Source: a virus
Virus record (IMG/VR): IMGVR_UViG_3300030090_003001
Coordinates: 1 to 57,770 of that record
Strand: one strand, 5' to 3'
DNA length: 57,770 nt
The notes beneath the pieces are model-generated. The model was not told the DNA's origin and searched no databases. It worked only from the letters and a program-made list of their open reading frames with translations. Position numbers and translations under genes: made by a program. How positions within the stretch are numbered: the first letter of the stretch is position 1; each line of letters begins with the position of its first letter. This document shows, one piece after another, positions 1 to 57,770 of the stretch.

Positions 1-83
1 TAGTGGTCTGGTATTGTAGTGTATTTTGCTGATGATACTAACTCATCCCTTAGTTTACCTAAGGCTTTTATTACTCGTTCCAT
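1..83 (-). CDS. Early protein, partial (left-end copy of the 69-residue gene)
   Basis: Only the first 27 or so codons lie here, running off the window start. The complete gene is at 57444-57653. The ATG at 83-81 is preceded by a strong ribosome-binding site (GGAGGAGCT). The one difference from the right-end copy in this part, at base 78, is synonymous (GAA against GAG). No function is recognised. Confidence 0.7.
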   Translation of the reverse strand, partial: MERVIKALGKLRDELVSSAKYTTIPDH

Positions 84-200
84 AGCTCCTCCTAGTAAGT
101 CAAGGACACGCCACGCTGTCCAATTGATTGGTTATCGATTAATATTTCTCTTCTAAATAGTCTCTTTAAAAGAATGTTCATATAGGCAATATCACCTATT
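1..200. repeat. Terminal redundancy, left copy
   Basis: Bases 1-200 match 57571-57770 with four differences, at 78, 101, 146 and 164. It contains the start of a 69-residue gene and the end of a 105-residue gene, so it is not a dedicated noncoding repeat. It most simply reflects assembly of a circular or circularly permuted genome, making the unique length about 57,570 bp. Confidence 0.95.
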
Positions 201-409
201 GAAAGCTCTGATATATCTTCTACTTCATTCCAGCACTCAGAAGACTCTGGGGTCTCATCAACTGGGCAGCTGATTAGAGTATATGTAGAGTGGGGAAAGT
301 CTTTAGGGGACATAGTATTTTCAGCAGACTCTATAGTAAAATAGGTCGCTGTTGGGATGTGCTGTATATATATCCATTTACTGTGTATTACAATTATCTT
401 AAATTCCAT
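92..409 (-). CDS. Hypothetical early protein, 105 residues
   Basis: The start at 409 has a perfect ribosome-binding site (AAGGAG) eight bases upstream, inside a 24-base leader that recurs before the gene at 1322-1618. The protein is mixed alpha/beta in composition, acidic in the middle and basic near its C-terminus, with no transmembrane segment or known motif. Its last 36 or so codons are repeated at the right end of the window, where all three nucleotide differences are synonymous third-position changes. That supports real coding under purifying selection. It is part of the leftward early operon, between peptide deformylase and the 69-residue gene. Function unknown. Confidence 0.75.
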   Translation of the reverse strand: MEFKIIVIHSKWIYIQHIPTATYFTIESAENTMSPKDFPHSTYTLISCPVDETPESSECWNEVEDISELSIGDIAYMNILLKRLFRREILIDNQSIGQRGVSLTY

Positions 410-410
410 C

Positions 411-434
411 TTAGCTCCTTGGCCACTGGCCGGT
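411..434 (-). promoter_or_regulatory. Repeated 24-base leader with hairpin and ribosome-binding site, copy 1
   Basis: On the minus strand this reads ACCGGCCAGTGGCC followed by AAGGAGCTAA and the start codon. GGCCA and TGGCC are complementary arms around a very short loop, directly upstream of the Shine-Dalgarno sequence. The identical 24 bases occur at 1622-1645 before another gene of the same operon. Confidence 0.6.
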
Positions 435-880
435 TATTTATTATGAATATGAATGCCATTCAAGTGGTCGCATTCGTGTTGTATTATTGTTGCTTCATAG
501 CCCTCAAATCTTTCAGTAATAAACATATCTCCATTATTGCTATTTCTGGCATTGATTTGATGCTCAACCTCTACCCAAGTATGCCTATCAACTTTATTAG
601 GCTTATTAGGGAAAGTCATACAGCCCTCAACAGTGCTGTAAGTTTCTTTAGATTTGGCGGTAATAGTAGGATTAATAAAGCTCTTCCAGACACCATTAAT
701 CTTAGCTACAAATACTCTTTTATTACCTCCAACTTGATTGTGGGCAAGTCCTATAGCATTCTTATACTTTGGCATCAAGCAAGTCATCTTTAGCTCTTTC
801 GCTATCTTAACACCATCAGTATAATAAATAGTCTCACACTTATTCTCTATTAGATGTGGTTTGTTGTGGATAAATTTCAT
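434..880 (-). CDS. def: Peptide deformylase
   Basis: Removes the N-formyl group from the initiator methionine of new proteins; a cytoplasmic metalloenzyme. With the start at 880 the product is 148 residues, close to the usual length for phage deformylases. The three family motifs are present in order: GLAHNQVG (motif 1), EGCMTFP (motif 2, with the metal-binding Cys) and QHECDHLNG (motif 3, HExxH-type with both His and the catalytic Glu). The ATG at 880 overlaps the stop of the upstream gene as ATGA, suggesting translational coupling; a longer reading from 976 would run deep into that gene. Deformylases are frequent auxiliary genes in marine phages. Active-site residues look intact, so it is probably functional. 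Confidence 0.93.
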   Translation of the reverse strand: MKFIHNKPHLIENKCETIYYTDGVKIAKELKMTCLMPKYKNAIGLAHNQVGGNKRVFVAKINGVWKSFINPTITAKSKETYSTVEGCMTFPNKPNKVDRHTWVEVEHQINARNSNNGDMFITERFEGYEATIIQHECDHLNGIHIHNK

Positions 881-1320
881 ATATCTAACCCCCATCCTTG
901 AGTCACTAAAACTCTTCTGGCAGTTCTTTTTTTGATAATAGGTGGTTCTATCATACATTGACCAGAACAGTCCCAATCATTATCATCATAGGCACCTCTA
1001 TCAGTATCTTCTATGATATTTAATTTCTTTAATCTGTTTATAATCTGTCTATCAGATAATCCACCATCAAATACCCACCAGTTAGTACCACTTTCACCGC
1101 AGCTTTGACAATTGGCATCACAGTCACTCCAGTGGTCATAAGATGTTCCAGAATTGGTAACACCATTGCCATACTCATCACACTGTCTTTTTAATAGCAA
1201 TTGATAGTTGGTTACATCATCTTCTAGGCATTCTATTTTTCTTTTTAATTCATCAATCTCTTTAGTTTTATCTGCTGAGATTTTAGCAGTTTGGCTAATC
1301 TTTTTCATCATTTGTATCAT
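877..1320 (-). CDS. Hypothetical early protein with coiled coil and Cys-rich middle, 147 residues
   Basis: The first 50 or so residues are charged and heptad-like (a probable coiled coil). The middle contains clustered cysteines (SDCDANCQSCGESG) that could bind a metal, followed by a short segment resembling a small helical domain and a basic C-terminus. The start at 1320 is one base after the upstream stop, so translation is probably coupled. The neighbours are a 98-residue unknown and peptide deformylase. No family is recognised. A zinc-binding adaptor is possible but not supported beyond the cysteines. Confidence 0.7.
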   Translation of the reverse strand: MIQMMKKISQTAKISADKTKEIDELKRKIECLEDDVTNYQLLLKRQCDEYGNGVTNSGTSYDHWSDCDANCQSCGESGTNWWVFDGGLSDRQIINRLKKLNIIEDTDRGAYDDNDWDCSGQCMIEPPIIKKRTARRVLVTQGWGLDI

Positions 1321-1321
1321 C

Positions 1322-1618
1322 TTAAGCCCCTTGTCCAGTTGGTGGGAATAAAATACTCTCAGCCATAGCTACCATACTAACCGGTGCATAATAAGGTTTA
1401 TACTTTAGGTTAAGCTGGTCTATACATTCACTGAATGCTACTGATACATCTTGCTCTGTAAAGAAACCGCTACCATCACCCATTTTAGACTCTTTGTGAT
1501 ATGCTGCGGCATTAAATACAATACTCTCTACATTTGTCAAATTAGACATCTCATTAGGGATACATAGGTCAGTTATTAAATTCATACATTGAGTTACTAC
1601 TTCATCGATATTAAACAT
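1322..1618 (-). CDS. Hypothetical early protein, 98 residues
   Basis: Starts at 1618 with AAGGAG spaced seven to eight bases, within the second copy of the repeated leader. The protein is acidic and soluble, predicted mostly helical by composition, without a signal peptide or membrane segment. It lies between the ArdC-like gene and the coiled-coil gene in the leftward operon. No family recognised. Confidence 0.7.
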   Translation of the reverse strand: MFNIDEVVTQCMNLITDLCIPNEMSNLTNVESIVFNAAAYHKESKMGDGSGFFTEQDVSVAFSECIDQLNLKYKPYYAPVSMVAMAESILFPPTGQGA

Positions 1619-1621
1619 TTT

Positions 1622-1645
1622 TTAGCTCCTTGGCCACTGGCCGGT
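1622..1645 (-). promoter_or_regulatory. Repeated 24-base leader with hairpin and ribosome-binding site, copy 2
   Basis: Identical to 411-434. On the minus strand a GGCCA/TGGCC inverted repeat abuts AAGGAG. Having the same leader before two unrelated genes of one operon suggests a shared translational control element or a duplicated ribosome-binding module. Confidence 0.6.
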
Positions 1646-1647
1646 AA

Positions 1648-1672
1648 GAGGGGACGCTTTGTGCATCCCCTC
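1648..1672 (-). terminator. GC-rich hairpin after the ArdC-like gene
   Basis: GAGGGGA and TCCCCTC form a perfect 7-bp stem around an 11-base loop, just downstream of the ArdC stop on the minus strand. No uridine run follows, so a strong intrinsic terminator is doubtful. It may be an RNA processing or stability element or a partial attenuator before the 98-residue gene. Confidence 0.4.
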
Positions 1673-1688
1673 GATTATTATTAGTTAA

Positions 1689-2750
1689 TTAAGCACCTAG
1701 TATGTGCATCACTGCTCTTGATGACTCTCTTAAAGCTTGAGTTATCATCTTAGGGTCAGCTTTTAGTGTTTTGTTCCAGCTCTTGATGTATGCTTGAGTA
1801 TTCTTAACAGTAGATGAACAATCTAGGTTATGATACTGCATTAACATACAGCTGCCAGACTCTGCAACTAGCTCTTCTTTAGCATAGCTGTGGTCACCGA
1901 ACATATTTAGATTAACTACACCCTCTCTATTTAATCTATTTTTGTGTCCAGTAGAATGCACTAGCTCGTGGAACATAGTACTAGCAAAGTGAAACTGTCC
2001 AGTGCCATTGTATTTAGCTTTGTGTTGAGCTGCTGTAGGACAAGTCACTGAGTCTTGTGATGGGCTGTAAAAAGCTCTGTCACTCTTTATAATATTAACC
2101 TTAGGTGACTTCTTATATCCATCAAGCACAGATGCTACAACCTTTTCAGCTCCAGTGGTTCTATATTTAGTTTTCTTAACCTTAGGCTGAGGTAGCATAG
2201 TCTGAGCCACATTGTAAACATAATGCGTCTTACCTAATGCCCACCATTTTCTGAAATCCTCTTCAGTATGAGTACCAGCTTCGATAGCTTTTTTAAACAT
2301 TGCAGCGGTGAAATATTTACCAGTCTCACGCTCTCTGTAATTGATAGTCCAGAACTCAACTGGGTAACACTTCTGCTTTTCACCATCTTCTCTCTTCTTG
2401 ATGACATCATACCATTTAGACTTATTACCATCTTTATCTTCAAACCAAAACGCCTTACCCATTCTCTTCTTAGTAAGTCCCATTTTAGTTAAGATTTGGT
2501 TTAATGTTAACCATTCGTTATGCTCATAACCCTCAGATTGGGCTACAAATGAAAGGTATAAATTAGCACCTTGAAATGCTCTCTTGGTCAAGTGGTTTAT
2601 AGGTAACATACCACCGCCACCAGCCCAAGGCTTTTGCCACATTAATTCGCCCTTGTCTAAGCCGGCAAGTACTAGCTCTTGTACTTTCTTCTCTACTGCT
2701 GATAAATCGTTTTTTATTTCTGTTTTTTTAGCTTTAGTCATAGCTTTCAT
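1689..2750 (-). CDS. ardC: ArdC-like antirestriction protein (ssDNA-binding domain plus zincin metallopeptidase)
   Basis: The 353 residues have the two-part plan of ArdC. The N-terminal part (about 15-160) carries the typical W-x-K-P-W and asparagine/tyrosine-rich pattern of the ssDNA-binding domain. The C-terminal zincin domain (about 200-353) carries HELVHSTGH, the HExxHxxGH zinc site, followed by the EELVAE helix that supplies the third ligand. Known ArdC proteins from plasmids and phages protect incoming DNA from type I and related restriction systems. It is an early gene, second after the leftward promoter region, as expected for an antidefence protein. The Shine-Dalgarno GGAG is only two bases from the first ATG; the ATG three codons in (2741) is an alternative start. 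Confidence 0.9.
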   Translation of the reverse strand: MKAMTKAKKTEIKNDLSAVEKKVQELVLAGLDKGELMWQKPWAGGGGMLPINHLTKRAFQGANLYLSFVAQSEGYEHNEWLTLNQILTKMGLTKKRMGKAFWFEDKDGNKSKWYDVIKKREDGEKQKCYPVEFWTINYRERETGKYFTAAMFKKAIEAGTHTEEDFRKWWALGKTHYVYNVAQTMLPQPKVKKTKYRTTGAEKVVASVLDGYKKSPKVNIIKSDRAFYSPSQDSVTCPTAAQHKAKYNGTGQFHFASTMFHELVHSTGHKNRLNREGVVNLNMFGDHSYAKEELVAESGSCMLMQYHNLDCSSTVKNTQAYIKSWNKTLKADPKMITQALRESSRAVMHILGA

Positions 2751-2780
2751 AGCTCCTATTTTATTATTTATTTATGTTAA

Positions 2781-2975
2781 TTACTCATCGTGGTGGTTTT
2801 GGTCAAACCGCCCTTTTATTTTATTGGTTTCAGCTCGGAATTGATAGTCAGCTCCAAACTGTCTACAGTCATCTATAGACCAGTCTAACTTCTGCTTGTC
2901 TGTAGGTCTGTATTTAGGTCTGTTTTTTCTTATTTTACCCATTTGAATTGGGTCAGTTGAATAGCATATTGCCAT
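2781..2975 (-). CDS. Hypothetical early protein, 64 residues
   Basis: First gene of the leftward operon. The start at 2975 has GGAG five bases upstream. The product is small, charged and basic, with Lys/Arg clusters (KIRKNRPKYRP) and a His/Asp-rich C-terminus, and could bind nucleic acid or be a host-takeover peptide. No family recognised. The structured tRNA-like element at 3016-3075 lies directly upstream. Confidence 0.6.
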   Translation of the reverse strand: MAICYSTDPIQMGKIRKNRPKYRPTDKQKLDWSIDDCRQFGADYQFRAETNKIKGRFDQNHHDE

Positions 2976-3015
2976 ATTAGCTCCTAGTTTATGTTATCAT
3001 TATTTATTACTCTAG

Positions 3016-3075
3016 CACCCAGTGCTGGGTTCGAACCAGCCAAGTTTTGATTCTCTCGTTCCAATATTACTGGGC
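3016..3075 (-). other. tRNA-like element: acceptor stem and perfect T arm, no anticodon arm
   Basis: On the minus strand, GCCCAGT (3075-3069) pairs with ACTGGGT (3023-3017) as a 7-bp acceptor-like stem. GCTGG-TTCGAAC-CCAGC forms a perfect 5-bp T arm with a canonical TTCGAA loop directly abutting the 3' acceptor strand, and a G follows as discriminator-like base. Only 28 bases separate the 5' acceptor strand from the T arm, too few for both D and anticodon arms. No CCA follows. It could be a degenerate tRNA, a tRNA mimic processed by host enzymes, or a transcription or replication structure. It is the 5' leader of the first leftward gene. Confidence 0.55.
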
Positions 3076-3107
3076 AACAATTATTATGGTTATTATCCTA
3101 AAGGGAT

Positions 3108-3170
3108 GGAGCCGCCAAGCTCCTAACAGCCGGAAGTCAGCACTGTAAACTCTAGGCTAGTTATCCTAGA
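3108..3170. other. Two further hairpins in the noncoding region
   Basis: GGAGC/GCTCC (3108-3123) closes the loop CGCCAA. TCTAGG/CCTAGA (3151-3170) forms a 6-bp stem around an 8-base loop. They lie beside the tRNA-like element, so 3016-3170 may form one structured leader RNA if transcribed leftward. No known RNA family is recognised. Confidence 0.4.
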
Positions 3171-3199
3171 TTACATTAAGGGGCAACTCACATTTATTG

Positions 3200-3353
3200 T
3201 ATCACTCAATTCTATTGTATGGTGATATTGTCTTATGCTACTGTCCCCACAGATACCGCTACTTGTCACTGTCCTTATTATCTGCCTTTCATCCACTGTA
3301 GGCTCTCACTCTGCTAGGAAGCGAGGTAATCAATTCTATTGTATGTTACCTCG
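3200..3353 (+). other. Paired hairpins presenting an identical 16-base loop
   Basis: TATCAC/GTGATA (3200-3205 with 3222-3227) and CGAGGTAA/TTACCTCG (3322-3329 with 3346-3353) are perfect stems of 6 and 8 bp with unrelated sequences. Both enclose exactly the same loop, tcaattctattgtatg, at 3206-3221 and 3330-3345. A further stem, CACCAC/GTGGTG, follows at 3382-3403. Conserved loop on non-conserved stems is the pattern expected of a selected RNA structure, or of single-stranded DNA hairpin sites such as origin or polymerase recognition elements. Either strand could be the functional one. Confidence 0.7.
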
Positions 3354-3563
3354 GTCTAAGCACCTACTGCATTCAAGGTGGCACCACTGTCAGTCTCGTG
3401 GTGTTGGCCGCCGCTCAAAGCGTTATTTCAAAAAGCAATTATAATTAAGCTCCCTAATATTAAAAATAATAAATGAATTAAACAAGTACTATTTGTATTA
3501 TTTGTATCATTAATGTGTAGTTATAGAGGAGAACAGTATATAAAATAATTATATAATCAGACT

Positions 3564-3950
3564 GGCAGCACAGTGATATCAGAGTATATATAGTATATAA
3601 TAGCATATATATATGGTAGCAGCAGCACAGCAGCACAGCACTATATATAATATATATGTGGCCAAATGCGGGGCAAACATAATACTACTACAGTATATAT
3701 ATATAATACCTTATATGCCGGTGCTGTGAGGTATTGTAGGTACAGTGGGTACAGCAGCACAGTGGTGCTATGGTGTACTATAGGGTGTACAATGCATACC
3801 TTATATATAAAGTATTTGGATGAATGATAGCAAGCAAATGTATGTGGTGTTAAATAATGCTTGACAGTACCATATAAAATAAAGCTTGACACCACTTATA
3901 GGCCTATACTGGTGGTATCTGTGGCGGCACAGTGGCAGAACAGTGGCACA
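3564..3950. repeat. Scattered iteron-like GCAGCACAGTG motifs
   Basis: GGCAGCACAGTG at 3564, a compound AGCAGCACAGCAGCACAGCA near 3620, ACAGCAGCACAGTGG near 3750, and GGCGGCACAGTGGCAGAACAGTGGC near 3923 share the core GCACAG(TG). Spacing is irregular. They resemble protein-binding iterons interspersed with AT-rich sequence. Confidence 0.4.
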
Positions 3951-4014
3951 CAGTGTATGCATAGGGGATAGGGGCAGCTTCCGAGGAGAAAAATTCGAGA
4001 TAAATCAAAGTTAA

Positions 4015-4046
4015 CCCAATTCCGCAGCCAAAAAACAAGAATTGGG
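4015..4046. other. 8-bp hairpin next to a G run, upstream of the terminase genes
   Basis: CCCAATTC (4015-4022) and GAATTGGG (4039-4046) pair perfectly around a 16-base A-rich loop, and the right arm runs into GGGGGGCGGC. Position directly upstream of the terminase genes makes it a candidate packaging (pac) or regulatory site. Function is inferred from location only. Confidence 0.35.
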
Positions 4047-4192
4047 GGGCGGCTATAAAAACTATGGGTATGCATTATTTTGCCTATATTTTTAAAAGCT
4101 CACTATGGATATTAACAGTGTGGCTACACAGTGTAAGAATAAGAAAAAGAATAAGTATAAGTAAAGGAATAGGATACAGTACTAGAATAGTG

Positions 4193-4221
4193 TTGTAAAA
4201 TTCTTTTTACTGAATTAAATT
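4193..4221 (+). promoter_or_regulatory. Promoter with overlapping palindromic operator for the terminase operon
   Basis: TTGTAA (4193-4198), a 17-base spacer and TAAATT (4216-4221) fit a sigma-70 type promoter. The dyad GTAAAA-TTCT-TTTTAC (4195-4210) overlaps the -35 box and matches 13 of 16 bases of the perfect palindrome at 54250-54267. The same protein probably binds both, perhaps the small HTH protein encoded at 54048-54233. Confidence 0.5.
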
Positions 4222-4245
4222 AAAGTTAACGAAAAGGTATATTAT

Positions 4246-4971
4246 TTGGAAACTTACGAAGTTAAAGGAAAAGAGCATAAGGTATATAATGTATCAGAAG
4301 TTCCAGAGTACATACAGTACTTGGACGACTGGCGGGATGCTCGCAAAGGTGATTGGGTAAAGACAGACGATAGTAAGGTAATTCAAGTATTGCGTAGATA
4401 TAAAGCCGGTAGAGATGAACTTATGTTCACTGCAGCTGGGACTGTAAAAATAGCAAAAAAATCGACCCTACGGGGTATAAGGAAAGGGAATATATATTCT
4501 CTGAATGGCAAGAACTGGTATGATACCTTAAAGGATAGAAAGAATCCTACCAAGCTCGAAATAATGTTTGCTAAAAGACTTAAGTATGGCGAAGAACCAT
4601 ATAAGGCATATCTAGAAGTATATAACACAGATAATGTCACGGAGGCTAAAAAGAAAGCTGCTATACTTATCAAAACAAAAAGGATACAAAAGCTTATGGA
4701 TGAAGATTTAAAGGATGTATTTGCAGCTAAAGGCGTAGACCTAGACTATTTAATAGGTGCGTGCAAAGAAGTTGTAGATGGCGGCAAAAACGATTCAGAT
4801 AGATTAAAAGCACTTAATATGCTATGGGATGCGTTTGGTGTAGTTAAACAAAAACAAGTAACAGAGGTGAGAGGTGTATTCCAAGGATTCTCGCCAGAGG
4901 AGATAGAAGGTGTCCAAAGACAAGAAATTAAAGGGAATAATAACGATACCACAAAACTACTGGACAAGTAG
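4246..4971 (+). CDS. terS: Terminase small subunit (probable)
   Basis: A 241-residue protein directly upstream of the large terminase, in the usual position and size range. The C-terminal half carries a helical segment typical of phage small terminases (around AYLEVYNTDN and the following Lys-rich helix, residues about 120-165), expected to recognise the packaging site and oligomerise. The N-terminal 110 residues are an extra domain I do not recognise. Translation most plausibly begins at a TTG with AAAGG eight bases upstream. It starts the rightward virion operon just after the promoter at 4193-4221. Confidence 0.75.
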   Translation: METYEVKGKEHKVYNVSEVPEYIQYLDDWRDARKGDWVKTDDSKVIQVLRRYKAGRDELMFTAAGTVKIAKKSTLRGIRKGNIYSLNGKNWYDTLKDRKNPTKLEIMFAKRLKYGEEPYKAYLEVYNTDNVTEAKKKAAILIKTKRIQKLMDEDLKDVFAAKGVDLDYLIGACKEVVDGGKNDSDRLKALNMLWDAFGVVKQKQVTEVRGVFQGFSPEEIEGVQRQEIKGNNNDTTKLLDK

Positions 4972-5015
4972 CTATTCTAATCCACCAGTATATACTAAAG
5001 CAGAGGGTATATTAA

Positions 5016-6602
5016 ATGGAACAAAAGTTCAATGTGAATATAAACAGCCAGAATGTAAGCGCTGCGGAAGAAGCACTACTTCTAGCTAAAAATGATTTAA
5101 TAGCATTTGGTAAACTATTTCTACCAGATGATTTTATGCGTAGTGAAACACCTTTCTTTCATTACGAAATAGCAGATAAGATATTTGAAAAAGATAGCGA
5201 TGGGGTCTATAAACACCGCAATTTAGCCATTATTATGCCAAGGGGACACGGTAAGACGGTTTTAACAAAATGTGATATTATGCACGCATTTTTGTTTGCT
5301 AAAGAACCATTGTTCTATGGATGGGTCTCTGCAACTGCAAAGCTATCTACTGGAAATATGGATTATATAAAATACCATATGGAATTTAACGATAAAATCC
5401 AATATTACTTTGGACCACAAAAGGGGATGAAATGGACAGAAACAGATATAGAGCTAAAAAATGGATGTAAACTCATTAGTAAATCAAACATCTCGGGTAT
5501 TAGAGGGGGTGCAAAGCTACACAAAAGATATGACCTCATTGTACTTGACGACTTTGAAGACGAAAACAATACCATCACTCCAGAAAGTAGGGCGAAAAAC
5601 TCTAATATGGTTACTGCGGTTGTGCATCCCGCTCTTGAACCTCTTGACGGACGTCTTCGCATTAATGGTACTCCAGTTCATTTTGATAGCTTCATTAATA
5701 ATCTCATCATTAATTACGGGCGTGCGAAAGCTGATGGAAGTGATTTCTCGTGGGAATTGGTATTATATAAAGCGTTATTAGACAACGGAACAGCATTGTG
5801 GGATAGTTGGTTTGGAGTGGATAAACTAGAAGCAAAAAAGAAGTTTTATGCAGATTCTGGGCAACCTCAAAAGTATTGGCAAGAATATCATATGGAGGTT
5901 CAGTCTGCTGAGGATTCTATTTTTACACTAGCGCATATAAAATATTGGGATGGAAAGTACGAGTGGGATGAGCAAAATGAAATGGGAACTTTAAATATTG
6001 ATGGGAAAAAAGTTGCAGTTAACGTATATTGTGGTGTCGACCCAGCTACCGATTCGGAGCGGAGAGATAGTGATTTTAATGTTCTTGTTTATATAGCCAT
6101 AGATAAAGATGCAAACATATATGTCCTTGATTACATCAGAAATCGTGGTATCCCGGTGCTTGGAATCCCGGGTGAAAATAAGAAAGGTATAGTAGATTAT
6201 ATGTTTGATTATCAAAAGATATATCATCCTAAACTGCATACAATAGAAGACACTACAATGTCAAGACCAGTTTTTCAAGCACTGATATCCGAAATGCGAA
6301 GGAGAAACGATTTCTCTATACACTTTAAAGAAGAGAAGCCGGGAACCAGAATGAGCAAAAGAGATAGGATTCAAGAGGTATTGGGTCAAAGAATTATTAT
6401 AGGAAGTGTACATCTCAAAAAAGAAATGTATGACTTGCAGCACGAAATCACAACATTTGGGCCTAGAATGGGTCACGATGACACTATAGATGCATTAGCA
6501 TACGCTGTCAAATATGTAGTAACACCAAAAGAAGGTGAATATTCAGACGGTAGTTACAATAAAACTAAATATAAAAAACCTAAGTCTTGGGTTATTGCCT
6601 AA
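5016..6602 (+). CDS. terL: Terminase large subunit
   Basis: ATP-driven DNA packaging motor and nuclease. At 528 residues it has the full two-domain plan. The ATPase domain has Walker A PRGHGKT (residues 75-81) and Walker B LIVLDDFED (174-182). The RNase H-like nuclease domain has the first acidic motif in CGVDPATD (about 337-345) and the final one in HDDTIDALAYA (about 487-497). The ATG at 5016 follows the small subunit closely. Codon use between about 5460 and 5740 shifts to ATT/ATC and CTT/CTC, unlike the rest of the gene; a second open frame lies over this part. Mosaic recombination is one explanation. Confidence 0.96.
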   Translation: MEQKFNVNINSQNVSAAEEALLLAKNDLIAFGKLFLPDDFMRSETPFFHYEIADKIFEKDSDGVYKHRNLAIIMPRGHGKTVLTKCDIMHAFLFAKEPLFYGWVSATAKLSTGNMDYIKYHMEFNDKIQYYFGPQKGMKWTETDIELKNGCKLISKSNISGIRGGAKLHKRYDLIVLDDFEDENNTITPESRAKNSNMVTAVVHPALEPLDGRLRINGTPVHFDSFINNLIINYGRAKADGSDFSWELVLYKALLDNGTALWDSWFGVDKLEAKKKFYADSGQPQKYWQEYHMEVQSAEDSIFTLAHIKYWDGKYEWDEQNEMGTLNIDGKKVAVNVYCGVDPATDSERRDSDFNVLVYIAIDKDANIYVLDYIRNRGIPVLGIPGENKKGIVDYMFDYQKIYHPKLHTIEDTTMSRPVFQALISEMRRRNDFSIHFKEEKPGTRMSKRDRIQEVLGQRIIIGSVHLKKEMYDLQHEITTFGPRMGHDDTIDALAYAVKYVVTPKEGEYSDGSYNKTKYKKPKSWVIA

Positions 6603-6638
6603 AATTTATTATATTATTATCTGTAATAAAGGACAAAT

Positions 6639-6770
6639 ATGGCTAAAAAAGTAAGTTGGATGTTTGGTGGCAAAAAGTACTACGGTACACTTATAAGAGA
6701 AACTAAAAAACATAAGTTTGCACGAACACATAACGGAAAAGTTAAAAAAATAGTCAAAAGGAAAAAATAA
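6639..6770 (+). CDS. Small basic protein, 43 residues
   Basis: ATG at 6639 after AAAGGA, ending in TAATG shared with the next start. Begins MAKKVSWMFGGKKYYG and is very rich in Lys, with a beta-strand-like pattern. Its place between terminase and portal, next to another basic protein, suggests a head-related or DNA-binding role. No family recognised; coding supported by the ribosome-binding site and overlap. Confidence 0.65.
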   Translation: MAKKVSWMFGGKKYYGTLIRETKKHKFARTHNGKVKKIVKRKK

Positions 6771-7063
6771 TGGCTGCAAAAACAAAAGATGCTAGATTAA
6801 AAAGAGCTGGTGTTTCTGGTTACAATAAACCTAAAAGAACTCCCGGACATAAAACAAAATCACATATAGTAGTTGCAAAAGTAGGAGACAAAATTAAAAC
6901 TATAAGATTTGGACAGCAAGGTGTTAAAACAGCTGGTAAGCCTAAAAAAGGTGAAGCTAAAAAACAAACAGCTAGAAGAAAATCATTTAAAGCAAGACAC
7001 GCTAAAAATATTAAAAAAGGAAAATTGTCCGCAGCATATTGGGCAGATAAGGTTAAGTGGTAA
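6770..7063 (+). CDS. Conserved basic marine-phage protein, 97 residues
   Basis: Strongly basic, with the recognisable core NKPKRTPGHKTKSH, then VAKVGDKIKTIRFGQQG, and the ending SAAYWADKVKW. Proteins with this pattern are common in marine podoviruses and myoviruses and also occur in giant viruses of eukaryotes (from memory a DUF5872-like family; this name is unverified). Function is unknown; position between terminase and portal suggests a virion or packaging role. The start overlaps the previous stop and its stop overlaps the portal start (TAATG at both ends), so all three are probably translationally coupled. Confidence 0.85.
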   Translation: MAAKTKDARLKRAGVSGYNKPKRTPGHKTKSHIVVAKVGDKIKTIRFGQQGVKTAGKPKKGEAKKQTARRKSFKARHAKNIKKGKLSAAYWADKVKW

Positions 7064-9342
7064 TGGCAACTAAGAATAAAAGAGCTGAAGAAATACACAA
7101 TTTATTTTTAAGACTAAATGGTCAAAACAGACAATCTTGGGAAGCAGCAAATCAAAAAGGACACGATTATTTTTTAGATAATCAAATGTCAGCTGAAGAA
7201 GAAAAAGCTTTGTCTGACCAAGGTATGCCTACATTTACTATTAATAGGATAATCCCAATAGTAGAAATGTTGGTATTTTATGCTACAGCAAATGACCCTA
7301 GATGGCAAGCAGTTGGCGTTGAAGGTTCTGATTCTACAATGGCTGCAGTACATAACGATATAGCTGATTATATTTGGCATAGAAGTCACGGTAAATCAAT
7401 TATGCATCAAGTCGTACAAGACGCTTGCACAAAAGGTTTAGGTTATATGCAAGTTTATGTAGACCCTAATGATGACCAAGGGTTAGGTGAAGTAAAACTT
7501 AGATGTTTAGAACCTTTTGATGTTTTTGTTGACCCTCAATCTAGAGACCCTTTATTTAGAGATGCTGGGTTTATTATGATACAAAAAATTCTACCTAGAC
7601 AACAGCTTATTAATATAATACCAGAAGCTGAAAACAAAATTAAAAAAGCCAATTCTCAATATCCTAATCATATGAGCTTAACAGAAAAAGCAGCAAGTAA
7701 TGATTTTCAATATAAAGATATAAATGAAAACTTTAGCCCTCTTGGTGAAGATGAGTTAATGATTGATTATTATGAGTTGTACGAAAAGGTATCTTTAGAA
7801 TACTATAATGTGACTTACAGAATAGAGCCATCTGATGAAGAAATTGCTGTTATGGGAAGAGAAGCAGACCAAGCCTTAGTTGCACAAAGAAAAGAATTAG
7901 AAGTTAGCCTTAAAGAACAAATACTACAAATACAACAACAAGCTGAAGCTCAACAAATTATTCCAGAAAGAGCAGAGCTAGAAATAGCTAAAGCACAACA
8001 AACAATGGAGCAACAGTTAGAAGCAGCTAAAGAACAAATAAATCAAGAAATGATGGAAAAGGCTAGCGAAACTGTTAATAAGATTTTTACTAAAGAAGAA
8101 TTTAACATCCTTATGAAAGGTGAGTTGAAAAATAAAATTATTTCACAAGATAAGTTTTTTGAAAGTAAAATTAAGTTAACACTATGTATAGGTGACCAAT
8201 TAATATACGAACAATTTTTACCGGGAACAGATTACCCTATAGTGCCTTTTAACTACAAATGGACGGGAACACCTTACCCACTATCGGCAGTATCTCCTTT
8301 AGTAGGAAAGCAAATGGAGTTAAATAAGGCTCACCAATTAATGATACATAATGCATCTTTAGGTTCATCTTTAAGATGGATATATCAAGATGGTAGTGTG
8401 GATACTGATTATTGGGAAAAATTTGCCTCTGCTCCCGGTGCTTTATTACCAGTAAACAATGGTTATGAATATCCTAAAGAGGTTCAACCAGCACAACTGT
8501 CATCAGCCTTTGTTAATATGATTCAAATGGGTAAGGGCGATATGGAATATTTAGCTGGTATATATTCATCGCAGCAAGGAGATATGCAAGCTCAACACGA
8601 TACATATAAAGGTTTACTTGCAAACGATGAGTATGGAACTAGAAGAGTAAAGCAATGGGTAGAAGGTTATATTAAAATGGCTTTAGAACATTTAGGAAAT
8701 GTTGTTAAAGACTATGCTCAAGCTACCTATCAAATTCAAAAAGTATTTAGAATAGTGCAGCCAAATGCATTACAAGATGAAAAACAAACAGAAATAAATG
8801 TACCTATGTATAACGATTTTGGAGAGCAGATAGGTTTATTTAATGACTATGCCAACGCAAGATTTGATGTTAGAATTATTGCTGGTAACAGTTTGCCAGT
8901 TAACAGATGGGCATATTTAGGTGAGCTTAAAGAAATGTTACAATTAGGCGTTGTAGATGATTTGGCTGTATTAGCTGAAACAGATATTAAGAATAAAGAA
9001 AAAATTGCAGAAAGAAAATCATTATATTCTCAATTACAAGGTCAAATAGCAGACTTGGAGGAACAATTGAAAAATCAAACTGGTGCAGTAGAAACATTAG
9101 AAAGACAATTAGTACAAGCTGGAATTAAAGATAAAGTTAGACAAGTTGAACACGATATGCGTAAAAAACTTACAGATACAAGCGCTAGACTTAGAGGTGA
9201 TGCTGCAGTAAACAAAGCAAACCAAGACGCATATAATAGGCAGCTTAAAGAAGCTAACAAAAATCACGAAAAAGAACTATTGCAACAAAGAAAGACACAA
9301 ATGCAAAATAAACCTTTGGAAAATTCAGAGGAAAATAGTTAA
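7063..9342 (+). CDS. Portal protein (P22-like)
   Basis: Forms the dodecameric ring at the capsid vertex through which DNA enters and leaves. With the ATG at 7063, overlapping the previous stop, the product is 759 residues, matching the long P22-type portals (about 725). The N-terminal half has the family's pattern of adjacent-neighbour contacts (GMPTFTINRI, then DPRWQAVGVEG), followed by a long Gln/Glu-rich helical insertion (about 275-350). The core resumes at PGTDYPIVPFNYKWTG. The C-terminal part (about 640-755) is a long coiled coil like the P22 barrel helix. Scaffold and capsid genes follow. Confidence 0.92.
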   Translation: MATKNKRAEEIHNLFLRLNGQNRQSWEAANQKGHDYFLDNQMSAEEEKALSDQGMPTFTINRIIPIVEMLVFYATANDPRWQAVGVEGSDSTMAAVHNDIADYIWHRSHGKSIMHQVVQDACTKGLGYMQVYVDPNDDQGLGEVKLRCLEPFDVFVDPQSRDPLFRDAGFIMIQKILPRQQLINIIPEAENKIKKANSQYPNHMSLTEKAASNDFQYKDINENFSPLGEDELMIDYYELYEKVSLEYYNVTYRIEPSDEEIAVMGREADQALVAQRKELEVSLKEQILQIQQQAEAQQIIPERAELEIAKAQQTMEQQLEAAKEQINQEMMEKASETVNKIFTKEEFNILMKGELKNKIISQDKFFESKIKLTLCIGDQLIYEQFLPGTDYPIVPFNYKWTGTPYPLSAVSPLVGKQMELNKAHQLMIHNASLGSSLRWIYQDGSVDTDYWEKFASAPGALLPVNNGYEYPKEVQPAQLSSAFVNMIQMGKGDMEYLAGIYSSQQGDMQAQHDTYKGLLANDEYGTRRVKQWVEGYIKMALEHLGNVVKDYAQATYQIQKVFRIVQPNALQDEKQTEINVPMYNDFGEQIGLFNDYANARFDVRIIAGNSLPVNRWAYLGELKEMLQLGVVDDLAVLAETDIKNKEKIAERKSLYSQLQGQIADLEEQLKNQTGAVETLERQLVQAGIKDKVRQVEHDMRKKLTDTSARLRGDAAVNKANQDAYNRQLKEANKNHEKELLQQRKTQMQNKPLENSEENS

Positions 9343-9380
9343 ATTAGAAGAATTATATTTTTAAACAAAGAGGAACAATA

Positions 9381-10322
9381 ATGGAAGAAACGACTGGCAA
9401 CTCAAACAATACTGAAGATAACAACTTCTTTGATGAAGTAGCTGATTCAGTAATGGATGACTCTGGTAATTTTTTTGATGATTTAGAAAAAGAAGTAAAT
9501 GGTGTTGTTTTTGATGACACCACGCAAGAAAATTCCAAAACGAATAAACAGAATGAGGTAACTCCCGAAGTGCAACAGACTATCGACCCCGGTACTGTTG
9601 TCAATGAGGACTCCGCTGTAAATGGTGGAATTGATTGGGATTCTGATACGAATCCATACAAGAAGAGATATAGTGACTCTTCTAGAGAAGCACAACAACT
9701 AAAAGCAAAAGTTGATGATTTAGGGCAATATGACGCAATTATTGATGTAATGAAAAAAGACCCAACATTAGTAGATAAAGTTAGAGACCATCTTCAAGGT
9801 GGTGGAAAACCTACAAGTGTTAAAGAAGCTTTTAAATTACCAGAAGATTTCGTTTTTGATGCTGACGAAGCATTAGGTAACCCTAATTCAGATTCTGCTA
9901 AAGTTTTTGATGCTTACATAGACAAAGCTGTACAGCAGCGTGTTGCACAAACAGAAGCTAGAGTTAATAATACTATAGCATCTGAAAACTCAAAAAGGCA
10001 AAATGCAGCTGAAGCAGAAGCTTGGAGAAAACAAAATAATATGAGCAAAGAAGATTTTGCTATTATGATGGATAAAGCTTCCCAACATACTATTAACTAT
10101 GATGACATTAATTTAATACTTAATGGCGCTGAAGTTAAAAAGAATGTAGCAAAAGGGACAAAAGCTAACATTAGAAAGCAAATGAATCAAGCTCGTAAAA
10201 ATGCTCCACCTACTGCAAGCGGAGTTGGCTCTATGGACACAAGTATGGATATAACTGAAGATGATAAAATCTTTAGTGCGTTGAAAAGTCTCGATAGTAC
10301 TGAAACTCTGTTTGACTCGTAG
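9381..10322 (+). CDS. Capsid scaffolding protein (probable)
   Basis: A 313-residue acidic, helical protein between portal and major capsid protein, the standard place for a scaffold. It begins with an Asp/Glu/Asn-rich disordered stretch, continues with charged helices, and ends in a basic helix (around KKNVAKGTKANIRKQMNQARK) that could bind the capsid interior, followed by an acidic tail. Sequence conservation in scaffolds is low, so the call rests on position, composition and size. Confidence 0.8.
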   Translation: MEETTGNSNNTEDNNFFDEVADSVMDDSGNFFDDLEKEVNGVVFDDTTQENSKTNKQNEVTPEVQQTIDPGTVVNEDSAVNGGIDWDSDTNPYKKRYSDSSREAQQLKAKVDDLGQYDAIIDVMKKDPTLVDKVRDHLQGGGKPTSVKEAFKLPEDFVFDADEALGNPNSDSAKVFDAYIDKAVQQRVAQTEARVNNTIASENSKRQNAAEAEAWRKQNNMSKEDFAIMMDKASQHTINYDDINLILNGAEVKKNVAKGTKANIRKQMNQARKNAPPTASGVGSMDTSMDITEDDKIFSALKSLDSTETLFDS

Positions 10323-10331
10323 ACATACATT

Positions 10332-10404
10332 ACATATCGTCTATAAGTTAAGCAACTTAACATAAAACAAAACAGCCCTTAAAGGGCAAGGAGAGACGAT
10401 ATGT
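10332..10404 (+). promoter_or_regulatory. Three-way-junction leader of the major capsid gene
   Basis: An 11-bp perfect stem pairs ACATATCGTCT (10332-10342) with AGACGATATGT (10394-10404), placing the capsid ATG (10401-10403) inside the stem. Within it are GTTAAG-caa-CTTAAC (10347-10361) and GCCC-ttaaa-GGGC (10375-10387). The Shine-Dalgarno AAGGAG (10388-10393) sits at the junction between the last inner hairpin and the closing stem. The layout suggests translational control or an mRNA-stability element. Confidence 0.65.
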
Positions 10405-12008
10405 CCACATTATCATATAGTGGTCAAAGAAATCTAAGCAATGTAACTAATATTGATGGTGGTTCACCCAATACTGGTGAAATGCGTAGAAAATATAACT
10501 TTAGTGAAAAGTTCACAGAGTTATCAATTGACCAAACACCGTTTTTTAGATTAGTTTCTAAAATAGGTAAAAAACCAACCGATGACCCTCAATTCAAATA
10601 TACTGAAAAGAGACAATCTTGGCATAAAAGGTACGGATACTGTTTAGGTGATGGTTCTGCAACTGTTGTGACAAACATAGCAAGTGGTGGAACTGGAGCT
10701 TTAGCAGACGACCATACAGCAAATGCTGCAAAGTATTTGTATATGGCTACTGATTATGCATCACAAGGTAACATTCAAAACATAGTAGGCCAAACTGGCA
10801 AATCAATTGGTGCAGCTGGTACTAGACCAGAGTTCTACCTTAAAAAGCAAGTAATTAAAGTTAATTACTCAGCTACTGCGGGTGGAGAAATGGCTGGATA
10901 CGGTATGTTCCAAGTTGAAGAAGTTGTGCAAGGTTCTGTTTGTGCAGTCGCTGACGCTAGTTGTACAGTTGGTGATTTTAAAACAATAGCAGAATATGCT
11001 GCTTTATCATCACCAGACGCTACAAAATGGTACGAATGTTCAAGAATACTTGTGAGAGTTATCAATGAATTTCCAGCAACTGCATTCTTAACTACATATG
11101 ATGCTAATGGCGCTGAAATAGTTGCCGCATCATTAACTGGTGAAGATGGCGGAGTAGCTGGTGTTTCAATTTCAAACACTCTAGAAAATAGACGTTCATA
11201 CGTTGTAGGTACTAGTTATGAAGAAGGTTCAACTCTAATGGAAGAAAATTGGAGTGACCAGCCATACAGTACTGGATTTGGATATACTCAAATCTTTAGA
11301 ACTGAATTTGGTATGACTAATACTGCAAGAGCAACAGCTCTAAAATACGAGCCAAATGAATGGGCTAGATTATGGAGAGACAAGTTAGTAGAGCATAAAT
11401 ACGAAATAGAGCAAACTGCTTTATTTGGTAAAGCTGGTTCATACACTGGTGTAGGTGGTAGCACATACTACTCAACACAAGGTGCTGTGGATTATGTTCT
11501 TAATAACGGTAACTTGTTTAATATGAACTTAGACACTAAGAAGCAAGATGATTTCTTAGAGGATTTAAGCCAATTAATAGACCCTCGTTATAATAACTCA
11601 AAATCAATGATGTTCTTCTGCGATACAGCTACTTATAACTGGTTGCATAAAATGGGTGGATACTTCCAAAATAATTTGGAAATATCTCCAAACTATGCTG
11701 CTGATTTTTCAGTAACTGGTAAGAAGAAAGCATTTGGTATTGACTTTACTACTATCTCAACTGTATACGGTGACATTAATGTTGCTAGAAATATACACTT
11801 AGATGGAAGTGGTGTTAAAATACTAGGTGTTAATATGAGTTATGCAAAATGGAGACCTCTAATGGGTAACGGTATGAATAGAGACACATCAATTTATGTT
11901 GGTGTACAAGGTCTTGAAAATACTGGTACTGACAAAAGAGTCGATATGATACTAACAGAAGGCGGCTTCGAGTTTACAATGCCCGAATGTCACGCCTTAT
12001 GGAAATAG
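10401..12008 (+). CDS. Major capsid protein
   Basis: A 535-residue protein after the scaffold, with an expected HK97-type fold. It starts with a short N-terminal arm (MSTLSYSGQRNLSNVTN). The central part contains the phrase-like features of phage capsid proteins: a region around KYEIEQTALFGKAG (about 335), repeated aromatic/Gly beta segments, and near the end KRVDMILTEGGFEFTMPECHALWK, where coat proteins often close. An insertion at about 85-260 rich in Ala/Gly/Thr is probably a surface domain. It is preceded by a strong ribosome-binding site and a highly structured leader, as suits the most abundant protein. Confidence 0.9.
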   Translation: MSTLSYSGQRNLSNVTNIDGGSPNTGEMRRKYNFSEKFTELSIDQTPFFRLVSKIGKKPTDDPQFKYTEKRQSWHKRYGYCLGDGSATVVTNIASGGTGALADDHTANAAKYLYMATDYASQGNIQNIVGQTGKSIGAAGTRPEFYLKKQVIKVNYSATAGGEMAGYGMFQVEEVVQGSVCAVADASCTVGDFKTIAEYAALSSPDATKWYECSRILVRVINEFPATAFLTTYDANGAEIVAASLTGEDGGVAGVSISNTLENRRSYVVGTSYEEGSTLMEENWSDQPYSTGFGYTQIFRTEFGMTNTARATALKYEPNEWARLWRDKLVEHKYEIEQTALFGKAGSYTGVGGSTYYSTQGAVDYVLNNGNLFNMNLDTKKQDDFLEDLSQLIDPRYNNSKSMMFFCDTATYNWLHKMGGYFQNNLEISPNYAADFSVTGKKKAFGIDFTTISTVYGDINVARNIHLDGSGVKILGVNMSYAKWRPLMGNGMNRDTSIYVGVQGLENTGTDKRVDMILTEGGFEFTMPECHALWK

Positions 12009-12017
12009 GGGGTAATT

Positions 12018-12248
12018 ATGGCTACTAAATACTGGATAGCAAACAACCCTAACGCTGAAGTAACAGATGCTCAATGCGTTGCACTTAAAGCTTTATCTAG
12101 CGCTGATTTATCAGAACTAGATGCATTAGCTAGTGCATTGCCTATGGCAGCTATAGCTGATTCAGACGCTACAACAGTAGGTGCATTGAAAGGTCATTTC
12201 AATGATTTATTGGCAAAGCTAAGAACAGCTGGTTTACTTTCATCGTAA
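12018..12248 (+). CDS. Small head protein, 76 residues (possible decoration protein)
   Basis: Starts nine bases after the capsid gene with GGGGG upstream. Ala-rich and helical after a short Asn-rich N-terminus, no membrane segment or cysteine cluster of note. Position and size suit a capsid decoration or head-completion protein. No family recognised. Confidence 0.65.
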   Translation: MATKYWIANNPNAEVTDAQCVALKALSSADLSELDALASALPMAAIADSDATTVGALKGHFNDLLAKLRTAGLLSS

Positions 12249-12270
12249 CCCTTAGTAAATAGTATGGCAA

Positions 12271-12346
12271 GTGGTCGACTTTGGTTCTCTGGTTCCTTAA
12301 GTCGGCCACAAAGCCTTTCACAATAACTGTTCCGCTCACGGTAACA
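12271..12346 (+). terminator. Strong hairpin pair after the capsid genes
   Basis: GTGGTCGACTT (12271-12281) pairs with AAGTCGGCCAC (12299-12309) in an 11-bp stem with one G-T wobble. A second, bulged hairpin follows: TGTTCCG (12328-12334) with CGGTAACA (12339-12346). No uridine run follows, so this is more likely a partial terminator or RNA-processing site that lets capsid mRNA accumulate above downstream genes. Confidence 0.5.
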
Positions 12347-12370
12347 TAAACCTTAGGAAGGAAGAAAATT

Positions 12371-12733
12371 ATGGCTAGTAATTTAAGAAAATACACAGTC
12401 CAAGAAGCATTAAATGCCGCCTTAAATGATGGTGGTGATGCTCTTAAAATAGACGTAGACAACGTCACATTAAACGCTGATGAAATTAAAGTAGATTTAG
12501 ACCACGGAAATGATTCAGTACATATATACGGAGCTGACTCCGGAAACTCAGTTAGAAGTATACTTACACATACAGACGGTTCATTAATATTAAAAGCTGA
12601 TAGTGATATAGCGACTATGAAAGCTGACATAGCTTTAATGAAGGCAGATATAGATGCAATGAAAGCTACTACAGACAAACTTGACGCTTGTATCAATACT
12701 AGTACTAATAAACTAAATGTAAGTACATCGTAA
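12371..12733 (+). CDS. Probable head-fibre or trimeric appendage protein, 120 residues
   Basis: ATG follows AAGGAAG. The N-terminal 75 residues are beta-rich and Asp-rich. Residues about 78-110 form a heptad coiled coil with repeated phrases (DIATMKADIALMKADIDAMK), as in trimeric fibres. Its location between capsid and adaptor genes suggests a head-attached appendage. Function is inferred. Confidence 0.6.
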   Translation: MASNLRKYTVQEALNAALNDGGDALKIDVDNVTLNADEIKVDLDHGNDSVHIYGADSGNSVRSILTHTDGSLILKADSDIATMKADIALMKADIDAMKATTDKLDACINTSTNKLNVSTS

Positions 12734-12742
12734 GGGTAAAAT

Positions 12743-15064
12743 ATGCCAACTTTAGACGCACAAATAGAAGATGTGGTAGGCACAATACCCTCTGGAATTG
12801 ACACTGACACCTTATTAGCTGACGGATGTAAGGATATTATTAGAAGAATATCTTTAACAACACCAGAAGATTTATGGATGTTTACTACTAATAGTACAGT
12901 TCCAACTGCTGGATTGACTTTAGGTACATCAAAAATATATGATGTAACTAGAGATAATAAGCCTTGCACACCAATACAAGCTCAAAAAAGACATAGAGCA
13001 GCAGAATCAGATAGCATACATTATGCTACAGCAGAGTTTCCAGTTTATTATTTATTAAATGGTAAAGTATTTGTTTTACCTTCTCCCGGAACTACTGATG
13101 ATTATAGTGTTAGTTTGTTTGCAAGTTACGATAATGGGGCAAGAACTCAAATAACAACAACTGCAAATACATTTGCAAAAGGTGACTATATTACCATAGA
13201 GCAAGAGGACACTGAAAATCAAAATACATATTATGTAGGTCGCTACAGAATATATTATGTAATAGACAATACAAATTTTATAATAGATAGAAATTATGCA
13301 GCAGCGGCAACTACTGGATATACTTGCACGTTACCAACAGCTGCAGCAGATTATATACCTAACCATACCGTAGATGCAGATGACTCTGTAAATCCCGGTA
13401 TTATTAGTAATTTTCCACAAAACTATGTGCCACTGGTAGTATTATATGGGGCTATGGGTGTTCTTTTAAATAAGACTGCTGAATTACACGACTCGTTCCC
13501 ATCGCTTGTTCTCCCAGCAGCTCCTATAGTCCCAGATATTGATGTAGCTTCTGCTACTTTACCAACATATGAAGGTCCAGCATCATTTGTAACACCAGTA
13601 TCACCAAGCAATGTAGATATAGATTTTTCTGGCATTACTCCACCAGCTTATAGTGATATAGTATCACCTACAATGGAGTCTTTAAACTTTTCAGTAAGCA
13701 GCATAACAATAGATGCAGTACAGTTGAATGTTGAATTACCAGTAGCACCATCAATAGAAGATTTTAATAATGGAGAGGTTGATTTTTCTAGTATCGTTAG
13801 AGGTAAAGCTCCAGCTTATGTAAAGCCAGTTCTTACAATACCTCAATTTCCTAACATACCTAATTTAGAAAGCCCTCAACCTCCTCCAGTACCTAGTTTA
13901 CTAGCTTTTGATAGAGGAGCAATTACAGAGGCAAACAACAACATCCCTAATTACCCAGCACCAGTAATGCCACCTATAGACTTTGCGTCAGTAGATACTA
14001 GTATATTAGTAGATGAAGACCCAGAATTAGCTGGTGTAAAATTAAATAAAGTGCAATCACAAATAGCAGAATTTCAAGCACGTTCTGCAGATGCAATGAA
14101 TGTTTGGCAAGAAGAAATGTCTATTTATAAGGCAAAAATCGAACAAGCTGTGACAACAGCATCAAACACACTTTCTAGTGAAAATTCAGAAGTTCAAGCT
14201 ATGCTAACAAAATACCAAGCTGAACTAACATCTTATCAATCTGAGGCACAAGCAAAAGTATCTGATTGGACTAAAAATAATATAGAGCATAAATACACTA
14301 AATGGGTGGCTGAATGGCAAAATGCTTTAGGTCAATACCAATCTGAAATAACTAATGAATTAAACGTATTTCAAAAAGAAAATGCAGAATATCAAGCAGA
14401 AATGCAAAAAGCTATAACAGATTCGTCTAATAGATTGTCATCTGATAATAACAAAGCTAGCACAGCATTAAATAAGTATTCAGCAGAAGTAGCAGCCTAT
14501 CAAGCAAAAACGCAAGTAGCTGTTAATGAATGGCAGCAAAGAGTTGCACAAGTAGCATTACAAGAATTTACACAAAAAAGAGCAGATGAATTAGCAGAAT
14601 GGACAGCAATAAATTCTAATAAAATTCAACAATATGGAAGCGATATTACATCCTCAAAATCAAAATTTGATTCAGAATTTCAAATATATGCACAAAAGAT
14701 AAATCAAGCTATACAAACATATTCGGCAGAAACTGGGTATGATTTACAAAAATATCAAGCTGATGTACAAGCTGCATCTCAAGCTTTCACTACAGAAGCT
14801 CAAAAAAGAATAGAGGATTTTAAATCAAACTTAGAAAGATATAGTGCCGATATAGCAGCAGTAGGACAAAAAAATGCTGATAAACTTAATAAATACCAGC
14901 AAGAATTGTCTATGTATCAAGCTGAAAGTGGCAATGTAGTTAATAAATACAGTGCAAAAGTTCAGTCTAGCCAAGCAGAAATGCAATGGCTGTTAGACAG
15001 ATACGCTACTGTTAGTGCTAAATATGAAACTGGTTTCTTGGCACAACCTAAAAACGAACAATAA
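12743..15064 (+). CDS. Large structural protein with coiled-coil C-terminal half, 773 residues
   Basis: The N-terminal 230 residues resemble a phage connector/adaptor-like module seen in marine phages (the start MPTLDAQIEDVVGTIPSG and a helix DGCKDIIRRI are characteristic). A Pro-rich stretch (about 255-430) follows. From about 445 to the end there is a long coiled coil with a recurrent YQAE/YQSE pattern every 20-30 residues, likely a stalk or a DNA-ejection component. It sits between head and adaptor genes. A virion protein is very likely; a precise role is not recognisable. Confidence 0.75.
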   Translation: MPTLDAQIEDVVGTIPSGIDTDTLLADGCKDIIRRISLTTPEDLWMFTTNSTVPTAGLTLGTSKIYDVTRDNKPCTPIQAQKRHRAAESDSIHYATAEFPVYYLLNGKVFVLPSPGTTDDYSVSLFASYDNGARTQITTTANTFAKGDYITIEQEDTENQNTYYVGRYRIYYVIDNTNFIIDRNYAAAATTGYTCTLPTAAADYIPNHTVDADDSVNPGIISNFPQNYVPLVVLYGAMGVLLNKTAELHDSFPSLVLPAAPIVPDIDVASATLPTYEGPASFVTPVSPSNVDIDFSGITPPAYSDIVSPTMESLNFSVSSITIDAVQLNVELPVAPSIEDFNNGEVDFSSIVRGKAPAYVKPVLTIPQFPNIPNLESPQPPPVPSLLAFDRGAITEANNNIPNYPAPVMPPIDFASVDTSILVDEDPELAGVKLNKVQSQIAEFQARSADAMNVWQEEMSIYKAKIEQAVTTASNTLSSENSEVQAMLTKYQAELTSYQSEAQAKVSDWTKNNIEHKYTKWVAEWQNALGQYQSEITNELNVFQKENAEYQAEMQKAITDSSNRLSSDNNKASTALNKYSAEVAAYQAKTQVAVNEWQQRVAQVALQEFTQKRADELAEWTAINSNKIQQYGSDITSSKSKFDSEFQIYAQKINQAIQTYSAETGYDLQKYQADVQAASQAFTTEAQKRIEDFKSNLERYSADIAAVGQKNADKLNKYQQELSMYQAESGNVVNKYSAKVQSSQAEMQWLLDRYATVSAKYETGFLAQPKNEQ

Positions 15065-15088
15065 ACAAAATGTACAAAGGAGTAAAAA

Positions 15089-15514
15089 ATGGCAGATAGA
15101 TTAGATTATAAAGTTAGTGTAACTGCTGTAAAAGAGATTGCTGCCAGCGGTGAAAGTTTGGGGGCGTCTGTTTTATCTGCAGATATTAAAGGAAGTCTTG
15201 GTGGCGGCAATAGTAGCGGAACTTGGGCTGGTAATGATATAGCTGACTGGGCAGATGGTGTCCACACACATAAATCAAGTAATGGCGGCACAATAACAAC
15301 TGGAGCAAGTTGTAATGGTGTGTTTATCAAAAATACTGGATACAAAGTGTCAGATGGCACAGCATCAACATCGGTAGTTACATTAACAAGCAGTATAACA
15401 ATAGCATCTCTAAAGGCCGGTGAAGCAATATTTTTACCAAGTCCGGGCAATTTTACAATTACTTTATCAGATAGTTCAGATGCAGTTAAAGTAGAATACG
15501 CTATCTTTACTTAG
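15089..15514 (+). CDS. Structural beta protein, 141 residues
   Basis: ATG after AAAGGAG. The product is Gly/Ser/Thr-rich with strand-like alternation and ends in an apparent beta-sandwich (from about residue 65: phrases such as GVFIKNTGYKVSDGT and FLPSPGNFTITL). It resembles small Ig-like or head-decoration proteins. It lies in the virion operon before the adaptor genes. No exact family recognised. Confidence 0.6.
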   Translation: MADRLDYKVSVTAVKEIAASGESLGASVLSADIKGSLGGGNSSGTWAGNDIADWADGVHTHKSSNGGTITTGASCNGVFIKNTGYKVSDGTASTSVVTLTSSITIASLKAGEAIFLPSPGNFTITLSDSSDAVKVEYAIFT

Positions 15515-15522
15515 GAGAATAT

Positions 15523-15786
15523 ATGACAATAAAAGAGTTAATGGAATTAATAGGCGAAACTAGGTTTAACTTTGTTAAGAAAATGTTAGATGATGGTTTA
15601 AATGAAATACAACTTGTAACTAAAGAAAATATAACACAGTATACTACTAATTTAGTTGCGGATGAAGATGCATATAACTTACCATCAAATCTAGTTGAAG
15701 TTACAGATGTTAAAATTAAAGATGTTGATACTGACTATTTTATTCCAATACCAAGAGTAATAATAAAAGGTTATAGGGAGAAATAA
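15523..15786 (+). CDS. Head-tail adaptor, N-terminal part (split gene)
   Basis: An 87-residue protein beginning MTIKELMELIGETRFNFV, followed by the 'DAYNLPSNLVEVTDVKI' pattern that in single-chain phage adaptors is the first half of the ring protein beneath the portal. It ends in TAATG shared with the next gene, which supplies the matching second half in the -1 frame. It may be two coupled subunits or one protein joined by frameshifting. Confidence 0.55.
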   Translation: MTIKELMELIGETRFNFVKKMLDDGLNEIQLVTKENITQYTTNLVADEDAYNLPSNLVEVTDVKIKDVDTDYFIPIPRVIIKGYREK

Positions 15787-16202
15787 TGCCAATAATAGGT
15801 GGAACAGAAGTAAATAAACAGATAGACCAAAAGTATGCTTATTTTATTAGAGGTAGGCAACTTATTATAGTCCAATTTAAAGATGAGGTTAGTAAAGCTA
15901 ATAGTAGGGTAAATGAACCACATTATACAGCACCTAAAGAAAACATAACAAATGGATTAATGTTGGAATATACAGCTATTCCAGACACTTCAGAGCTATT
16001 ACAGTCATCAGATGTTATTCCAGTACACGACACATTAGCATTAGCATTAGTAGATTATTGCAAAGCACAATTATTAGACAGACCAGAAGATTTAAGGCAA
16101 CGTGAGCTGCATATGCAAAGATTTAGAGATAGGATAGCAAAATACACAGAAGCAAGAATAGGTGGATTAAAAAGAGTATTAGGAAATAACTTTTTGAGGT
16201 AA
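15786..16202 (+). CDS. Head-tail adaptor, C-terminal part (split gene)
   Basis: 138 residues. It contains the pattern found in the second half of phage adaptor proteins: a strand RGRQLIIVQ, then LMLEYTAIPDTSELL, IPVHDTLALALVDYCKAQLL and a long basic terminal helix. It overlaps the stop of the preceding gene by one base and is in the -1 frame relative to it. Together they make about 225 residues, the common size of one-piece adaptors. Confidence 0.6.
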   Translation: MPIIGGTEVNKQIDQKYAYFIRGRQLIIVQFKDEVSKANSRVNEPHYTAPKENITNGLMLEYTAIPDTSELLQSSDVIPVHDTLALALVDYCKAQLLDRPEDLRQRELHMQRFRDRIAKYTEARIGGLKRVLGNNFLR

Positions 16203-16206
16203 ATAT

Positions 16207-16638
16207 ATGGCAATATGGAATAATAGAATAGATTCAAGTGTAACATCGTGGGGCCAAAAAGCTGGCACATCTGGAGGTAGCAGTTTATTAGGAGATTTTG
16301 ACCAATCTGCTTATAATGAAGGGCAATACACATCATCTTCAGAAGCATCATCTGGTTTAGTAGGGACAAAGTACTTTCTACTAGATGACAAAGAGTTTAA
16401 TTTTGGAACAGACACAGATTTTAGAATAGCTTATAATTCAACTGATGAATTATTTGAATTTAAAAGTAGAATGTTTGACAATTCATACGATAATGGTTAT
16501 CAAGACAATGTGGCGTTAGCTATCACCAAAAAAGGGTACTTAAAATTAAGAGACCAAGGTACTATATCGCTACCAACAACATCGAACACTGGTCAAATAG
16601 CTTTTACAAATAACAAGATATTTATATCACTTAACTAA
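16207..16638 (+). CDS. Appendage-type structural protein, 143 residues
   Basis: Begins MAIWNNRIDSSVTSWGQ, then a Ser/Gly-rich linker, and ends in a beta-rich C-terminal domain (LKLRDQGTISLPTTSN and TGQIAFTNNKIFISLN are typical of phage fibre tips). It is first in a series of short genes that share a MA-x-W start. Probably a small fibre or tail-attached protein. Confidence 0.6.
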   Translation: MAIWNNRIDSSVTSWGQKAGTSGGSSLLGDFDQSAYNEGQYTSSSEASSGLVGTKYFLLDDKEFNFGTDTDFRIAYNSTDELFEFKSRMFDNSYDNGYQDNVALAITKKGYLKLRDQGTISLPTTSNTGQIAFTNNKIFISLN

Positions 16639-16649
16639 AGGAGAATAAA

Positions 16650-17675
16650 ATGGCTCAATGGAAACAGATAATAACGGAGGCGAATAAAGTTACCGACTTG
16701 ACTGCGCCCACTTCTGATTTTTCAATGAACTCTAACAAAATTACCAATGTAACTGACCCAGCTGCTGACCAAGATGCAGCTACAAAAAAATATGTTGACG
16801 ATAATGTTAGTTCATTGGATACAGAAGCAATTCAAGACATAGTAGGAGCTATGTTTAGTGGCAATACAGAAACAAACATATCAGCTACTTACGAAGATGG
16901 TGACGGTACTATTGATTTAGTAGGAGAAATTGGTGCTACTGATATAGCTGGTTTTAAAACAGAAGAACAAATACAAGACATAGTTGGTGCTATGTTTTCA
17001 TCTAATACTGAAACAAGAATTTCAGCAACCTATCAAGATGGAGATGGAACTATAGATTTAGTCGTAGATGATATGACTGCTAACACTCAATTAACTACTG
17101 AAGAAGTTCAAGATATTGTTGGTGGAATGTTCTCTAGTAATACTGAAACAAATTGTACAGTATCATATCAAGATAGTGATGGAACAATTGATGTTGTTGT
17201 TAGCAATAATGATGTATCTGTTGCTAATCTTAAATCAGCATTAGCTGGCCCATTTGGCTCAAATCAAGTAACAATTGGTAGTAGTAATGATGTAGTAACT
17301 ATAGGGCAAAACTTGATTGTAACTGGAGACTTACAAGTATCTGGTTCTATGATAACAACAAGTACAGAAACACTAGAAATTGCTGATAATACAATGATAT
17401 TAAATTCAGATAAATCTGGAAGTGCTGATGTAGATGCTGGTATTATAGTAGAAAGAGGTGATGATGGTGACAACGCTTTACTCTTTTGGGACGAAGGTGT
17501 TGACAGATGGAAAGTTGGAACTAATGACAATGCTAATTTAACAACAACACCTACTATTACAGCAGATGTTGGATTAATAGAAATAAGCGGCTCATACACT
17601 AATAATAGTACTGCAGTTCCAATAGGACATTTACAATATCACAATGGCTCTTTGTATGTAAGAGTTGAAGATTAG
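16650..17675 (+). CDS. Tail-fibre-like protein with three tandem repeats, 341 residues
   Basis: Begins MAQWKQIITEANKVTDL. A segment with ATKKYVDDNV (about 43-53), typical of phage tail-fibre shafts, is followed by three repeats of about 45 residues (about 60-185), each containing IVGxMFSxNTET and the QDGDGTIDLV-type phrase. The next part has GDLQVSGSMITTSTETLEI, the motif found in many marine-phage tail fibres where knobs join shafts. The C-terminal domain is beta-rich (about 265-341). Good ribosome-binding site AAAGGAG. Likely a trimeric fibre. Confidence 0.8.
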   Translation: MAQWKQIITEANKVTDLTAPTSDFSMNSNKITNVTDPAADQDAATKKYVDDNVSSLDTEAIQDIVGAMFSGNTETNISATYEDGDGTIDLVGEIGATDIAGFKTEEQIQDIVGAMFSSNTETRISATYQDGDGTIDLVVDDMTANTQLTTEEVQDIVGGMFSSNTETNCTVSYQDSDGTIDVVVSNNDVSVANLKSALAGPFGSNQVTIGSSNDVVTIGQNLIVTGDLQVSGSMITTSTETLEIADNTMILNSDKSGSADVDAGIIVERGDDGDNALLFWDEGVDRWKVGTNDNANLTTTPTITADVGLIEISGSYTNNSTAVPIGHLQYHNGSLYVRVED

Positions 17676-17863
17676 TGAGTAGGTTTGTAAAGACCTCTGA
17701 CAATCAAAATGAAACTAAGTGGAACATTCGTGATACTGAGTTCTTATTACGTTTGATAATGTCTTCAAAAATAGATGGGGCAGACATAGAACAAGCATCA
17801 AGCGTTTTAAGTAAAATAAAAGACATACATAAACAAATAGTAGGTACAGAAGTAAATGGCTAA
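17675..17863 (+). CDS. Small protein, 62 residues
   Basis: Starts with GTG overlapping the last base of the preceding stop; ends overlapping the next start by 8 bases. The C-terminal two-thirds are helical (FLLRLIMSSKIDGADIEQAS), without membrane segments or Cys. It may be a chaperone or assembly factor for the neighbouring fibres, by position only. Confidence 0.6.
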   Translation: MSRFVKTSDNQNETKWNIRDTEFLLRLIMSSKIDGADIEQASSVLSKIKDIHKQIVGTEVNG

Positions 17864-18842
17864 TTGGAAAAAGATATTTAAAGATGGAGAAGATTTAGTT
17901 ATAACTGGTGCTGTCGGTGGTACTAGAAAAATAAATGCTTCATATACAAATGCTGTTGGCAGCACTGGTGCAAATCTACAAATAGATGCTGGTGGTGGTC
18001 ACATTAACGATGGTGAATTAAGATTAGGTGCAAACAATACAAATAAAATTGTAGCTACTCCTTTAGTTGAATATGCATCTAATCTCACTTTTAATGATGA
18101 AAAACAGTTAATATCTAAAAAGTATGCAGATGAGTTAGTAGAAAATACTACAACAGCAAATACAAGTTCTGGCGCAATACCGCAAACTGATAAGTTATTA
18201 ATTTATAGAACTGACGAAACTGGTCAAAAATCTATGGAAATTGACCACTTTTTTGAAGAATATACTAATATTAACGAAAGCACTGTTAGAGATAGAACTT
18301 TTAAATTAAACGGTAATGCCCTTTTGCAAGCGCCTAATCATTGGCAAATTAATGAAGTTGCCCACAGAGTTAATGCATCATCATTAAATGCTTATTATGG
18401 TGTAGATACTTCTGGAACTGCTACTAAAATATCTACTATAACTGGCACAACAGACACAACTGCATATTGGTGGCAATTAGATAGAGCTAGTACTTTAATA
18501 GGGAAAAAATCACATTTAAACAACATAAGAGTAGTTAGCTCTAATAGTGGAACATCTGCTAATTACGATGTAGATGTTTGGAAAGTAAGCGCTGCTGCTT
18601 TAGACAGTTCTTTAGCAACAAGTGCTATAATGACTATTGAGCATATTCATAATTGGGCTGAAACACCAACAGCAGCAAGTAAAATGATTCAAAGATTACA
18701 TACACCATCTAGTGATGTTCTTTTTGAGGCTGGTGATAGGCTTATGGTAACTATACAAAGAACAAGTAGCCCAGCAGTAGCAAACCCGGGAAGATATTTA
18801 TATTATGGATACACAGCAAGTTTTACGGAATATATGGGATAA
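17856..18842 (+). CDS. Fibre/appendage structural protein, 328 residues
   Basis: Begins MANWKKIFKDGEDLVITG, similar to the start of the 341-residue fibre, suggesting a shared attachment sequence. It continues with a shaft-like part ending around LISKKYADELVENTT (about 85-105) and a C-terminal beta-sandwich-like domain of about 170 residues. That domain could bind carbohydrate, though no family is recognised. It overlaps the upstream small gene by 8 bases. Confidence 0.7.
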   Translation: MANWKKIFKDGEDLVITGAVGGTRKINASYTNAVGSTGANLQIDAGGGHINDGELRLGANNTNKIVATPLVEYASNLTFNDEKQLISKKYADELVENTTTANTSSGAIPQTDKLLIYRTDETGQKSMEIDHFFEEYTNINESTVRDRTFKLNGNALLQAPNHWQINEVAHRVNASSLNAYYGVDTSGTATKISTITGTTDTTAYWWQLDRASTLIGKKSHLNNIRVVSSNSGTSANYDVDVWKVSAAALDSSLATSAIMTIEHIHNWAETPTAASKMIQRLHTPSSDVLFEAGDRLMVTIQRTSSPAVANPGRYLYYGYTASFTEYMG

Positions 18843-18851
18843 GGAAATGAA

Positions 18852-19325
18852 ATGGCAAATTTAGATAAATTAGATTGGACAATAGATTCAGATAAACAAG
18901 CAAAATTAGACAAAGGTGAGTATGTTGAAGATTTGACATCTGTAAATCCAGAAATACTATTGTTATATACAAAATTAAATGAATCATTAGATAAGTCAAA
19001 TGTGCATATTTCAGATATAGCTAGTATGAAATCAGATATATCTTCTAATAATGCTAAAACTGGTATTACTACAACTCAAGCAGACGCTATAACTGCAAAT
19101 ACTGCTAAAACGGGCATAACTACCACGCAATCAACACAACTTTCAAATTTAAATGCGGGAAGAGCATCAAGTGTAGCCACTAATATAAAAAATGTAACCG
19201 CACAAATTACACAAATAGTAAATGTAAATGCAAAAACGGGTGCTGCAACATTAAATAGCACTATACTTTTATCAAATGGTACTAGATATACATTATCACA
19301 AACACTAACAAAGGTTAGCAAATAA
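18852..19325 (+). CDS. Coiled-coil structural protein, 157 residues
   Basis: Begins MANLDKLDWTIDSDKQAK. Residues about 55-125 contain repeated heptad-like elements (NNAKTGITTTQADAI, then NTAKTGITTTQSTQL), followed by a short beta-like end. Probably a trimeric shaft associated with the fibres. Ends in TAATG shared with the next gene. Confidence 0.65.
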   Translation: MANLDKLDWTIDSDKQAKLDKGEYVEDLTSVNPEILLLYTKLNESLDKSNVHISDIASMKSDISSNNAKTGITTTQADAITANTAKTGITTTQSTQLSNLNAGRASSVATNIKNVTAQITQIVNVNAKTGAATLNSTILLSNGTRYTLSQTLTKVSK

Positions 19326-19486
19326 TGGCTAAAACAAAAATTGATTGGGAATATTTACAAAGTTTAAATTCATTAAATAGAAAATATGAAATGAAAAGAA
19401 TTGCAGATAAGATTAAGAAGGAAAAAGAAGAAGAAGAAAAAATGAAACTTAAAAAAACAACAGTATGGAGGGAACCAGATGTATAA
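19325..19486 (+). CDS. Small charged helical protein, 53 residues
   Basis: Starts in the TAATG overlap and ends 8 bases inside the endolysin gene. Contains a strongly charged helix (KIKKEKEEEEKMKLKK). No membrane segment. Coupled to the lysis cassette by overlap; role unknown. Confidence 0.6.
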   Translation: MAKTKIDWEYLQSLNSLNRKYEMKRIADKIKKEKEEEEKMKLKKTTVWREPDV

Positions 19487-19871
19487 ATTCGGAAAAAGAA
19501 GCAGAGAGGCATTGGCAACTTGTCACCCAGATTTACAAAAAGTATTGAATGAGGTGATTAAGTATGTTGATTGCTCTGTATTGGAAGGACATAGAAGTGC
19601 TGAAAGACAAGATAAATTATTTGAAGAAGGTAAAACTAAAGTTAAATATCCAAACGGTCGTCATAATGCTAGTCCAAGTAGGGCTGTTGATGTTACTCCT
19701 TATCCTATTGATTGGGATGATAGAGAGCGTCAAACATTATTTGCCGGATTTGTTTTAGGTATTGCCCGCCAGATGGGAGTAAAACTAAGATGGGGAGGAG
19801 ATTGGGATATGGATTTTCAAGTTGTTGATAATCGATTCGATGATTTTCCTCATTTTGAGATAAGGAAATAA
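19479..19871 (+). CDS. Endolysin, M15 family L-alanyl-D-glutamate-type peptidase
   Basis: Cuts the peptide stems of peptidoglycan at lysis. 130 residues, the usual size of the single-domain phage M15 enzymes. The zinc ligands are in RHNASPSRAVDV (H62 and D71) and PHFEI (H125), and the phrase PYPIDWDD typical of this phage subfamily follows. No signal peptide is seen, so release should need the neighbouring membrane protein. An ATG with GGAGG nearby supports the start. Confidence 0.93.
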   Translation: MYKFGKRSREALATCHPDLQKVLNEVIKYVDCSVLEGHRSAERQDKLFEEGKTKVKYPNGRHNASPSRAVDVTPYPIDWDDRERQTLFAGFVLGIARQMGVKLRWGGDWDMDFQVVDNRFDDFPHFEIRK

Positions 19872-19872
19872 A

Positions 19873-20064
19873 ATGAAAGAAGCAGTAGTAGACTCTCTTA
19901 AAACAGTTAGCGTTAGTTCTGGTGGCGTATTTGTAACTTGGATAGAATGGTTGCCAATCACTGTAAGAATTGCAGTAGGAATAGCAACTATATCTTACCT
20001 TTATTACAAGATATTAAACGAGAAACTAACATATGAAGAAAAAAAAGCAACCAAAAAAAGCTAA
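19873..20064 (+). CDS. One-segment membrane protein, probable holin
   Basis: 63 residues: a short amphipathic N-terminus, one strong transmembrane segment (about 27-48, LPITVRIAVGIATISYLYY) and a charged Lys/Glu tail. It lies directly after the endolysin and overlaps the phosphoesterase gene by 32 bases. Size, topology and place fit a small class of holins in marine phages; a spanin or antiholin cannot be excluded. Confidence 0.7.
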   Translation: MKEAVVDSLKTVSVSSGGVFVTWIEWLPITVRIAVGIATISYLYYKILNEKLTYEEKKATKKS

Positions 20065-20830
20065 TTTAGTTAAAAGAGCAATAGTAACGCCGGACAAACA
20101 TTTTCCCTACGAAGATAAACCGGCAATAAAAGCGTTATGCAAAGCTATAGAATTTGTTAAACCAGAAATTTATATTGATTTAGGTGATATAGGTGAATGG
20201 GAGCATTTCTCAGCTTGGAAATATAAAAGAAAAAAGAAACCACCATTAGAGCATATGATACCAGACTTAGAGACTGATATTATAGATGTTAATCGTGGGT
20301 TTGACCAAATAGACGAAGCTTTAGATAAAGCTGGTTGCAAAGACAAATATATAACCGAAGGCAATCACGATAACTGGTTAAATATGTTTGTAGAATCACA
20401 TCCATATGTCTCAAAATATAAGTTTGCAATAGCTTGTAAATTAAAAGAAAGAGGTTATAATTATTATCCCTTCGGAAAACATTTAAAAATTGGTAAATTA
20501 TACTATTATCACGGTCATCAGTATGGGGGTCAATACCACACTGCTAACCACTTAAGAAAATTAGGCTGCAATGTTATGTATGGCCATTGGCACGATTTAC
20601 AGCATATGACTGCGACTCATATGGATGGGCCAAAAGCAGCTTGGAGCATAGGATGCTTAAAAGATATGTCTCCACAGTCTAATGAATGGTTATCAAATAG
20701 GAGAATAAACTGGGCGCACGCTTTTGCAATAGTTGAATATTACGACAGAGGTAACTTTACAGTTAATGTAGTTCAAATAATCAACGGTAAATGCTCATTA
20801 TGGGGACATCTAATAGATGGGAATAAATAA
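20033..20830 (+). CDS. Calcineurin-like metallophosphoesterase
   Basis: A dimetal phosphoesterase of 265 residues. All signature motifs occur in order: DKH (D21, H23), GD (about 51-52), GNHD (110-113), YHGH and finally GHWHD. The substrate is unknown; phage relatives are variously annotated as DNA-end or nucleotide phosphatases. Its location in the lysis/structural cassette rather than with the recombination genes is notable. It starts inside the holin-like gene, so expression is coupled. Confidence 0.9.
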   Translation: MKKKKQPKKANLVKRAIVTPDKHFPYEDKPAIKALCKAIEFVKPEIYIDLGDIGEWEHFSAWKYKRKKKPPLEHMIPDLETDIIDVNRGFDQIDEALDKAGCKDKYITEGNHDNWLNMFVESHPYVSKYKFAIACKLKERGYNYYPFGKHLKIGKLYYYHGHQYGGQYHTANHLRKLGCNVMYGHWHDLQHMTATHMDGPKAAWSIGCLKDMSPQSNEWLSNRRINWAHAFAIVEYYDRGNFTVNVVQIINGKCSLWGHLIDGNK

Positions 20831-20844
20831 ACATATGAGGAAAA

Positions 20845-21213
20845 ATGGAAGAAGAAATACAAAAACTTATAGGCGAATATGGCTGGATGTTTGCAGCTGG
20901 TGCCGCAGTTTTGTTCTTTCGTTCTGCAATAGAGGGTGTTGTCGAAGGTTTAAAGGTATTTTTAGGAAATGATTTAAATACCGATGATGTTGTAACTATT
21001 AATGACAGACCAGCTAGAGTTGTGCGAGTAGGAATATTTAAAACTATATTCTTTATTTACAACATAGGCTGCGCAAATGGAAAACCTTATGTTAAAGGCG
21101 GAAGTAAAATGGCAATACAGAATGATAAATTAAAAGAGTATATAATAGAAAAACCACTACCTATGTTAGATTTGACTAAATGGGAGACAGAATGTGAAAA
21201 AGAGGAAGAGTAA
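20845..21213 (+). CDS. MscS-like membrane protein
   Basis: 122 residues. One membrane segment (about 13-38, MFAAGAAVLFFRSAIEGVV) is followed by a small beta domain with DDVVTINDRPARVVRVG and FIYNIGCANGKPYVKGGSKMA. That pattern resembles the beta domain of mechanosensitive channel MscS (the 'V-x-N-G-x-x-x-x-V' and IPN-like parts). The pore-forming helices of full MscS are mostly missing. Located in the lysis cassette. Role is inferred; it may modulate host osmotic response or act in lysis. Confidence 0.65.
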   Translation: MEEEIQKLIGEYGWMFAAGAAVLFFRSAIEGVVEGLKVFLGNDLNTDDVVTINDRPARVVRVGIFKTIFFIYNIGCANGKPYVKGGSKMAIQNDKLKEYIIEKPLPMLDLTKWETECEKEEE

Positions 21214-21389
21214 TGGTACAAGCGTTATTAGTTAAATTAGTATTTAAAAAAATTATGGAAGCAATTGAAAAAGCTGATGATAAGCGTATTGCAAGTAATC
21301 ACGAAAAAAGAATTAAAAAATTAGAAAAAATGGCACATCCTAAAAGAGATATAATATGTAAGGGATGCAAAGATAAAGGTTCTAAATAA
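21213..21389 (+). CDS. Small protein with a C-terminal CxxC, 58 residues
   Basis: Starts in a TAATG overlap and ends in one with the next gene. Helical and basic, with a hydrophobic N-terminal helix (MVQALLVKLVF) that may touch the membrane, and CKGC near the C-terminus. No family recognised. Confidence 0.6.
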   Translation: MVQALLVKLVFKKIMEAIEKADDKRIASNHEKRIKKLEKMAHPKRDIICKGCKDKGSK

Positions 21390-21613
21390 TGGGTCTTCAA
21401 AACGCAACAGTACAAGAAAGAGCTGCATTAAGAAGGTCTAAAAGACGTTCTAATAGCCCAGAATATAATGAAAATGAAAGACTTAGACATATAGAGCAAA
21501 GATTAGTACAGATTGAACAAAGAATTAAAAAAATTGAAGATAAAATTGTCAAAGTAGCAGCAGTTACAAAAGATAGATTTGGCAAGCAAGTAATAATAAC
21601 TACTAAAAAATAA
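21389..21613 (+). CDS. Coiled-coil protein, 74 residues
   Basis: Arg-rich N-terminus (ALRRSKRRSNSP) followed by a heptad coiled coil (RLRHIEQRLVQIEQRIKKIE, about 31-50). Coupled to the previous gene. Could be DNA-binding or structural; no family recognised. Confidence 0.6.
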   Translation: MGLQNATVQERAALRRSKRRSNSPEYNENERLRHIEQRLVQIEQRIKKIEDKIVKVAAVTKDRFGKQVIITTKK

Positions 21614-21628
21614 CAAAGGAGAAATCAA

Positions 21629-22036
21629 ATGGCAAATATGTATGCCAAGAAAAAAGGCAGCAAAACTAAACTGTCTGCGGCTGGCAAAAAACAAAAATCG
21701 ATTGATAAATTAGCTAAAAAAAGAAATGCAGCAGCTAAAAAAGCTAAAACAAGAAAGACTAAATTAGGTCGTTCTTTAGCTGCAAGAAAACAAGCAAGAT
21801 TACAAAACAAAATAAACAAAAAAAGTGGCGTTAAAAAGAAAACAACTGCTAAAAAAATAACAGCAAAGAATAAAAAGAACGCTTCTTTTAAAAAGGCTTC
21901 AGCAGCAGCGAAGAAAAGTGGAACATCTATAAGCGCATTAGTAGCTAAAAGAAAAACACTTAAAAAAGGCTCTGCAGCATACAAAAAAGTTCAAAATCAA
22001 ATAAACAAACACTACGGTGTTAAAAAAAGACACTAG
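21629..22036 (+). CDS. Lys/Ala-rich histone-H1-like protein, 135 residues
   Basis: About a third of the residues are Lys, and most of the others are Ala, Ser, Thr and Arg, resembling bacterial histone-H1-like tails. The C-terminal portion ends KKVQNQINKHYGVKKRH. Good ribosome-binding site (AAAGGAG). A role in condensing or ejecting DNA, or interfering with host chromatin, is plausible from composition; not proven. Confidence 0.7.
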   Translation: MANMYAKKKGSKTKLSAAGKKQKSIDKLAKKRNAAAKKAKTRKTKLGRSLAARKQARLQNKINKKSGVKKKTTAKKITAKNKKNASFKKASAAAKKSGTSISALVAKRKTLKKGSAAYKKVQNQINKHYGVKKRH

Positions 22037-22044
22037 GAGGTAAA

Positions 22045-22218
22045 ATGAAACAACTTATAGCAGATTACATCTTTAATGATGAAATGAAAGATAAAATCAT
22101 AGATGCTTTAAATGAAAATATTGATATTCCAATTATAAGTGAAAAAACGGAAGAAAAAATATTAACAGCTATTTATGATTCTGTAGAAGAAGTTATCAAG
22201 GCTAAAATCTTAGAATAA
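22045..22218 (+). CDS. Small acidic protein, 57 residues
   Basis: ATG at 22045 after AGGAGG; the stop overlaps the next ATG. Helical, with a repeated Lys/Glu/Ile pattern; contains DIPIISEKTEEKIL. No family recognised. Could be an assembly factor for the next large gene. Confidence 0.65.
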   Translation: MKQLIADYIFNDEMKDKIIDALNENIDIPIISEKTEEKILTAIYDSVEEVIKAKILE

Positions 22219-25133
22219 TGCCGAAACAAGTTCAAATATTAAAAGAGTTTGATGGCGGATTAAATTCATTCGCTGGGACTCGTGATATATCTGATAAGGA
22301 ATGCTCTTCTGTTAACGGATTTAAAGTTCGTAAAATAGGAGAGCTACTTCCCTTAGGTGGATTTATTGCAATAGGCGATACAATTATAGATGATATTGCT
22401 GACCAACTTAATGGTAGTGCTGACGTTAGATTTGATAATGGAGCTGCAGTATTTGAGTTTACTGCTGACCACACAAGAGACAATACAGAAGCTTCAGATA
22501 GATGGTTAATATTTGTAGATAAAAATGATGGTAAGGTTTTTATACACGCTCAATCTAGCTCCCCAAAAGCTTGGGAGTTTTTAGACCCAGATAATATATC
22601 TGAATTTAAAGGAATTGATGGGATTTTATGTAATTCTGGTAATATGACTGCTTACGATGGAAGAGAAGCATCCTATTATTTTGTAGATGGTAAATTAAGA
22701 ATATGTGACCCTAATTATAATAATGCTACTTATATTGGTGACCAGTCAAGTTCGCACGGTGCTTCATCTTTATGGTTTGGACACATTAATAAAGGATTCT
22801 TAGCTAATACAGTGCCAGTAAATCATTGGCATTGTTTGCCCGCAGCAGTTCCTAAGCCTATAGTAGGTTCTGGAAATGCCACTAATTTTTATGAAACACC
22901 TACCTTTGATACTGGAGCTGGTGGCCCAGATGTAAATCCGGGGCAATTTGGTTTAAATATTAATATACAAAGAGATAAAGGTGATGGCACTTTACAATTT
23001 CAAGGAAGAAAACTATATATAACATACACAATAGATGGTGTTCAAGAAACATTACCGGTTCCTCTGACAACTATAACAGATGCAAACCTACCATCAGCAC
23101 CTACTAATAGTAGTTTAGGGTATGAACAATTAACTTCACAAGCAGTCCCATTTGGTCAAGAAAATATACCTCTAGTTAATGATGTAAGAACTCTATCTGG
23201 CAGTGAAAAAGCGTGGGATACTGCCGGTACAGTGACAGTAACTGATGCAGTTGGTTTAACGCAAACTTTAATGTATACAGCTATAGTAGATGGAACATCT
23301 GGATTAAATAACAATGGTGCTTCAACATTAGCTGGAGTAACTGGTTGGGTAGATAACGGGGCTTGTTCTATAAATAATGTTGTAGATAGTATACAATTAA
23401 CTAATCCGGGTTCTGGGTATGGAACAACACCTCCAACGGTAACTATTAGTGGCGGCAGCCCAGATACAAATGCAACTGCAGTAGCAGTTTTAGATAATGG
23501 TGCTGTTGATTATATAACTGTAACAAACCCGGGTGATGGATTTGAAAGTGTTCCAACAGTTACTATATCTGGCGGTGCTACAGCTATTGCAACTATAACT
23601 GGAACATTAGCATCTGAAAATTATTGCGTACAAAGCGGTGGTACTTGGGATGAATCAAATTTAGCGTCTGGCAGCACAGTAACTTTTGATGCTCCCGGAG
23701 AAATAGAGCAAAAAGATGAAAATTTAGGAGTATCATTTACTTTAACAATTAAACCTCACGATTGGGTTGATGCGAATAATTGGGGTACAACATTATTAGA
23801 CCCTAAAGAAGGCGGAAACAGAATAACGCACGTTAATATATATTCTAATAAATATGAAGATGATTTAGCAACTATCCCACAATCTGAAGATATGGCTTTT
23901 ATGTGTTCTTTTGATTTAGAAAATGGATTTAAAAAACCAGATGGTACATTTACAGCTTGGGTAACAGATAGTTCATTAGCTTCTGGAACACATAATGACC
24001 AAAAATCAACATTTACATCTTTTATAGGTTCTTTGTTAGATGATAATTACCAAACAAGAACTGGAATGTTTCCAGACACTAACTCAACAGATATAAGATG
24101 GTTAGATGCTGTTGTAGTCAATAGAAGAGTTTATGCTGGTAATGTTATGTGTAAAGACGAAACTGGTAGCTATAAAGCATTTCCAGACAAAGTTTTAAAA
24201 TCCATTCCTAACTCATTTGACTCATTTCCATTGTATGATTCTTTAGATGTAGTAGTTGATGATGGTGATGAAATAACTGGTTTAGAAAGCTGGGGTGGTA
24301 AATTATTGCAATTTAAAAAACAAGCTATGTATTTAATAGATATAACTTCTGAACCAGAATTTTTAGCTGCTACTTTTAAATATCGAGGCATACCAACAAA
24401 AAATGCTAAAGCTAAGACAGATGAAGGAGTTGCATTCGCTAATGCTAATGGAGTATTTATGTTTAATGGAGAGTCAATGTCAAGACTAAGTAAAGGTAAA
24501 ATAGACACTGATTGGCAATCATTTTATGATGAAAATATTATTATGGGTTTTGAGCCTAAAAATCAATGCGTTATAATATCGAACAATACAGACACTTTTT
24601 TCGTATATGATATGATGACTAAGTCTTGGACTAAAGGTGATGGAAATAGGCATTTAAACGCTAATAAATCTAACTTTGTGATATATAATGACGAATTAGT
24701 ACAAGGTGGAGTGCAAAGTGATGGTTCAGTTAAATTTTACAAATATTCTGAAGACTACGCAACAACTATGGGTGCTAATGGCGTAACAGACCAATGGACA
24801 TCAAAAGAAATAGATTTTGGTAATCCTACTAACGATTCTTTTGTTTATAATATTAAACTAACATATAAAGCAACTGCTGAAACTGGAGTTGAGGTTTTAT
24901 TTGTATCTAATGATGGAACTGGCGAAACTACACATAATACAAGTATGTCAAATGGTACAGTATTGCCTACAGCTAGTAATGGTAATAATACAATAGAAAT
25001 AAAAGCAACTGATGGTGTTATAAAATGTAAAACATTTAAAATAATAATAAGGGAGGCAGCTAACGATACTATACACGACTCTTTTGTTATTACGGATATG
25101 GCAGTAATATATAGAGATAAAAGGATTAGGTAA
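22218..25133 (+). CDS. Tail tube or stabilisation protein (P22 gp10 / T7 gp12-like)
   Basis: 971 residues with the N-terminal signature FDGGLNSFAGTRDISDKE, which resembles the 'F-x-G-G-(I/L)-N' start of phage tail tube and stabilisation proteins. The remainder is rich in beta strands and Gly turns, consistent with a beta-propeller nozzle. A middle part (about 330-480) has two repeats (NPGSGYGTTPPTVTISGG and NPGDGFESVPTVTISGG). It follows an overlap with the small acidic protein and precedes the tail fibre, so it most likely forms the short tail tube. The fold is inferred, not seen. Confidence 0.7.
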   Translation: MPKQVQILKEFDGGLNSFAGTRDISDKECSSVNGFKVRKIGELLPLGGFIAIGDTIIDDIADQLNGSADVRFDNGAAVFEFTADHTRDNTEASDRWLIFVDKNDGKVFIHAQSSSPKAWEFLDPDNISEFKGIDGILCNSGNMTAYDGREASYYFVDGKLRICDPNYNNATYIGDQSSSHGASSLWFGHINKGFLANTVPVNHWHCLPAAVPKPIVGSGNATNFYETPTFDTGAGGPDVNPGQFGLNINIQRDKGDGTLQFQGRKLYITYTIDGVQETLPVPLTTITDANLPSAPTNSSLGYEQLTSQAVPFGQENIPLVNDVRTLSGSEKAWDTAGTVTVTDAVGLTQTLMYTAIVDGTSGLNNNGASTLAGVTGWVDNGACSINNVVDSIQLTNPGSGYGTTPPTVTISGGSPDTNATAVAVLDNGAVDYITVTNPGDGFESVPTVTISGGATAIATITGTLASENYCVQSGGTWDESNLASGSTVTFDAPGEIEQKDENLGVSFTLTIKPHDWVDANNWGTTLLDPKEGGNRITHVNIYSNKYEDDLATIPQSEDMAFMCSFDLENGFKKPDGTFTAWVTDSSLASGTHNDQKSTFTSFIGSLLDDNYQTRTGMFPDTNSTDIRWLDAVVVNRRVYAGNVMCKDETGSYKAFPDKVLKSIPNSFDSFPLYDSLDVVVDDGDEITGLESWGGKLLQFKKQAMYLIDITSEPEFLAATFKYRGIPTKNAKAKTDEGVAFANANGVFMFNGESMSRLSKGKIDTDWQSFYDENIIMGFEPKNQCVIISNNTDTFFVYDMMTKSWTKGDGNRHLNANKSNFVIYNDELVQGGVQSDGSVKFYKYSEDYATTMGANGVTDQWTSKEIDFGNPTNDSFVYNIKLTYKATAETGVEVLFVSNDGTGETTHNTSMSNGTVLPTASNGNNTIEIKATDGVIKCKTFKIIIREAANDTIHDSFVITDMAVIYRDKRIR

Positions 25134-28100
25134 TGCCAATATCACAACCTAAGATATTGTTTAAAGATGGTTTGCCTCAAGCCAATCAAGGTTATGAAGG
25201 GGAAATGAGAGTTGGTCGTGCAAATGGTCAACTTCATCTATTTGTAAGAACTAAAAACGAATGGCATTCTGTACCATTTACTAGCGAGTTAGGAAAAACA
25301 TTAGCTAGTGAAGTTACAGCTATAACGCTTAAAGAAACCCAAATAAATCAACAGACTATATCTAATATTATATGTGATACTATAAAGGTCAATAATAATT
25401 TACAAGATTCATCTGGAAATCCAATAGATTCAGCTACATTAGTAGCACATCCAAGTGACGCAACACAAGCTCATTCAGACTACCTTAAAAACACAACTGC
25501 AGAGCAATTAGACGGAGCCTTAATTATAACTGGAGGTTCTTCCTTAGCGGCTTCAGCAGAACATATCCTTAAATCAGTTAGCTCTATGTCAAGTACTAAT
25601 GTATTTTTTGTAGGCAATCCAGATTATAGTTCTGGAGGAGGCAATCCTTATGCTAAGAAAAGTGGTTTCTATGTATCTCCGGGTAATTTAGAAGGAATAT
25701 TCCATATAGGCACAACTAGTGGTCAAGACTTTGTTTTAGATGACTCCGGTTTATTAAAAGTTGAAGACATTACTGTAACTGATGATATTACATTAAGCGG
25801 CAATCTTATACACGGGTCTACAGATGTTTTATATTCACAAAATAACAGCATACGATTACTAGTAGATGAAATAAGTACAGATGGCGGCAACACTTGGGGG
25901 GAATTATATCCAGCACAACAACCAACAGATACTAATAGAATAGCATTTTCTGGGGGCAATCCAGCTACATCTGGCAACCCAATACAAGCAGATTTAGTAA
26001 GTAATTCAGTAACAAATACATATCTTTCAATGAATGTAGACCAAGATGTAGGGACAACTAATACACCGCAGTTTGAAAGATTAGGTATAGGTATTGCTGC
26101 TGACGGAACTATTGATGTTAACATAAGTTCAACAGACCCAAAAGTGCAGTTTAAAGATGAAACAAACAATAGTACTGCATCTATAGGTTTAACTTCTGGA
26201 ACATTAAATTTAAACACGCCTACAGCTATATCTACAACAGACAACAAATCAGTAGGTAGCGAAACATTTACACCGGGATATACTGGAACTGGTTACCAAA
26301 TTACACAGCTAGGTAGTGACAAATATAGAATTGAATGTGAAGAATTAACAGTTCGTGGACAAATGAATGTTTATGAAATGGTGATTAATCAAATAAGAGC
26401 TACTAATGGTTCTTTATTTGTTACCTCTTCAGCTGTAATAGATTCCATTGAAACAGTTAATACAGATTATGTAAAAATAACTTTTGATTCTAAAGATGCG
26501 GATTATCATCCATTTGCTGATGATGATATATGCATTTATCAGACTTGGGATACTAATGGAAACAATGCAGTTAGATATTTTATAAAAGTAACAGACCACG
26601 ATGTTTACGATAATAATCAACTTAAAGGTCAAGTATATAATACAACTGGCGACCTACAAACTGGAAATGATGTTGATACTGCTGTTGGTAACATAAGTGC
26701 TGGTAAAGCTTTATGTAGAATAGGTAATTCATCTGATAGCGCAAGACAAGGTGGAGTATACTTAACGTCAGATGATAGTGGCGCTCCATTTGTAAGTGTA
26801 TGGGATGATATAACAGCTCCAAACCAGTGGGGAACAGCCGATAAAGAAAAAGCAAGATTTGGTAATATAGGAGGCATATCATACAATGGAAGCTCTATAC
26901 CCGCTAACACTTATGGCTTATATGCTGAAAATGTACATTTAACGGGTAAAATTACAGCAACTGAGGGTTATATAGGAAGTGTAGCAGCTGGTTGGGCTAT
27001 AGACCAATATGGTATTATAAATTCAAGCGGAAATGCAGATAATAGAATTGCTATAGGAACTGGTAATCACAACAATTCAGATACTCCATTTTATGTAGAT
27101 GGTGCTGGTAAATTTAGTTTAAAAGACAAACTAGTGTGGGATGGAAGCAATTTATCAATAACTGGTTCAGTAACCTTACCTAATAATGAAGAAGTAGTTG
27201 GCCCCGGTATGACTTGGAGAGGTGCTTGGAATGAGAATACAACATATGCAAAATATGATGCGGTAAGTTATGATGATGGTAACGGAGTTAGGTCTTGGAT
27301 TTCAGAAGACAATAACAATACAAACAATATACCTAGCACTACATCTAATGACTGGGATTTATTAGCAGATGCTGGTACTGATGGAACAGATGGTCAAGAT
27401 GGAACGTCTGGTAATGATGGAAATCCCGGAGACTATATAAAATACGCTTATGCTACACAAGCAACTCAACCATCTGCCCCTACATTTGGTGGAACTTATG
27501 ATAGCCCTACTGTATCTGGTAGTGGTTGGTCTTTTAATATGTCTGCCCCGTCAAATGGTACTTTTGTATGGGTTTCTGAGACTACATATGATTACACAAG
27601 CGGAGCATCACCAACTACTGGTTCAACTCCTATACAGCTATCGGGTAATGATGGAACAGATGGACAAGACGGTACAGATGGCCAAGATGGCGCTGATGGT
27701 GCTAACGGTCAAGACGGAGCTGATGGAGCTAATGGTCAAGATGGTGCTGACGGACAAGATGGTGCTGATGGACAAGATGGAATTGATGGGCAAGATGGTG
27801 TAGACGGTGTTGATGGTAAGGATGGTGAAGCATTAACGTGGAGGTATAATAACTGGATTAACTTAGCAGCTTCTGCTGGTAGGTGGATGACACAAAATCA
27901 AGATGGCAATTATCATCAATTAGATGTAGGACAAAATGGTACTATAATAATTAACAGAGAAGATGCTGACGGGAATAGACACGATAATAGTTTAGCAGCT
28001 ATGAGAACTGGAGATAGATTTCAAATAACTTTGATAGAAGGTTCACAAAGTGGTTCTTTTGGTTTATATGAAGTAACCGGAGCATCAACTGCTGTAATGA

Positions 28101-31100
28101 TGCGATATGAAATACCAGTAAAAACTATTACAGCTAGTGGTAGTAATTGGGCATCAACAGATGATATGTTAATAAAAATTAATATAGGTAGCCAAGGAAC
28201 TGCTGGAATAGATGGAATAGACGGAACTCCCGGAGCAGATGGGCAAGATGGCCAAGATGGAGCAGATGGTGCAGATGGTGCGCCGGGCGCAGATGGGCAA
28301 GATGGACAAGACGGAGCGCCGGGTACAGACGGACAAGACGGAACAGATGGTATTGACGGACAAGATGGCGCTGATGGTGCGGATGGAGCTGACGGAGCTG
28401 ATGCTCCAACAATTATTTGGAAAGATAAATATAATGACAGTACAGCTGGTCGATTTGGAATAGGATGCTTAGATGCAAGTAATAACGTAATTACTAACTT
28501 TGCTAATATATCTGGCACTGGTTCTGTAATGGTAAACACTATAGATGCTGATGGTGTAGACCACGAATTATATTTAAGCACACTTATTACTAATCATAGA
28601 GGTATAATAAGAAAACAAACATCTTTTGTAGAGTTTAAACTAACATCAGATGTAATTTTAACTGGAACTGGTTCTGATAGAAAAGCACAATTTTCTGTGT
28701 CTTATGAAAATGGTGCTAGTACTATTGCTGCAGATGAAATAGCTACAATAAATTGCACAATATCTGGAAAAGATGGCATTGATGGACAAGATGGGACAGA
28801 TGGAGTTGATGGGGTTGATGGTGTAGATGGGCAAGATGGAACAGATGGTATAGATGGAACGGATGGGCAAAACGGAGCAGATGGTACTAATGGTGCTGAT
28901 GGAGCAGATGCACAATTTTTTTCTGTGTCATACGAAGCAGTTACAGTAAGCTTTAACAATTCTTCTGGAAGTCCAGTTTTACAACCATCTGGTAGCGCAC
29001 AAGACATATCATTAACATCAAGAAGACAAAACATTACAAGCAATGTTACTCACACTATATACTCAGATTCAAGTTATAGCAATATACACTCTAGTGTTGT
29101 TTTTGGTAATGGTTCAGCTACTCAGACTAGTCTTGATGTATTTATAGATGTTTCTTCTTGGACGCCAAGTAGTGTAGGGGAAACAATTTATATTAAATCA
29201 GTTTGTGGTTCATTTGAAGATAGACAATCTATAACTGCTTTATATAGCGGTGCAGATGGAAATGATGGCGTTGATGGACAAGATGGTATAGATGGTGAAC
29301 ACGGTCAAGACGGTACAGATGGTGCAGACGGAGAAGACGGGGCATCATTAATACTAACAAATGAAAATCACTCAGAAATAGCTGATGGTGCTACTAATAA
29401 TTTAAGTTTTGCTGCTAAACAAATAGGAGAGGCTACATTATATTTTGGAGCAACTCCTTATACTCAAACAACTTTTGGTGACAGTAACTGGACTAACGCA
29501 ACAATTACAATTTTGGGAACAACTTATTCTGCCAGAACAACAAGTCAAAACGGATTATCTGTATATGTAACAACTAATGACTCTACGACTGCAAAAATAA
29601 TAATATTTGCTAGCAATTGGAATACTGCTGCTGAAACTTTTGACATATCAGCTTACAAACCATCTGGAGAAGAATACAAAAAAACATTAACCATAGTAAG
29701 ACAAGTATCTGGTGAAGATGGTAATGATGGAAATGATGGTAGTGATGGCCAATATACAAAATATGCTTATAAAAATGCTACAACACAACCAAGTACTCCT
29801 ACTTTTTTAGGAACGTATAGCAACCCATCGCCACCAACTGGCTGGTCGTTTACACCAACAGCTCCTAGCCCTAATGAATATGTATGGGTTTCACAAGCTG
29901 TATATTTGCCAGCTGGGCCACAAACAGCATCAGACCCTATTCAATTTACACCAGACGATGTAGCGCAAGCTGGATTAAATGGTTTGTTGACTTGGCAAAG
30001 TATGTTAACTGAGCCGGGGTCATTTGTTGTTAATAACATCCACACAAATTTTACACCTAATGGAAACATATATGCTACTAACAACATAAACTCGCTATTT
30101 GGGCAAGAGCATTTAAACATAAGTTGGGCAACGGGTGTTCAGCAAGGCAATATGATTCTTTTTTCAAAAGACAGCAGTACTTATAATGAAATGACATTAG
30201 GTGGTGATAATCAAAATATGGCAAGCAATTCTCCATATATATTTTCACTATATTATAAAAGCATTTCAGCATTATGGACTAATAGCAAAATAAAATTAGG
30301 ATTAAAAACCGCAACCGGCGCACATTGGGTTTCTGATTCAATAACTATATTAGGTGCAAATACTAATTGGACAAGAATATCTGGAGTTATAGATGTTCCA
30401 GTTTCTGGTTCAGAACAATTTGTTCCATTTATATGGATTGACGAAGGTGACTCTGAAGACAATAACTCTTTTATTGGAACAGCTTTTGCAATAGACGGGT
30501 TAATGCTTGAAAGAAAAATTGGTGATAACAATGAACCAAGTCCATTTCATACTGGTATATCTTCAATGGGAGGAGACGCTACATTAGATTCTTTAGTAGA
30601 TGCTGAACCACCATCGGGAGGTGGTTTTCATTTTGACTCAACACATTTAGGTTTTTATAAAGATAGTAGTTGGACAACCTATATGGACAATCAAGGTGAT
30701 TTCTTTTTAAAGGGACAAACTAATGCTGATGTTGATACTGCTCTTTCATTTGATGGTTCAACTGGTGACCTTACAGTATCTGGTAAATTAAAGTTAGGTG
30801 ATACTTTATATCAAAACGTGAGTTTAACAGTTGGCTCAAACAATACTATACCTAATTCAACACAATGCACAAAATTATCAATAGATGCAAAAAATTATTT
30901 AGTAAGTGATAATACGCTTGTTTTTGACACTTATTCAAACAGCAATTTAAGTGATGGTTTAGTTTTAATAGTTTTAGATGGACAAACAGATGAATTAGAA
31001 ATCAGACACAAAATGATATATGATACAACGTCTGCTAATAATGGTGTTACAATACAACAATCTTCACAAGCTTTAATAGACCATATAGATGGAACAACCA

Positions 31101-33703
31101 ATTTATCAGATGGAGCGCAATTAAGAAATGCAGATATAGTTATTGTTTTAGGTTATCGTGAATGGGACACATTGTTTAATAATGGGCAGACATATGTTAA
31201 CTATGGAATTGATGAAGCATTATATTCTATCGGCGCAGCAGCTGCAGATATATATCCACACCATCTAAATGGCTTTAATAATAATGATGAAGTTTTATTA
31301 ATAGTAGGTAAAAAAGGATTAGGCAAAAATAATGGTTATTCTATAAGAAAATCATCAACACATACAGAACCAGTTGATTTTCAGTTTTCTGTATATGATG
31401 GTACTATTAGTGTGGGATTATCTTCTAGCGGTACAGTTATTACGGGTAATCAAATACAAAGTGGAAAAATAGTTTCTAATAATGTAGATGAAACAGTTTC
31501 TAATACACATTATATATCACAAGGAACTAAAATTGATTTAGACGCTGGTACAATACAAACTAAAAACTTTGCTATTGATGCAAATGGAAATGCTAGGTTT
31601 AAAGGAGAAATAGAAGCTCTTAGTGGTAATATAGGCGGAGCATTGACGTTAGGTGCCGGAAATATGAAAATAGGTGGCTGGAGTGATAATTCAGTAGCCT
31701 ATATTGGTATAAGTGTAGATAACAATAATTACTGGTATGATTCTGGAGATTTTATAGTAGGTAATGGTACTAGTTATATTGGATACAATTCTTCATTAGA
31801 TGAAGTAACAGTAAAAGCAGATAAAATTGATATAGGTAGCACGACAGTTACTAACGAAGACACATTAATAGATGCTATTAATAACGCTGGTACAAACACT
31901 AGAATATCTGGAGACCACATAGAAATTAATGGAAATACAGTATTTACAAGTGGTTTTCAAACTGGTGATAAAATTATATTTTTATGGAACGGTGGAGGTG
32001 TAATACCAGACAACCCATACTATGGGTATTCTGAACCTAATTTTGATTTTCAGCACGGAAGTGAAGCGGCTACTGTTTATTACACTGATGCTAATGCAGA
32101 AATGGGATACAACAATAGTTCTGGAGGTTTTGTTAGTAGGGCTTTAAGAGCTGGAACTGCATCTGGGGATTCAACAATAGGTTGGACATTTGGGGATGAA
32201 TCGAATAACCAATATTCAGATACACATTCAAACAATGGGATGTATCCTTACGACCCAACAAAATTATACAAAATGACAATAAGAGTAAGAAGGTATGCTG
32301 GCTCATCTTCAGAAGCTTTAACATATGCTGGTGTTGCTATGTATGCATCAAATGGTTCTCAATTAGATAGGGATGGAGATTATCAAACAAATGGAAATGG
32401 AGATTTTAATCACGCTCCAGTTGTGTTAGATGGGCAGATAGTTGGCTCTCAATTTGTTACTTATACTGGTTATTTTAGTGGAATTACTGGAACAAATAAT
32501 GGTAGTGACATAAAACAATCTAATACACAGACGCAACCATCTCCTTTAGCGCAAGGATGCACACAATTTAAACCATACATAATTTGCAATTTTGGCTCAG
32601 TTAGCGCAAGAACATCAATTGATTATATATCTATAATTGAGATGGGTGGCGGAGGAAACACTGTAATTGATGGAGATAGAATAGTAACTGGTACAATTGG
32701 TGCTGAAAGAATAGATGTAAATTCGATATTTGCTGTTGATGCTAACATTACTAATGTTTTAACAATGGGTTCTGGCAATGAACAAAAAGTTATAATAGGT
32801 AATGATTTAAGTATAGCTGCTGGCGATATGGACAATGAAGATATTGTTATAGGTAAAATAGCAGCTGGAAACAGCTCTTGGACATCTTCAAATGCTAATA
32901 GTGGATTAACATACAGTGTAAATGGCCCAGCTATTATTATACCAAAAGGCGAAGGTGATTTTACTTTTATGGGAACTCAAGGCCTAATGAAAAATGCAAA
33001 TCAATATATGGCTTGTTTTATGCAAACCCCAGTAGTAGGATGGAAAACAAATGTTACTCAACACGATACTTCCGTATTTAATATGTCATCTTTAGGTTGG
33101 CCAAACTTATATGCACCAATTTGTTCTTTAGATGTACCTTTTAGCTATATGCCTAATACAATGCCCACAACTACTGAGTTTGATATTGTTTGGACTTTTA
33201 TGCCTACTACTATTTGGTACTCTTTTGGAAACGCTGATGAGGCGATAGTTAATGTTAATATGCCACAAACAACTTCTTTGTCAGAAGGTAACTTTTTTGA
33301 TGGTACACAATGTTTTATACATAATGGAAGCACTTGGGATTTAGGTAACAGTGTAAATACGCAAACTGAAATTTACGATACTAATAAAATTGTTGACATA
33401 TGGACTACCGCACAAGAAAGCACTACTACAATGTTGTCGCACGGGTTTATTCCAGCGGGAACAAACATTACTAATTTATACTTTTTGTCTGCAAGGTATG
33501 TTATAAATAATAATGATGACGCAGATTATTCTGGCAACTACAGTACAGAAGCAGAAGCATTTTGGAAAGCTGGATATAATGGTGGCATAGGAGGGCTGCT
33601 ATCATTTTATATAGCTGACCAACAAGTCCCAGATTATGGTACCAACTTAGCTGGTGGTTCGCCATCTATAGGAAATGCTAGCAGTGGAAATCAAGGTAAT
33701 TAA
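25133..33703 (+). CDS. Giant tail fibre with collagen-like spacers, 2856 residues
   Basis: Very long receptor-binding fibre, probably trimeric. The N-terminal part (about 1-700) is an attachment and shaft region, including LTVRGQMNVYEMVINQIRA (about 405-425). Between about 748 and 1540 globular beta modules alternate with at least five collagen-type Gly-x-y stretches: about 748-762, 838-899, 1021-1091, 1212-1260, 1373-1403, and a short one at about 1526-1539. The commonest triplets are GQD, GAD, GTD and GID. A module starting KYAYATQATQPSAPTFGG is repeated as KYAYKNATTQPSTPTFLG. The remaining 1,300 residues are modular and beta-rich. No intramolecular chaperone or enzyme domain is recognised. 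Confidence 0.9.
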   Translation: MPISQPKILFKDGLPQANQGYEGEMRVGRANGQLHLFVRTKNEWHSVPFTSELGKTLASEVTAITLKETQINQQTISNIICDTIKVNNNLQDSSGNPIDSATLVAHPSDATQAHSDYLKNTTAEQLDGALIITGGSSLAASAEHILKSVSSMSSTNVFFVGNPDYSSGGGNPYAKKSGFYVSPGNLEGIFHIGTTSGQDFVLDDSGLLKVEDITVTDDITLSGNLIHGSTDVLYSQNNSIRLLVDEISTDGGNTWGELYPAQQPTDTNRIAFSGGNPATSGNPIQADLVSNSVTNTYLSMNVDQDVGTTNTPQFERLGIGIAADGTIDVNISSTDPKVQFKDETNNSTASIGLTSGTLNLNTPTAISTTDNKSVGSETFTPGYTGTGYQITQLGSDKYRIECEELTVRGQMNVYEMVINQIRATNGSLFVTSSAVIDSIETVNTDYVKITFDSKDADYHPFADDDICIYQTWDTNGNNAVRYFIKVTDHDVYDNNQLKGQVYNTTGDLQTGNDVDTAVGNISAGKALCRIGNSSDSARQGGVYLTSDDSGAPFVSVWDDITAPNQWGTADKEKARFGNIGGISYNGSSIPANTYGLYAENVHLTGKITATEGYIGSVAAGWAIDQYGIINSSGNADNRIAIGTGNHNNSDTPFYVDGAGKFSLKDKLVWDGSNLSITGSVTLPNNEEVVGPGMTWRGAWNENTTYAKYDAVSYDDGNGVRSWISEDNNNTNNIPSTTSNDWDLLADAGTDGTDGQDGTSGNDGNPGDYIKYAYATQATQPSAPTFGGTYDSPTVSGSGWSFNMSAPSNGTFVWVSETTYDYTSGASPTTGSTPIQLSGNDGTDGQDGTDGQDGADGANGQDGADGANGQDGADGQDGADGQDGIDGQDGVDGVDGKDGEALTWRYNNWINLAASAGRWMTQNQDGNYHQLDVGQNGTIIINREDADGNRHDNSLAAMRTGDRFQITLIEGSQSGSFGLYEVTGASTAVMMRYEIPVKTITASGSNWASTDDMLIKINIGSQGTAGIDGIDGTPGADGQDGQDGADGADGAPGADGQDGQDGAPGTDGQDGTDGIDGQDGADGADGADGADAPTIIWKDKYNDSTAGRFGIGCLDASNNVITNFANISGTGSVMVNTIDADGVDHELYLSTLITNHRGIIRKQTSFVEFKLTSDVILTGTGSDRKAQFSVSYENGASTIAADEIATINCTISGKDGIDGQDGTDGVDGVDGVDGQDGTDGIDGTDGQNGADGTNGADGADAQFFSVSYEAVTVSFNNSSGSPVLQPSGSAQDISLTSRRQNITSNVTHTIYSDSSYSNIHSSVVFGNGSATQTSLDVFIDVSSWTPSSVGETIYIKSVCGSFEDRQSITALYSGADGNDGVDGQDGIDGEHGQDGTDGADGEDGASLILTNENHSEIADGATNNLSFAAKQIGEATLYFGATPYTQTTFGDSNWTNATITILGTTYSARTTSQNGLSVYVTTNDSTTAKIIIFASNWNTAAETFDISAYKPSGEEYKKTLTIVRQVSGEDGNDGNDGSDGQYTKYAYKNATTQPSTPTFLGTYSNPSPPTGWSFTPTAPSPNEYVWVSQAVYLPAGPQTASDPIQFTPDDVAQAGLNGLLTWQSMLTEPGSFVVNNIHTNFTPNGNIYATNNINSLFGQEHLNISWATGVQQGNMILFSKDSSTYNEMTLGGDNQNMASNSPYIFSLYYKSISALWTNSKIKLGLKTATGAHWVSDSITILGANTNWTRISGVIDVPVSGSEQFVPFIWIDEGDSEDNNSFIGTAFAIDGLMLERKIGDNNEPSPFHTGISSMGGDATLDSLVDAEPPSGGGFHFDSTHLGFYKDSSWTTYMDNQGDFFLKGQTNADVDTALSFDGSTGDLTVSGKLKLGDTLYQNVSLTVGSNNTIPNSTQCTKLSIDAKNYLVSDNTLVFDTYSNSNLSDGLVLIVLDGQTDELEIRHKMIYDTTSANNGVTIQQSSQALIDHIDGTTNLSDGAQLRNADIVIVLGYREWDTLFNNGQTYVNYGIDEALYSIGAAAADIYPHHLNGFNNNDEVLLIVGKKGLGKNNGYSIRKSSTHTEPVDFQFSVYDGTISVGLSSSGTVITGNQIQSGKIVSNNVDETVSNTHYISQGTKIDLDAGTIQTKNFAIDANGNARFKGEIEALSGNIGGALTLGAGNMKIGGWSDNSVAYIGISVDNNNYWYDSGDFIVGNGTSYIGYNSSLDEVTVKADKIDIGSTTVTNEDTLIDAINNAGTNTRISGDHIEINGNTVFTSGFQTGDKIIFLWNGGGVIPDNPYYGYSEPNFDFQHGSEAATVYYTDANAEMGYNNSSGGFVSRALRAGTASGDSTIGWTFGDESNNQYSDTHSNNGMYPYDPTKLYKMTIRVRRYAGSSSEALTYAGVAMYASNGSQLDRDGDYQTNGNGDFNHAPVVLDGQIVGSQFVTYTGYFSGITGTNNGSDIKQSNTQTQPSPLAQGCTQFKPYIICNFGSVSARTSIDYISIIEMGGGGNTVIDGDRIVTGTIGAERIDVNSIFAVDANITNVLTMGSGNEQKVIIGNDLSIAAGDMDNEDIVIGKIAAGNSSWTSSNANSGLTYSVNGPAIIIPKGEGDFTFMGTQGLMKNANQYMACFMQTPVVGWKTNVTQHDTSVFNMSSLGWPNLYAPICSLDVPFSYMPNTMPTTTEFDIVWTFMPTTIWYSFGNADEAIVNVNMPQTTSLSEGNFFDGTQCFIHNGSTWDLGNSVNTQTEIYDTNKIVDIWTTAQESTTTMLSHGFIPAGTNITNLYFLSARYVINNNDDADYSGNYSTEAEAFWKAGYNGGIGGLLSFYIADQQVPDYGTNLAGGSPSIGNASSGNQGN

Positions 33704-33717
33704 AAAAAGGAAAAATT

Positions 33718-33843
33718 ATGACAATAGAAGTTTCAAATAATGACAAGAAAAAGTTTTTTCAAAAAAAAGAAATAACTGTAATAGAAAATTTAAAGGTTGC
33801 AACTAAACCGACAAAATTGCCAAAACCGGTACTTAAGAAATAG
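33718..33843 (+). CDS. Small basic protein, 41 residues
   Basis: ATG at 33718 after AAAAAGGA. Contains a basic middle (NDKKKFFQKKE) and ends KLPKPVLKK. No membrane segment. Function unknown; coding supported by the ribosome-binding site and clean reading to the stop. Confidence 0.5.
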   Translation: MTIEVSNNDKKKFFQKKEITVIENLKVATKPTKLPKPVLKK

Positions 33844-33845
33844 TA

Positions 33846-33912
33846 TTGATATATTTATGTAAGTTTTTTTATATTATATATAGCAAAAAAGGTTAAATAT
33901 AAGTATATTTTA
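33846..33912 (+). promoter_or_regulatory. Possible internal promoter before the internal virion genes
   Basis: TTGATA (33846-33851), 17 bases, then TTATAT (33869-33874). Downstream at about 33893-33912 the imperfect dyad TTAAATAT/TATATTTTA resembles half of the palindrome found at 4195 and 54250. This is the largest gene-free gap in the late part of the operon. AT-richness makes chance matches likely. Confidence 0.3.
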
Positions 33913-33936
33913 CATAATTTATAAAGGAGAATATAA

Positions 33937-34119
33937 GTGGAACTTAAAAAATATGAAGAAATGTTAGAAAACTTAACTAAACAAGAAATCGAAGTTAAGG
34001 CTACATTTACTAAAATACAAGGTGCTAAAGAAGTAGTTTCAGCTTTAATAGAAGAAGCTAAAGCAACTCAAGAAACACCTAAGGTAAAAAAGGATTTAAA
34101 AGTAAAAAAAGGAAAATAA
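33937..34119 (+). CDS. Small helical Lys/Glu-rich protein, 60 residues
   Basis: GTG start with AAAGGAG upstream. An N-terminal helix (ELKKYEEMLENLTKQ) resembles a coiled coil, and the C-terminus is a Lys-rich tail. It precedes the internal virion proteins. No family recognised. Confidence 0.6.
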   Translation: MELKKYEEMLENLTKQEIEVKATFTKIQGAKEVVSALIEEAKATQETPKVKKDLKVKKGK

Positions 34120-35400
34120 ATGCCCGATGAGTTCGAATATACTGGGCCAGATTTAATATCTGGTTCTGAACTTCCTTCTGCTGCTGGTAAAGAATACGAG
34201 TATGAAGATGGATATTATCTTGAAATGCTAAAAGCTCAACTTGAGGCAATGAAAAATCAATTTGAAAAGCATCAAGAAGAGCAAGAAGAAGATGGTATAT
34301 TAGGAACTAAAAATATGGAAACTCTAAACTCTATTCTCACAATTAGAGGAGCTACAGAAAGTTTTAGAGATTCATATGTAAGAAAGAAAATTCAAATGCA
34401 AGGTGGTTTTCATACTATGGAAGACCCTTCTGCTCCGGGTTCTGGGAAAACTATTGATGGTTCAGATGCTAAGTGGACATTTAAAAAAGGCAACACATTA
34501 AGTAAAGCTGCAGAAATTGGCTTAGGTTGGAGTAGAGGTATAGAAGCGGTTGATGGACAAGAATTAATAGCTAGTGATAACAATAATAAATCTACAAATA
34601 CAGCTGAATCAACATATAATCCAGATAAAAAATTATTATCTTATGCAACTAATCCTAATACTGGAGAGCAAGATGCTTATTATACAGAAGGTGGAGTAGT
34701 TCATTGGAAGAGTGAGTTTGGAAAAACAACAGAGGATGTAAGTGGGTTTGTTGATGATAACGTAGATATAGCAGATAATTCGTCATCGGAAACATCCAGT
34801 GAAAATATTAGTGTAGATGACTCAGATAATATTGTACCTAATGGAACATTAGCTGATAATAACAATTTATATCAAGAAGATACACAAAGCTCTGATTTTG
34901 CATCTAATGATAATCGTGATGCAGAAAAAGAACGAATACAATCTTATATAGATAAAGATTGGGCGCCAGAACAAGATATGGATAAAGACTTATACGAAAG
35001 TATGGGCGGAAAATATGAGCCAAAGGGTGGTTGGGCAACAAACGAAACAACTGAAACTGTAAAAAATGATGCAGACAATAACTTTGCCTCTTTATTAAAC
35101 AAAGAAATCAAGGGATATGAAATAGAAGGTTTAAATAAAGATTTTAAAAACAATTTTTCAACTATTGAAACCGACAATACAAGAGTTGTAGTAAATGACC
35201 AATTAAATAATATTGAGCAAAATAAATTTATATCAAACCCAGAAAAGCTTTTCACAGACAGACTAGATATTAATCAACTTCAAGATGGAAGTTTTACATT
35301 AAATTATGGGGCTTCTGACCAAATAACATTTGCAGACCAAGATTCATTAAACACATTTATTGTAGGAAATAACTTAACTAATTTTAGTAGTAACTTTTAA
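34120..35400 (+). CDS. Probable virion protein, 426 residues
   Basis: Starts immediately after the preceding stop. An acidic N-terminal part with a coiled-coil stretch (EAMKNQFEKHQEEQEE, about 41-56) is followed by a Ser/Asp/Asn-rich probably disordered region and an acidic C-terminal helix-rich part. No recognised motif. It is first in the block of internal virion genes, between tail fibre and ejection proteins, so a virion or assembly role is inferred. Confidence 0.6.
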   Translation: MPDEFEYTGPDLISGSELPSAAGKEYEYEDGYYLEMLKAQLEAMKNQFEKHQEEQEEDGILGTKNMETLNSILTIRGATESFRDSYVRKKIQMQGGFHTMEDPSAPGSGKTIDGSDAKWTFKKGNTLSKAAEIGLGWSRGIEAVDGQELIASDNNNKSTNTAESTYNPDKKLLSYATNPNTGEQDAYYTEGGVVHWKSEFGKTTEDVSGFVDDNVDIADNSSSETSSENISVDDSDNIVPNGTLADNNNLYQEDTQSSDFASNDNRDAEKERIQSYIDKDWAPEQDMDKDLYESMGGKYEPKGGWATNETTETVKNDADNNFASLLNKEIKGYEIEGLNKDFKNNFSTIETDNTRVVVNDQLNNIEQNKFISNPEKLFTDRLDINQLQDGSFTLNYGASDQITFADQDSLNTFIVGNNLTNFSSNF

Positions 35401-35402
35401 TT

Positions 35403-36215
35403 ATGGGCGAATACAGAGATAAAGAGAGTCTTTTTAAAGACGAAAAAAGCAAGGTAGGAAAAAATCCTATAGAAGTTAGTGATAGCGCTAAAATGGCTAA
35501 TATGGAAGATGATAAAAATCCTTTAGCTGAAGGGCTTAAATTAGGTAAACCTTTAGTAAAAGGGTACCAAACTTTAGGTAAAGTGCAAAACTTGCAAAAT
35601 TTAGCAGATAGAGGCTTTGGAGAAGGCAATCAAGCTTATGAAAGTGTTGCTAAAGGCTCTAAAAGTAAAGCGCAGCACGAATTAGAAACTGTAAGCGCTC
35701 AAGCAAGCACAGTATCAACTGGTGGCGATTTAGCTGAAGAAGGTATTAAGCAAGGAATAACCAAAGTTGGTGTTCCTTTAATTATGAAAGGTACTGGTAA
35801 TGTAAGTCACGCAGTTAAAGCAACAAAAGCAGCAAATACAATAGGTAAAGTAGCTGGTGTTGCTGGTGATGTAGCAGCAGTAGCGTCTATTGGCTCTACA
35901 GTTGCAGATTTAAAACACGAAGGTTTAAGAGAAGGTTTTGTAGCGAAGGAAACCAAACAAGCACAAGCCTTAGATGCCACGTCAGCTGCGGTTGGTGTTG
36001 GTGGCAGTATTGCTGGTATGGCCGGTGCAAGCGCTGGAGGTATAGGTGCAGCAATGGCGGCTGGTGGAACAGCTTTAGCTGGTGGTGCTGGAATTGGAGC
36101 TAGCGTTTTAGCAGCTGGTGCAGCATTAGGCCCAGTAGGATGGGCAGCTTTAGGTTTAATGGGAGCAGCAGCCATTATGAAGAAAAAAGGTGGCGACAAA
36201 TATAGATTGAGGTAA
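35403..36215 (+). CDS. Internal virion protein with hydrophobic Gly/Ala C-terminus, 270 residues
   Basis: The N-terminal part is helical and charged. The C-terminal 100 residues are extremely Gly/Ala-rich and hydrophobic (GMAGASAGGIGAAMAAGG and similar), ending KKKGGDKYRLR. This resembles small ejection proteins that insert into the cell envelope on infection. Located at the start of the internal virion block. Inferred function. Confidence 0.6.
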   Translation: MGEYRDKESLFKDEKSKVGKNPIEVSDSAKMANMEDDKNPLAEGLKLGKPLVKGYQTLGKVQNLQNLADRGFGEGNQAYESVAKGSKSKAQHELETVSAQASTVSTGGDLAEEGIKQGITKVGVPLIMKGTGNVSHAVKATKAANTIGKVAGVAGDVAAVASIGSTVADLKHEGLREGFVAKETKQAQALDATSAAVGVGGSIAGMAGASAGGIGAAMAAGGTALAGGAGIGASVLAAGAALGPVGWAALGLMGAAAIMKKKGGDKYRLR

Positions 36216-36593
36216 ATGAAATTTACTAAAGAAATTAAGCGTTTTATGGAACCAATAAGCGCAATACAACCAGAGGACATAAAGATTTTTGAAGAGGCTA
36301 CTAAAGATATGCCTTTTTCGTTATCTGAAATACTAAAAAGAAACGATATAATGTCTTTAGTCTTTGATAGAGGATTCGTATCCTTTAAAGTTAAAAATAA
36401 TGAATGCATTGTATATGCTTATTATGTGTCAAAGAAATCCAAAATATCTTCAAAAGAACATAGAAAAGCGTTTTATGATTTTTTAAAATATAATGGGTGT
36501 AAATCTATGAGAGCTTACACTCACACCCCACCTAAGGTTTGGAAAAACTGGGGGTTTAAATTGCAAAGATATGAAATAGTGAGAAAATTATGA
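36216..36593 (+). CDS. Small protein, possible GNAT-like / gp13-type internal virion protein
   Basis: 125 residues starting right after the previous stop. The C-terminal half (RKAFYDFLKYNGCKSMRAYT, then KVWKNWGFKL) resembles the acyltransferase-like fold of small phage proteins at this position. In T7-like phages the gp13 gene sits just before the gp14-like gene, as here. Catalytic residues cannot be identified. Confidence 0.45.
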   Translation: MKFTKEIKRFMEPISAIQPEDIKIFEEATKDMPFSLSEILKRNDIMSLVFDRGFVSFKVKNNECIVYAYYVSKKSKISSKEHRKAFYDFLKYNGCKSMRAYTHTPPKVWKNWGFKLQRYEIVRKL

Positions 36594-37510
36594 AAATATA
36601 CACATTAGTTGAATTTAAATGGGACGAAAAGTCTGGCAAAATGGTTGAGACTCACTCTGAGTCATACGACTATGATGGCGATTTAGCTTTATGTGGTGGT
36701 GGCGGTGAAGCAGATAGAAGAGCATTTGACAATAGGGCGCAAGATGCTGCAGTTGATACATTAAATTTATTAGAGAATCAATACTCTAATTCAGCTGACC
36801 CTAGCAATAGTTTCTTTGCGCAAGAAATAGATAGATTAGGACAAGAAACAGCGGCAAAAAAATCAGAATCAGAAGATAGATACAATTTAAAGGTTGGTCA
36901 AGCTCAAGATAGTTATGATTTTCAAAAGCAAAAAGGTATAATGAGCTACCAACAACAAATTGCAAAAACTGGACAACAATTAAAAGAAGCTAACAACGAA
37001 GGTATTAGGCAAGCTACAGAAGCACGTCAAGGAGCGAGCGATGAGTCTTACGGAGCTTTAACAAAATTAGCAAACACTGGTTTAGCTGGAGCTGGCGGTA
37101 GAGCAAGAAAAACATTAGCTGCAAGAAAATCAGCTGGTGTAGATAAAGTAGCTGCTGGGTTAGCTCGAGAAAAACAACAAATTAGAGACAGTTTAGCAGA
37201 AGCAGAAACTGTTAAAAATGTAAATTTATCTGAACAAGCTGTTGGTATGCAGCAAGCAAAAGACAGTGCAGATTTAGCAATGAGTCAAGAGCGTTCAGAA
37301 TTAGAAAGAAATATGCAAACACAAACAAGCAAATTATTACAAGAACAAAGTGCTGCTTTAGATAAAATAAGATTAGAGGCAACACAAATAGTTTCATCAA
37401 CTACTAGTGGTTTTGCAGATTCAAGGTCAGAGTGGGATGATGCTAAATGGGACCCAGTAAATGAACCATTTGATGAAATTGATGAAGAATTTGGAATAAG
37501 GCAAGGATAA
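36590..37510 (+). CDS. Internal virion protein (T7 gp14-like), 306 residues
   Basis: Begins with a short beta segment (MKIYTLVEFKWDEKSGKMVE) and CGGGG near residue 35, then a mostly helical, Gln/Ala-rich coiled region (about 80-280), as in gp14-type ejection proteins. Overlaps the preceding gene by 4 bases. It probably forms part of the channel ejected into the outer membrane. Confidence 0.65.
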   Translation: MKIYTLVEFKWDEKSGKMVETHSESYDYDGDLALCGGGGEADRRAFDNRAQDAAVDTLNLLENQYSNSADPSNSFFAQEIDRLGQETAAKKSESEDRYNLKVGQAQDSYDFQKQKGIMSYQQQIAKTGQQLKEANNEGIRQATEARQGASDESYGALTKLANTGLAGAGGRARKTLAARKSAGVDKVAAGLAREKQQIRDSLAEAETVKNVNLSEQAVGMQQAKDSADLAMSQERSELERNMQTQTSKLLQEQSAALDKIRLEATQIVSSTTSGFADSRSEWDDAKWDPVNEPFDEIDEEFGIRQG

Positions 37511-37511
37511 T

Positions 37512-39089
37512 ATGAGCAGAATAGATTGGAGAGGAGTATCAATGGCGTTAGCGCAATTAAAAGAAATTGCGGAGCCTAATCGTTTAGAGTTAATGGAGCA
37601 AGAATATCTTTTTAGGGCAACAGAAAAAAAGAAAGATAGGTTGTTTGAGAACTCAGAAATATTATTTAAGCAGCTTAACTCAGATTATAGTCAAAATCAA
37701 AAGCTGTTACTTGCAAAGCAAAATGAAATTACTGAAATGAACGCAGATGCTGAGAATCTTCTTAAAAACAAATTTTCGAATACAACTGGAAACTTATATG
37801 ATGCGTTTAAAGAATTAGATTTATCTGTAATTGACGGGTTAACGACTGCTAATAATATGATTGAAGACAAAGTAAACAATCAATTAGCCTCATTAACAGA
37901 AATGAGTAATTTATATTCTAATATGACATTTGGTAAACAGCTAAGAGAGTCTGAAGGTAATATTAAAGAAACCTATTTACTTGACGATAATGGCAATGCT
38001 CTTTTAGACCAAGACCAATATGTTTTAGATTCAGAAGGAAATGTTACAGAAGAATTAAATCCTAATTACGGAAAACCTATAAAATATGGCTGGGATGTAG
38101 ATGAGAGTGGATACATTAATCCTAATGAGCTAGAACAAGGCTTAGACCAAACAATAAAATGGTTAGAGGCAAATGGCCAATCAACTACTGGTATAAGAGA
38201 AGGTTACTGGTCTGGTTATCAAGGTGACAGTAAACGTAATCAAGCTGAAGTTAGTTATGAAACTAGCGTCTTGAATTTAGGTGATAAAAAATTAGACTTA
38301 CTTAATGGTGGGTATTTATCAGAAGACGATACATCGCTATATAAAGCAGAAGTTAAAGCTATGACAGAAGCTGGATATAGTTTAGACTTTTCTAAGTTTG
38401 TGGCATCAGAAGATTCTGGTGGAGCAGATGAGTATATTGAGGCAATGCAATATAAAAGACTAGTTCAAGAGTTAAATGACTACAAAAATAAACAAGGAAC
38501 AATGTATGATTTTGTTGTAGCAACATACGGTTCTGATGGTTCTGATTTAGGCGAAAGCGAACAAGACAAAGATATAAGAACTCGTATAGGTAATTATGTT
38601 GAAGGCAGAACTAAAGAAGCTGGAGATATATTAGATAAACTTATAATGAATGATGCTAAACACTATATTGTTGATTTACCCTCATATGCAAATATAGCTG
38701 GCTTTGAAGATAGTTCATTACAAAACTTTAGAACTGCTGGTGAAGAGGATACAGCACATACAGAAAACTATTTAAATAAATGGGACGCAATGATAGAGTT
38801 TGGCTTTACTGAAAAATTCTATAAAGAAATTATGGAAAAAAGCTATGTTGGAGACCCTCAAAAAGATGTATATTTAGGATTTATGCTTAAAAAAGAGTTT
38901 GAATTTTTATTTGATAATATGGATAGTTATGCTAAAGGAACTTTACCTCAGAATAAAAAAGAACGATTTGATAAAGCATTAATAGGGTTTAACCAAAGAT
39001 TCCCAGAGCATTTCAAAGAAAGAAGAGCTGAAATAATTGATATTATTAAAGAAAAATCACCTCAAGTCTATGGAACTATCACCCAATAA
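37512..39089 (+). CDS. Internal virion protein (T7 gp15-like by position), 525 residues
   Basis: A 525-residue helical, acidic protein between the gp14-like and gp16-like genes. Little motif structure: an N-terminal coiled coil (about 20-90), a central part with DENGNALLDQ-like turns, and a helical C-terminus. In T7 the gp15 protein occupies this place and forms the middle of the ejection channel. Assignment is by synteny. Confidence 0.6.
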   Translation: MSRIDWRGVSMALAQLKEIAEPNRLELMEQEYLFRATEKKKDRLFENSEILFKQLNSDYSQNQKLLLAKQNEITEMNADAENLLKNKFSNTTGNLYDAFKELDLSVIDGLTTANNMIEDKVNNQLASLTEMSNLYSNMTFGKQLRESEGNIKETYLLDDNGNALLDQDQYVLDSEGNVTEELNPNYGKPIKYGWDVDESGYINPNELEQGLDQTIKWLEANGQSTTGIREGYWSGYQGDSKRNQAEVSYETSVLNLGDKKLDLLNGGYLSEDDTSLYKAEVKAMTEAGYSLDFSKFVASEDSGGADEYIEAMQYKRLVQELNDYKNKQGTMYDFVVATYGSDGSDLGESEQDKDIRTRIGNYVEGRTKEAGDILDKLIMNDAKHYIVDLPSYANIAGFEDSSLQNFRTAGEEDTAHTENYLNKWDAMIEFGFTEKFYKEIMEKSYVGDPQKDVYLGFMLKKEFEFLFDNMDSYAKGTLPQNKKERFDKALIGFNQRFPEHFKERRAEIIDIIKEKSPQVYGTITQ

Positions 39090-39101
39090 ACGGAGCATAT
39101 A

Positions 39102-42100
39102 ATGGCAGATATTTGGGATGAATTAGGACAAATCGAAAATCAAGACGAGCTTGACACACGAGCTGCGCAGATTAAAAAAGACCAAGAAATCCAACAAAGA
39201 AACATAAGAAATATGAACGCTAAACAAGTTATTGAACAGCGTGAAAATATGCTTAAAGCCAAAGAAGCACAAAAAGAGCTTGATGGTGATGTTTGGGAGG
39301 TTTTACCAGAGCAGTCAAAAATTGAGCAAATGCGTAAAGATAGAGCTGAAAGTGAAGCTCAGAAAAACTTTATGACAGATATGGCTGTAGATATGGCTTT
39401 TAATGAGCCGGGAGCTATCGATTTAGACAAAGTTATGAGTCTTACCGGTGTTCCTATTACTTCGAAAAGAATGATGGATATAGGGCGTCCTAAGAGTGCA
39501 ACATTTGGGATAATGTCAGACACTGATATAGATGAAGATAGGTTTAACTCTCAACAAAGAAATGAAATCTATGAGAATCTATATTATAATCGTATAAACC
39601 AAGAAGGTTCCCAAGATTCTACAATTCCTTTATATACTGGATATGCAGCTGATGGAAGCACTATAGAAGAGTCTCAAGCTAGAGATAGAATGAAAGCTGT
39701 TCAAGAAGCAGATAAGCAAGAAGACAACCTTTTTAAATATGTAGATTTTGCATCACAAACAGAAAGAGAAATACCATACTTTGAATTATTCAAAGAGTTT
39801 CCACAAATATACAACTTACCGTACATAAAACAATTTGAAACACAAGATACAAATAATGGGACTATTTCGCCAAGCGTAGCTAAATTTTTAGATGGAAGTG
39901 GTATGGTTGATTTGTCTGATACTACACTTTCAGATTTTATGGAAAACAATCCATACTTAGAAAATGAGACTATAGAAGGCTATAGAAGTAGGATGAAAGA
40001 AAAATATAACCTTAGTGGCAATAAAGTTTTAAAAGACAATCCTTATTATGGATGGAAACCAGAAGATGTGTTTCAAGATTTTGCCCAATGGCTTACAACT
40101 ACATCTCCAGATTCTAAAAATTATGGTGATATGAGCCAAGATGATATAACAAATGATATGTATACCCGAGCTGAAATGCCACCAGAAGGCCAAAGAGACC
40201 AATTCTTTTTAGAGAATTATAGATTAGGTGGGCAAGCGTTTAGATTAGACGACAAGAGAGATATAATAGCTAATTACGGTAAAATTGCATACGAAGAATG
40301 GGCAGCAATGGTTGAAGATGAAGACCTTGCTTATGAAGATTTTAATCCTTATAGACAAAAACTATCTGCTGGTGACAATTGGTATCCATATATGACTGAA
40401 GACCAGCATACATTGTGGGAAGGTGTTAAAAAAGGGTTTGGTCACAAATATGGAACAGCAGATGATAGGATGTTAAATTCAGTGCATAGATTAGTTGGCC
40501 TTGGAACTGAAAAAGCTGGGCAATTAGTAGGTGTAATGAATAGTTGGAGCGATTATTTAGAAAAAGCATTTGAAGGTGAAATTAGGCAAGAAGACTTTTT
40601 AGGAGCATCTGCAGAATGGCTTCAAAAAACTGGATTTAATATTAAAACTGGACAAACAATGTTACCAGAAGGTGAAACATTTGAGGGTTACAATGTGTTA
40701 AATGACGGACAACAATCTGGTTTTAAAAACTTTGTAGATTCAATTCCCGGATTAGCTATAGACTTATTTTTATTAAAAGGAATGGGTTCAAAGGTTGGTG
40801 CAGCCTCATTACCTATTTGGGTTGCAACACACAGAGGTGCTGAAGCAATTGAAAAAGGTAGAAATGAAATTTTAGATGAAAATACTGGCGAAGTTATAGG
40901 CCAATCTTTATCAACAGATTCTGGTGATATATTACTATCTACGGTAAAAGGTGGCGCTGAAGGTTATACTTACCACTTAATATTTAAAGGCACTAGTATG
41001 ATACAAAGTGGTGCTGGAAGAGCAATGACTGGCGGAACAATATTTGGTGGCCCAGCTATGTACAAAGCTTTAAAAGATGAGTATGATAATGACCCAACTA
41101 CTAAAGGAGACTTTGGTGAAGCTTATTCTAATTTTCTATTTGGTGGGGTTATGTCATATTTTGCTAGAGGTAATAAATATACAGAGCTAGCGCCTTGGCA
41201 AGCTAAACTAATGAGGGCATTTTTAAAACCTCAAGTTGGAAGAGGTAGATTTAGAATACCCTTATCTGAATCAGAAAAATTAGCAATAAATGCATATACA
41301 AATGGAACTGTAAAAGAAGTTCCGGGCTATGGTAAAGTTAAAGTTTTTTATGATAAAAAATCTGGACAAGCTGCTTTTCAAAGTAAAGATGGAGATTGGT
41401 TTCTTTTTACTAAAGGCGGTAAACCAGTTAAAACTTCAGAGCCAGAATTTGGCGAATATTTTAATAGGTCTATATTAACAGAAAAAGGATTTCAAAAATG
41501 GATGGAATCTTTATCTAAAAAAGAAGTTGCTAATATAATTAACGGTAAAGTCCCGGGTATACCAGTTACATTAAAAGATAAAATTGTAATGAAATTGATG
41601 CAAAGATTTAATATGCCTAAGAATTTTGAAATGGTTAAATGGGCTGCTGGAAAAGGAAGAGGAGGAGTAAAAGCTACTAGTGTTCCATATAAAGCTCAAG
41701 CACCAAGTGGTTCTAATATAGTCCCAACTGGTACAAACCAAAAAGTAACAAGCAGCACTACAACAACAGCTTCTCCAGCTGCAGCAGCTGCATCAAGCAA
41801 TATTTCTACCAAGAAAAACACCTCCTCCACACAAACAACATCGTCCTTAGGTGATACTAATAAGACTCCAGATATACAACGCATAACATCATCCGTAATT
41901 TCCCTTCAAAAGACGCCTAGTCAAAAAGTTTATGATGATACTGTTACTCAAATCAACGAAGTAAAATCTGAACTAGATGCTGGTTATATCTTTAAAAATG
42001 GAAAAATGGTACCAATTTCTAAGGGCGATGCTGTAAAAGTAAGACAAAGATTAATAGAGTTAGAAGCAGAAGCTAAAAAAGCTGTAACTGCAGCCAATAA

Positions 42101-45100
42101 ACGTAAAACACCTTTAAAAACACCAGAACAAATAAAATTTGATAATAGTGTTGTTAACCTTAAAGCACCTATTAATCCTAAAACAAACAAGCCTTATATA
42201 GCTTATAACAAACCTATTAAAAATGTTGATGCAGCAATTAAAAGATACGAAGCTGTACAAAAAGATAGGGTAGCCTTACAAGCAAAAAGGGATGGCTTAC
42301 CTAAAACAACTAAAACTTATACAAATTTAGACAACAAAATAACGCAGCTTAATAAATATAGTGATGGGCTTAAAAATGTTATAAATGAAGGAAACCCTTC
42401 GTATTTTAAAAATAAAGCTGCAGCATTAGCTCCAAAACCTACAACTACAGTTGCTCCAAAAGCAGCGCAAACTAAAGGAACACCTAGTAGGGTTGACACC
42501 GAGTTGCCAAATTTAATAAACAAAAGATATGGGAAAAACACTAAGGCTTTAAATGAAAGATTAGAAAGAGATTACGGTGTTGATGATGTTAAAGCACTAA
42601 CAAAAGAACAAAAGACTGATTTACACTCTAATTTAACTGTAGAAGAAATAACTAGAGAAATGGGTGGATTAGAAGCTGGAATGATGGGTATTACACCTCA
42701 AAATATGAAGTTATTAAGAAGAGGTATAATAGATGCTGGTAAATTCACTTATGACAATTTACCCAAATCTATGCAAAAACAAGCCGACAAACTAGGAGTA
42801 ACTACTGAAAACTTTAAACAACAATTTCGTGACTGGACTAAAGACCCTAATAAAGCACCACAAAAAACTAAAGCTTTTTTTAAGAAAGTATGGAAACAAT
42901 TCAAGAATTGGTGGAAAAAAGGGAAAGAGGGATTAAAGGAATATTTAAAAAATCCTAAAATTGGAATGAGTGTAGAAATGGTTGGAAAAGATGGAAAACC
43001 ATTATCTATTAAAGACCAAGCAAAAGCAATGAGAGGTGGAGATAAAAGAGGTGTAGTTAAATCTAAAGCACCTTTTGTTAAAACCAGAACAGCTGAAGGT
43101 ATGAACAAAAGAATACCGCAATCAAAAAGAGCTACTGGTATAACAACACCAAACAAAACTGAAACTGGTGAATCATTTGCAATAACAAAATCTTCTGGCA
43201 GAGGCAGAAAACAAACAATACCACAGCCAGAATTAGATAAAATGCTTGTAGAATCTTTAGCGGAAGCAAACACAAAAGGTATACCATCATCTATTAAAGC
43301 TCCTACAACTAAAGAAGTTGAAACATTTACAGCTGGTAAAAATGAAGATAGGTTTTGGTATGAGCTTTCTACAGATGCTTTTAATAATAAAGTTAGGCTT
43401 GACAATAAAAGCGACAAAAGTAAATTGCACGGTCTAGTTTCTGCAACTAGCGTTAATGAAAAACCTTTTCCAAATTTAGTTAAGGCAATAAGTACCTTAT
43501 CTGAGCATATGCAAGGCTCTCCTATAAACACATCATTAATAGACCCTAAACCTATAACAGATGTATTAAGAGGTGAATCTTTTGAAACACCAAAAATAGG
43601 AAACTTTCAACAAACATTTGATTATATAGCTGGTATAACTGGTCAAAAACCTCTTACTGTAAATGATAGACAAGTAGCAGCAAGGTATGGAATTAAACCA
43701 TCTGACTTAGCTACAAACGCATCTTTATATGAAGCAATATCTTTAAATGAAATTAAAATGGCTGAACGTCTAAATAAAGACTTAAAACCCGGAGAAGAAC
43801 CTTGGACTGAATATCAACTGCAAGCAGCAAGTTGGACAAACACAAGATATGATAAAGGTGTTTCACAAATTGGAGATAATTATGCTCAAGGAATGGAAAC
43901 TTTATTTAACGTATTAGAAAGTAATGGAATTAAGCTACCTAAAGACCCTAGTACTGGACAAAGATATTTAGATACAGAAACTTTACTAAACCCTAATGTA
44001 CCTAAAATTCTGAGTCCAGCTGGGTACAAATATAAAAAAGCTTTAAAAGGTAATATAGAATTTGCAACAAACAATACTATAGAGGGCAAATTGGCTCAAG
44101 ATAATTTTAGTGAAATTGCTAAAGCTTTAGGATTTACAATTGATATAAACCAAGCTAAACAATTAACAAAGATGCAAGAAGCTTATATTGCTACATATAA
44201 AAGAGCTTTAAGAGCTTTAGGGCAACAACCTAAATACAAACCATCTGTTTTAAATAGAATGATAGATGCTATAGTTGGAAAAAGATTTAAACTTTCAAGA
44301 GTTACATATGATACTGGTGGTTGGGCTGGAGTAGTTAACCAAAACATTACATTCCCTTTAGCTGAGTCACAATCAACTGGTAGAGCTTCATTGGAATTAA
44401 ATGACATACAAACAGAAGGATTGCTGTCAATATTAGGAAAATTTGCTGGACAAGATGCTGGTGGAGCTTCTAGATTTAAAAGACTTATAGGCCCAGATGC
44501 TTGGAATAAAGCAGAGTCTTTTCAAATGTTTACACCAGAAAAAGGAATATCTATACAAAAAGAACAAATGCTTTTAGGTGCTATCAAATCTAAAACTGGT
44601 CAAAGTTTAGGGTTTAATAAACAAGAGCTACCAAATGGAACTTTGTTTTCTTTCCATCCAGACGGAAAACTTCCATCCCCAGACAAATTAGAGGCTGCCG
44701 GACTACAAATTTTTGACGAAGGAGTTAACTTAATACCAACTACATATAAAAGTGTATTAGCTGTTGATAAAGAATACAATACAAATATAAGGAGGATGAA
44801 AAATGCCATCGCAGAAGAACTTGCCATCGGAGTTAGAGACAAACTCATCGATGGAACAACAAAACCCCCAAGAGTTGGACTCATCAGTACAGCAATCAAA
44901 GGGAAAAAACCAATCGAAAACTACATCAAAGACATCAAGGCCAGACCCAGAAAGCTTATTGAAGGAGCTAGGTCTAGATACAAATCCAGAATGGACATTC
45001 TCGATGATGCAATCAAAGATTACAAAGTAATTACTAAACAATTAGATAAAGAGTTAGGCGTTTTAAATAAACAAATGGAAGGCCCTTTATCTAAAATAAA

Positions 45101-48100
45101 TGGAAGAAAACTTAATAAGTACGAGGAAATACTTTCTGATGGGTTTGAAGCTGGATTTATGGGTTTCACACCGCAGAATATGAAACTATTAAAACAAGCT
45201 CTTATAGACACATCAACTTTCCTATATAGAGATTTACCTAAGCATTTACAGAAACTTGGCAAAACACTTGGTATAGGAGCTAAAAACTTTAAAAAAGCAT
45301 TAGATAAATTTATGCATTATTTTGGGCCAGTTACGGTAGGAAAGAGAGTCATACCAAAAGCATACAATAAGCTTAAGAATTTTTGGAAGCAAGTTTATAG
45401 TTCTATGAAAACTTGGTGGGGAAGCAACAAAGATAGAGTTGTGGGTGATATACAAAGAGTTAAAGATGCTAGAAGAAAGAATTTATCACAAAAAGATTTA
45501 GCTTATAAAACTCAAAAACAATTAGCTAGAGCAAAAGTTATTGAGGGAAGTTTAATAAAGTCTGGAAGAACTACAGCTAAACAATTAGCAGTACTTAAGA
45601 AAGAATTGCTAGGCGTAAGCAGTTTAGGAGACTTAAACAAAAAAGGTAAACCTACAGACCCAGAGGCAGATAACAAAATTGCTGGATATATAAGAATGTT
45701 AAGAAGATTTGAAAATAGAAATAGGGGTGTTGATATGTCTAAGCTAATTCCAGCGGCAGACCAATACCCAACTCCTACAACTAGAAGCCCTAAAGAACAT
45801 CTGCAAATAGAAATGGGCAATTTAGCTGTAAGAAGGACTGTTCTTAACCACAGAACTTTTGAGTTAACAGACAAAGGCTTAATTGCAGACGCAGACCAAA
45901 GAGCGCCTCTTGGTAAGATAAGACAAGGTGCTTATGCTAGATTTGTTAGAAATATGGGAAATACAGAAGATTTTGCAGATTTAATACAGCAAAAAACTGG
46001 CGCTCCAGTATATGATGCTTATGAAGATGTTAGAATAGCAGTTGGTAACACTGAAGGTTATATAGACCAACATATGCGTCCTTTAATAGAAATAATAAAA
46101 AGAGCTACTGGACAAATAGATTTAGATAAAGCTATGCCATTATCATCAAGAGTTAAAATACATAGAGCTGGTAAAGGTGACCCAGATGCTTTAGCTGACT
46201 TAACGCAACTAGAACAAGATTTATTAAATCATATACAAGGTTATTATAATGACCCAGTAACACAAAAGATTTTTAAATTAAATCGTTTTATGAATTGGTA
46301 TAACAAGTCTGGAGAATCAAACAAGGGTTTGCCGGGCGTTGATAAAAAAGATTTATTAAACCTTAAGGCAATATATGAGGCACAAGGAAATGCTGCATTA
46401 ATAGCTGCATTAGATGATGTTAAAGGCTTGGTTATAGAAAAAAATTATATGCCAGATTTTTCTGAAGCTATAGACTATAACAATTCATCACAAATGTACA
46501 ATCTTAATATTGGCAAACAAACTTTAAAACCAAAAGATAGTAATGCAGATATGAATAAAGATGCTATAAAGGCTTTTATTAGAAAGGTAAGAGCAGATGC
46601 CAAAATATTTTATATGGATGAACCTATTACAAGGTTAGCTAATATAGTAAACACTGGATTACCAGCTGAAGTTTCAAACGATATGCTGCTATCAATAGAT
46701 TCTATGAACAGACCATTAGATACTAGCTCAATGGCAGAAATGAGTTCTAAGTGGGTTGGCCACGTTATGAAAGCTGCTTTAACTCTTCCATCTAAATGGG
46801 GTAGAAACCTTTTTCAGAGACTAACATTATTACCTTACACAAGTGGTGTTAATATGCCTAAAATGCTAGGCTCTATGATGAGAAATACATTCTTTCCTAA
46901 AAAAATAGGTGGAATACCTATGCCAAAAGGTGGAAAAATAGATATTTATAGACCGGGTCGTGGAAGCTTAAATGTAACTAAATCCTCTGATTATATGAAT
47001 GCTCCATCTTGGAAAACTAATCATTTTAATTCAATGGTATCAGCAAATACTAGCTTGGCAGATGATTTTTTAATGTCGACTCATATGCCTATTATAGACA
47101 AGCTTCCTTTTGGTATGAATAAAGCTTTTAGAGGTCTTATAGATACTTATAAATGGACTGATGCTAGTAATAGGTGGGCTATATTTAATCCTATGGTTGA
47201 TGATATATTAAAAACATTAGAAACCGCATCTAAAACTGGCAAAGATTTTAATTCTATAAAAAACAAATTGTATTGGAATAAAGTAGGTGACTATGAAAGT
47301 TTAAAAGATATTTTAAGACCAGAAATACAAATGGCTCTAAATGGCGATGTTGCAGCACAAAGATATGTTGCTTTAAGAATAGCAGAACATATGAGTGGGC
47401 CAGCTGTTAACTGGAGATATAATGCAATGGATAGGTCAATACACGAACAATCTGGAACATTTGGTAGAGGAGTGTTTAGAGCAACAACATACCCAGTTAG
47501 ATTAATAGCACAAGTTGCTAAAGATGCTTGGAAAGTTTATAGAGGTGCTTATAGAGGTAATATGAGCGAAATGTGGGGTGGTCTAAAAGGTGTTATGGGA
47601 AGACTGGCTATTATGTGGGGAATAGAAAAAACATTAAACTATATATATGGCTCCAAACCAAGTGGTGGCGGATGGGGCTATGATTTTATTAGTGATGTTC
47701 TAGGATTTGAGGTCGGAGGACTTGCATTTGCTGGTGCAGATTGGCTGTATGGAACGAAGCCAGCTGTCGGTAAACTGGGAGAAGCTTGGTCTGCATATAT
47801 AGATGGTGATGAAAAATATGGAGATGAGCTTATGGCTAGGGCAGCACAAATGTTAGCAGCTCACACTGATGGAGTATCAAAACAAACAGTTGTATTTTAT
47901 AGGTTTATAACTTGGCAAATGGAAAATGCCTTAGGCGTTAAAAAAGTCTCTCCATTAAGAGACCTTGTAGATGTTTGGCTTAATGAATATGACCCAGAAG
48001 AAATAGATAGGACTACAACACAAATGGTTCAACACGGTTTTACTGGTGCTGGATATGACCCAGAGATTGAGGATGATGGCAAAAGATGGATAGATGAATT

Positions 48101-48137
48101 TGAAAAGATGCCCCCATTACAATTAAACCCTTACTAA
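39102..48137 (+). CDS. Giant internal virion protein (gp16-like / polyvalent-type), 3011 residues
   Basis: Likely ejected with the DNA. The N-terminal 600 residues are acidic and helical. A Ser/Thr/Ala linker lies at about 880-940. A module at about 1180-1290 with AGMMGITPQNMKLL is repeated at about 2008-2115 with AGFMGFTPQNMKLL, an internal duplication. A large middle region (about 1390-1900, with DRQVAARYG and LQAASW) and the C-terminal membrane-active-looking region (about 2450-2950) resemble large polyvalent proteins of other phages. No classical lytic transglycosylase motif is recognised. It contains an overprinted reading frame at 44803-45030. Confidence 0.8.
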   Translation: MADIWDELGQIENQDELDTRAAQIKKDQEIQQRNIRNMNAKQVIEQRENMLKAKEAQKELDGDVWEVLPEQSKIEQMRKDRAESEAQKNFMTDMAVDMAFNEPGAIDLDKVMSLTGVPITSKRMMDIGRPKSATFGIMSDTDIDEDRFNSQQRNEIYENLYYNRINQEGSQDSTIPLYTGYAADGSTIEESQARDRMKAVQEADKQEDNLFKYVDFASQTEREIPYFELFKEFPQIYNLPYIKQFETQDTNNGTISPSVAKFLDGSGMVDLSDTTLSDFMENNPYLENETIEGYRSRMKEKYNLSGNKVLKDNPYYGWKPEDVFQDFAQWLTTTSPDSKNYGDMSQDDITNDMYTRAEMPPEGQRDQFFLENYRLGGQAFRLDDKRDIIANYGKIAYEEWAAMVEDEDLAYEDFNPYRQKLSAGDNWYPYMTEDQHTLWEGVKKGFGHKYGTADDRMLNSVHRLVGLGTEKAGQLVGVMNSWSDYLEKAFEGEIRQEDFLGASAEWLQKTGFNIKTGQTMLPEGETFEGYNVLNDGQQSGFKNFVDSIPGLAIDLFLLKGMGSKVGAASLPIWVATHRGAEAIEKGRNEILDENTGEVIGQSLSTDSGDILLSTVKGGAEGYTYHLIFKGTSMIQSGAGRAMTGGTIFGGPAMYKALKDEYDNDPTTKGDFGEAYSNFLFGGVMSYFARGNKYTELAPWQAKLMRAFLKPQVGRGRFRIPLSESEKLAINAYTNGTVKEVPGYGKVKVFYDKKSGQAAFQSKDGDWFLFTKGGKPVKTSEPEFGEYFNRSILTEKGFQKWMESLSKKEVANIINGKVPGIPVTLKDKIVMKLMQRFNMPKNFEMVKWAAGKGRGGVKATSVPYKAQAPSGSNIVPTGTNQKVTSSTTTTASPAAAAASSNISTKKNTSSTQTTSSLGDTNKTPDIQRITSSVISLQKTPSQKVYDDTVTQINEVKSELDAGYIFKNGKMVPISKGDAVKVRQRLIELEAEAKKAVTAANKRKTPLKTPEQIKFDNSVVNLKAPINPKTNKPYIAYNKPIKNVDAAIKRYEAVQKDRVALQAKRDGLPKTTKTYTNLDNKITQLNKYSDGLKNVINEGNPSYFKNKAAALAPKPTTTVAPKAAQTKGTPSRVDTELPNLINKRYGKNTKALNERLERDYGVDDVKALTKEQKTDLHSNLTVEEITREMGGLEAGMMGITPQNMKLLRRGIIDAGKFTYDNLPKSMQKQADKLGVTTENFKQQFRDWTKDPNKAPQKTKAFFKKVWKQFKNWWKKGKEGLKEYLKNPKIGMSVEMVGKDGKPLSIKDQAKAMRGGDKRGVVKSKAPFVKTRTAEGMNKRIPQSKRATGITTPNKTETGESFAITKSSGRGRKQTIPQPELDKMLVESLAEANTKGIPSSIKAPTTKEVETFTAGKNEDRFWYELSTDAFNNKVRLDNKSDKSKLHGLVSATSVNEKPFPNLVKAISTLSEHMQGSPINTSLIDPKPITDVLRGESFETPKIGNFQQTFDYIAGITGQKPLTVNDRQVAARYGIKPSDLATNASLYEAISLNEIKMAERLNKDLKPGEEPWTEYQLQAASWTNTRYDKGVSQIGDNYAQGMETLFNVLESNGIKLPKDPSTGQRYLDTETLLNPNVPKILSPAGYKYKKALKGNIEFATNNTIEGKLAQDNFSEIAKALGFTIDINQAKQLTKMQEAYIATYKRALRALGQQPKYKPSVLNRMIDAIVGKRFKLSRVTYDTGGWAGVVNQNITFPLAESQSTGRASLELNDIQTEGLLSILGKFAGQDAGGASRFKRLIGPDAWNKAESFQMFTPEKGISIQKEQMLLGAIKSKTGQSLGFNKQELPNGTLFSFHPDGKLPSPDKLEAAGLQIFDEGVNLIPTTYKSVLAVDKEYNTNIRRMKNAIAEELAIGVRDKLIDGTTKPPRVGLISTAIKGKKPIENYIKDIKARPRKLIEGARSRYKSRMDILDDAIKDYKVITKQLDKELGVLNKQMEGPLSKINGRKLNKYEEILSDGFEAGFMGFTPQNMKLLKQALIDTSTFLYRDLPKHLQKLGKTLGIGAKNFKKALDKFMHYFGPVTVGKRVIPKAYNKLKNFWKQVYSSMKTWWGSNKDRVVGDIQRVKDARRKNLSQKDLAYKTQKQLARAKVIEGSLIKSGRTTAKQLAVLKKELLGVSSLGDLNKKGKPTDPEADNKIAGYIRMLRRFENRNRGVDMSKLIPAADQYPTPTTRSPKEHLQIEMGNLAVRRTVLNHRTFELTDKGLIADADQRAPLGKIRQGAYARFVRNMGNTEDFADLIQQKTGAPVYDAYEDVRIAVGNTEGYIDQHMRPLIEIIKRATGQIDLDKAMPLSSRVKIHRAGKGDPDALADLTQLEQDLLNHIQGYYNDPVTQKIFKLNRFMNWYNKSGESNKGLPGVDKKDLLNLKAIYEAQGNAALIAALDDVKGLVIEKNYMPDFSEAIDYNNSSQMYNLNIGKQTLKPKDSNADMNKDAIKAFIRKVRADAKIFYMDEPITRLANIVNTGLPAEVSNDMLLSIDSMNRPLDTSSMAEMSSKWVGHVMKAALTLPSKWGRNLFQRLTLLPYTSGVNMPKMLGSMMRNTFFPKKIGGIPMPKGGKIDIYRPGRGSLNVTKSSDYMNAPSWKTNHFNSMVSANTSLADDFLMSTHMPIIDKLPFGMNKAFRGLIDTYKWTDASNRWAIFNPMVDDILKTLETASKTGKDFNSIKNKLYWNKVGDYESLKDILRPEIQMALNGDVAAQRYVALRIAEHMSGPAVNWRYNAMDRSIHEQSGTFGRGVFRATTYPVRLIAQVAKDAWKVYRGAYRGNMSEMWGGLKGVMGRLAIMWGIEKTLNYIYGSKPSGGGWGYDFISDVLGFEVGGLAFAGADWLYGTKPAVGKLGEAWSAYIDGDEKYGDELMARAAQMLAAHTDGVSKQTVVFYRFITWQMENALGVKKVSPLRDLVDVWLNEYDPEEIDRTTTQMVQHGFTGAGYDPEIEDDGKRWIDEFEKMPPLQLNPY
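44803..45030 (+). CDS. Overprinted small gene inside the giant protein gene (+1 frame), 75 residues
   Basis: The ATG at 44803 has a perfect ribosome-binding site, AAGGAGG, seven bases upstream (44789-44795). The frame stays open for 75 codons and ends in TAA at 45028-45030. Exactly over this interval the host frame switches from its usual ATA/ATT and TTA codons to ATC, CTC and GCC, and reverts right after the stop. The small frame itself has ordinary codons (TCA, CAA, AAA, TTA). The product is hydrophilic, rich in Ser, Gln, Lys and Glu, and ends near NPEWTFSMMQSKITK. No family is recognised. Confidence 0.75.
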   Translation: MPSQKNLPSELETNSSMEQQNPQELDSSVQQSKGKNQSKTTSKTSRPDPESLLKELGLDTNPEWTFSMMQSKITK

Positions 48138-48172
48138 CCACATATATAAATATCATCATAGAGGAGAAAACA

Positions 48173-48271
48173 ATGGAATTATTTTCAAACATACCAAATT
48201 GGTTTATATACTTATCAATGTTTTTAATTGGGGCAACTATATGGTATTATATAGTTAAATGGTTGTTCTAA
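48173..48271 (+). CDS. 32-residue single-pass membrane peptide
   Basis: ATG after GAGGAGAAAACA. Nearly the whole product is a transmembrane helix (NWFIYLSMFLIGATIWYYIV). It is the last rightward gene before the terminator. The ribosome-binding site is among the best in the region. Could be a small lysis or superinfection-exclusion peptide; unproven. Confidence 0.6.
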   Translation: MELFSNIPNWFIYLSMFLIGATIWYYIVKWLF

Positions 48272-48276
48272 ATTGT

Positions 48277-48366
48277 GCCTTGAGGGGGGAGGGTGACCAA
48301 CCGCTCCACCATCCCCAAGGGCTTCGCTCTACTGATATTCGGAGCTAAAAGAATATCGATGTAGAG
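48277..48366. terminator. Bidirectional double hairpin between convergent operons
   Basis: Two hairpins fill the gap. The first, 48277-48322, has GCCTT/AAGGGC, GGGG/CCCC and GGTG/CACC helices. The second, 48327-48366, has CTCTAC/GTAGAG plus GATATTC/GAATATC with a small internal loop. Both operons end here, so it very probably terminates or insulates transcription in both directions. Confidence 0.7.
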
Positions 48367-48367
48367 T

Positions 48368-48760
48368 TTAATCTTCTTCGTCTGGTTCTGGTATCCGTAT
48401 TTCCCAAGTTACTGCAGCCCAGCGAATAATTCTATCTATATAGTCTCTAAACTCGTAAACATTTAGCTTACTTGTAGATTCTACTTTAAATTCATTTTTT
48501 AAAATTTCGTGCATCTCATCTTTAGTGTGACCAATTAAAGGGTCTGTGCTTATTAAAACGCCTATAACAACTTTCCAATAATAATTATTTTGAAAGTGTG
48601 TTCTAGAACATACCTCTGAAACAGTAAGCTCAACTTCTCCGCTTAGTGTGCTTAAAAACTCATTAAACGAGTCTCTATTAGATAACCTAAGGACATTAGT
48701 CTTTTTATTAATAAAGCCCCTAAAAGACTTGGTTTTGACTTTCATATCATCATTTAGCAT
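48368..48760 (-). CDS. NinB-like recombination protein (probable)
   Basis: 130 residues. The middle contains HFQNNYYWKVVIGVL and KDEMHEILKNEF, and the end has YIDRIIRWAAVTWEI. This resembles the NinB-type phage proteins that act in recombination (QNRYYW and DEMHE are typical). Last gene of the leftward operon; overlaps its upstream neighbour. An alternative start is at 48745. Confidence 0.65.
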   Translation of the reverse strand: MLNDDMKVKTKSFRGFINKKTNVLRLSNRDSFNEFLSTLSGEVELTVSEVCSRTHFQNNYYWKVVIGVLISTDPLIGHTKDEMHEILKNEFKVESTSKLNVYEFRDYIDRIIRWAAVTWEIRIPEPDEED

Positions 48761-49151
48761 TTATTTTGTCCCCCAACTTTAAATCAATATAGCCTACAAA
48801 CTTTTTAACTAAATCTCTTCTTTCAAAGTGTGTGGTTGCTTCTATTAATTTCCATTCCCATTTAAAATCATAACCAACATTATAAAGTCTGTTGATATTA
48901 AAAAGATATATGTACCCATCCATCCTAACTGCATATATAAACATCTTATTTACGAGCTGTGAATATAATAAGTTATAGCTAAACTTTTCAAATTCTATCA
49001 TAGTGTCATTGTAAAAGCTATTTCTATCTTTAATTTCAACAATCATATTGCTGTTTTCTGCATCAAATCTATTATACTGGTAATCATCCCATACCAGACC
49101 AATACCATACTGGTTTAGTCTGTTTAAAATCTCTTCTTCATTTGGTTTCAT
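48750..49151 (-). CDS. PD-(D/E)XK-like nuclease (putative)
   Basis: 133 residues with D30, then E39 and K41 in VEIKDR: a D...ExK arrangement typical of the restriction-endonuclease-like fold, followed by a helix and strand (KMFIYAVRMDG). It could cut branched DNA in recombination. The start at 49151 has AAGGAG six bases upstream. Without the full fold, the assignment rests on the motif only. Confidence 0.5.
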   Translation of the reverse strand: MKPNEEEILNRLNQYGIGLVWDDYQYNRFDAENSNMIVEIKDRNSFYNDTMIEFEKFSYNLLYSQLVNKMFIYAVRMDGYIYLFNINRLYNVGYDFKWEWKLIEATTHFERRDLVKKFVGYIDLKLGDKINAK

Positions 49152-49168
49152 TTAGCTCCTTAGGTTTT

Positions 49169-49240
49169 TTAGGCAATAGTGTGGTTTGATTTTATGTCCG
49201 CTGCACCATCCACTGAGCAAGGACTGCTCCTATTGCCTAA
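49169..49240 (-). ncRNA. Structured RNA element closed by an 11-bp stem
   Basis: TTAGGCAATAG (49169-49179) pairs perfectly with CTATTGCCTAA (49230-49240). On the minus strand the interior contains GAGCA-gtcct-TGCTC and then GGATGGTGCAGCGG. The end of the element is about 12 bases before the ribosome-binding site of the gene at 48750-49151. It fits a riboswitch-like leader or a small RNA. Confidence 0.5.
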
Positions 49241-49246
49241 AGTAGT

Positions 49247-49537
49247 TTATAGAACATACCAGTCACGAATAAGCATAAAGGCTTCTCTCCAAAGGTTTAT
49301 ATTATACTTTTCTTGAAATTTGGTTGTTCCGATTGAATGTCTTTCTGTGTGATGAATGCGACATAAGGGAACTGTGCTGAAGTCAATTAAACTACCAGTA
49401 TGAGTTCCCTTATTTTTTCGCCCACCCATACCTCGTGCTTGTAGGTGGTCAGCGTCAACTGAACTTTCATTACAAACTAAGCAAGGATGTGACCTTACAA
49501 AAGACAAATATTCTTTGGTCTCTTTTTTTAAATCCAC
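49247..49537 (-). CDS. HNH-type nuclease
   Basis: 96 residues with zinc-coordinating pair CLVC (about 19-22), then DADHLQARGMGG and VPLCRIHHTERHSIG, the H...N...H pattern of small phage HNH nucleases (DUF968/NinG-like). Probably acts on DNA in recombination or packaging. GTG start overlapping the stop of the upstream gene. Coordinate near a poly-T run may be off by one. Confidence 0.8.
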   Translation of the reverse strand: MDLKKETKEYLSFVRSHPCLVCNESSVDADHLQARGMGGRKNKGTHTGSLIDFSTVPLCRIHHTERHSIGTTKFQEKYNINLWREAFMLIRDWYVL

Positions 49538-49734
49538 TAATTCTCGCCTTCAGTTATTATAAAGTCTTTTATAACATCAGAAAGCTCTAATTGGTTTTGC
49601 TGCAAGATGCACACAACATCGGCGCAGCCAAGTCTATAAGCTTCTGCTTCAAGCCTTGTATCGAATGGTCGTAGTGGTAAAGGCTCTTTAGAACCTTTTA
49701 ACATACCAGACCAGCTAACTAAGAATTTGCTCAT
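49537..49734 (-). CDS. Hypothetical protein, 65 residues
   Basis: Starts directly before the stop of the zinc-ribbon gene. Contains an N-terminal strand (MSKFLVSWSGMLKG), then a helix and two cysteines. No family recognised. Operon member. Confidence 0.6.
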   Translation of the reverse strand: MSKFLVSWSGMLKGSKEPLPLRPFDTRLEAEAYRLGCADVVCILQQNQLELSDVIKDFIITEGEN

Positions 49735-49932
49735 CTAGCCTCCTTTTTCACACTGTCTACATTTATTAATAACACTGTAGGTGGTCATTAAGTGCTTTGC
49801 CCTATCAGCGTTGGGTGTAAAATATACACCACATTTTTTACATTCAAAAGCCATATCTTTTAAACGCATAGGTTCTCCTTTTTTGATTCTCTGTTCTCTA
49901 AAGTATTTTCTTATTTTTTCTTCTGGATTCAT
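49735..49932 (-). CDS. Zinc-ribbon protein, 65 residues
   Basis: CKKC at about 31-34 and CRQC near the C-terminus make a four-Cys zinc ribbon, preceded by a basic helix (KIRKYFREQRIKK). Likely nucleic-acid binding. Its ribosome-binding site AAAGGA lies inside the closing stem of the structured element at 49944-50002 or next to it. Confidence 0.65.
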   Translation of the reverse strand: MNPEEKIRKYFREQRIKKGEPMRLKDMAFECKKCGVYFTPNADRAKHLMTTYSVINKCRQCEKGG

Positions 49933-49943
49933 TTAATCCTTTA

Positions 49944-50002
49944 GGGCGACTTTTCCGACTGAGGGAAATCACTAAGCTTCAAATAAAACCTCAAAGCCGC
50001 CC
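49944..50002 (-). promoter_or_regulatory. Leader hairpin sequestering the zinc-ribbon gene's ribosome-binding site
   Basis: GGGCG (49944-49948) and CGCCC (49998-50002) pair, and the helix can continue past a 3-base internal loop as CCT/AGG. On the minus strand the downstream arm reads CGCCCTAAAGG, which contains the Shine-Dalgarno AAAGG. It could act as an on/off translation switch. Confidence 0.4.
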
Positions 50003-50131
50003 ATTAGGTCTTTCTTGTAAATATGCCATTAACATTTGGTGCAGCCACCAACACTTACCATCTGCAGTGGCTTTATTAATCCTTTCAACTTTTTTATTCC
50101 ACTGCTTTTTGTTATAATCTTTACTTGGCAT
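49991..50131 (-). CDS. Small basic protein, 46 residues
   Basis: Start at 50131 chosen because AGGAGGAG lies upstream. Begins MPSKDYNKKQWNKKVER. Contains a conserved-looking GKCWWLHQMLMAYL. The longer open frame beginning at 50203 would add a segment without a ribosome-binding site. Unknown function. Confidence 0.6.
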   Translation of the reverse strand: MPSKDYNKKQWNKKVERINKATADGKCWWLHQMLMAYLQERPNGRL

Positions 50132-50300
50132 TATAGCTCCTCCTATAAGTCTCATAAATAGTGCGGCAAGATGCACAAGTATCTTGATAGTTGATATGAC
50201 CAATTGGACATTTAAATGGAAGAACTTTATCTAAAGGCGTTTCTATCTTTCTATTTATATCAGAGACTTTTAAAGCTCCTCCGTAATTTTTTACACCCAT
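50121..50300 (-). CDS. Zinc-ribbon-like protein, 59 residues
   Basis: Start at 50300 chosen for the strong AGAGGAGGAA upstream. Contains CPIGH and CASC, four potential zinc ligands. The first part is basic. Coupled to RusA by TAATG. Probably nucleic-acid binding; family unknown. Confidence 0.6.
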   Translation of the reverse strand: MGVKNYGGALKVSDINRKIETPLDKVLPFKCPIGHINYQDTCASCRTIYETYRRSYNAK

Positions 50301-50716
50301 TATAATTCCTCCTCTAAACAAAAACTTATTTCAGTCCTTGGTTTTTTACTATACAGTTTTCTTGCTACAATTCCAACTATAACACAATCGTCTTCCCATA
50401 AAACATTAGTACAAGCATCCATTGTAAGCTTTATTAAGTTATCTATATCCGGCTTGACATTGTGATACTCTGGTGCATCTTTTTTTAATAAATGAGAAAA
50501 TTTACCAGTTCTAAAGTGTTTTTTGGGTCTGGGCATATGATATGTCAAAAAAAGAACAATGTTGCCTTTTAAGGGCTTTTTCTTCCATTTTACACCTACT
50601 TCTTTTGCAAACGCTTTCTTATCTTTTGAACTTGGGTCATACACCCTAACAAACTTCCCAATATGCCTATGACGCTTTTGAGCTTCTGGGTTACCATTAA
50701 TAATAATGTCCTTCAT
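50300..50716 (-). CDS. rusA: RusA-like Holliday junction resolvase
   Basis: 138 residues. The acidic signature KPDIDNLIK (D90, D92) followed by VLWEDDCVIV (D109/D110) and VARKLYSK is that of RusA, with the basic N-terminal part (KRHRHIG). It cleaves four-way junctions formed in recombination and replication. The start at 50716 lies two bases after the preceding small gene's stop. Good agreement with the family length (about 120-140). Confidence 0.9.
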   Translation of the reverse strand: MKDIIINGNPEAQKRHRHIGKFVRVYDPSSKDKKAFAKEVGVKWKKKPLKGNIVLFLTYHMPRPKKHFRTGKFSHLLKKDAPEYHNVKPDIDNLIKLTMDACTNVLWEDDCVIVGIVARKLYSKKPRTEISFCLEEEL

Positions 50717-50718
50717 AT

Positions 50719-50880
50719 CTATATCGATGGTAAGTCCTCCAGCCCATCTAGCATAGCCGCTTCTTCTTCTAACTTTTTTTGATGGGCTTTAGCTTCTTTT
50801 CTATCTAAAAACACTTTTTTGTCTCCAGTGATAAATATATGTCTTAACTCGTGAGTCATTGGAAATACGTCTTTTCTCAT
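50719..50880 (-). CDS. Small protein, 53 residues
   Basis: ATG at 50880; ends two bases before RusA. Begins MRKDVFPMTHELRHIF, then a charged helix (LDRKEAKAHQKKLEEEAA) and an acidic end. Spacing with RusA and operon-like codon use support coding. No family recognised. Confidence 0.6.
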   Translation of the reverse strand: MRKDVFPMTHELRHIFITGDKKVFLDRKEAKAHQKKLEEEAAMLDGLEDLPSI

Positions 50881-50903
50881 TACTTAATTTACCTCCATTT
50901 TAA

Positions 50904-51626
50904 TTATTTTGCAAGATTGGCAGCAGCAGTACATATCTCAGAATAGTTGCAATATTTGCCACATTCCCATTTATATACTGGAACTTTACCAACCATTTCT
51001 GGTGGTTCTTCTGTTAAGTCCTTACTATGAACCATAACCTCAGCCCAATAAGCTTCAGCTTGTTTCATTGCTGAAAGAGGAACTTTTTGCTCATACATTT
51101 CTGATGTATCTTTATTGTAATACACAAGAGCTAAATATTCCACACTGTCACACAAACCATTTTCTATAGCCATTAAGCCATAGGTGGCAACTTGCATTTC
51201 ATAATTTGGTGCTGTTGAAGTACCTTTTTTAATACCTCTATATTTAAAAGCCTTAGATGTCTTCCAGTCATACACAGCAGCCTTACCATCTTCAACTATC
51301 ATAAAGTCTAGATGGCCGCCAACATTCATCTTTTTAGATTTTAGTAAAAGCTCTTGATAGTAATTGATTGACATATCACCAGCTAAAGCATCGTTCATTA
51401 CTTTCTCTAATTCATTACCCACAATTGTGCCTAATCTCATAAGTCTTAATGAATCTACATCTGTAGGTTTTTTGTCAGCACCATTTACCTTAAAATAATG
51501 TTTTCTCATACACAGACCAGCTGAACTTGCGTCCATTTTGTCTGAGTTATCTTTAGCTCTCTCTATCTGATTTTCAGCATCTTTTTTAATCAAATAGTTA
51601 TTGTAAATCTCTATTGGATTTATCAT
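50904..51626 (-). CDS. Cas4-like PD-(D/E)XK exonuclease with Fe-S cysteines
   Basis: 240 residues with the start at 51626, chosen for AAGGAGA eight bases upstream. Nuclease motifs: GGHLDF (D107), YDWKT (D120, K122), and QVATY (Q145, Y149). Four cysteines, C39 and C222, C226, C232, match the 4Fe-4S cluster of Cas4/AddB-type enzymes. Together with the Sak annealing protein it probably forms the phage's exonuclease-annealing recombination pair. Confidence 0.9.
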   Translation of the reverse strand: MINPIEIYNNYLIKKDAENQIERAKDNSDKMDASSAGLCMRKHYFKVNGADKKPTDVDSLRLMRLGTIVGNELEKVMNDALAGDMSINYYQELLLKSKKMNVGGHLDFMIVEDGKAAVYDWKTSKAFKYRGIKKGTSTAPNYEMQVATYGLMAIENGLCDSVEYLALVYYNKDTSEMYEQKVPLSAMKQAEAYWAEVMVHSKDLTEEPPEMVGKVPVYKWECGKYCNYSEICTAAANLAK

Positions 51627-51654
51627 TATGGTCTCCTTATTTAGGTTAATTTTT

Positions 51655-51716
51655 AGAGCGAGGTATCCTCTGCGCAGAAGATACCCCACTCAAAGCAAGG
51701 TGGCAATTTGCGCTCT
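51655..51716 (-). ncRNA. Three-way-junction RNA element upstream of the nuclease gene
   Basis: AGAGCG/CGCTCT (51655-51660 with 51711-51716) closes two inner helices: GGTATC/GATACC (51662-51667 with 51680-51685, with a self-complementary TCTGCGCAGA inside) and CCAC/GTGG (51686-51689 with 51700-51703). The helices are adjacent, suggesting stacking. On the minus strand it lies in the leader of the Cas4-like gene. Confidence 0.5.
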
Positions 51717-51734
51717 GGTTCTGCAGATAAGATT

Positions 51735-51773
51735 AATGAAAGCTTTGAAGGTTACCCTAAAAGGGGCTTCATT
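51735..51773 (-). other. Hairpin upstream of the three-way-junction element
   Basis: AATGAAAGC (51735-51743) pairs with GCTTCATT (51766-51773) through eight base pairs with one bulge; an inner CCC/GGG helix lies at 51755-51765. Together with 51655-51716 it fills a roughly 165-base gap without a gene. Confidence 0.4.
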
Positions 51774-51792
51774 ACAATCATTATTCTACCAT

Positions 51793-51999
51793 CTAACCTT
51801 GCTCGTTAAATTCAGTCAGAGGGTCTCTGCCTACGAACTCATTATAGTCTTTAACCTTTTCAGCTACAAGGCTATCGCTGCAATCATTGATTGTTGCGGT
51901 TCTGCTTTGTACTATAAAAGGTGCTGGTGCAAAATACAATCTACACCCACTATGTTCTAAGAATCGTAGTAACGTATCTATTTCAAGACGCTTTTCCAT
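51793..51999 (-). CDS. Hypothetical protein, 68 residues
   Basis: Start at 51999 with GAGGAAA upstream, overlapping the replication gene's end by 17 bases. Acidic, with two cysteines (SGCRLYFAP and INDCSDS). No family recognised. Confidence 0.6.
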   Translation of the reverse strand: MEKRLEIDTLLRFLEHSGCRLYFAPAPFIVQSRTATINDCSDSLVAEKVKDYNEFVGRDPLTEFNEQG

Positions 52000-52813
52000 C
52001 CGATGTTTCCTCGTTAGTTATTTTTCTGCGATTACCAAAGTTCTTAACAAAGTTTGTAAACTCCGCTGGAACCTCATATTCGCCACGTTTTCTAGCTTCT
52101 TCAACTTCTCTATCTCGCTGTTTAGCTTCTTTTTCTTCTCTCTCCCTATTCATCCTTTTTCTAACCTCATCAGTCTTAGGGGTAAACTCGCTTTTTAGCC
52201 AGTTTCTAAAAGCTGCTCGATAGTCTTTATACCTCTTCCCATTAGCTTGTAAATAATCAGTAAATTTCTGAAACTCTACTTTAACATCTACACTCATATT
52301 AAGAAGCTGTAATTCATCTAGATACTTATCATCTATACTCTTAAGAGATTTAGTATCTTCTTTAACTACTTTTACTTTATCTTTAACTTTATCTTTATCT
52401 TTTACTTGCACAGTGGTTGCCACAGTGGCATCACCCTCATCTAATGATTGTGCAGTATCAAAATCAGACTGTTCAATTACGCCATAACTAATTAGTTTCT
52501 TAACACACTTAGTTATCATAGGACTCTTTTTTTCCATATATTGTAATCCATATTGGAAATCCATAAAGTCCTTTATATACATTACTTTTTCGTGATTAGT
52601 TTCTATTAGTTGACGCTTTATTGAATCTGGTGCAGAGGTTAACTCTACACCAGTCAATATTGAACATAGTCTCCAGTTGACATTCCATAGACCACACTCA
52701 TCACAAGAATCGAGTAAATAAAGCCACACTATTTTATCTTGAAGAGGTAAGGAAAGAAACCATTCTTTCTCCCACTTTTTAGTATCAGTAAATCTCTTCT
52801 TACAGTGTTGCAT
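51983..52813 (-). CDS. Replication-initiator-like protein
   Basis: 276 residues with the start at 52813, chosen for AGGAGGAT upstream. The N-terminal 110 residues resemble winged-helix phage replication proteins (LQDKIVWLYLLDSCDECGLW and an HTH later). A Lys/Asp/Val repeat linker (KDKDKVKDKVKV, about 135-146) joins a C-terminal helical domain with YKDYRAAFRNWLKSEF, typical of DnaD/phage O-type proteins that load the host helicase. The last 60 residues are highly charged. Cysteines near residue 37-40 are unexplained. Confidence 0.7.
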   Translation of the reverse strand: MQHCKKRFTDTKKWEKEWFLSLPLQDKIVWLYLLDSCDECGLWNVNWRLCSILTGVELTSAPDSIKRQLIETNHEKVMYIKDFMDFQYGLQYMEKKSPMITKCVKKLISYGVIEQSDFDTAQSLDEGDATVATTVQVKDKDKVKDKVKVVKEDTKSLKSIDDKYLDELQLLNMSVDVKVEFQKFTDYLQANGKRYKDYRAAFRNWLKSEFTPKTDEVRKRMNREREEKEAKQRDREVEEARKRGEYEVPAEFTNFVKNFGNRRKITNEETSDGKAS

Positions 52814-52823
52814 ATTTATCCTC

Positions 52824-53264
52824 CTATTCTGGTATTGGGTTATAGTTATCTTCAAGTTTCTTAATCCTAGCTTCTAAATCATCAAGTCTGCTGCTAGAAT
52901 TATCTTGAGCTGTATCATTTAAAAAGTCTGGTACAGCCGGTGGTTGCTCTTGAAGTGCTTCTGGTAACTCCATAGATTCTACACTTTTACCACTTTGTAT
53001 ATCATCCATAGATTTTCCATTCACAGTAAAGAATATAATGTTATTGCCATTTATATCCTCTTTAGATTGTTTAGCGATAGTAACTCTGTCTCCAGCTTTG
53101 ACATTACTTGCCATTATTAGAGCATTTAGAGCTGGTGTTGCATAAAACACATCATCCGGCTCCACACCCCACATATACTGGGTACCATATTTACCATCAA
53201 CGGACTTACCGTCATCATACTTAAGAACAACTGTTCTTGGGTCATCGAAACGCAATATTGCCAT
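52824..53264 (-). CDS. ssDNA-binding-like protein (tentative), 146 residues
   Basis: The first 85 residues form a beta-rich, likely OB-type domain (VEPDDVFYATPALNAL, then GDRVTIAKQSKEDI). The acidic, Pro-rich C-terminal tail ends in a coiled coil. An acidic tail is typical of SSBs, and it follows the annealing protein, but its end here differs from the classical tip. Start overlaps the annealing-protein stop (TAATG). Confidence 0.45.
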   Translation of the reverse strand: MAILRFDDPRTVVLKYDDGKSVDGKYGTQYMWGVEPDDVFYATPALNALIMASNVKAGDRVTIAKQSKEDINGNNIIFFTVNGKSMDDIQSGKSVESMELPEALQEQPPAVPDFLNDTAQDNSSSRLDDLEARIKKLEDNYNPIPE

Positions 53265-54055
53265 TATTTATCTCCTTTATCTGTTAGGCCTTTAACTCTC
53301 TCATACCACTGCTCAACTACAGCAATTGGCGTACTATCATTCACAGCTTCAGTAAACTTAGCTATAGCTGCTTGATTTTCTTTATTAAAGACTGGGTTGC
53401 TTTTTTGTTCATTTAAGAACCTAAGCATCATATCTTTATCGTCTCTGGCAGCAACATCATCAAGAACCTCAGTCATTATATTACCTAACTGGGTATTACT
53501 AATACCATCCTTAGGTTTTATTTCGTGATGTGGTGTTGTTTCATTAATCATAGCCTTAGGTTTAGCTTTAGGCTTAGGTTTGGCTGCCGCCTTTTTAGTT
53601 TCTTTTGGCTTATCCTCCTCTAAAGGTGGAATATCCTCACCAGCAAATATGTAATGACCTAATCCTAGAAGTGCAAAACATTTAGTCATACATCTCATTT
53701 TTGCTGTATTTATTTGAGTAGATGATGGGCTAACAACAGCCTTATGGGTGTTATCCATAACTGGCAGCCACATAGTCCTATGTACATCATCTATTTTAAC
53801 TGTACACTCAACTTGACAAGTTCTATTCTCATACATAAGAATATCTGTCATCTCTTCGGTATTTTCGCTAACTGCATACTGAGTGAAATTCACTTGCATT
53901 TGAGGGTAATGTTTCATCATAATTCCCCAAGCCCAAGCCCAAGATAAGTATGTAGCTTGAAAACCACCTTTACTACCTCTTTTTTCTGTATGCTCGTTAA
54001 CATCATATTGGGATAGCGTTTCCCACACTGATTTATAAGTAATAGATTTACTCAT
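53264..54055 (-). CDS. Single-strand annealing recombinase (Sak3/DUF1071 family)
   Basis: 263 residues. The DUF1071 signature is clear: ATYLSWAWAWGIMMKHYPQM (about 34-53), MWLPVMDNTHKAV (about 94-106) and KMRCMTKCFALLGLGHYI followed by FAGEDIPP. A Lys/Pro linker (about 150-170) joins a C-terminal helical domain. The protein anneals single strands in recombination-dependent replication; its partner is the Cas4-like exonuclease. It overlaps the HTH gene by 8 bases. Confidence 0.9.
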   Translation of the reverse strand: MSKSITYKSVWETLSQYDVNEHTEKRGSKGGFQATYLSWAWAWGIMMKHYPQMQVNFTQYAVSENTEEMTDILMYENRTCQVECTVKIDDVHRTMWLPVMDNTHKAVVSPSSTQINTAKMRCMTKCFALLGLGHYIFAGEDIPPLEEDKPKETKKAAAKPKPKAKPKAMINETTPHHEIKPKDGISNTQLGNIMTEVLDDVAARDDKDMMLRFLNEQKSNPVFNKENQAAIAKFTEAVNDSTPIAVVEQWYERVKGLTDKGDK

Positions 54056-54233
54056 ACTGGTCTCCTTGTTTATTTAGTATATTAGTTATATCACTCTCAA
54101 ACCACTCTGGCGGTACTCTGTCTCCAGAGAGTATAAGAGAGAGATAGGTGTCTGAGATGCTTAGTCTTTTAGCTAACCAACTCTGTTTTATACCATTCTT
54201 GACGAGATACTGTTTTATTTTATCTGTGTCCAT
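54048..54233 (-). CDS. Cro/CI-type HTH regulator, 61 residues
   Basis: A helix-turn-helix of the Cro/CI type (IKQSWLAKRLSISDTYLSLI, about 14-33) fills nearly the whole protein. Only six bases separate its ATG from a -10-like box, so it may be translated from a leaderless mRNA. The palindrome over its own promoter and near the terminase promoter suggests it is the repressor/activator of both, by inference. Confidence 0.75.
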   Translation of the reverse strand: MDTDKIKQYLVKNGIKQSWLAKRLSISDTYLSLILSGDRVPPEWFESDITNILNKQGDQYE

Positions 54234-54239
54234 ACCCTT

Positions 54240-54268
54240 AAATTACTAATGTAAAATATATTTTACAA
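54240..54268 (-). promoter_or_regulatory. Promoter with perfect 18-bp palindrome (operator)
   Basis: On the minus strand TTGTAA (54268-54263), a 17-base spacer and TAATTT (54245-54240). The palindrome TGTAAAATATATTTTACA (54250-54267) overlaps the -35 box and spacer. The geometry and sequence match the promoter at 4193-4221, so both are likely controlled together. Confidence 0.6.
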
Positions 54269-54310
54269 GTTAAGAGTTCTAAAGAATGATATTGTTTCTT
54301 ATATTTATCT

Positions 54311-54541
54311 ATGACAAAAGGCAAGAAAATATACACTCTTGAAATAGTTTATAACGATAAGACTAATGAAATTGTGTCCATATATGAAAACATAGAAAAA
54401 GTAGATAATTCAAATGTTATATATGATAACTTGGGCGAGATTGAAGAATCTACAAACCTACCTCTTGTTATATTATCTGACTTCATCGATGATGAATATA
54501 TGGAATTAATCTCAGACTGTACTGTTATTGGCTTTTCTTAG
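54311..54541 (+). CDS. Small acidic protein encoded opposite to the operon, 76 residues
   Basis: The only rightward frame in this part; starts just after a shared regulatory gap with the HTH gene, in the divergent layout typical of regulator pairs. No ribosome-binding site, but a TATATT box ends five bases before the ATG, so a leaderless transcript is possible. Acidic, with no recognised family. It overlaps the end of the ribbon-helix-helix gene by 17 bases. Confidence 0.5.
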   Translation: MTKGKKIYTLEIVYNDKTNEIVSIYENIEKVDNSNVIYDNLGEIEESTNLPLVILSDFIDDEYMELISDCTVIGFS

Positions 54542-54686
54542 AAGCTGATATAGTAGCTTGCATCATAGTAATTACCGCATCTTTTACACTCCTAAAACCT
54601 TGTGTATATATTGCAGCTTTAAAATGAGTATAAAGCTCCCTATCAATACCTCTTATGTTGATGTTGGTTTTATCTCCATTCTCCAT
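54525..54686 (-). CDS. Ribbon-helix-helix-like regulator, 53 residues
   Basis: The ATG at 54686 is chosen because AAAGGAGG lies six bases upstream; 54689 is an alternative. The sequence KTNINIRGIDRELYTHFKAA followed by helix FRSVKDAVITMMQ is the beta-strand plus two-helix pattern of Arc/MetJ-type proteins. Probably a DNA-binding regulator. It overlaps the upstream gene. Confidence 0.65.
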   Translation of the reverse strand: MENGDKTNINIRGIDRELYTHFKAAIYTQGFRSVKDAVITMMQATISASKKSQ

Positions 54687-54915
54687 CATCACCCTCCTTT
54701 TCTGTAATAGGTGTATCATCTGGGTATTCACCTCCCATAAGGCAGCCGCTCATAACAACTTTAGTGCGAACCTTTACATCTTTTATATTATCAACAATAT
54801 CATCCCAGTTAAGAGTTGAGCCGCAAGGTAGCAGCTCATTCTCTTGAAAGTATTGTTTATAGGTTATTGTAACTCCAGATGCACCATTTGTTTTTGGTTT
54901 TACGAGTATTATCAT
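54670..54915 (-). CDS. Hypothetical early protein, 81 residues
   Basis: Beta-rich start (MIILVKPKTNGASGVTITY), two cysteines and an acidic end. Coupled to the winged-helix gene by a one-base overlap. No family recognised. Confidence 0.6.
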   Translation of the reverse strand: MIILVKPKTNGASGVTITYKQYFQENELLPCGSTLNWDDIVDNIKDVKVRTKVVMSGCLMGGEYPDDTPITEKEGDDGEWR

Positions 54916-55214
54916 TATGCTACCACCTTAGCTTTTACAGACTTAGATTGGTGATACCTTTTTTCCCATAACAGACAGTTAACTCCATCATCATTTGGAT
55001 TCATACTATATATACCAAGTTTAGAGTTAGGCTTATAGTTGGTCTCTATTATATAACCTAAGTCTCTAAAACACTTAATTACCGCTGATAATCTAGTAGT
55101 GTTGAAATTAATAAAAGCATCAACGCTTGTAAGCGAATTGCCATTTAATAAGTGCTTTAGTATTTTTGTTGATTTACTATTTGGATTGTGATGTGCTTTT
55201 GTTCCTCTTTTCAT
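54915..55214 (-). CDS. Winged-helix DNA-binding protein (HTH_39-like), 99 residues
   Basis: KILKHLLNGNSLTSVDAFIN and TRLSAVIKCFRDLGYIIET form the pattern of the phage helix-turn-helix domain in which a wing follows the recognition helix. Probably a small transcription regulator or replication accessory factor. The start at 55214 is followed by a basic N-terminal stretch. Confidence 0.7.
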   Translation of the reverse strand: MKRGTKAHHNPNSKSTKILKHLLNGNSLTSVDAFINFNTTRLSAVIKCFRDLGYIIETNYKPNSKLGIYSMNPNDDGVNCLLWEKRYHQSKSVKAKVVA

Positions 55215-55218
55215 AAGG

Positions 55219-55536
55219 CTATTTCTCCTTGTTGTTATTATTAATGTTAATTACTTTTTCTGATTGCTCTATTACTGGTTTAAGATACTCTACCATTGTC
55301 CAGAGTAAAGAATCCCACGAAGCTCCTATTGATGCATCAAACCTTTTATTAAAAAGCTCAATGATGTCAGTTTTTTGTTTGAGTGTGAGTTTCTTATTAT
55401 AACCCTTGAAATGCGTATCTCTATGATTTACCAACAGCCACTCAGCATCTTTACAACAAAATGTAGTGGCTATTGATATACTCTCTGATGCCTTGAAATT
55501 TTCTTTCAAGTACTTTATAACTGCATCCCTTTTCAT
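55219..55536 (-). CDS. Hypothetical early protein, 105 residues
   Basis: Helical, with a basic N-terminus and a short Cys pair (FCCKDAEWLL). The C-terminus is Asn-rich. The start overlaps the stop of the membrane-peptide gene (TAATG). No family recognised. Confidence 0.6.
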   Translation of the reverse strand: MKRDAVIKYLKENFKASESISIATTFCCKDAEWLLVNHRDTHFKGYNKKLTLKQKTDIIELFNKRFDASIGASWDSLLWTMVEYLKPVIEQSEKVININNNNKEK

Positions 55537-55682
55537 TAAGACAAGACCATTGTTATAGCCATCTTAAGAAGCATTATTAATATAGTCACTCCTATGATGT
55601 TTATTGACACCAGAGCAAACCATTGTATGCAAGTTATAGCTTTTGTTTTAAACGACATTCTATTTGGAAATATTAGACTCAT
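55536..55682 (-). CDS. Small membrane protein, 48 residues
   Basis: Start at 55682 after AAGGAGAAC. One hydrophobic segment (WFALVSINIIGVTILIMLL) with basic flanks. Ends in a TAATG overlap with the next gene; its own start overlaps the upstream stop (ATGA). Perhaps an early membrane-acting protein. Function unknown. Confidence 0.6.
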   Translation of the reverse strand: MSLIFPNRMSFKTKAITCIQWFALVSINIIGVTILIMLLKMAITMVLS

Positions 55683-55846
55683 TTGTTCTCCTTGTTTAAG
55701 TGATTAGTATAGTAGTCATATGCATCTATATTACTACCTTTTACGAAGTCCCAATCAGACATTGATGGGATGTTGTCGTGGTCAAACCCTTGTGCGTATC
55801 CATAAGAGTCTAACCAGTCTTCTGCTGCGTCTTTCATTCTACCCAT
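55679..55846 (-). CDS. Small acidic protein, 55 residues
   Basis: ATG at 55846 with AAAGGAGG upstream; overlaps both neighbours. Rich in Asp, Tyr and Trp (DWLDSYGYAQGFDHDN). Acidic DNA mimicry is conceivable, as in some phage antirestriction proteins, but composition alone is weak evidence. Confidence 0.6.
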   Translation of the reverse strand: MGRMKDAAEDWLDSYGYAQGFDHDNIPSMSDWDFVKGSNIDAYDYYTNHLNKENK

Positions 55847-56360
55847 TGCTAACCTCCTTTAACCAGCTACCTCTTATACTCTCACCGCTCCAGCTCAACC
55901 CTTTTTGAAACTCTTGAGTGGCATCCCAAGGATAATCAAAATTATCAATACAGTTACCATAAGGGGTGTCTCCATATTTTTTCATAATTTTAACATCCTC
56001 ATCATACTCTTCTTTAGTAGCTTCCTTAAAAGTACAATGCCAGTTGTGGCCATCCATCCAGCCCCAATCTTCGTGCTTCTGCTCTTCTGATATTTCATAT
56101 ATATGTCTAGTGCCGCCAACATAAAATGTTTTGCCATCAGCATAAAACATAAACTCAACATCGCAAGCCCACCTACCTTCGCTTTGATATTCACGCCACA
56201 CCTTAGTCTTGTTTGCTTGAATCTTGTGTGCCATTCCTTTATCTAAAGCTCTGTCAGAGTATTTGTTTGCAATGCCATTAAAGAAAGCATCAAGCACCTC
56301 TTCCATAGTTTCTCTATTACTATCTGGTTGACAAGTTATGTCTTGAGATTCTAAAGCCAT
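55839..56360 (-). CDS. Hypothetical early protein, 173 residues
   Basis: Mixed alpha/beta, acidic, Trp/His-rich in the middle (HEDWGWMDGHNWHC). No membrane segment. The stop of the larger upstream gene overlaps its start. No family recognised. Confidence 0.65.
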   Translation of the reverse strand: MALESQDITCQPDSNRETMEEVLDAFFNGIANKYSDRALDKGMAHKIQANKTKVWREYQSEGRWACDVEFMFYADGKTFYVGGTRHIYEISEEQKHEDWGWMDGHNWHCTFKEATKEEYDEDVKIMKKYGDTPYGNCIDNFDYPWDATQEFQKGLSWSGESIRGSWLKEVSNG

Positions 56361-57454
56361 TATGCTACCTCCTCTTCTTCTTTATTATATAGCTCTTGTA
56401 AGTTGATTCCTCTTCTCCACTTCATAAGGTTTTTACTTAACTCAACCTTACCAAGCGAGCAGTTGTTCTTTAACCCATATACATCACTGTTACATAGGTT
56501 AAGCAGCCAAATCACACCACCTTGGGCATAAGATTCAGCGACATCATCCATTGAATCAAAGAAGTTGCTAATACCATTGGTGCTAACATTAAATTGACTG
56601 TTAACACTAGACCTTAGCTTTTCTTCATATTTTCTTTGATGCTCATCCATCCAAGTACCAACAGTCCTTAATATAGCTTTGATTAAATCCCAGTAAGTAC
56701 TCTCTTCATTAATTCCGCAAGTCTTAAGCATACTCTTAGCTCTGTTTGCAGTCCTACTGTCGTGTCTATTATCTGCTGGGAAACTATACTCATAAGACCT
56801 TCCCTCACATAATAAACTTCTACAAGCTATAGGATAGAATAAAGACAGAATGGTATCTAAGTCATCTACAAGTTTCTCTAGGTGTGTCTTTTCAGTATCT
56901 ACAGCCCAGTAATCAGCCAAGTCTCTTTTAGCAAACCATTTTATATTAGTTTTCTGTAAAATGACTGGATTGATTATGCTTTCTATAGAGTTGTTACAAG
57001 TCGCTAAAGCTTTGGCAGCAGCAACCCTTAAGTCTCTTAAGATAGTAAACATAGATGGCTTTTTATCTTTATAAGAAGACTCAATATCGTGGGCTAGTAG
57101 CTCACCAACCTTTTTCCAAGTAGCTCTATCTATTTCGTGGTTCTTGTCGCTCACTAGCTTAGATTGCTTTTTAAGTAGCTTCTTGCCAGACTTTATTCTA
57201 CTTTGTATCTCTTGGTCTTCCCATCCATACTTAACACCATCTCTTACCACATCATCTAATTTGTATTGCTCTGGTGATGTAACTTTATTGTGAAATGTTG
57301 CTAGTATGTCTCCAGTAGTCTCATCAGAGTCATACCCAGTGCTTATAGTCATAGCACACACAGCGAACTTATCAAATATTTGTCTGTATGTACTACATCT
57401 TCCATAACTTATTTTTTCATCAAACCATTCTGGTTCATATGTATTATTTTCCAT
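56360..57454 (-). CDS. Large hypothetical early protein, 364 residues
   Basis: The largest unknown of the early operon. The N-terminal part is acidic with a YGRCSTYRQ phrase; the middle is helical and Lys-rich (RIKSGKKLLKKQSKL); the C-terminal part contains MDDVAESYAQGGVIWLLNLC. Cysteines are scattered. No enzyme motif recognised. Start at 57454 overlaps the preceding gene's end by 11 bases. Host-takeover functions are possible. Confidence 0.65.
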   Translation of the reverse strand: MENNTYEPEWFDEKISYGRCSTYRQIFDKFAVCAMTISTGYDSDETTGDILATFHNKVTSPEQYKLDDVVRDGVKYGWEDQEIQSRIKSGKKLLKKQSKLVSDKNHEIDRATWKKVGELLAHDIESSYKDKKPSMFTILRDLRVAAAKALATCNNSIESIINPVILQKTNIKWFAKRDLADYWAVDTEKTHLEKLVDDLDTILSLFYPIACRSLLCEGRSYEYSFPADNRHDSRTANRAKSMLKTCGINEESTYWDLIKAILRTVGTWMDEHQRKYEEKLRSSVNSQFNVSTNGISNFFDSMDDVAESYAQGGVIWLLNLCNSDVYGLKNNCSLGKVELSKNLMKWRRGINLQELYNKEEEEVA

Positions 57455-57653
57455 TGTTTTCTAGCTCCTTTACTAATTGATTAATAGTGTCATTTACTGC
57501 ATCAGCTACTGTGTCTAATACCTCTACTTTGGCGTGAGCAACAGCTCGTTCTAAAGCTCCGCCGCCATCGTAGTGGTCTGGTATTGTAGTGTATTTTGCT
57601 GATGATACTAACTCATCCCTTAGTTTACCTAAGGCTTTTATTACTCGCTCCAT
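57444..57653 (-). CDS. Hypothetical early protein, 69 residues (complete copy)
   Basis: Helical, with two amphipathic helices around a Gly-rich turn (HYDGGGALERAVAHAKVEV), ending in an acidic coil. GGAGGAGCT precedes the ATG. The same gene is cut at the left end of the window (1-83). No family recognised. Confidence 0.7.
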   Translation of the reverse strand: MERVIKALGKLRDELVSSAKYTTIPDHYDGGGALERAVAHAKVEVLDTVADAVNDTINQLVKELENNGK

Positions 57654-57770
57654 AGCTCCTCCTAGTAAGTTAAGGACACGCCACGCTGTCCAATTGATTG
57701 GTTATCGATTAATATCTCTCTTCTAAATAGTCTTTTTAAAAGAATGTTCATATAGGCAATATCACCTATT
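57571..57770. repeat. Terminal redundancy, right copy
   Basis: Copy of 1-200 with four substitutions (57648, 57671, 57716, 57734). All fall in third codon positions of two different genes and all are synonymous. This marks population variation rather than random assembly error. Confidence 0.95.
57662..57770 (-). CDS. 105-residue early protein, partial (right-end copy)
   Basis: The 3' part of the gene whose complete copy is at 92-409; it runs off the window end. Its three differences from the other copy, at 57671, 57716 and 57734, are synonymous. Confidence 0.7.
   Translation of the reverse strand, partial: IGDIAYMNILLKRLFRREILIDNQSIGQRGVSLTY

Follow-up and report, generated by a model that had tools for sequence, protein, structure and literature searches.

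The window, i.e. the whole stretch of 57,770 nucleotides analysed here, is an uncultured genome that resembles those of short-tailed phages, with a P22-type portal, an SU10-type capsid protein and a TerL. The final large gene of its plus-strand block (39102-48137, plus strand) occupies a late-block position and encodes a giant protein of 3,011 amino acids, for which searches of Pfam, PHROGs and the PDB returned zero relevant matches. The term "ejection protein", by which an earlier note on this DNA had referred to the product, was a guess from size and position, and no family match to giant podoviral ejection proteins of the T7 gp16 or N4 vRNAP type was obtained in these three resources. A fold search with the C-terminal domain of the protein was dropped, since the model was too poor (pLDDT 48). 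The giant protein carries a repeated domain at residues ~1188-1271 and ~2013-2110; the first copy is encoded at 42663-42914 (plus strand, identified by hmmsearch), and the second, which begins with GFEAGFMGFTPQNMKLL, at 45138-45431 (plus strand, identified by hmmsearch and BLAST).

Nested in the giant gene, at 44803-45030 on the plus strand, is an open reading frame (ORF) of 75 codons in the +1 frame, which runs from an ATG to a TAA (45028-45030) and ends about 37 codons upstream of the second domain copy. The ATG is preceded at a spacing of 7 nt by a perfect Shine-Dalgarno (SD) sequence, AAGGAGG (44789-44795, plus strand), so that the coordinates, length, frame and spacing given in the earlier note are all exact. 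This is the sole AAGGAGG on the plus strand; on the minus strand the motif occurs three times, two of which (55859 and 49745) are located just 5' of ORF starts, and the SD matches of most genes in this genome are recognisable but shorter. The predicted product of 75 amino acids (8.4 kDa, pI 5.3) is hydrophilic (gravy −1.29) and is devoid of cysteine and histidine. Its structural model is mostly unstructured apart from two short helices at residues 49-56 and 62-70 (mean pLDDT 63), which suggests that most of the protein is disordered, possibly with short helices towards the C terminus. Searches for relatives of the peptide in viral_contigs, phages, Pfam and PHROGs found none. An antisense ORF covering the same interval (44757-45041) was rejected as a candidate; it starts with a TTG without a visible SD sequence and is interrupted by a stop in the distant relative L087 described below.

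The synonymous codon use of the giant gene changes sharply at this place. Among 12,800 spans scored across the main genes, the lowest synonymous codon z in the genome belongs to the 76-codon span starting at 44790 (z = −7.3), and the maximum-scoring segment of the anomaly covers 44790-45002 on the plus strand, i.e. codons 1897-1967 of the giant gene (permutation P < 0.001), compared with codons 1901-1976 for the inner ORF. The shift in host codon use that had been described for this interval is thus real and the strongest of the genome, but the statement that it coincides exactly with the ORF was too generous, since it begins 4 codons 5' of the inner ATG and stops about 9 codons before the inner stop. 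Within the interval, isoleucine of the host frame is encoded by nine ATC, two ATT and no ATA codons, while ATC accounts for 5% genome-wide. The runner-up among the codon anomalies of the giant gene, at 41808-41915 (codons 903-938), encodes a Ser/Thr/Ala-rich, low-complexity stretch.

The length of the inner ORF by itself is marginal (P ~0.05 in synonymous shuffles). An exact calculation, in which the host protein and the codon use are given, yields a probability of 1.8e-8 to 2.6e-8 that the +1 frame is open. When all 257 alternative-frame stretches that are open for at least 40 codons across 25 genes were ranked in this way, the inner ORF (2.6e-8) came second after a stretch in TerL (2.6e-9), and the third reached 2e-5. 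The fourth lowest value of the genome (P(open|aa) 3.4e-5) belongs to a +2 open stretch of 53 codons at about 32207-32370 in the gene at 25133-33703. Given an open +1 frame, a host-codon z of −1.7 ± 1.0 is expected at 44803-45030; the observed value is −8.65. The codon shift is therefore extreme even conditional on openness, which indicates more than the avoidance of stop codons. Under the same condition, the inner peptide contains 26 serine, threonine and proline residues where 6.2 are expected and 15 hydrophobic residues where 37.5 are expected. The silent sites of the host are set such that the inner frame encodes Ser, Thr and Pro in place of hydrophobic residues.

We also scored the amino-acid make-up of both frames against real and shadow frames of one gene. 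The inner peptide reached +22 bits (real windows, 28 ± 8; +1 shadows, −28 ± 9) and the host segment +27 bits (real, 33 ± 8; shadow, −40 ± 15), and hence both frames look like protein in their composition. The codons of the inner frame had previously been described as normal for the phage. This did not hold, as the inner-frame synonymous codon z of −5.2 lies inside the range of ordinary +1 shadows, and it is instead the amino-acid composition that is protein-like. Atypical synonymous codons in the inner frame are expected under overprinting, because the third positions of the inner frame are the first positions of the host frame.

Searches by sequence found no close relatives of the giant region. 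Via TerL and the repeated domain we identified distant giant proteins in L086, L087 and L088 (26-27% identity) as well as in L094. Each of the four genes carries a +1 ATG ORF of 38-63 codons 5' of the repeated domain, preceded by an SD match of at least 5 bases, and in all five giant genes, including that of the window, the SD-led ORF sits 50-135 codons 5' of the domain. In shuffles, an SD-led ORF in this upstream position, which was set post hoc, was recovered in 0 of 500 cases for the window and with P values of 0.012, 0.004, 0.018 and 0.004 for the four relatives; by chance, 0.05-0.37 such ORFs are expected per gene. The giant proteins of six still more distant relatives measure 2,887-3,785 amino acids. 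Only one of these six giant genes contained an SD-led ORF, which looks like a shadow, and SD-led out-of-frame ORFs were rare in the six genomes. The control ORFs L086:1348 and G016:2321 look like shadows (LLR −28). The former, an SD-led +1 ORF of 69 codons (1348-1416 of the L086 giant gene), lies inside the first domain copy and is probably a chance ORF.

The counterpart in L087, a phage with about 27% identity to the window in its giant protein, appears to be a good one. The top codon anomaly in this entire gene of 2,139 codons covers codons 1025-1086 (P 0.001), and the SD-led ORF, located 5' of the same domain, covers codons 1024-1087; its inner composition is protein-like as well. Since the open frame alone is not rare in L087 (P 0.02), the weight rests on the codon shift. 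The L086 counterpart is weaker and might be called fair, with a conditional P of 0.01 and a composition midway between real and shadow frames. The inner peptides of L086 and L087 start alike (MKQTTNKNSSNL and MTQTTKQKSGNL, respectively), and their alignment score of 51 was matched by none of 2,000 shuffles, with 30 as the best +1 control. Over the first 12 codons, 7 of 12 residues are identical in the inner frame compared with 3 of 12 in the host frame, and the host codons differ 8, 2 and 2 times at positions 1, 2 and 3, as opposed to 52, 47 and 66% in the rest of the pair. This excess at position 1 is what selection acting on the inner frame would produce. L088 has the C-terminal stretch GKL.K.SS.K.YQ.S in common with the inner peptide of L087 (shuffle P 0.016) but is ambiguous in other respects; host-frame homology between the two giant proteins extends as far as the L087 ORF and continues inside it. 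The ORF of L094 is weak and looks like chance. Across the five genes the inner ORFs vary in length (38-75 aa) and pI (5.3-11.5), and the comparison of the window peptide with that of L086 gave a shuffle P of 0.33. Because the window peptide does not convincingly resemble the others, the five ORFs may belong to one family or may instead reflect repeated overprinting of this site.

The distant genes also bear on the proposal that the inner gene arose together with the internal duplication of the giant protein. The repeated domain is present in two copies in L086 and in one copy in L087, and in L088 only its later part is recognisable. As L087 has the ORF with a single domain copy, and no SD-led +1 ORF of at least 35 codons lies upstream of the first copy in the window, a joint origin is unsupported.

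Could the interval instead be a recombinant patch from a phage with C-ending codons, in which the SD sequence and the +1 ORF are mere by-products of fewer ATA and TTA codons? It is the silent sites that shift (third-position C increases from 0.08 to 0.33), with host positions 1 and 2 much as elsewhere, and fewer ATA and TTA codons would open the +1 frame automatically. However, such a patch leaves unpredicted the sole AAGGAGG at a good spacing, the agreement between anomaly and ORF borders in two genes that have diverged very far and the protein-like inner composition. Moreover, it is mainly Ile and Leu codons that shift (nine ATC, three CTC), whereas the Asp codons are still mixed. We thus regard a recombinant patch as unlikely. 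The coinciding borders, together with the failure of the host-frame interval of the window to align with that of the relatives, would also fit the insertion of a ready-made small gene cassette including its SD sequence, comparable to the hidden endonuclease of ShiLan, through which the giant frame accidentally reads. In that case, however, the host segment should score like a read-through shadow, at about −40 bits, and not at the +27 bits of genuine protein composition; protein-like composition in both frames counts against a cassette of this kind. An HNH motif is impossible in a peptide without histidine, and the host-frame homology of L087 and L088 extends into the ORF itself, which leaves an inserted cassette very improbable. 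Finally, the ORF might be a chance one without a product, and the silent-site shift a signal in RNA or DNA, a view to which the second silent-site anomaly of the same genome, in TerL, lends some plausibility. Yet the RNA around the inner SD sequence and start shows no unusual structure (z 0.37), an excess of promoters or terminators was not found, the +2 frame is closed, as is the antisense frame in L087, and a chance ORF does not account for an openness probability of 2.6e-8. We therefore give this last explanation hardly any credence.

Our preferred reading is that 44803-45030 is a real overlapping gene, born de novo by overprinting and translated by internal initiation into a small hydrophilic late protein, to which we assign a probability of about 0.86. 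The low openness probability, the silent-site shift, the composition of the two frames and the counterpart in L087, with the weaker one in L086, all support the earlier proposal that an overprinted gene, equipped with an SD sequence of its own, lies here. As a distant phage carries a counterpart with the same signature in the corresponding position, the nested gene is very probably real and so far unannotated. According to this model, the inner ORF would have overprinted, de novo, a part of the older giant late gene that is poorly conserved. Ribosomes would enter the late mRNA at the internal site AAGGAGG-N7-ATG and translate 75 codons of the +1 frame, independently of the ribosomes making the giant protein. 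We infer this translation from the start codon, the SD sequence, the open frame, the dual-frame constraint and the distant counterpart, all of which can be read from the sequence. Both proteins would come from one mRNA, which makes a joint role plausible, and we tentatively suggest that the inner product could act with the giant protein, e.g. as an assembly factor or chaperone; a role in host takeover or anti-defence is only slightly less probable.

Several known systems resemble this arrangement in part. Rz1, a secreted lipoprotein, has a signal peptide and a lipobox cysteine. Like the inner ORF, Rz1 in Rz, or its equivalent in the T7 spanin pair, is a small gene that lies entirely, and out of frame, within a late gene of a dsDNA phage (T7 record), but unlike Rz1 the inner peptide lacks cysteine and is hydrophilic throughout, and so it does not qualify as an o-spanin of the Rz1 type. 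In T7, the annotated genes 19.2 and 19.3 are likewise +1 ORFs (57-85 aa) within gene 19, a conserved late gene, although their host is TerL rather than a giant protein and they are annotated as hypothetical. In ShiLan, a homing insertion with a hidden HNH endonuclease contains an out-of-frame ORF while the host phage gene stays open (PMC11855218). An out-of-frame ORF within an open host gene is the common feature; in contrast to ShiLan, the inner peptide has neither an HNH motif nor a Pfam match, and its host frame resembles a genuine protein. The olg1/olg2 pair of phage Fc02 also consists of two phage ORFs that overlap in alternate frames, but it belongs to the lysogeny region and functions in superinfection exclusion (PMC9936078).

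The stretch with the lowest openness probability in the genome is a +1 ORF of 106 amino acids at 5461-5781 (plus strand) in TerL (5016-6602). Across 61 distinct homologues, codons 181-240 retain 3-4% of the expected +1 stops and codons 151-195 about a quarter, and the other regions mostly come close to the expected number; no comparable depletion occurs in the +2 frame, and synonymous identity rises up to 1.44 times expectation. The +1 ORF stops at codon 248 in 37 of the 61 homologues, among which neither an SD sequence nor a uniform start was found, and its inner composition is intermediate between real and shadow frames. The anomaly is a strong one, and 5461-5781 is probably a second, putative overlapping gene. 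T7 19.2 was dismissed as its positional counterpart, as the ORF (codons 149-254 of TerL in the window) corresponds to T7 codons 131-249 in a low-identity alignment and 19.2 lies at about 216-301. In some relatives, namely G021 (L110-L112; codon 306), L041, L043, L044 and L046, TerL carries a different +1 open stretch of 145-169 codons in its C-terminal half; the host codon z of this stretch in G021 is −9.

Gene finders generally miss nested genes, and to our knowledge few nested genes of tailed phages have evolutionary backing. The tests of openness, silent sites and two-frame composition do not require close relatives; applied to the same genome, they led to the second candidate in TerL. A nested gene of conserved position in a giant late protein would be a concrete example, open to testing, of how a gene is born de novo. 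With a gene at a fixed place in the giant late protein and a conserved +1 ORF in TerL, neither of which has matches in family libraries, there is about an even chance that this lineage of uncultured podoviruses uses overprinting repeatedly.
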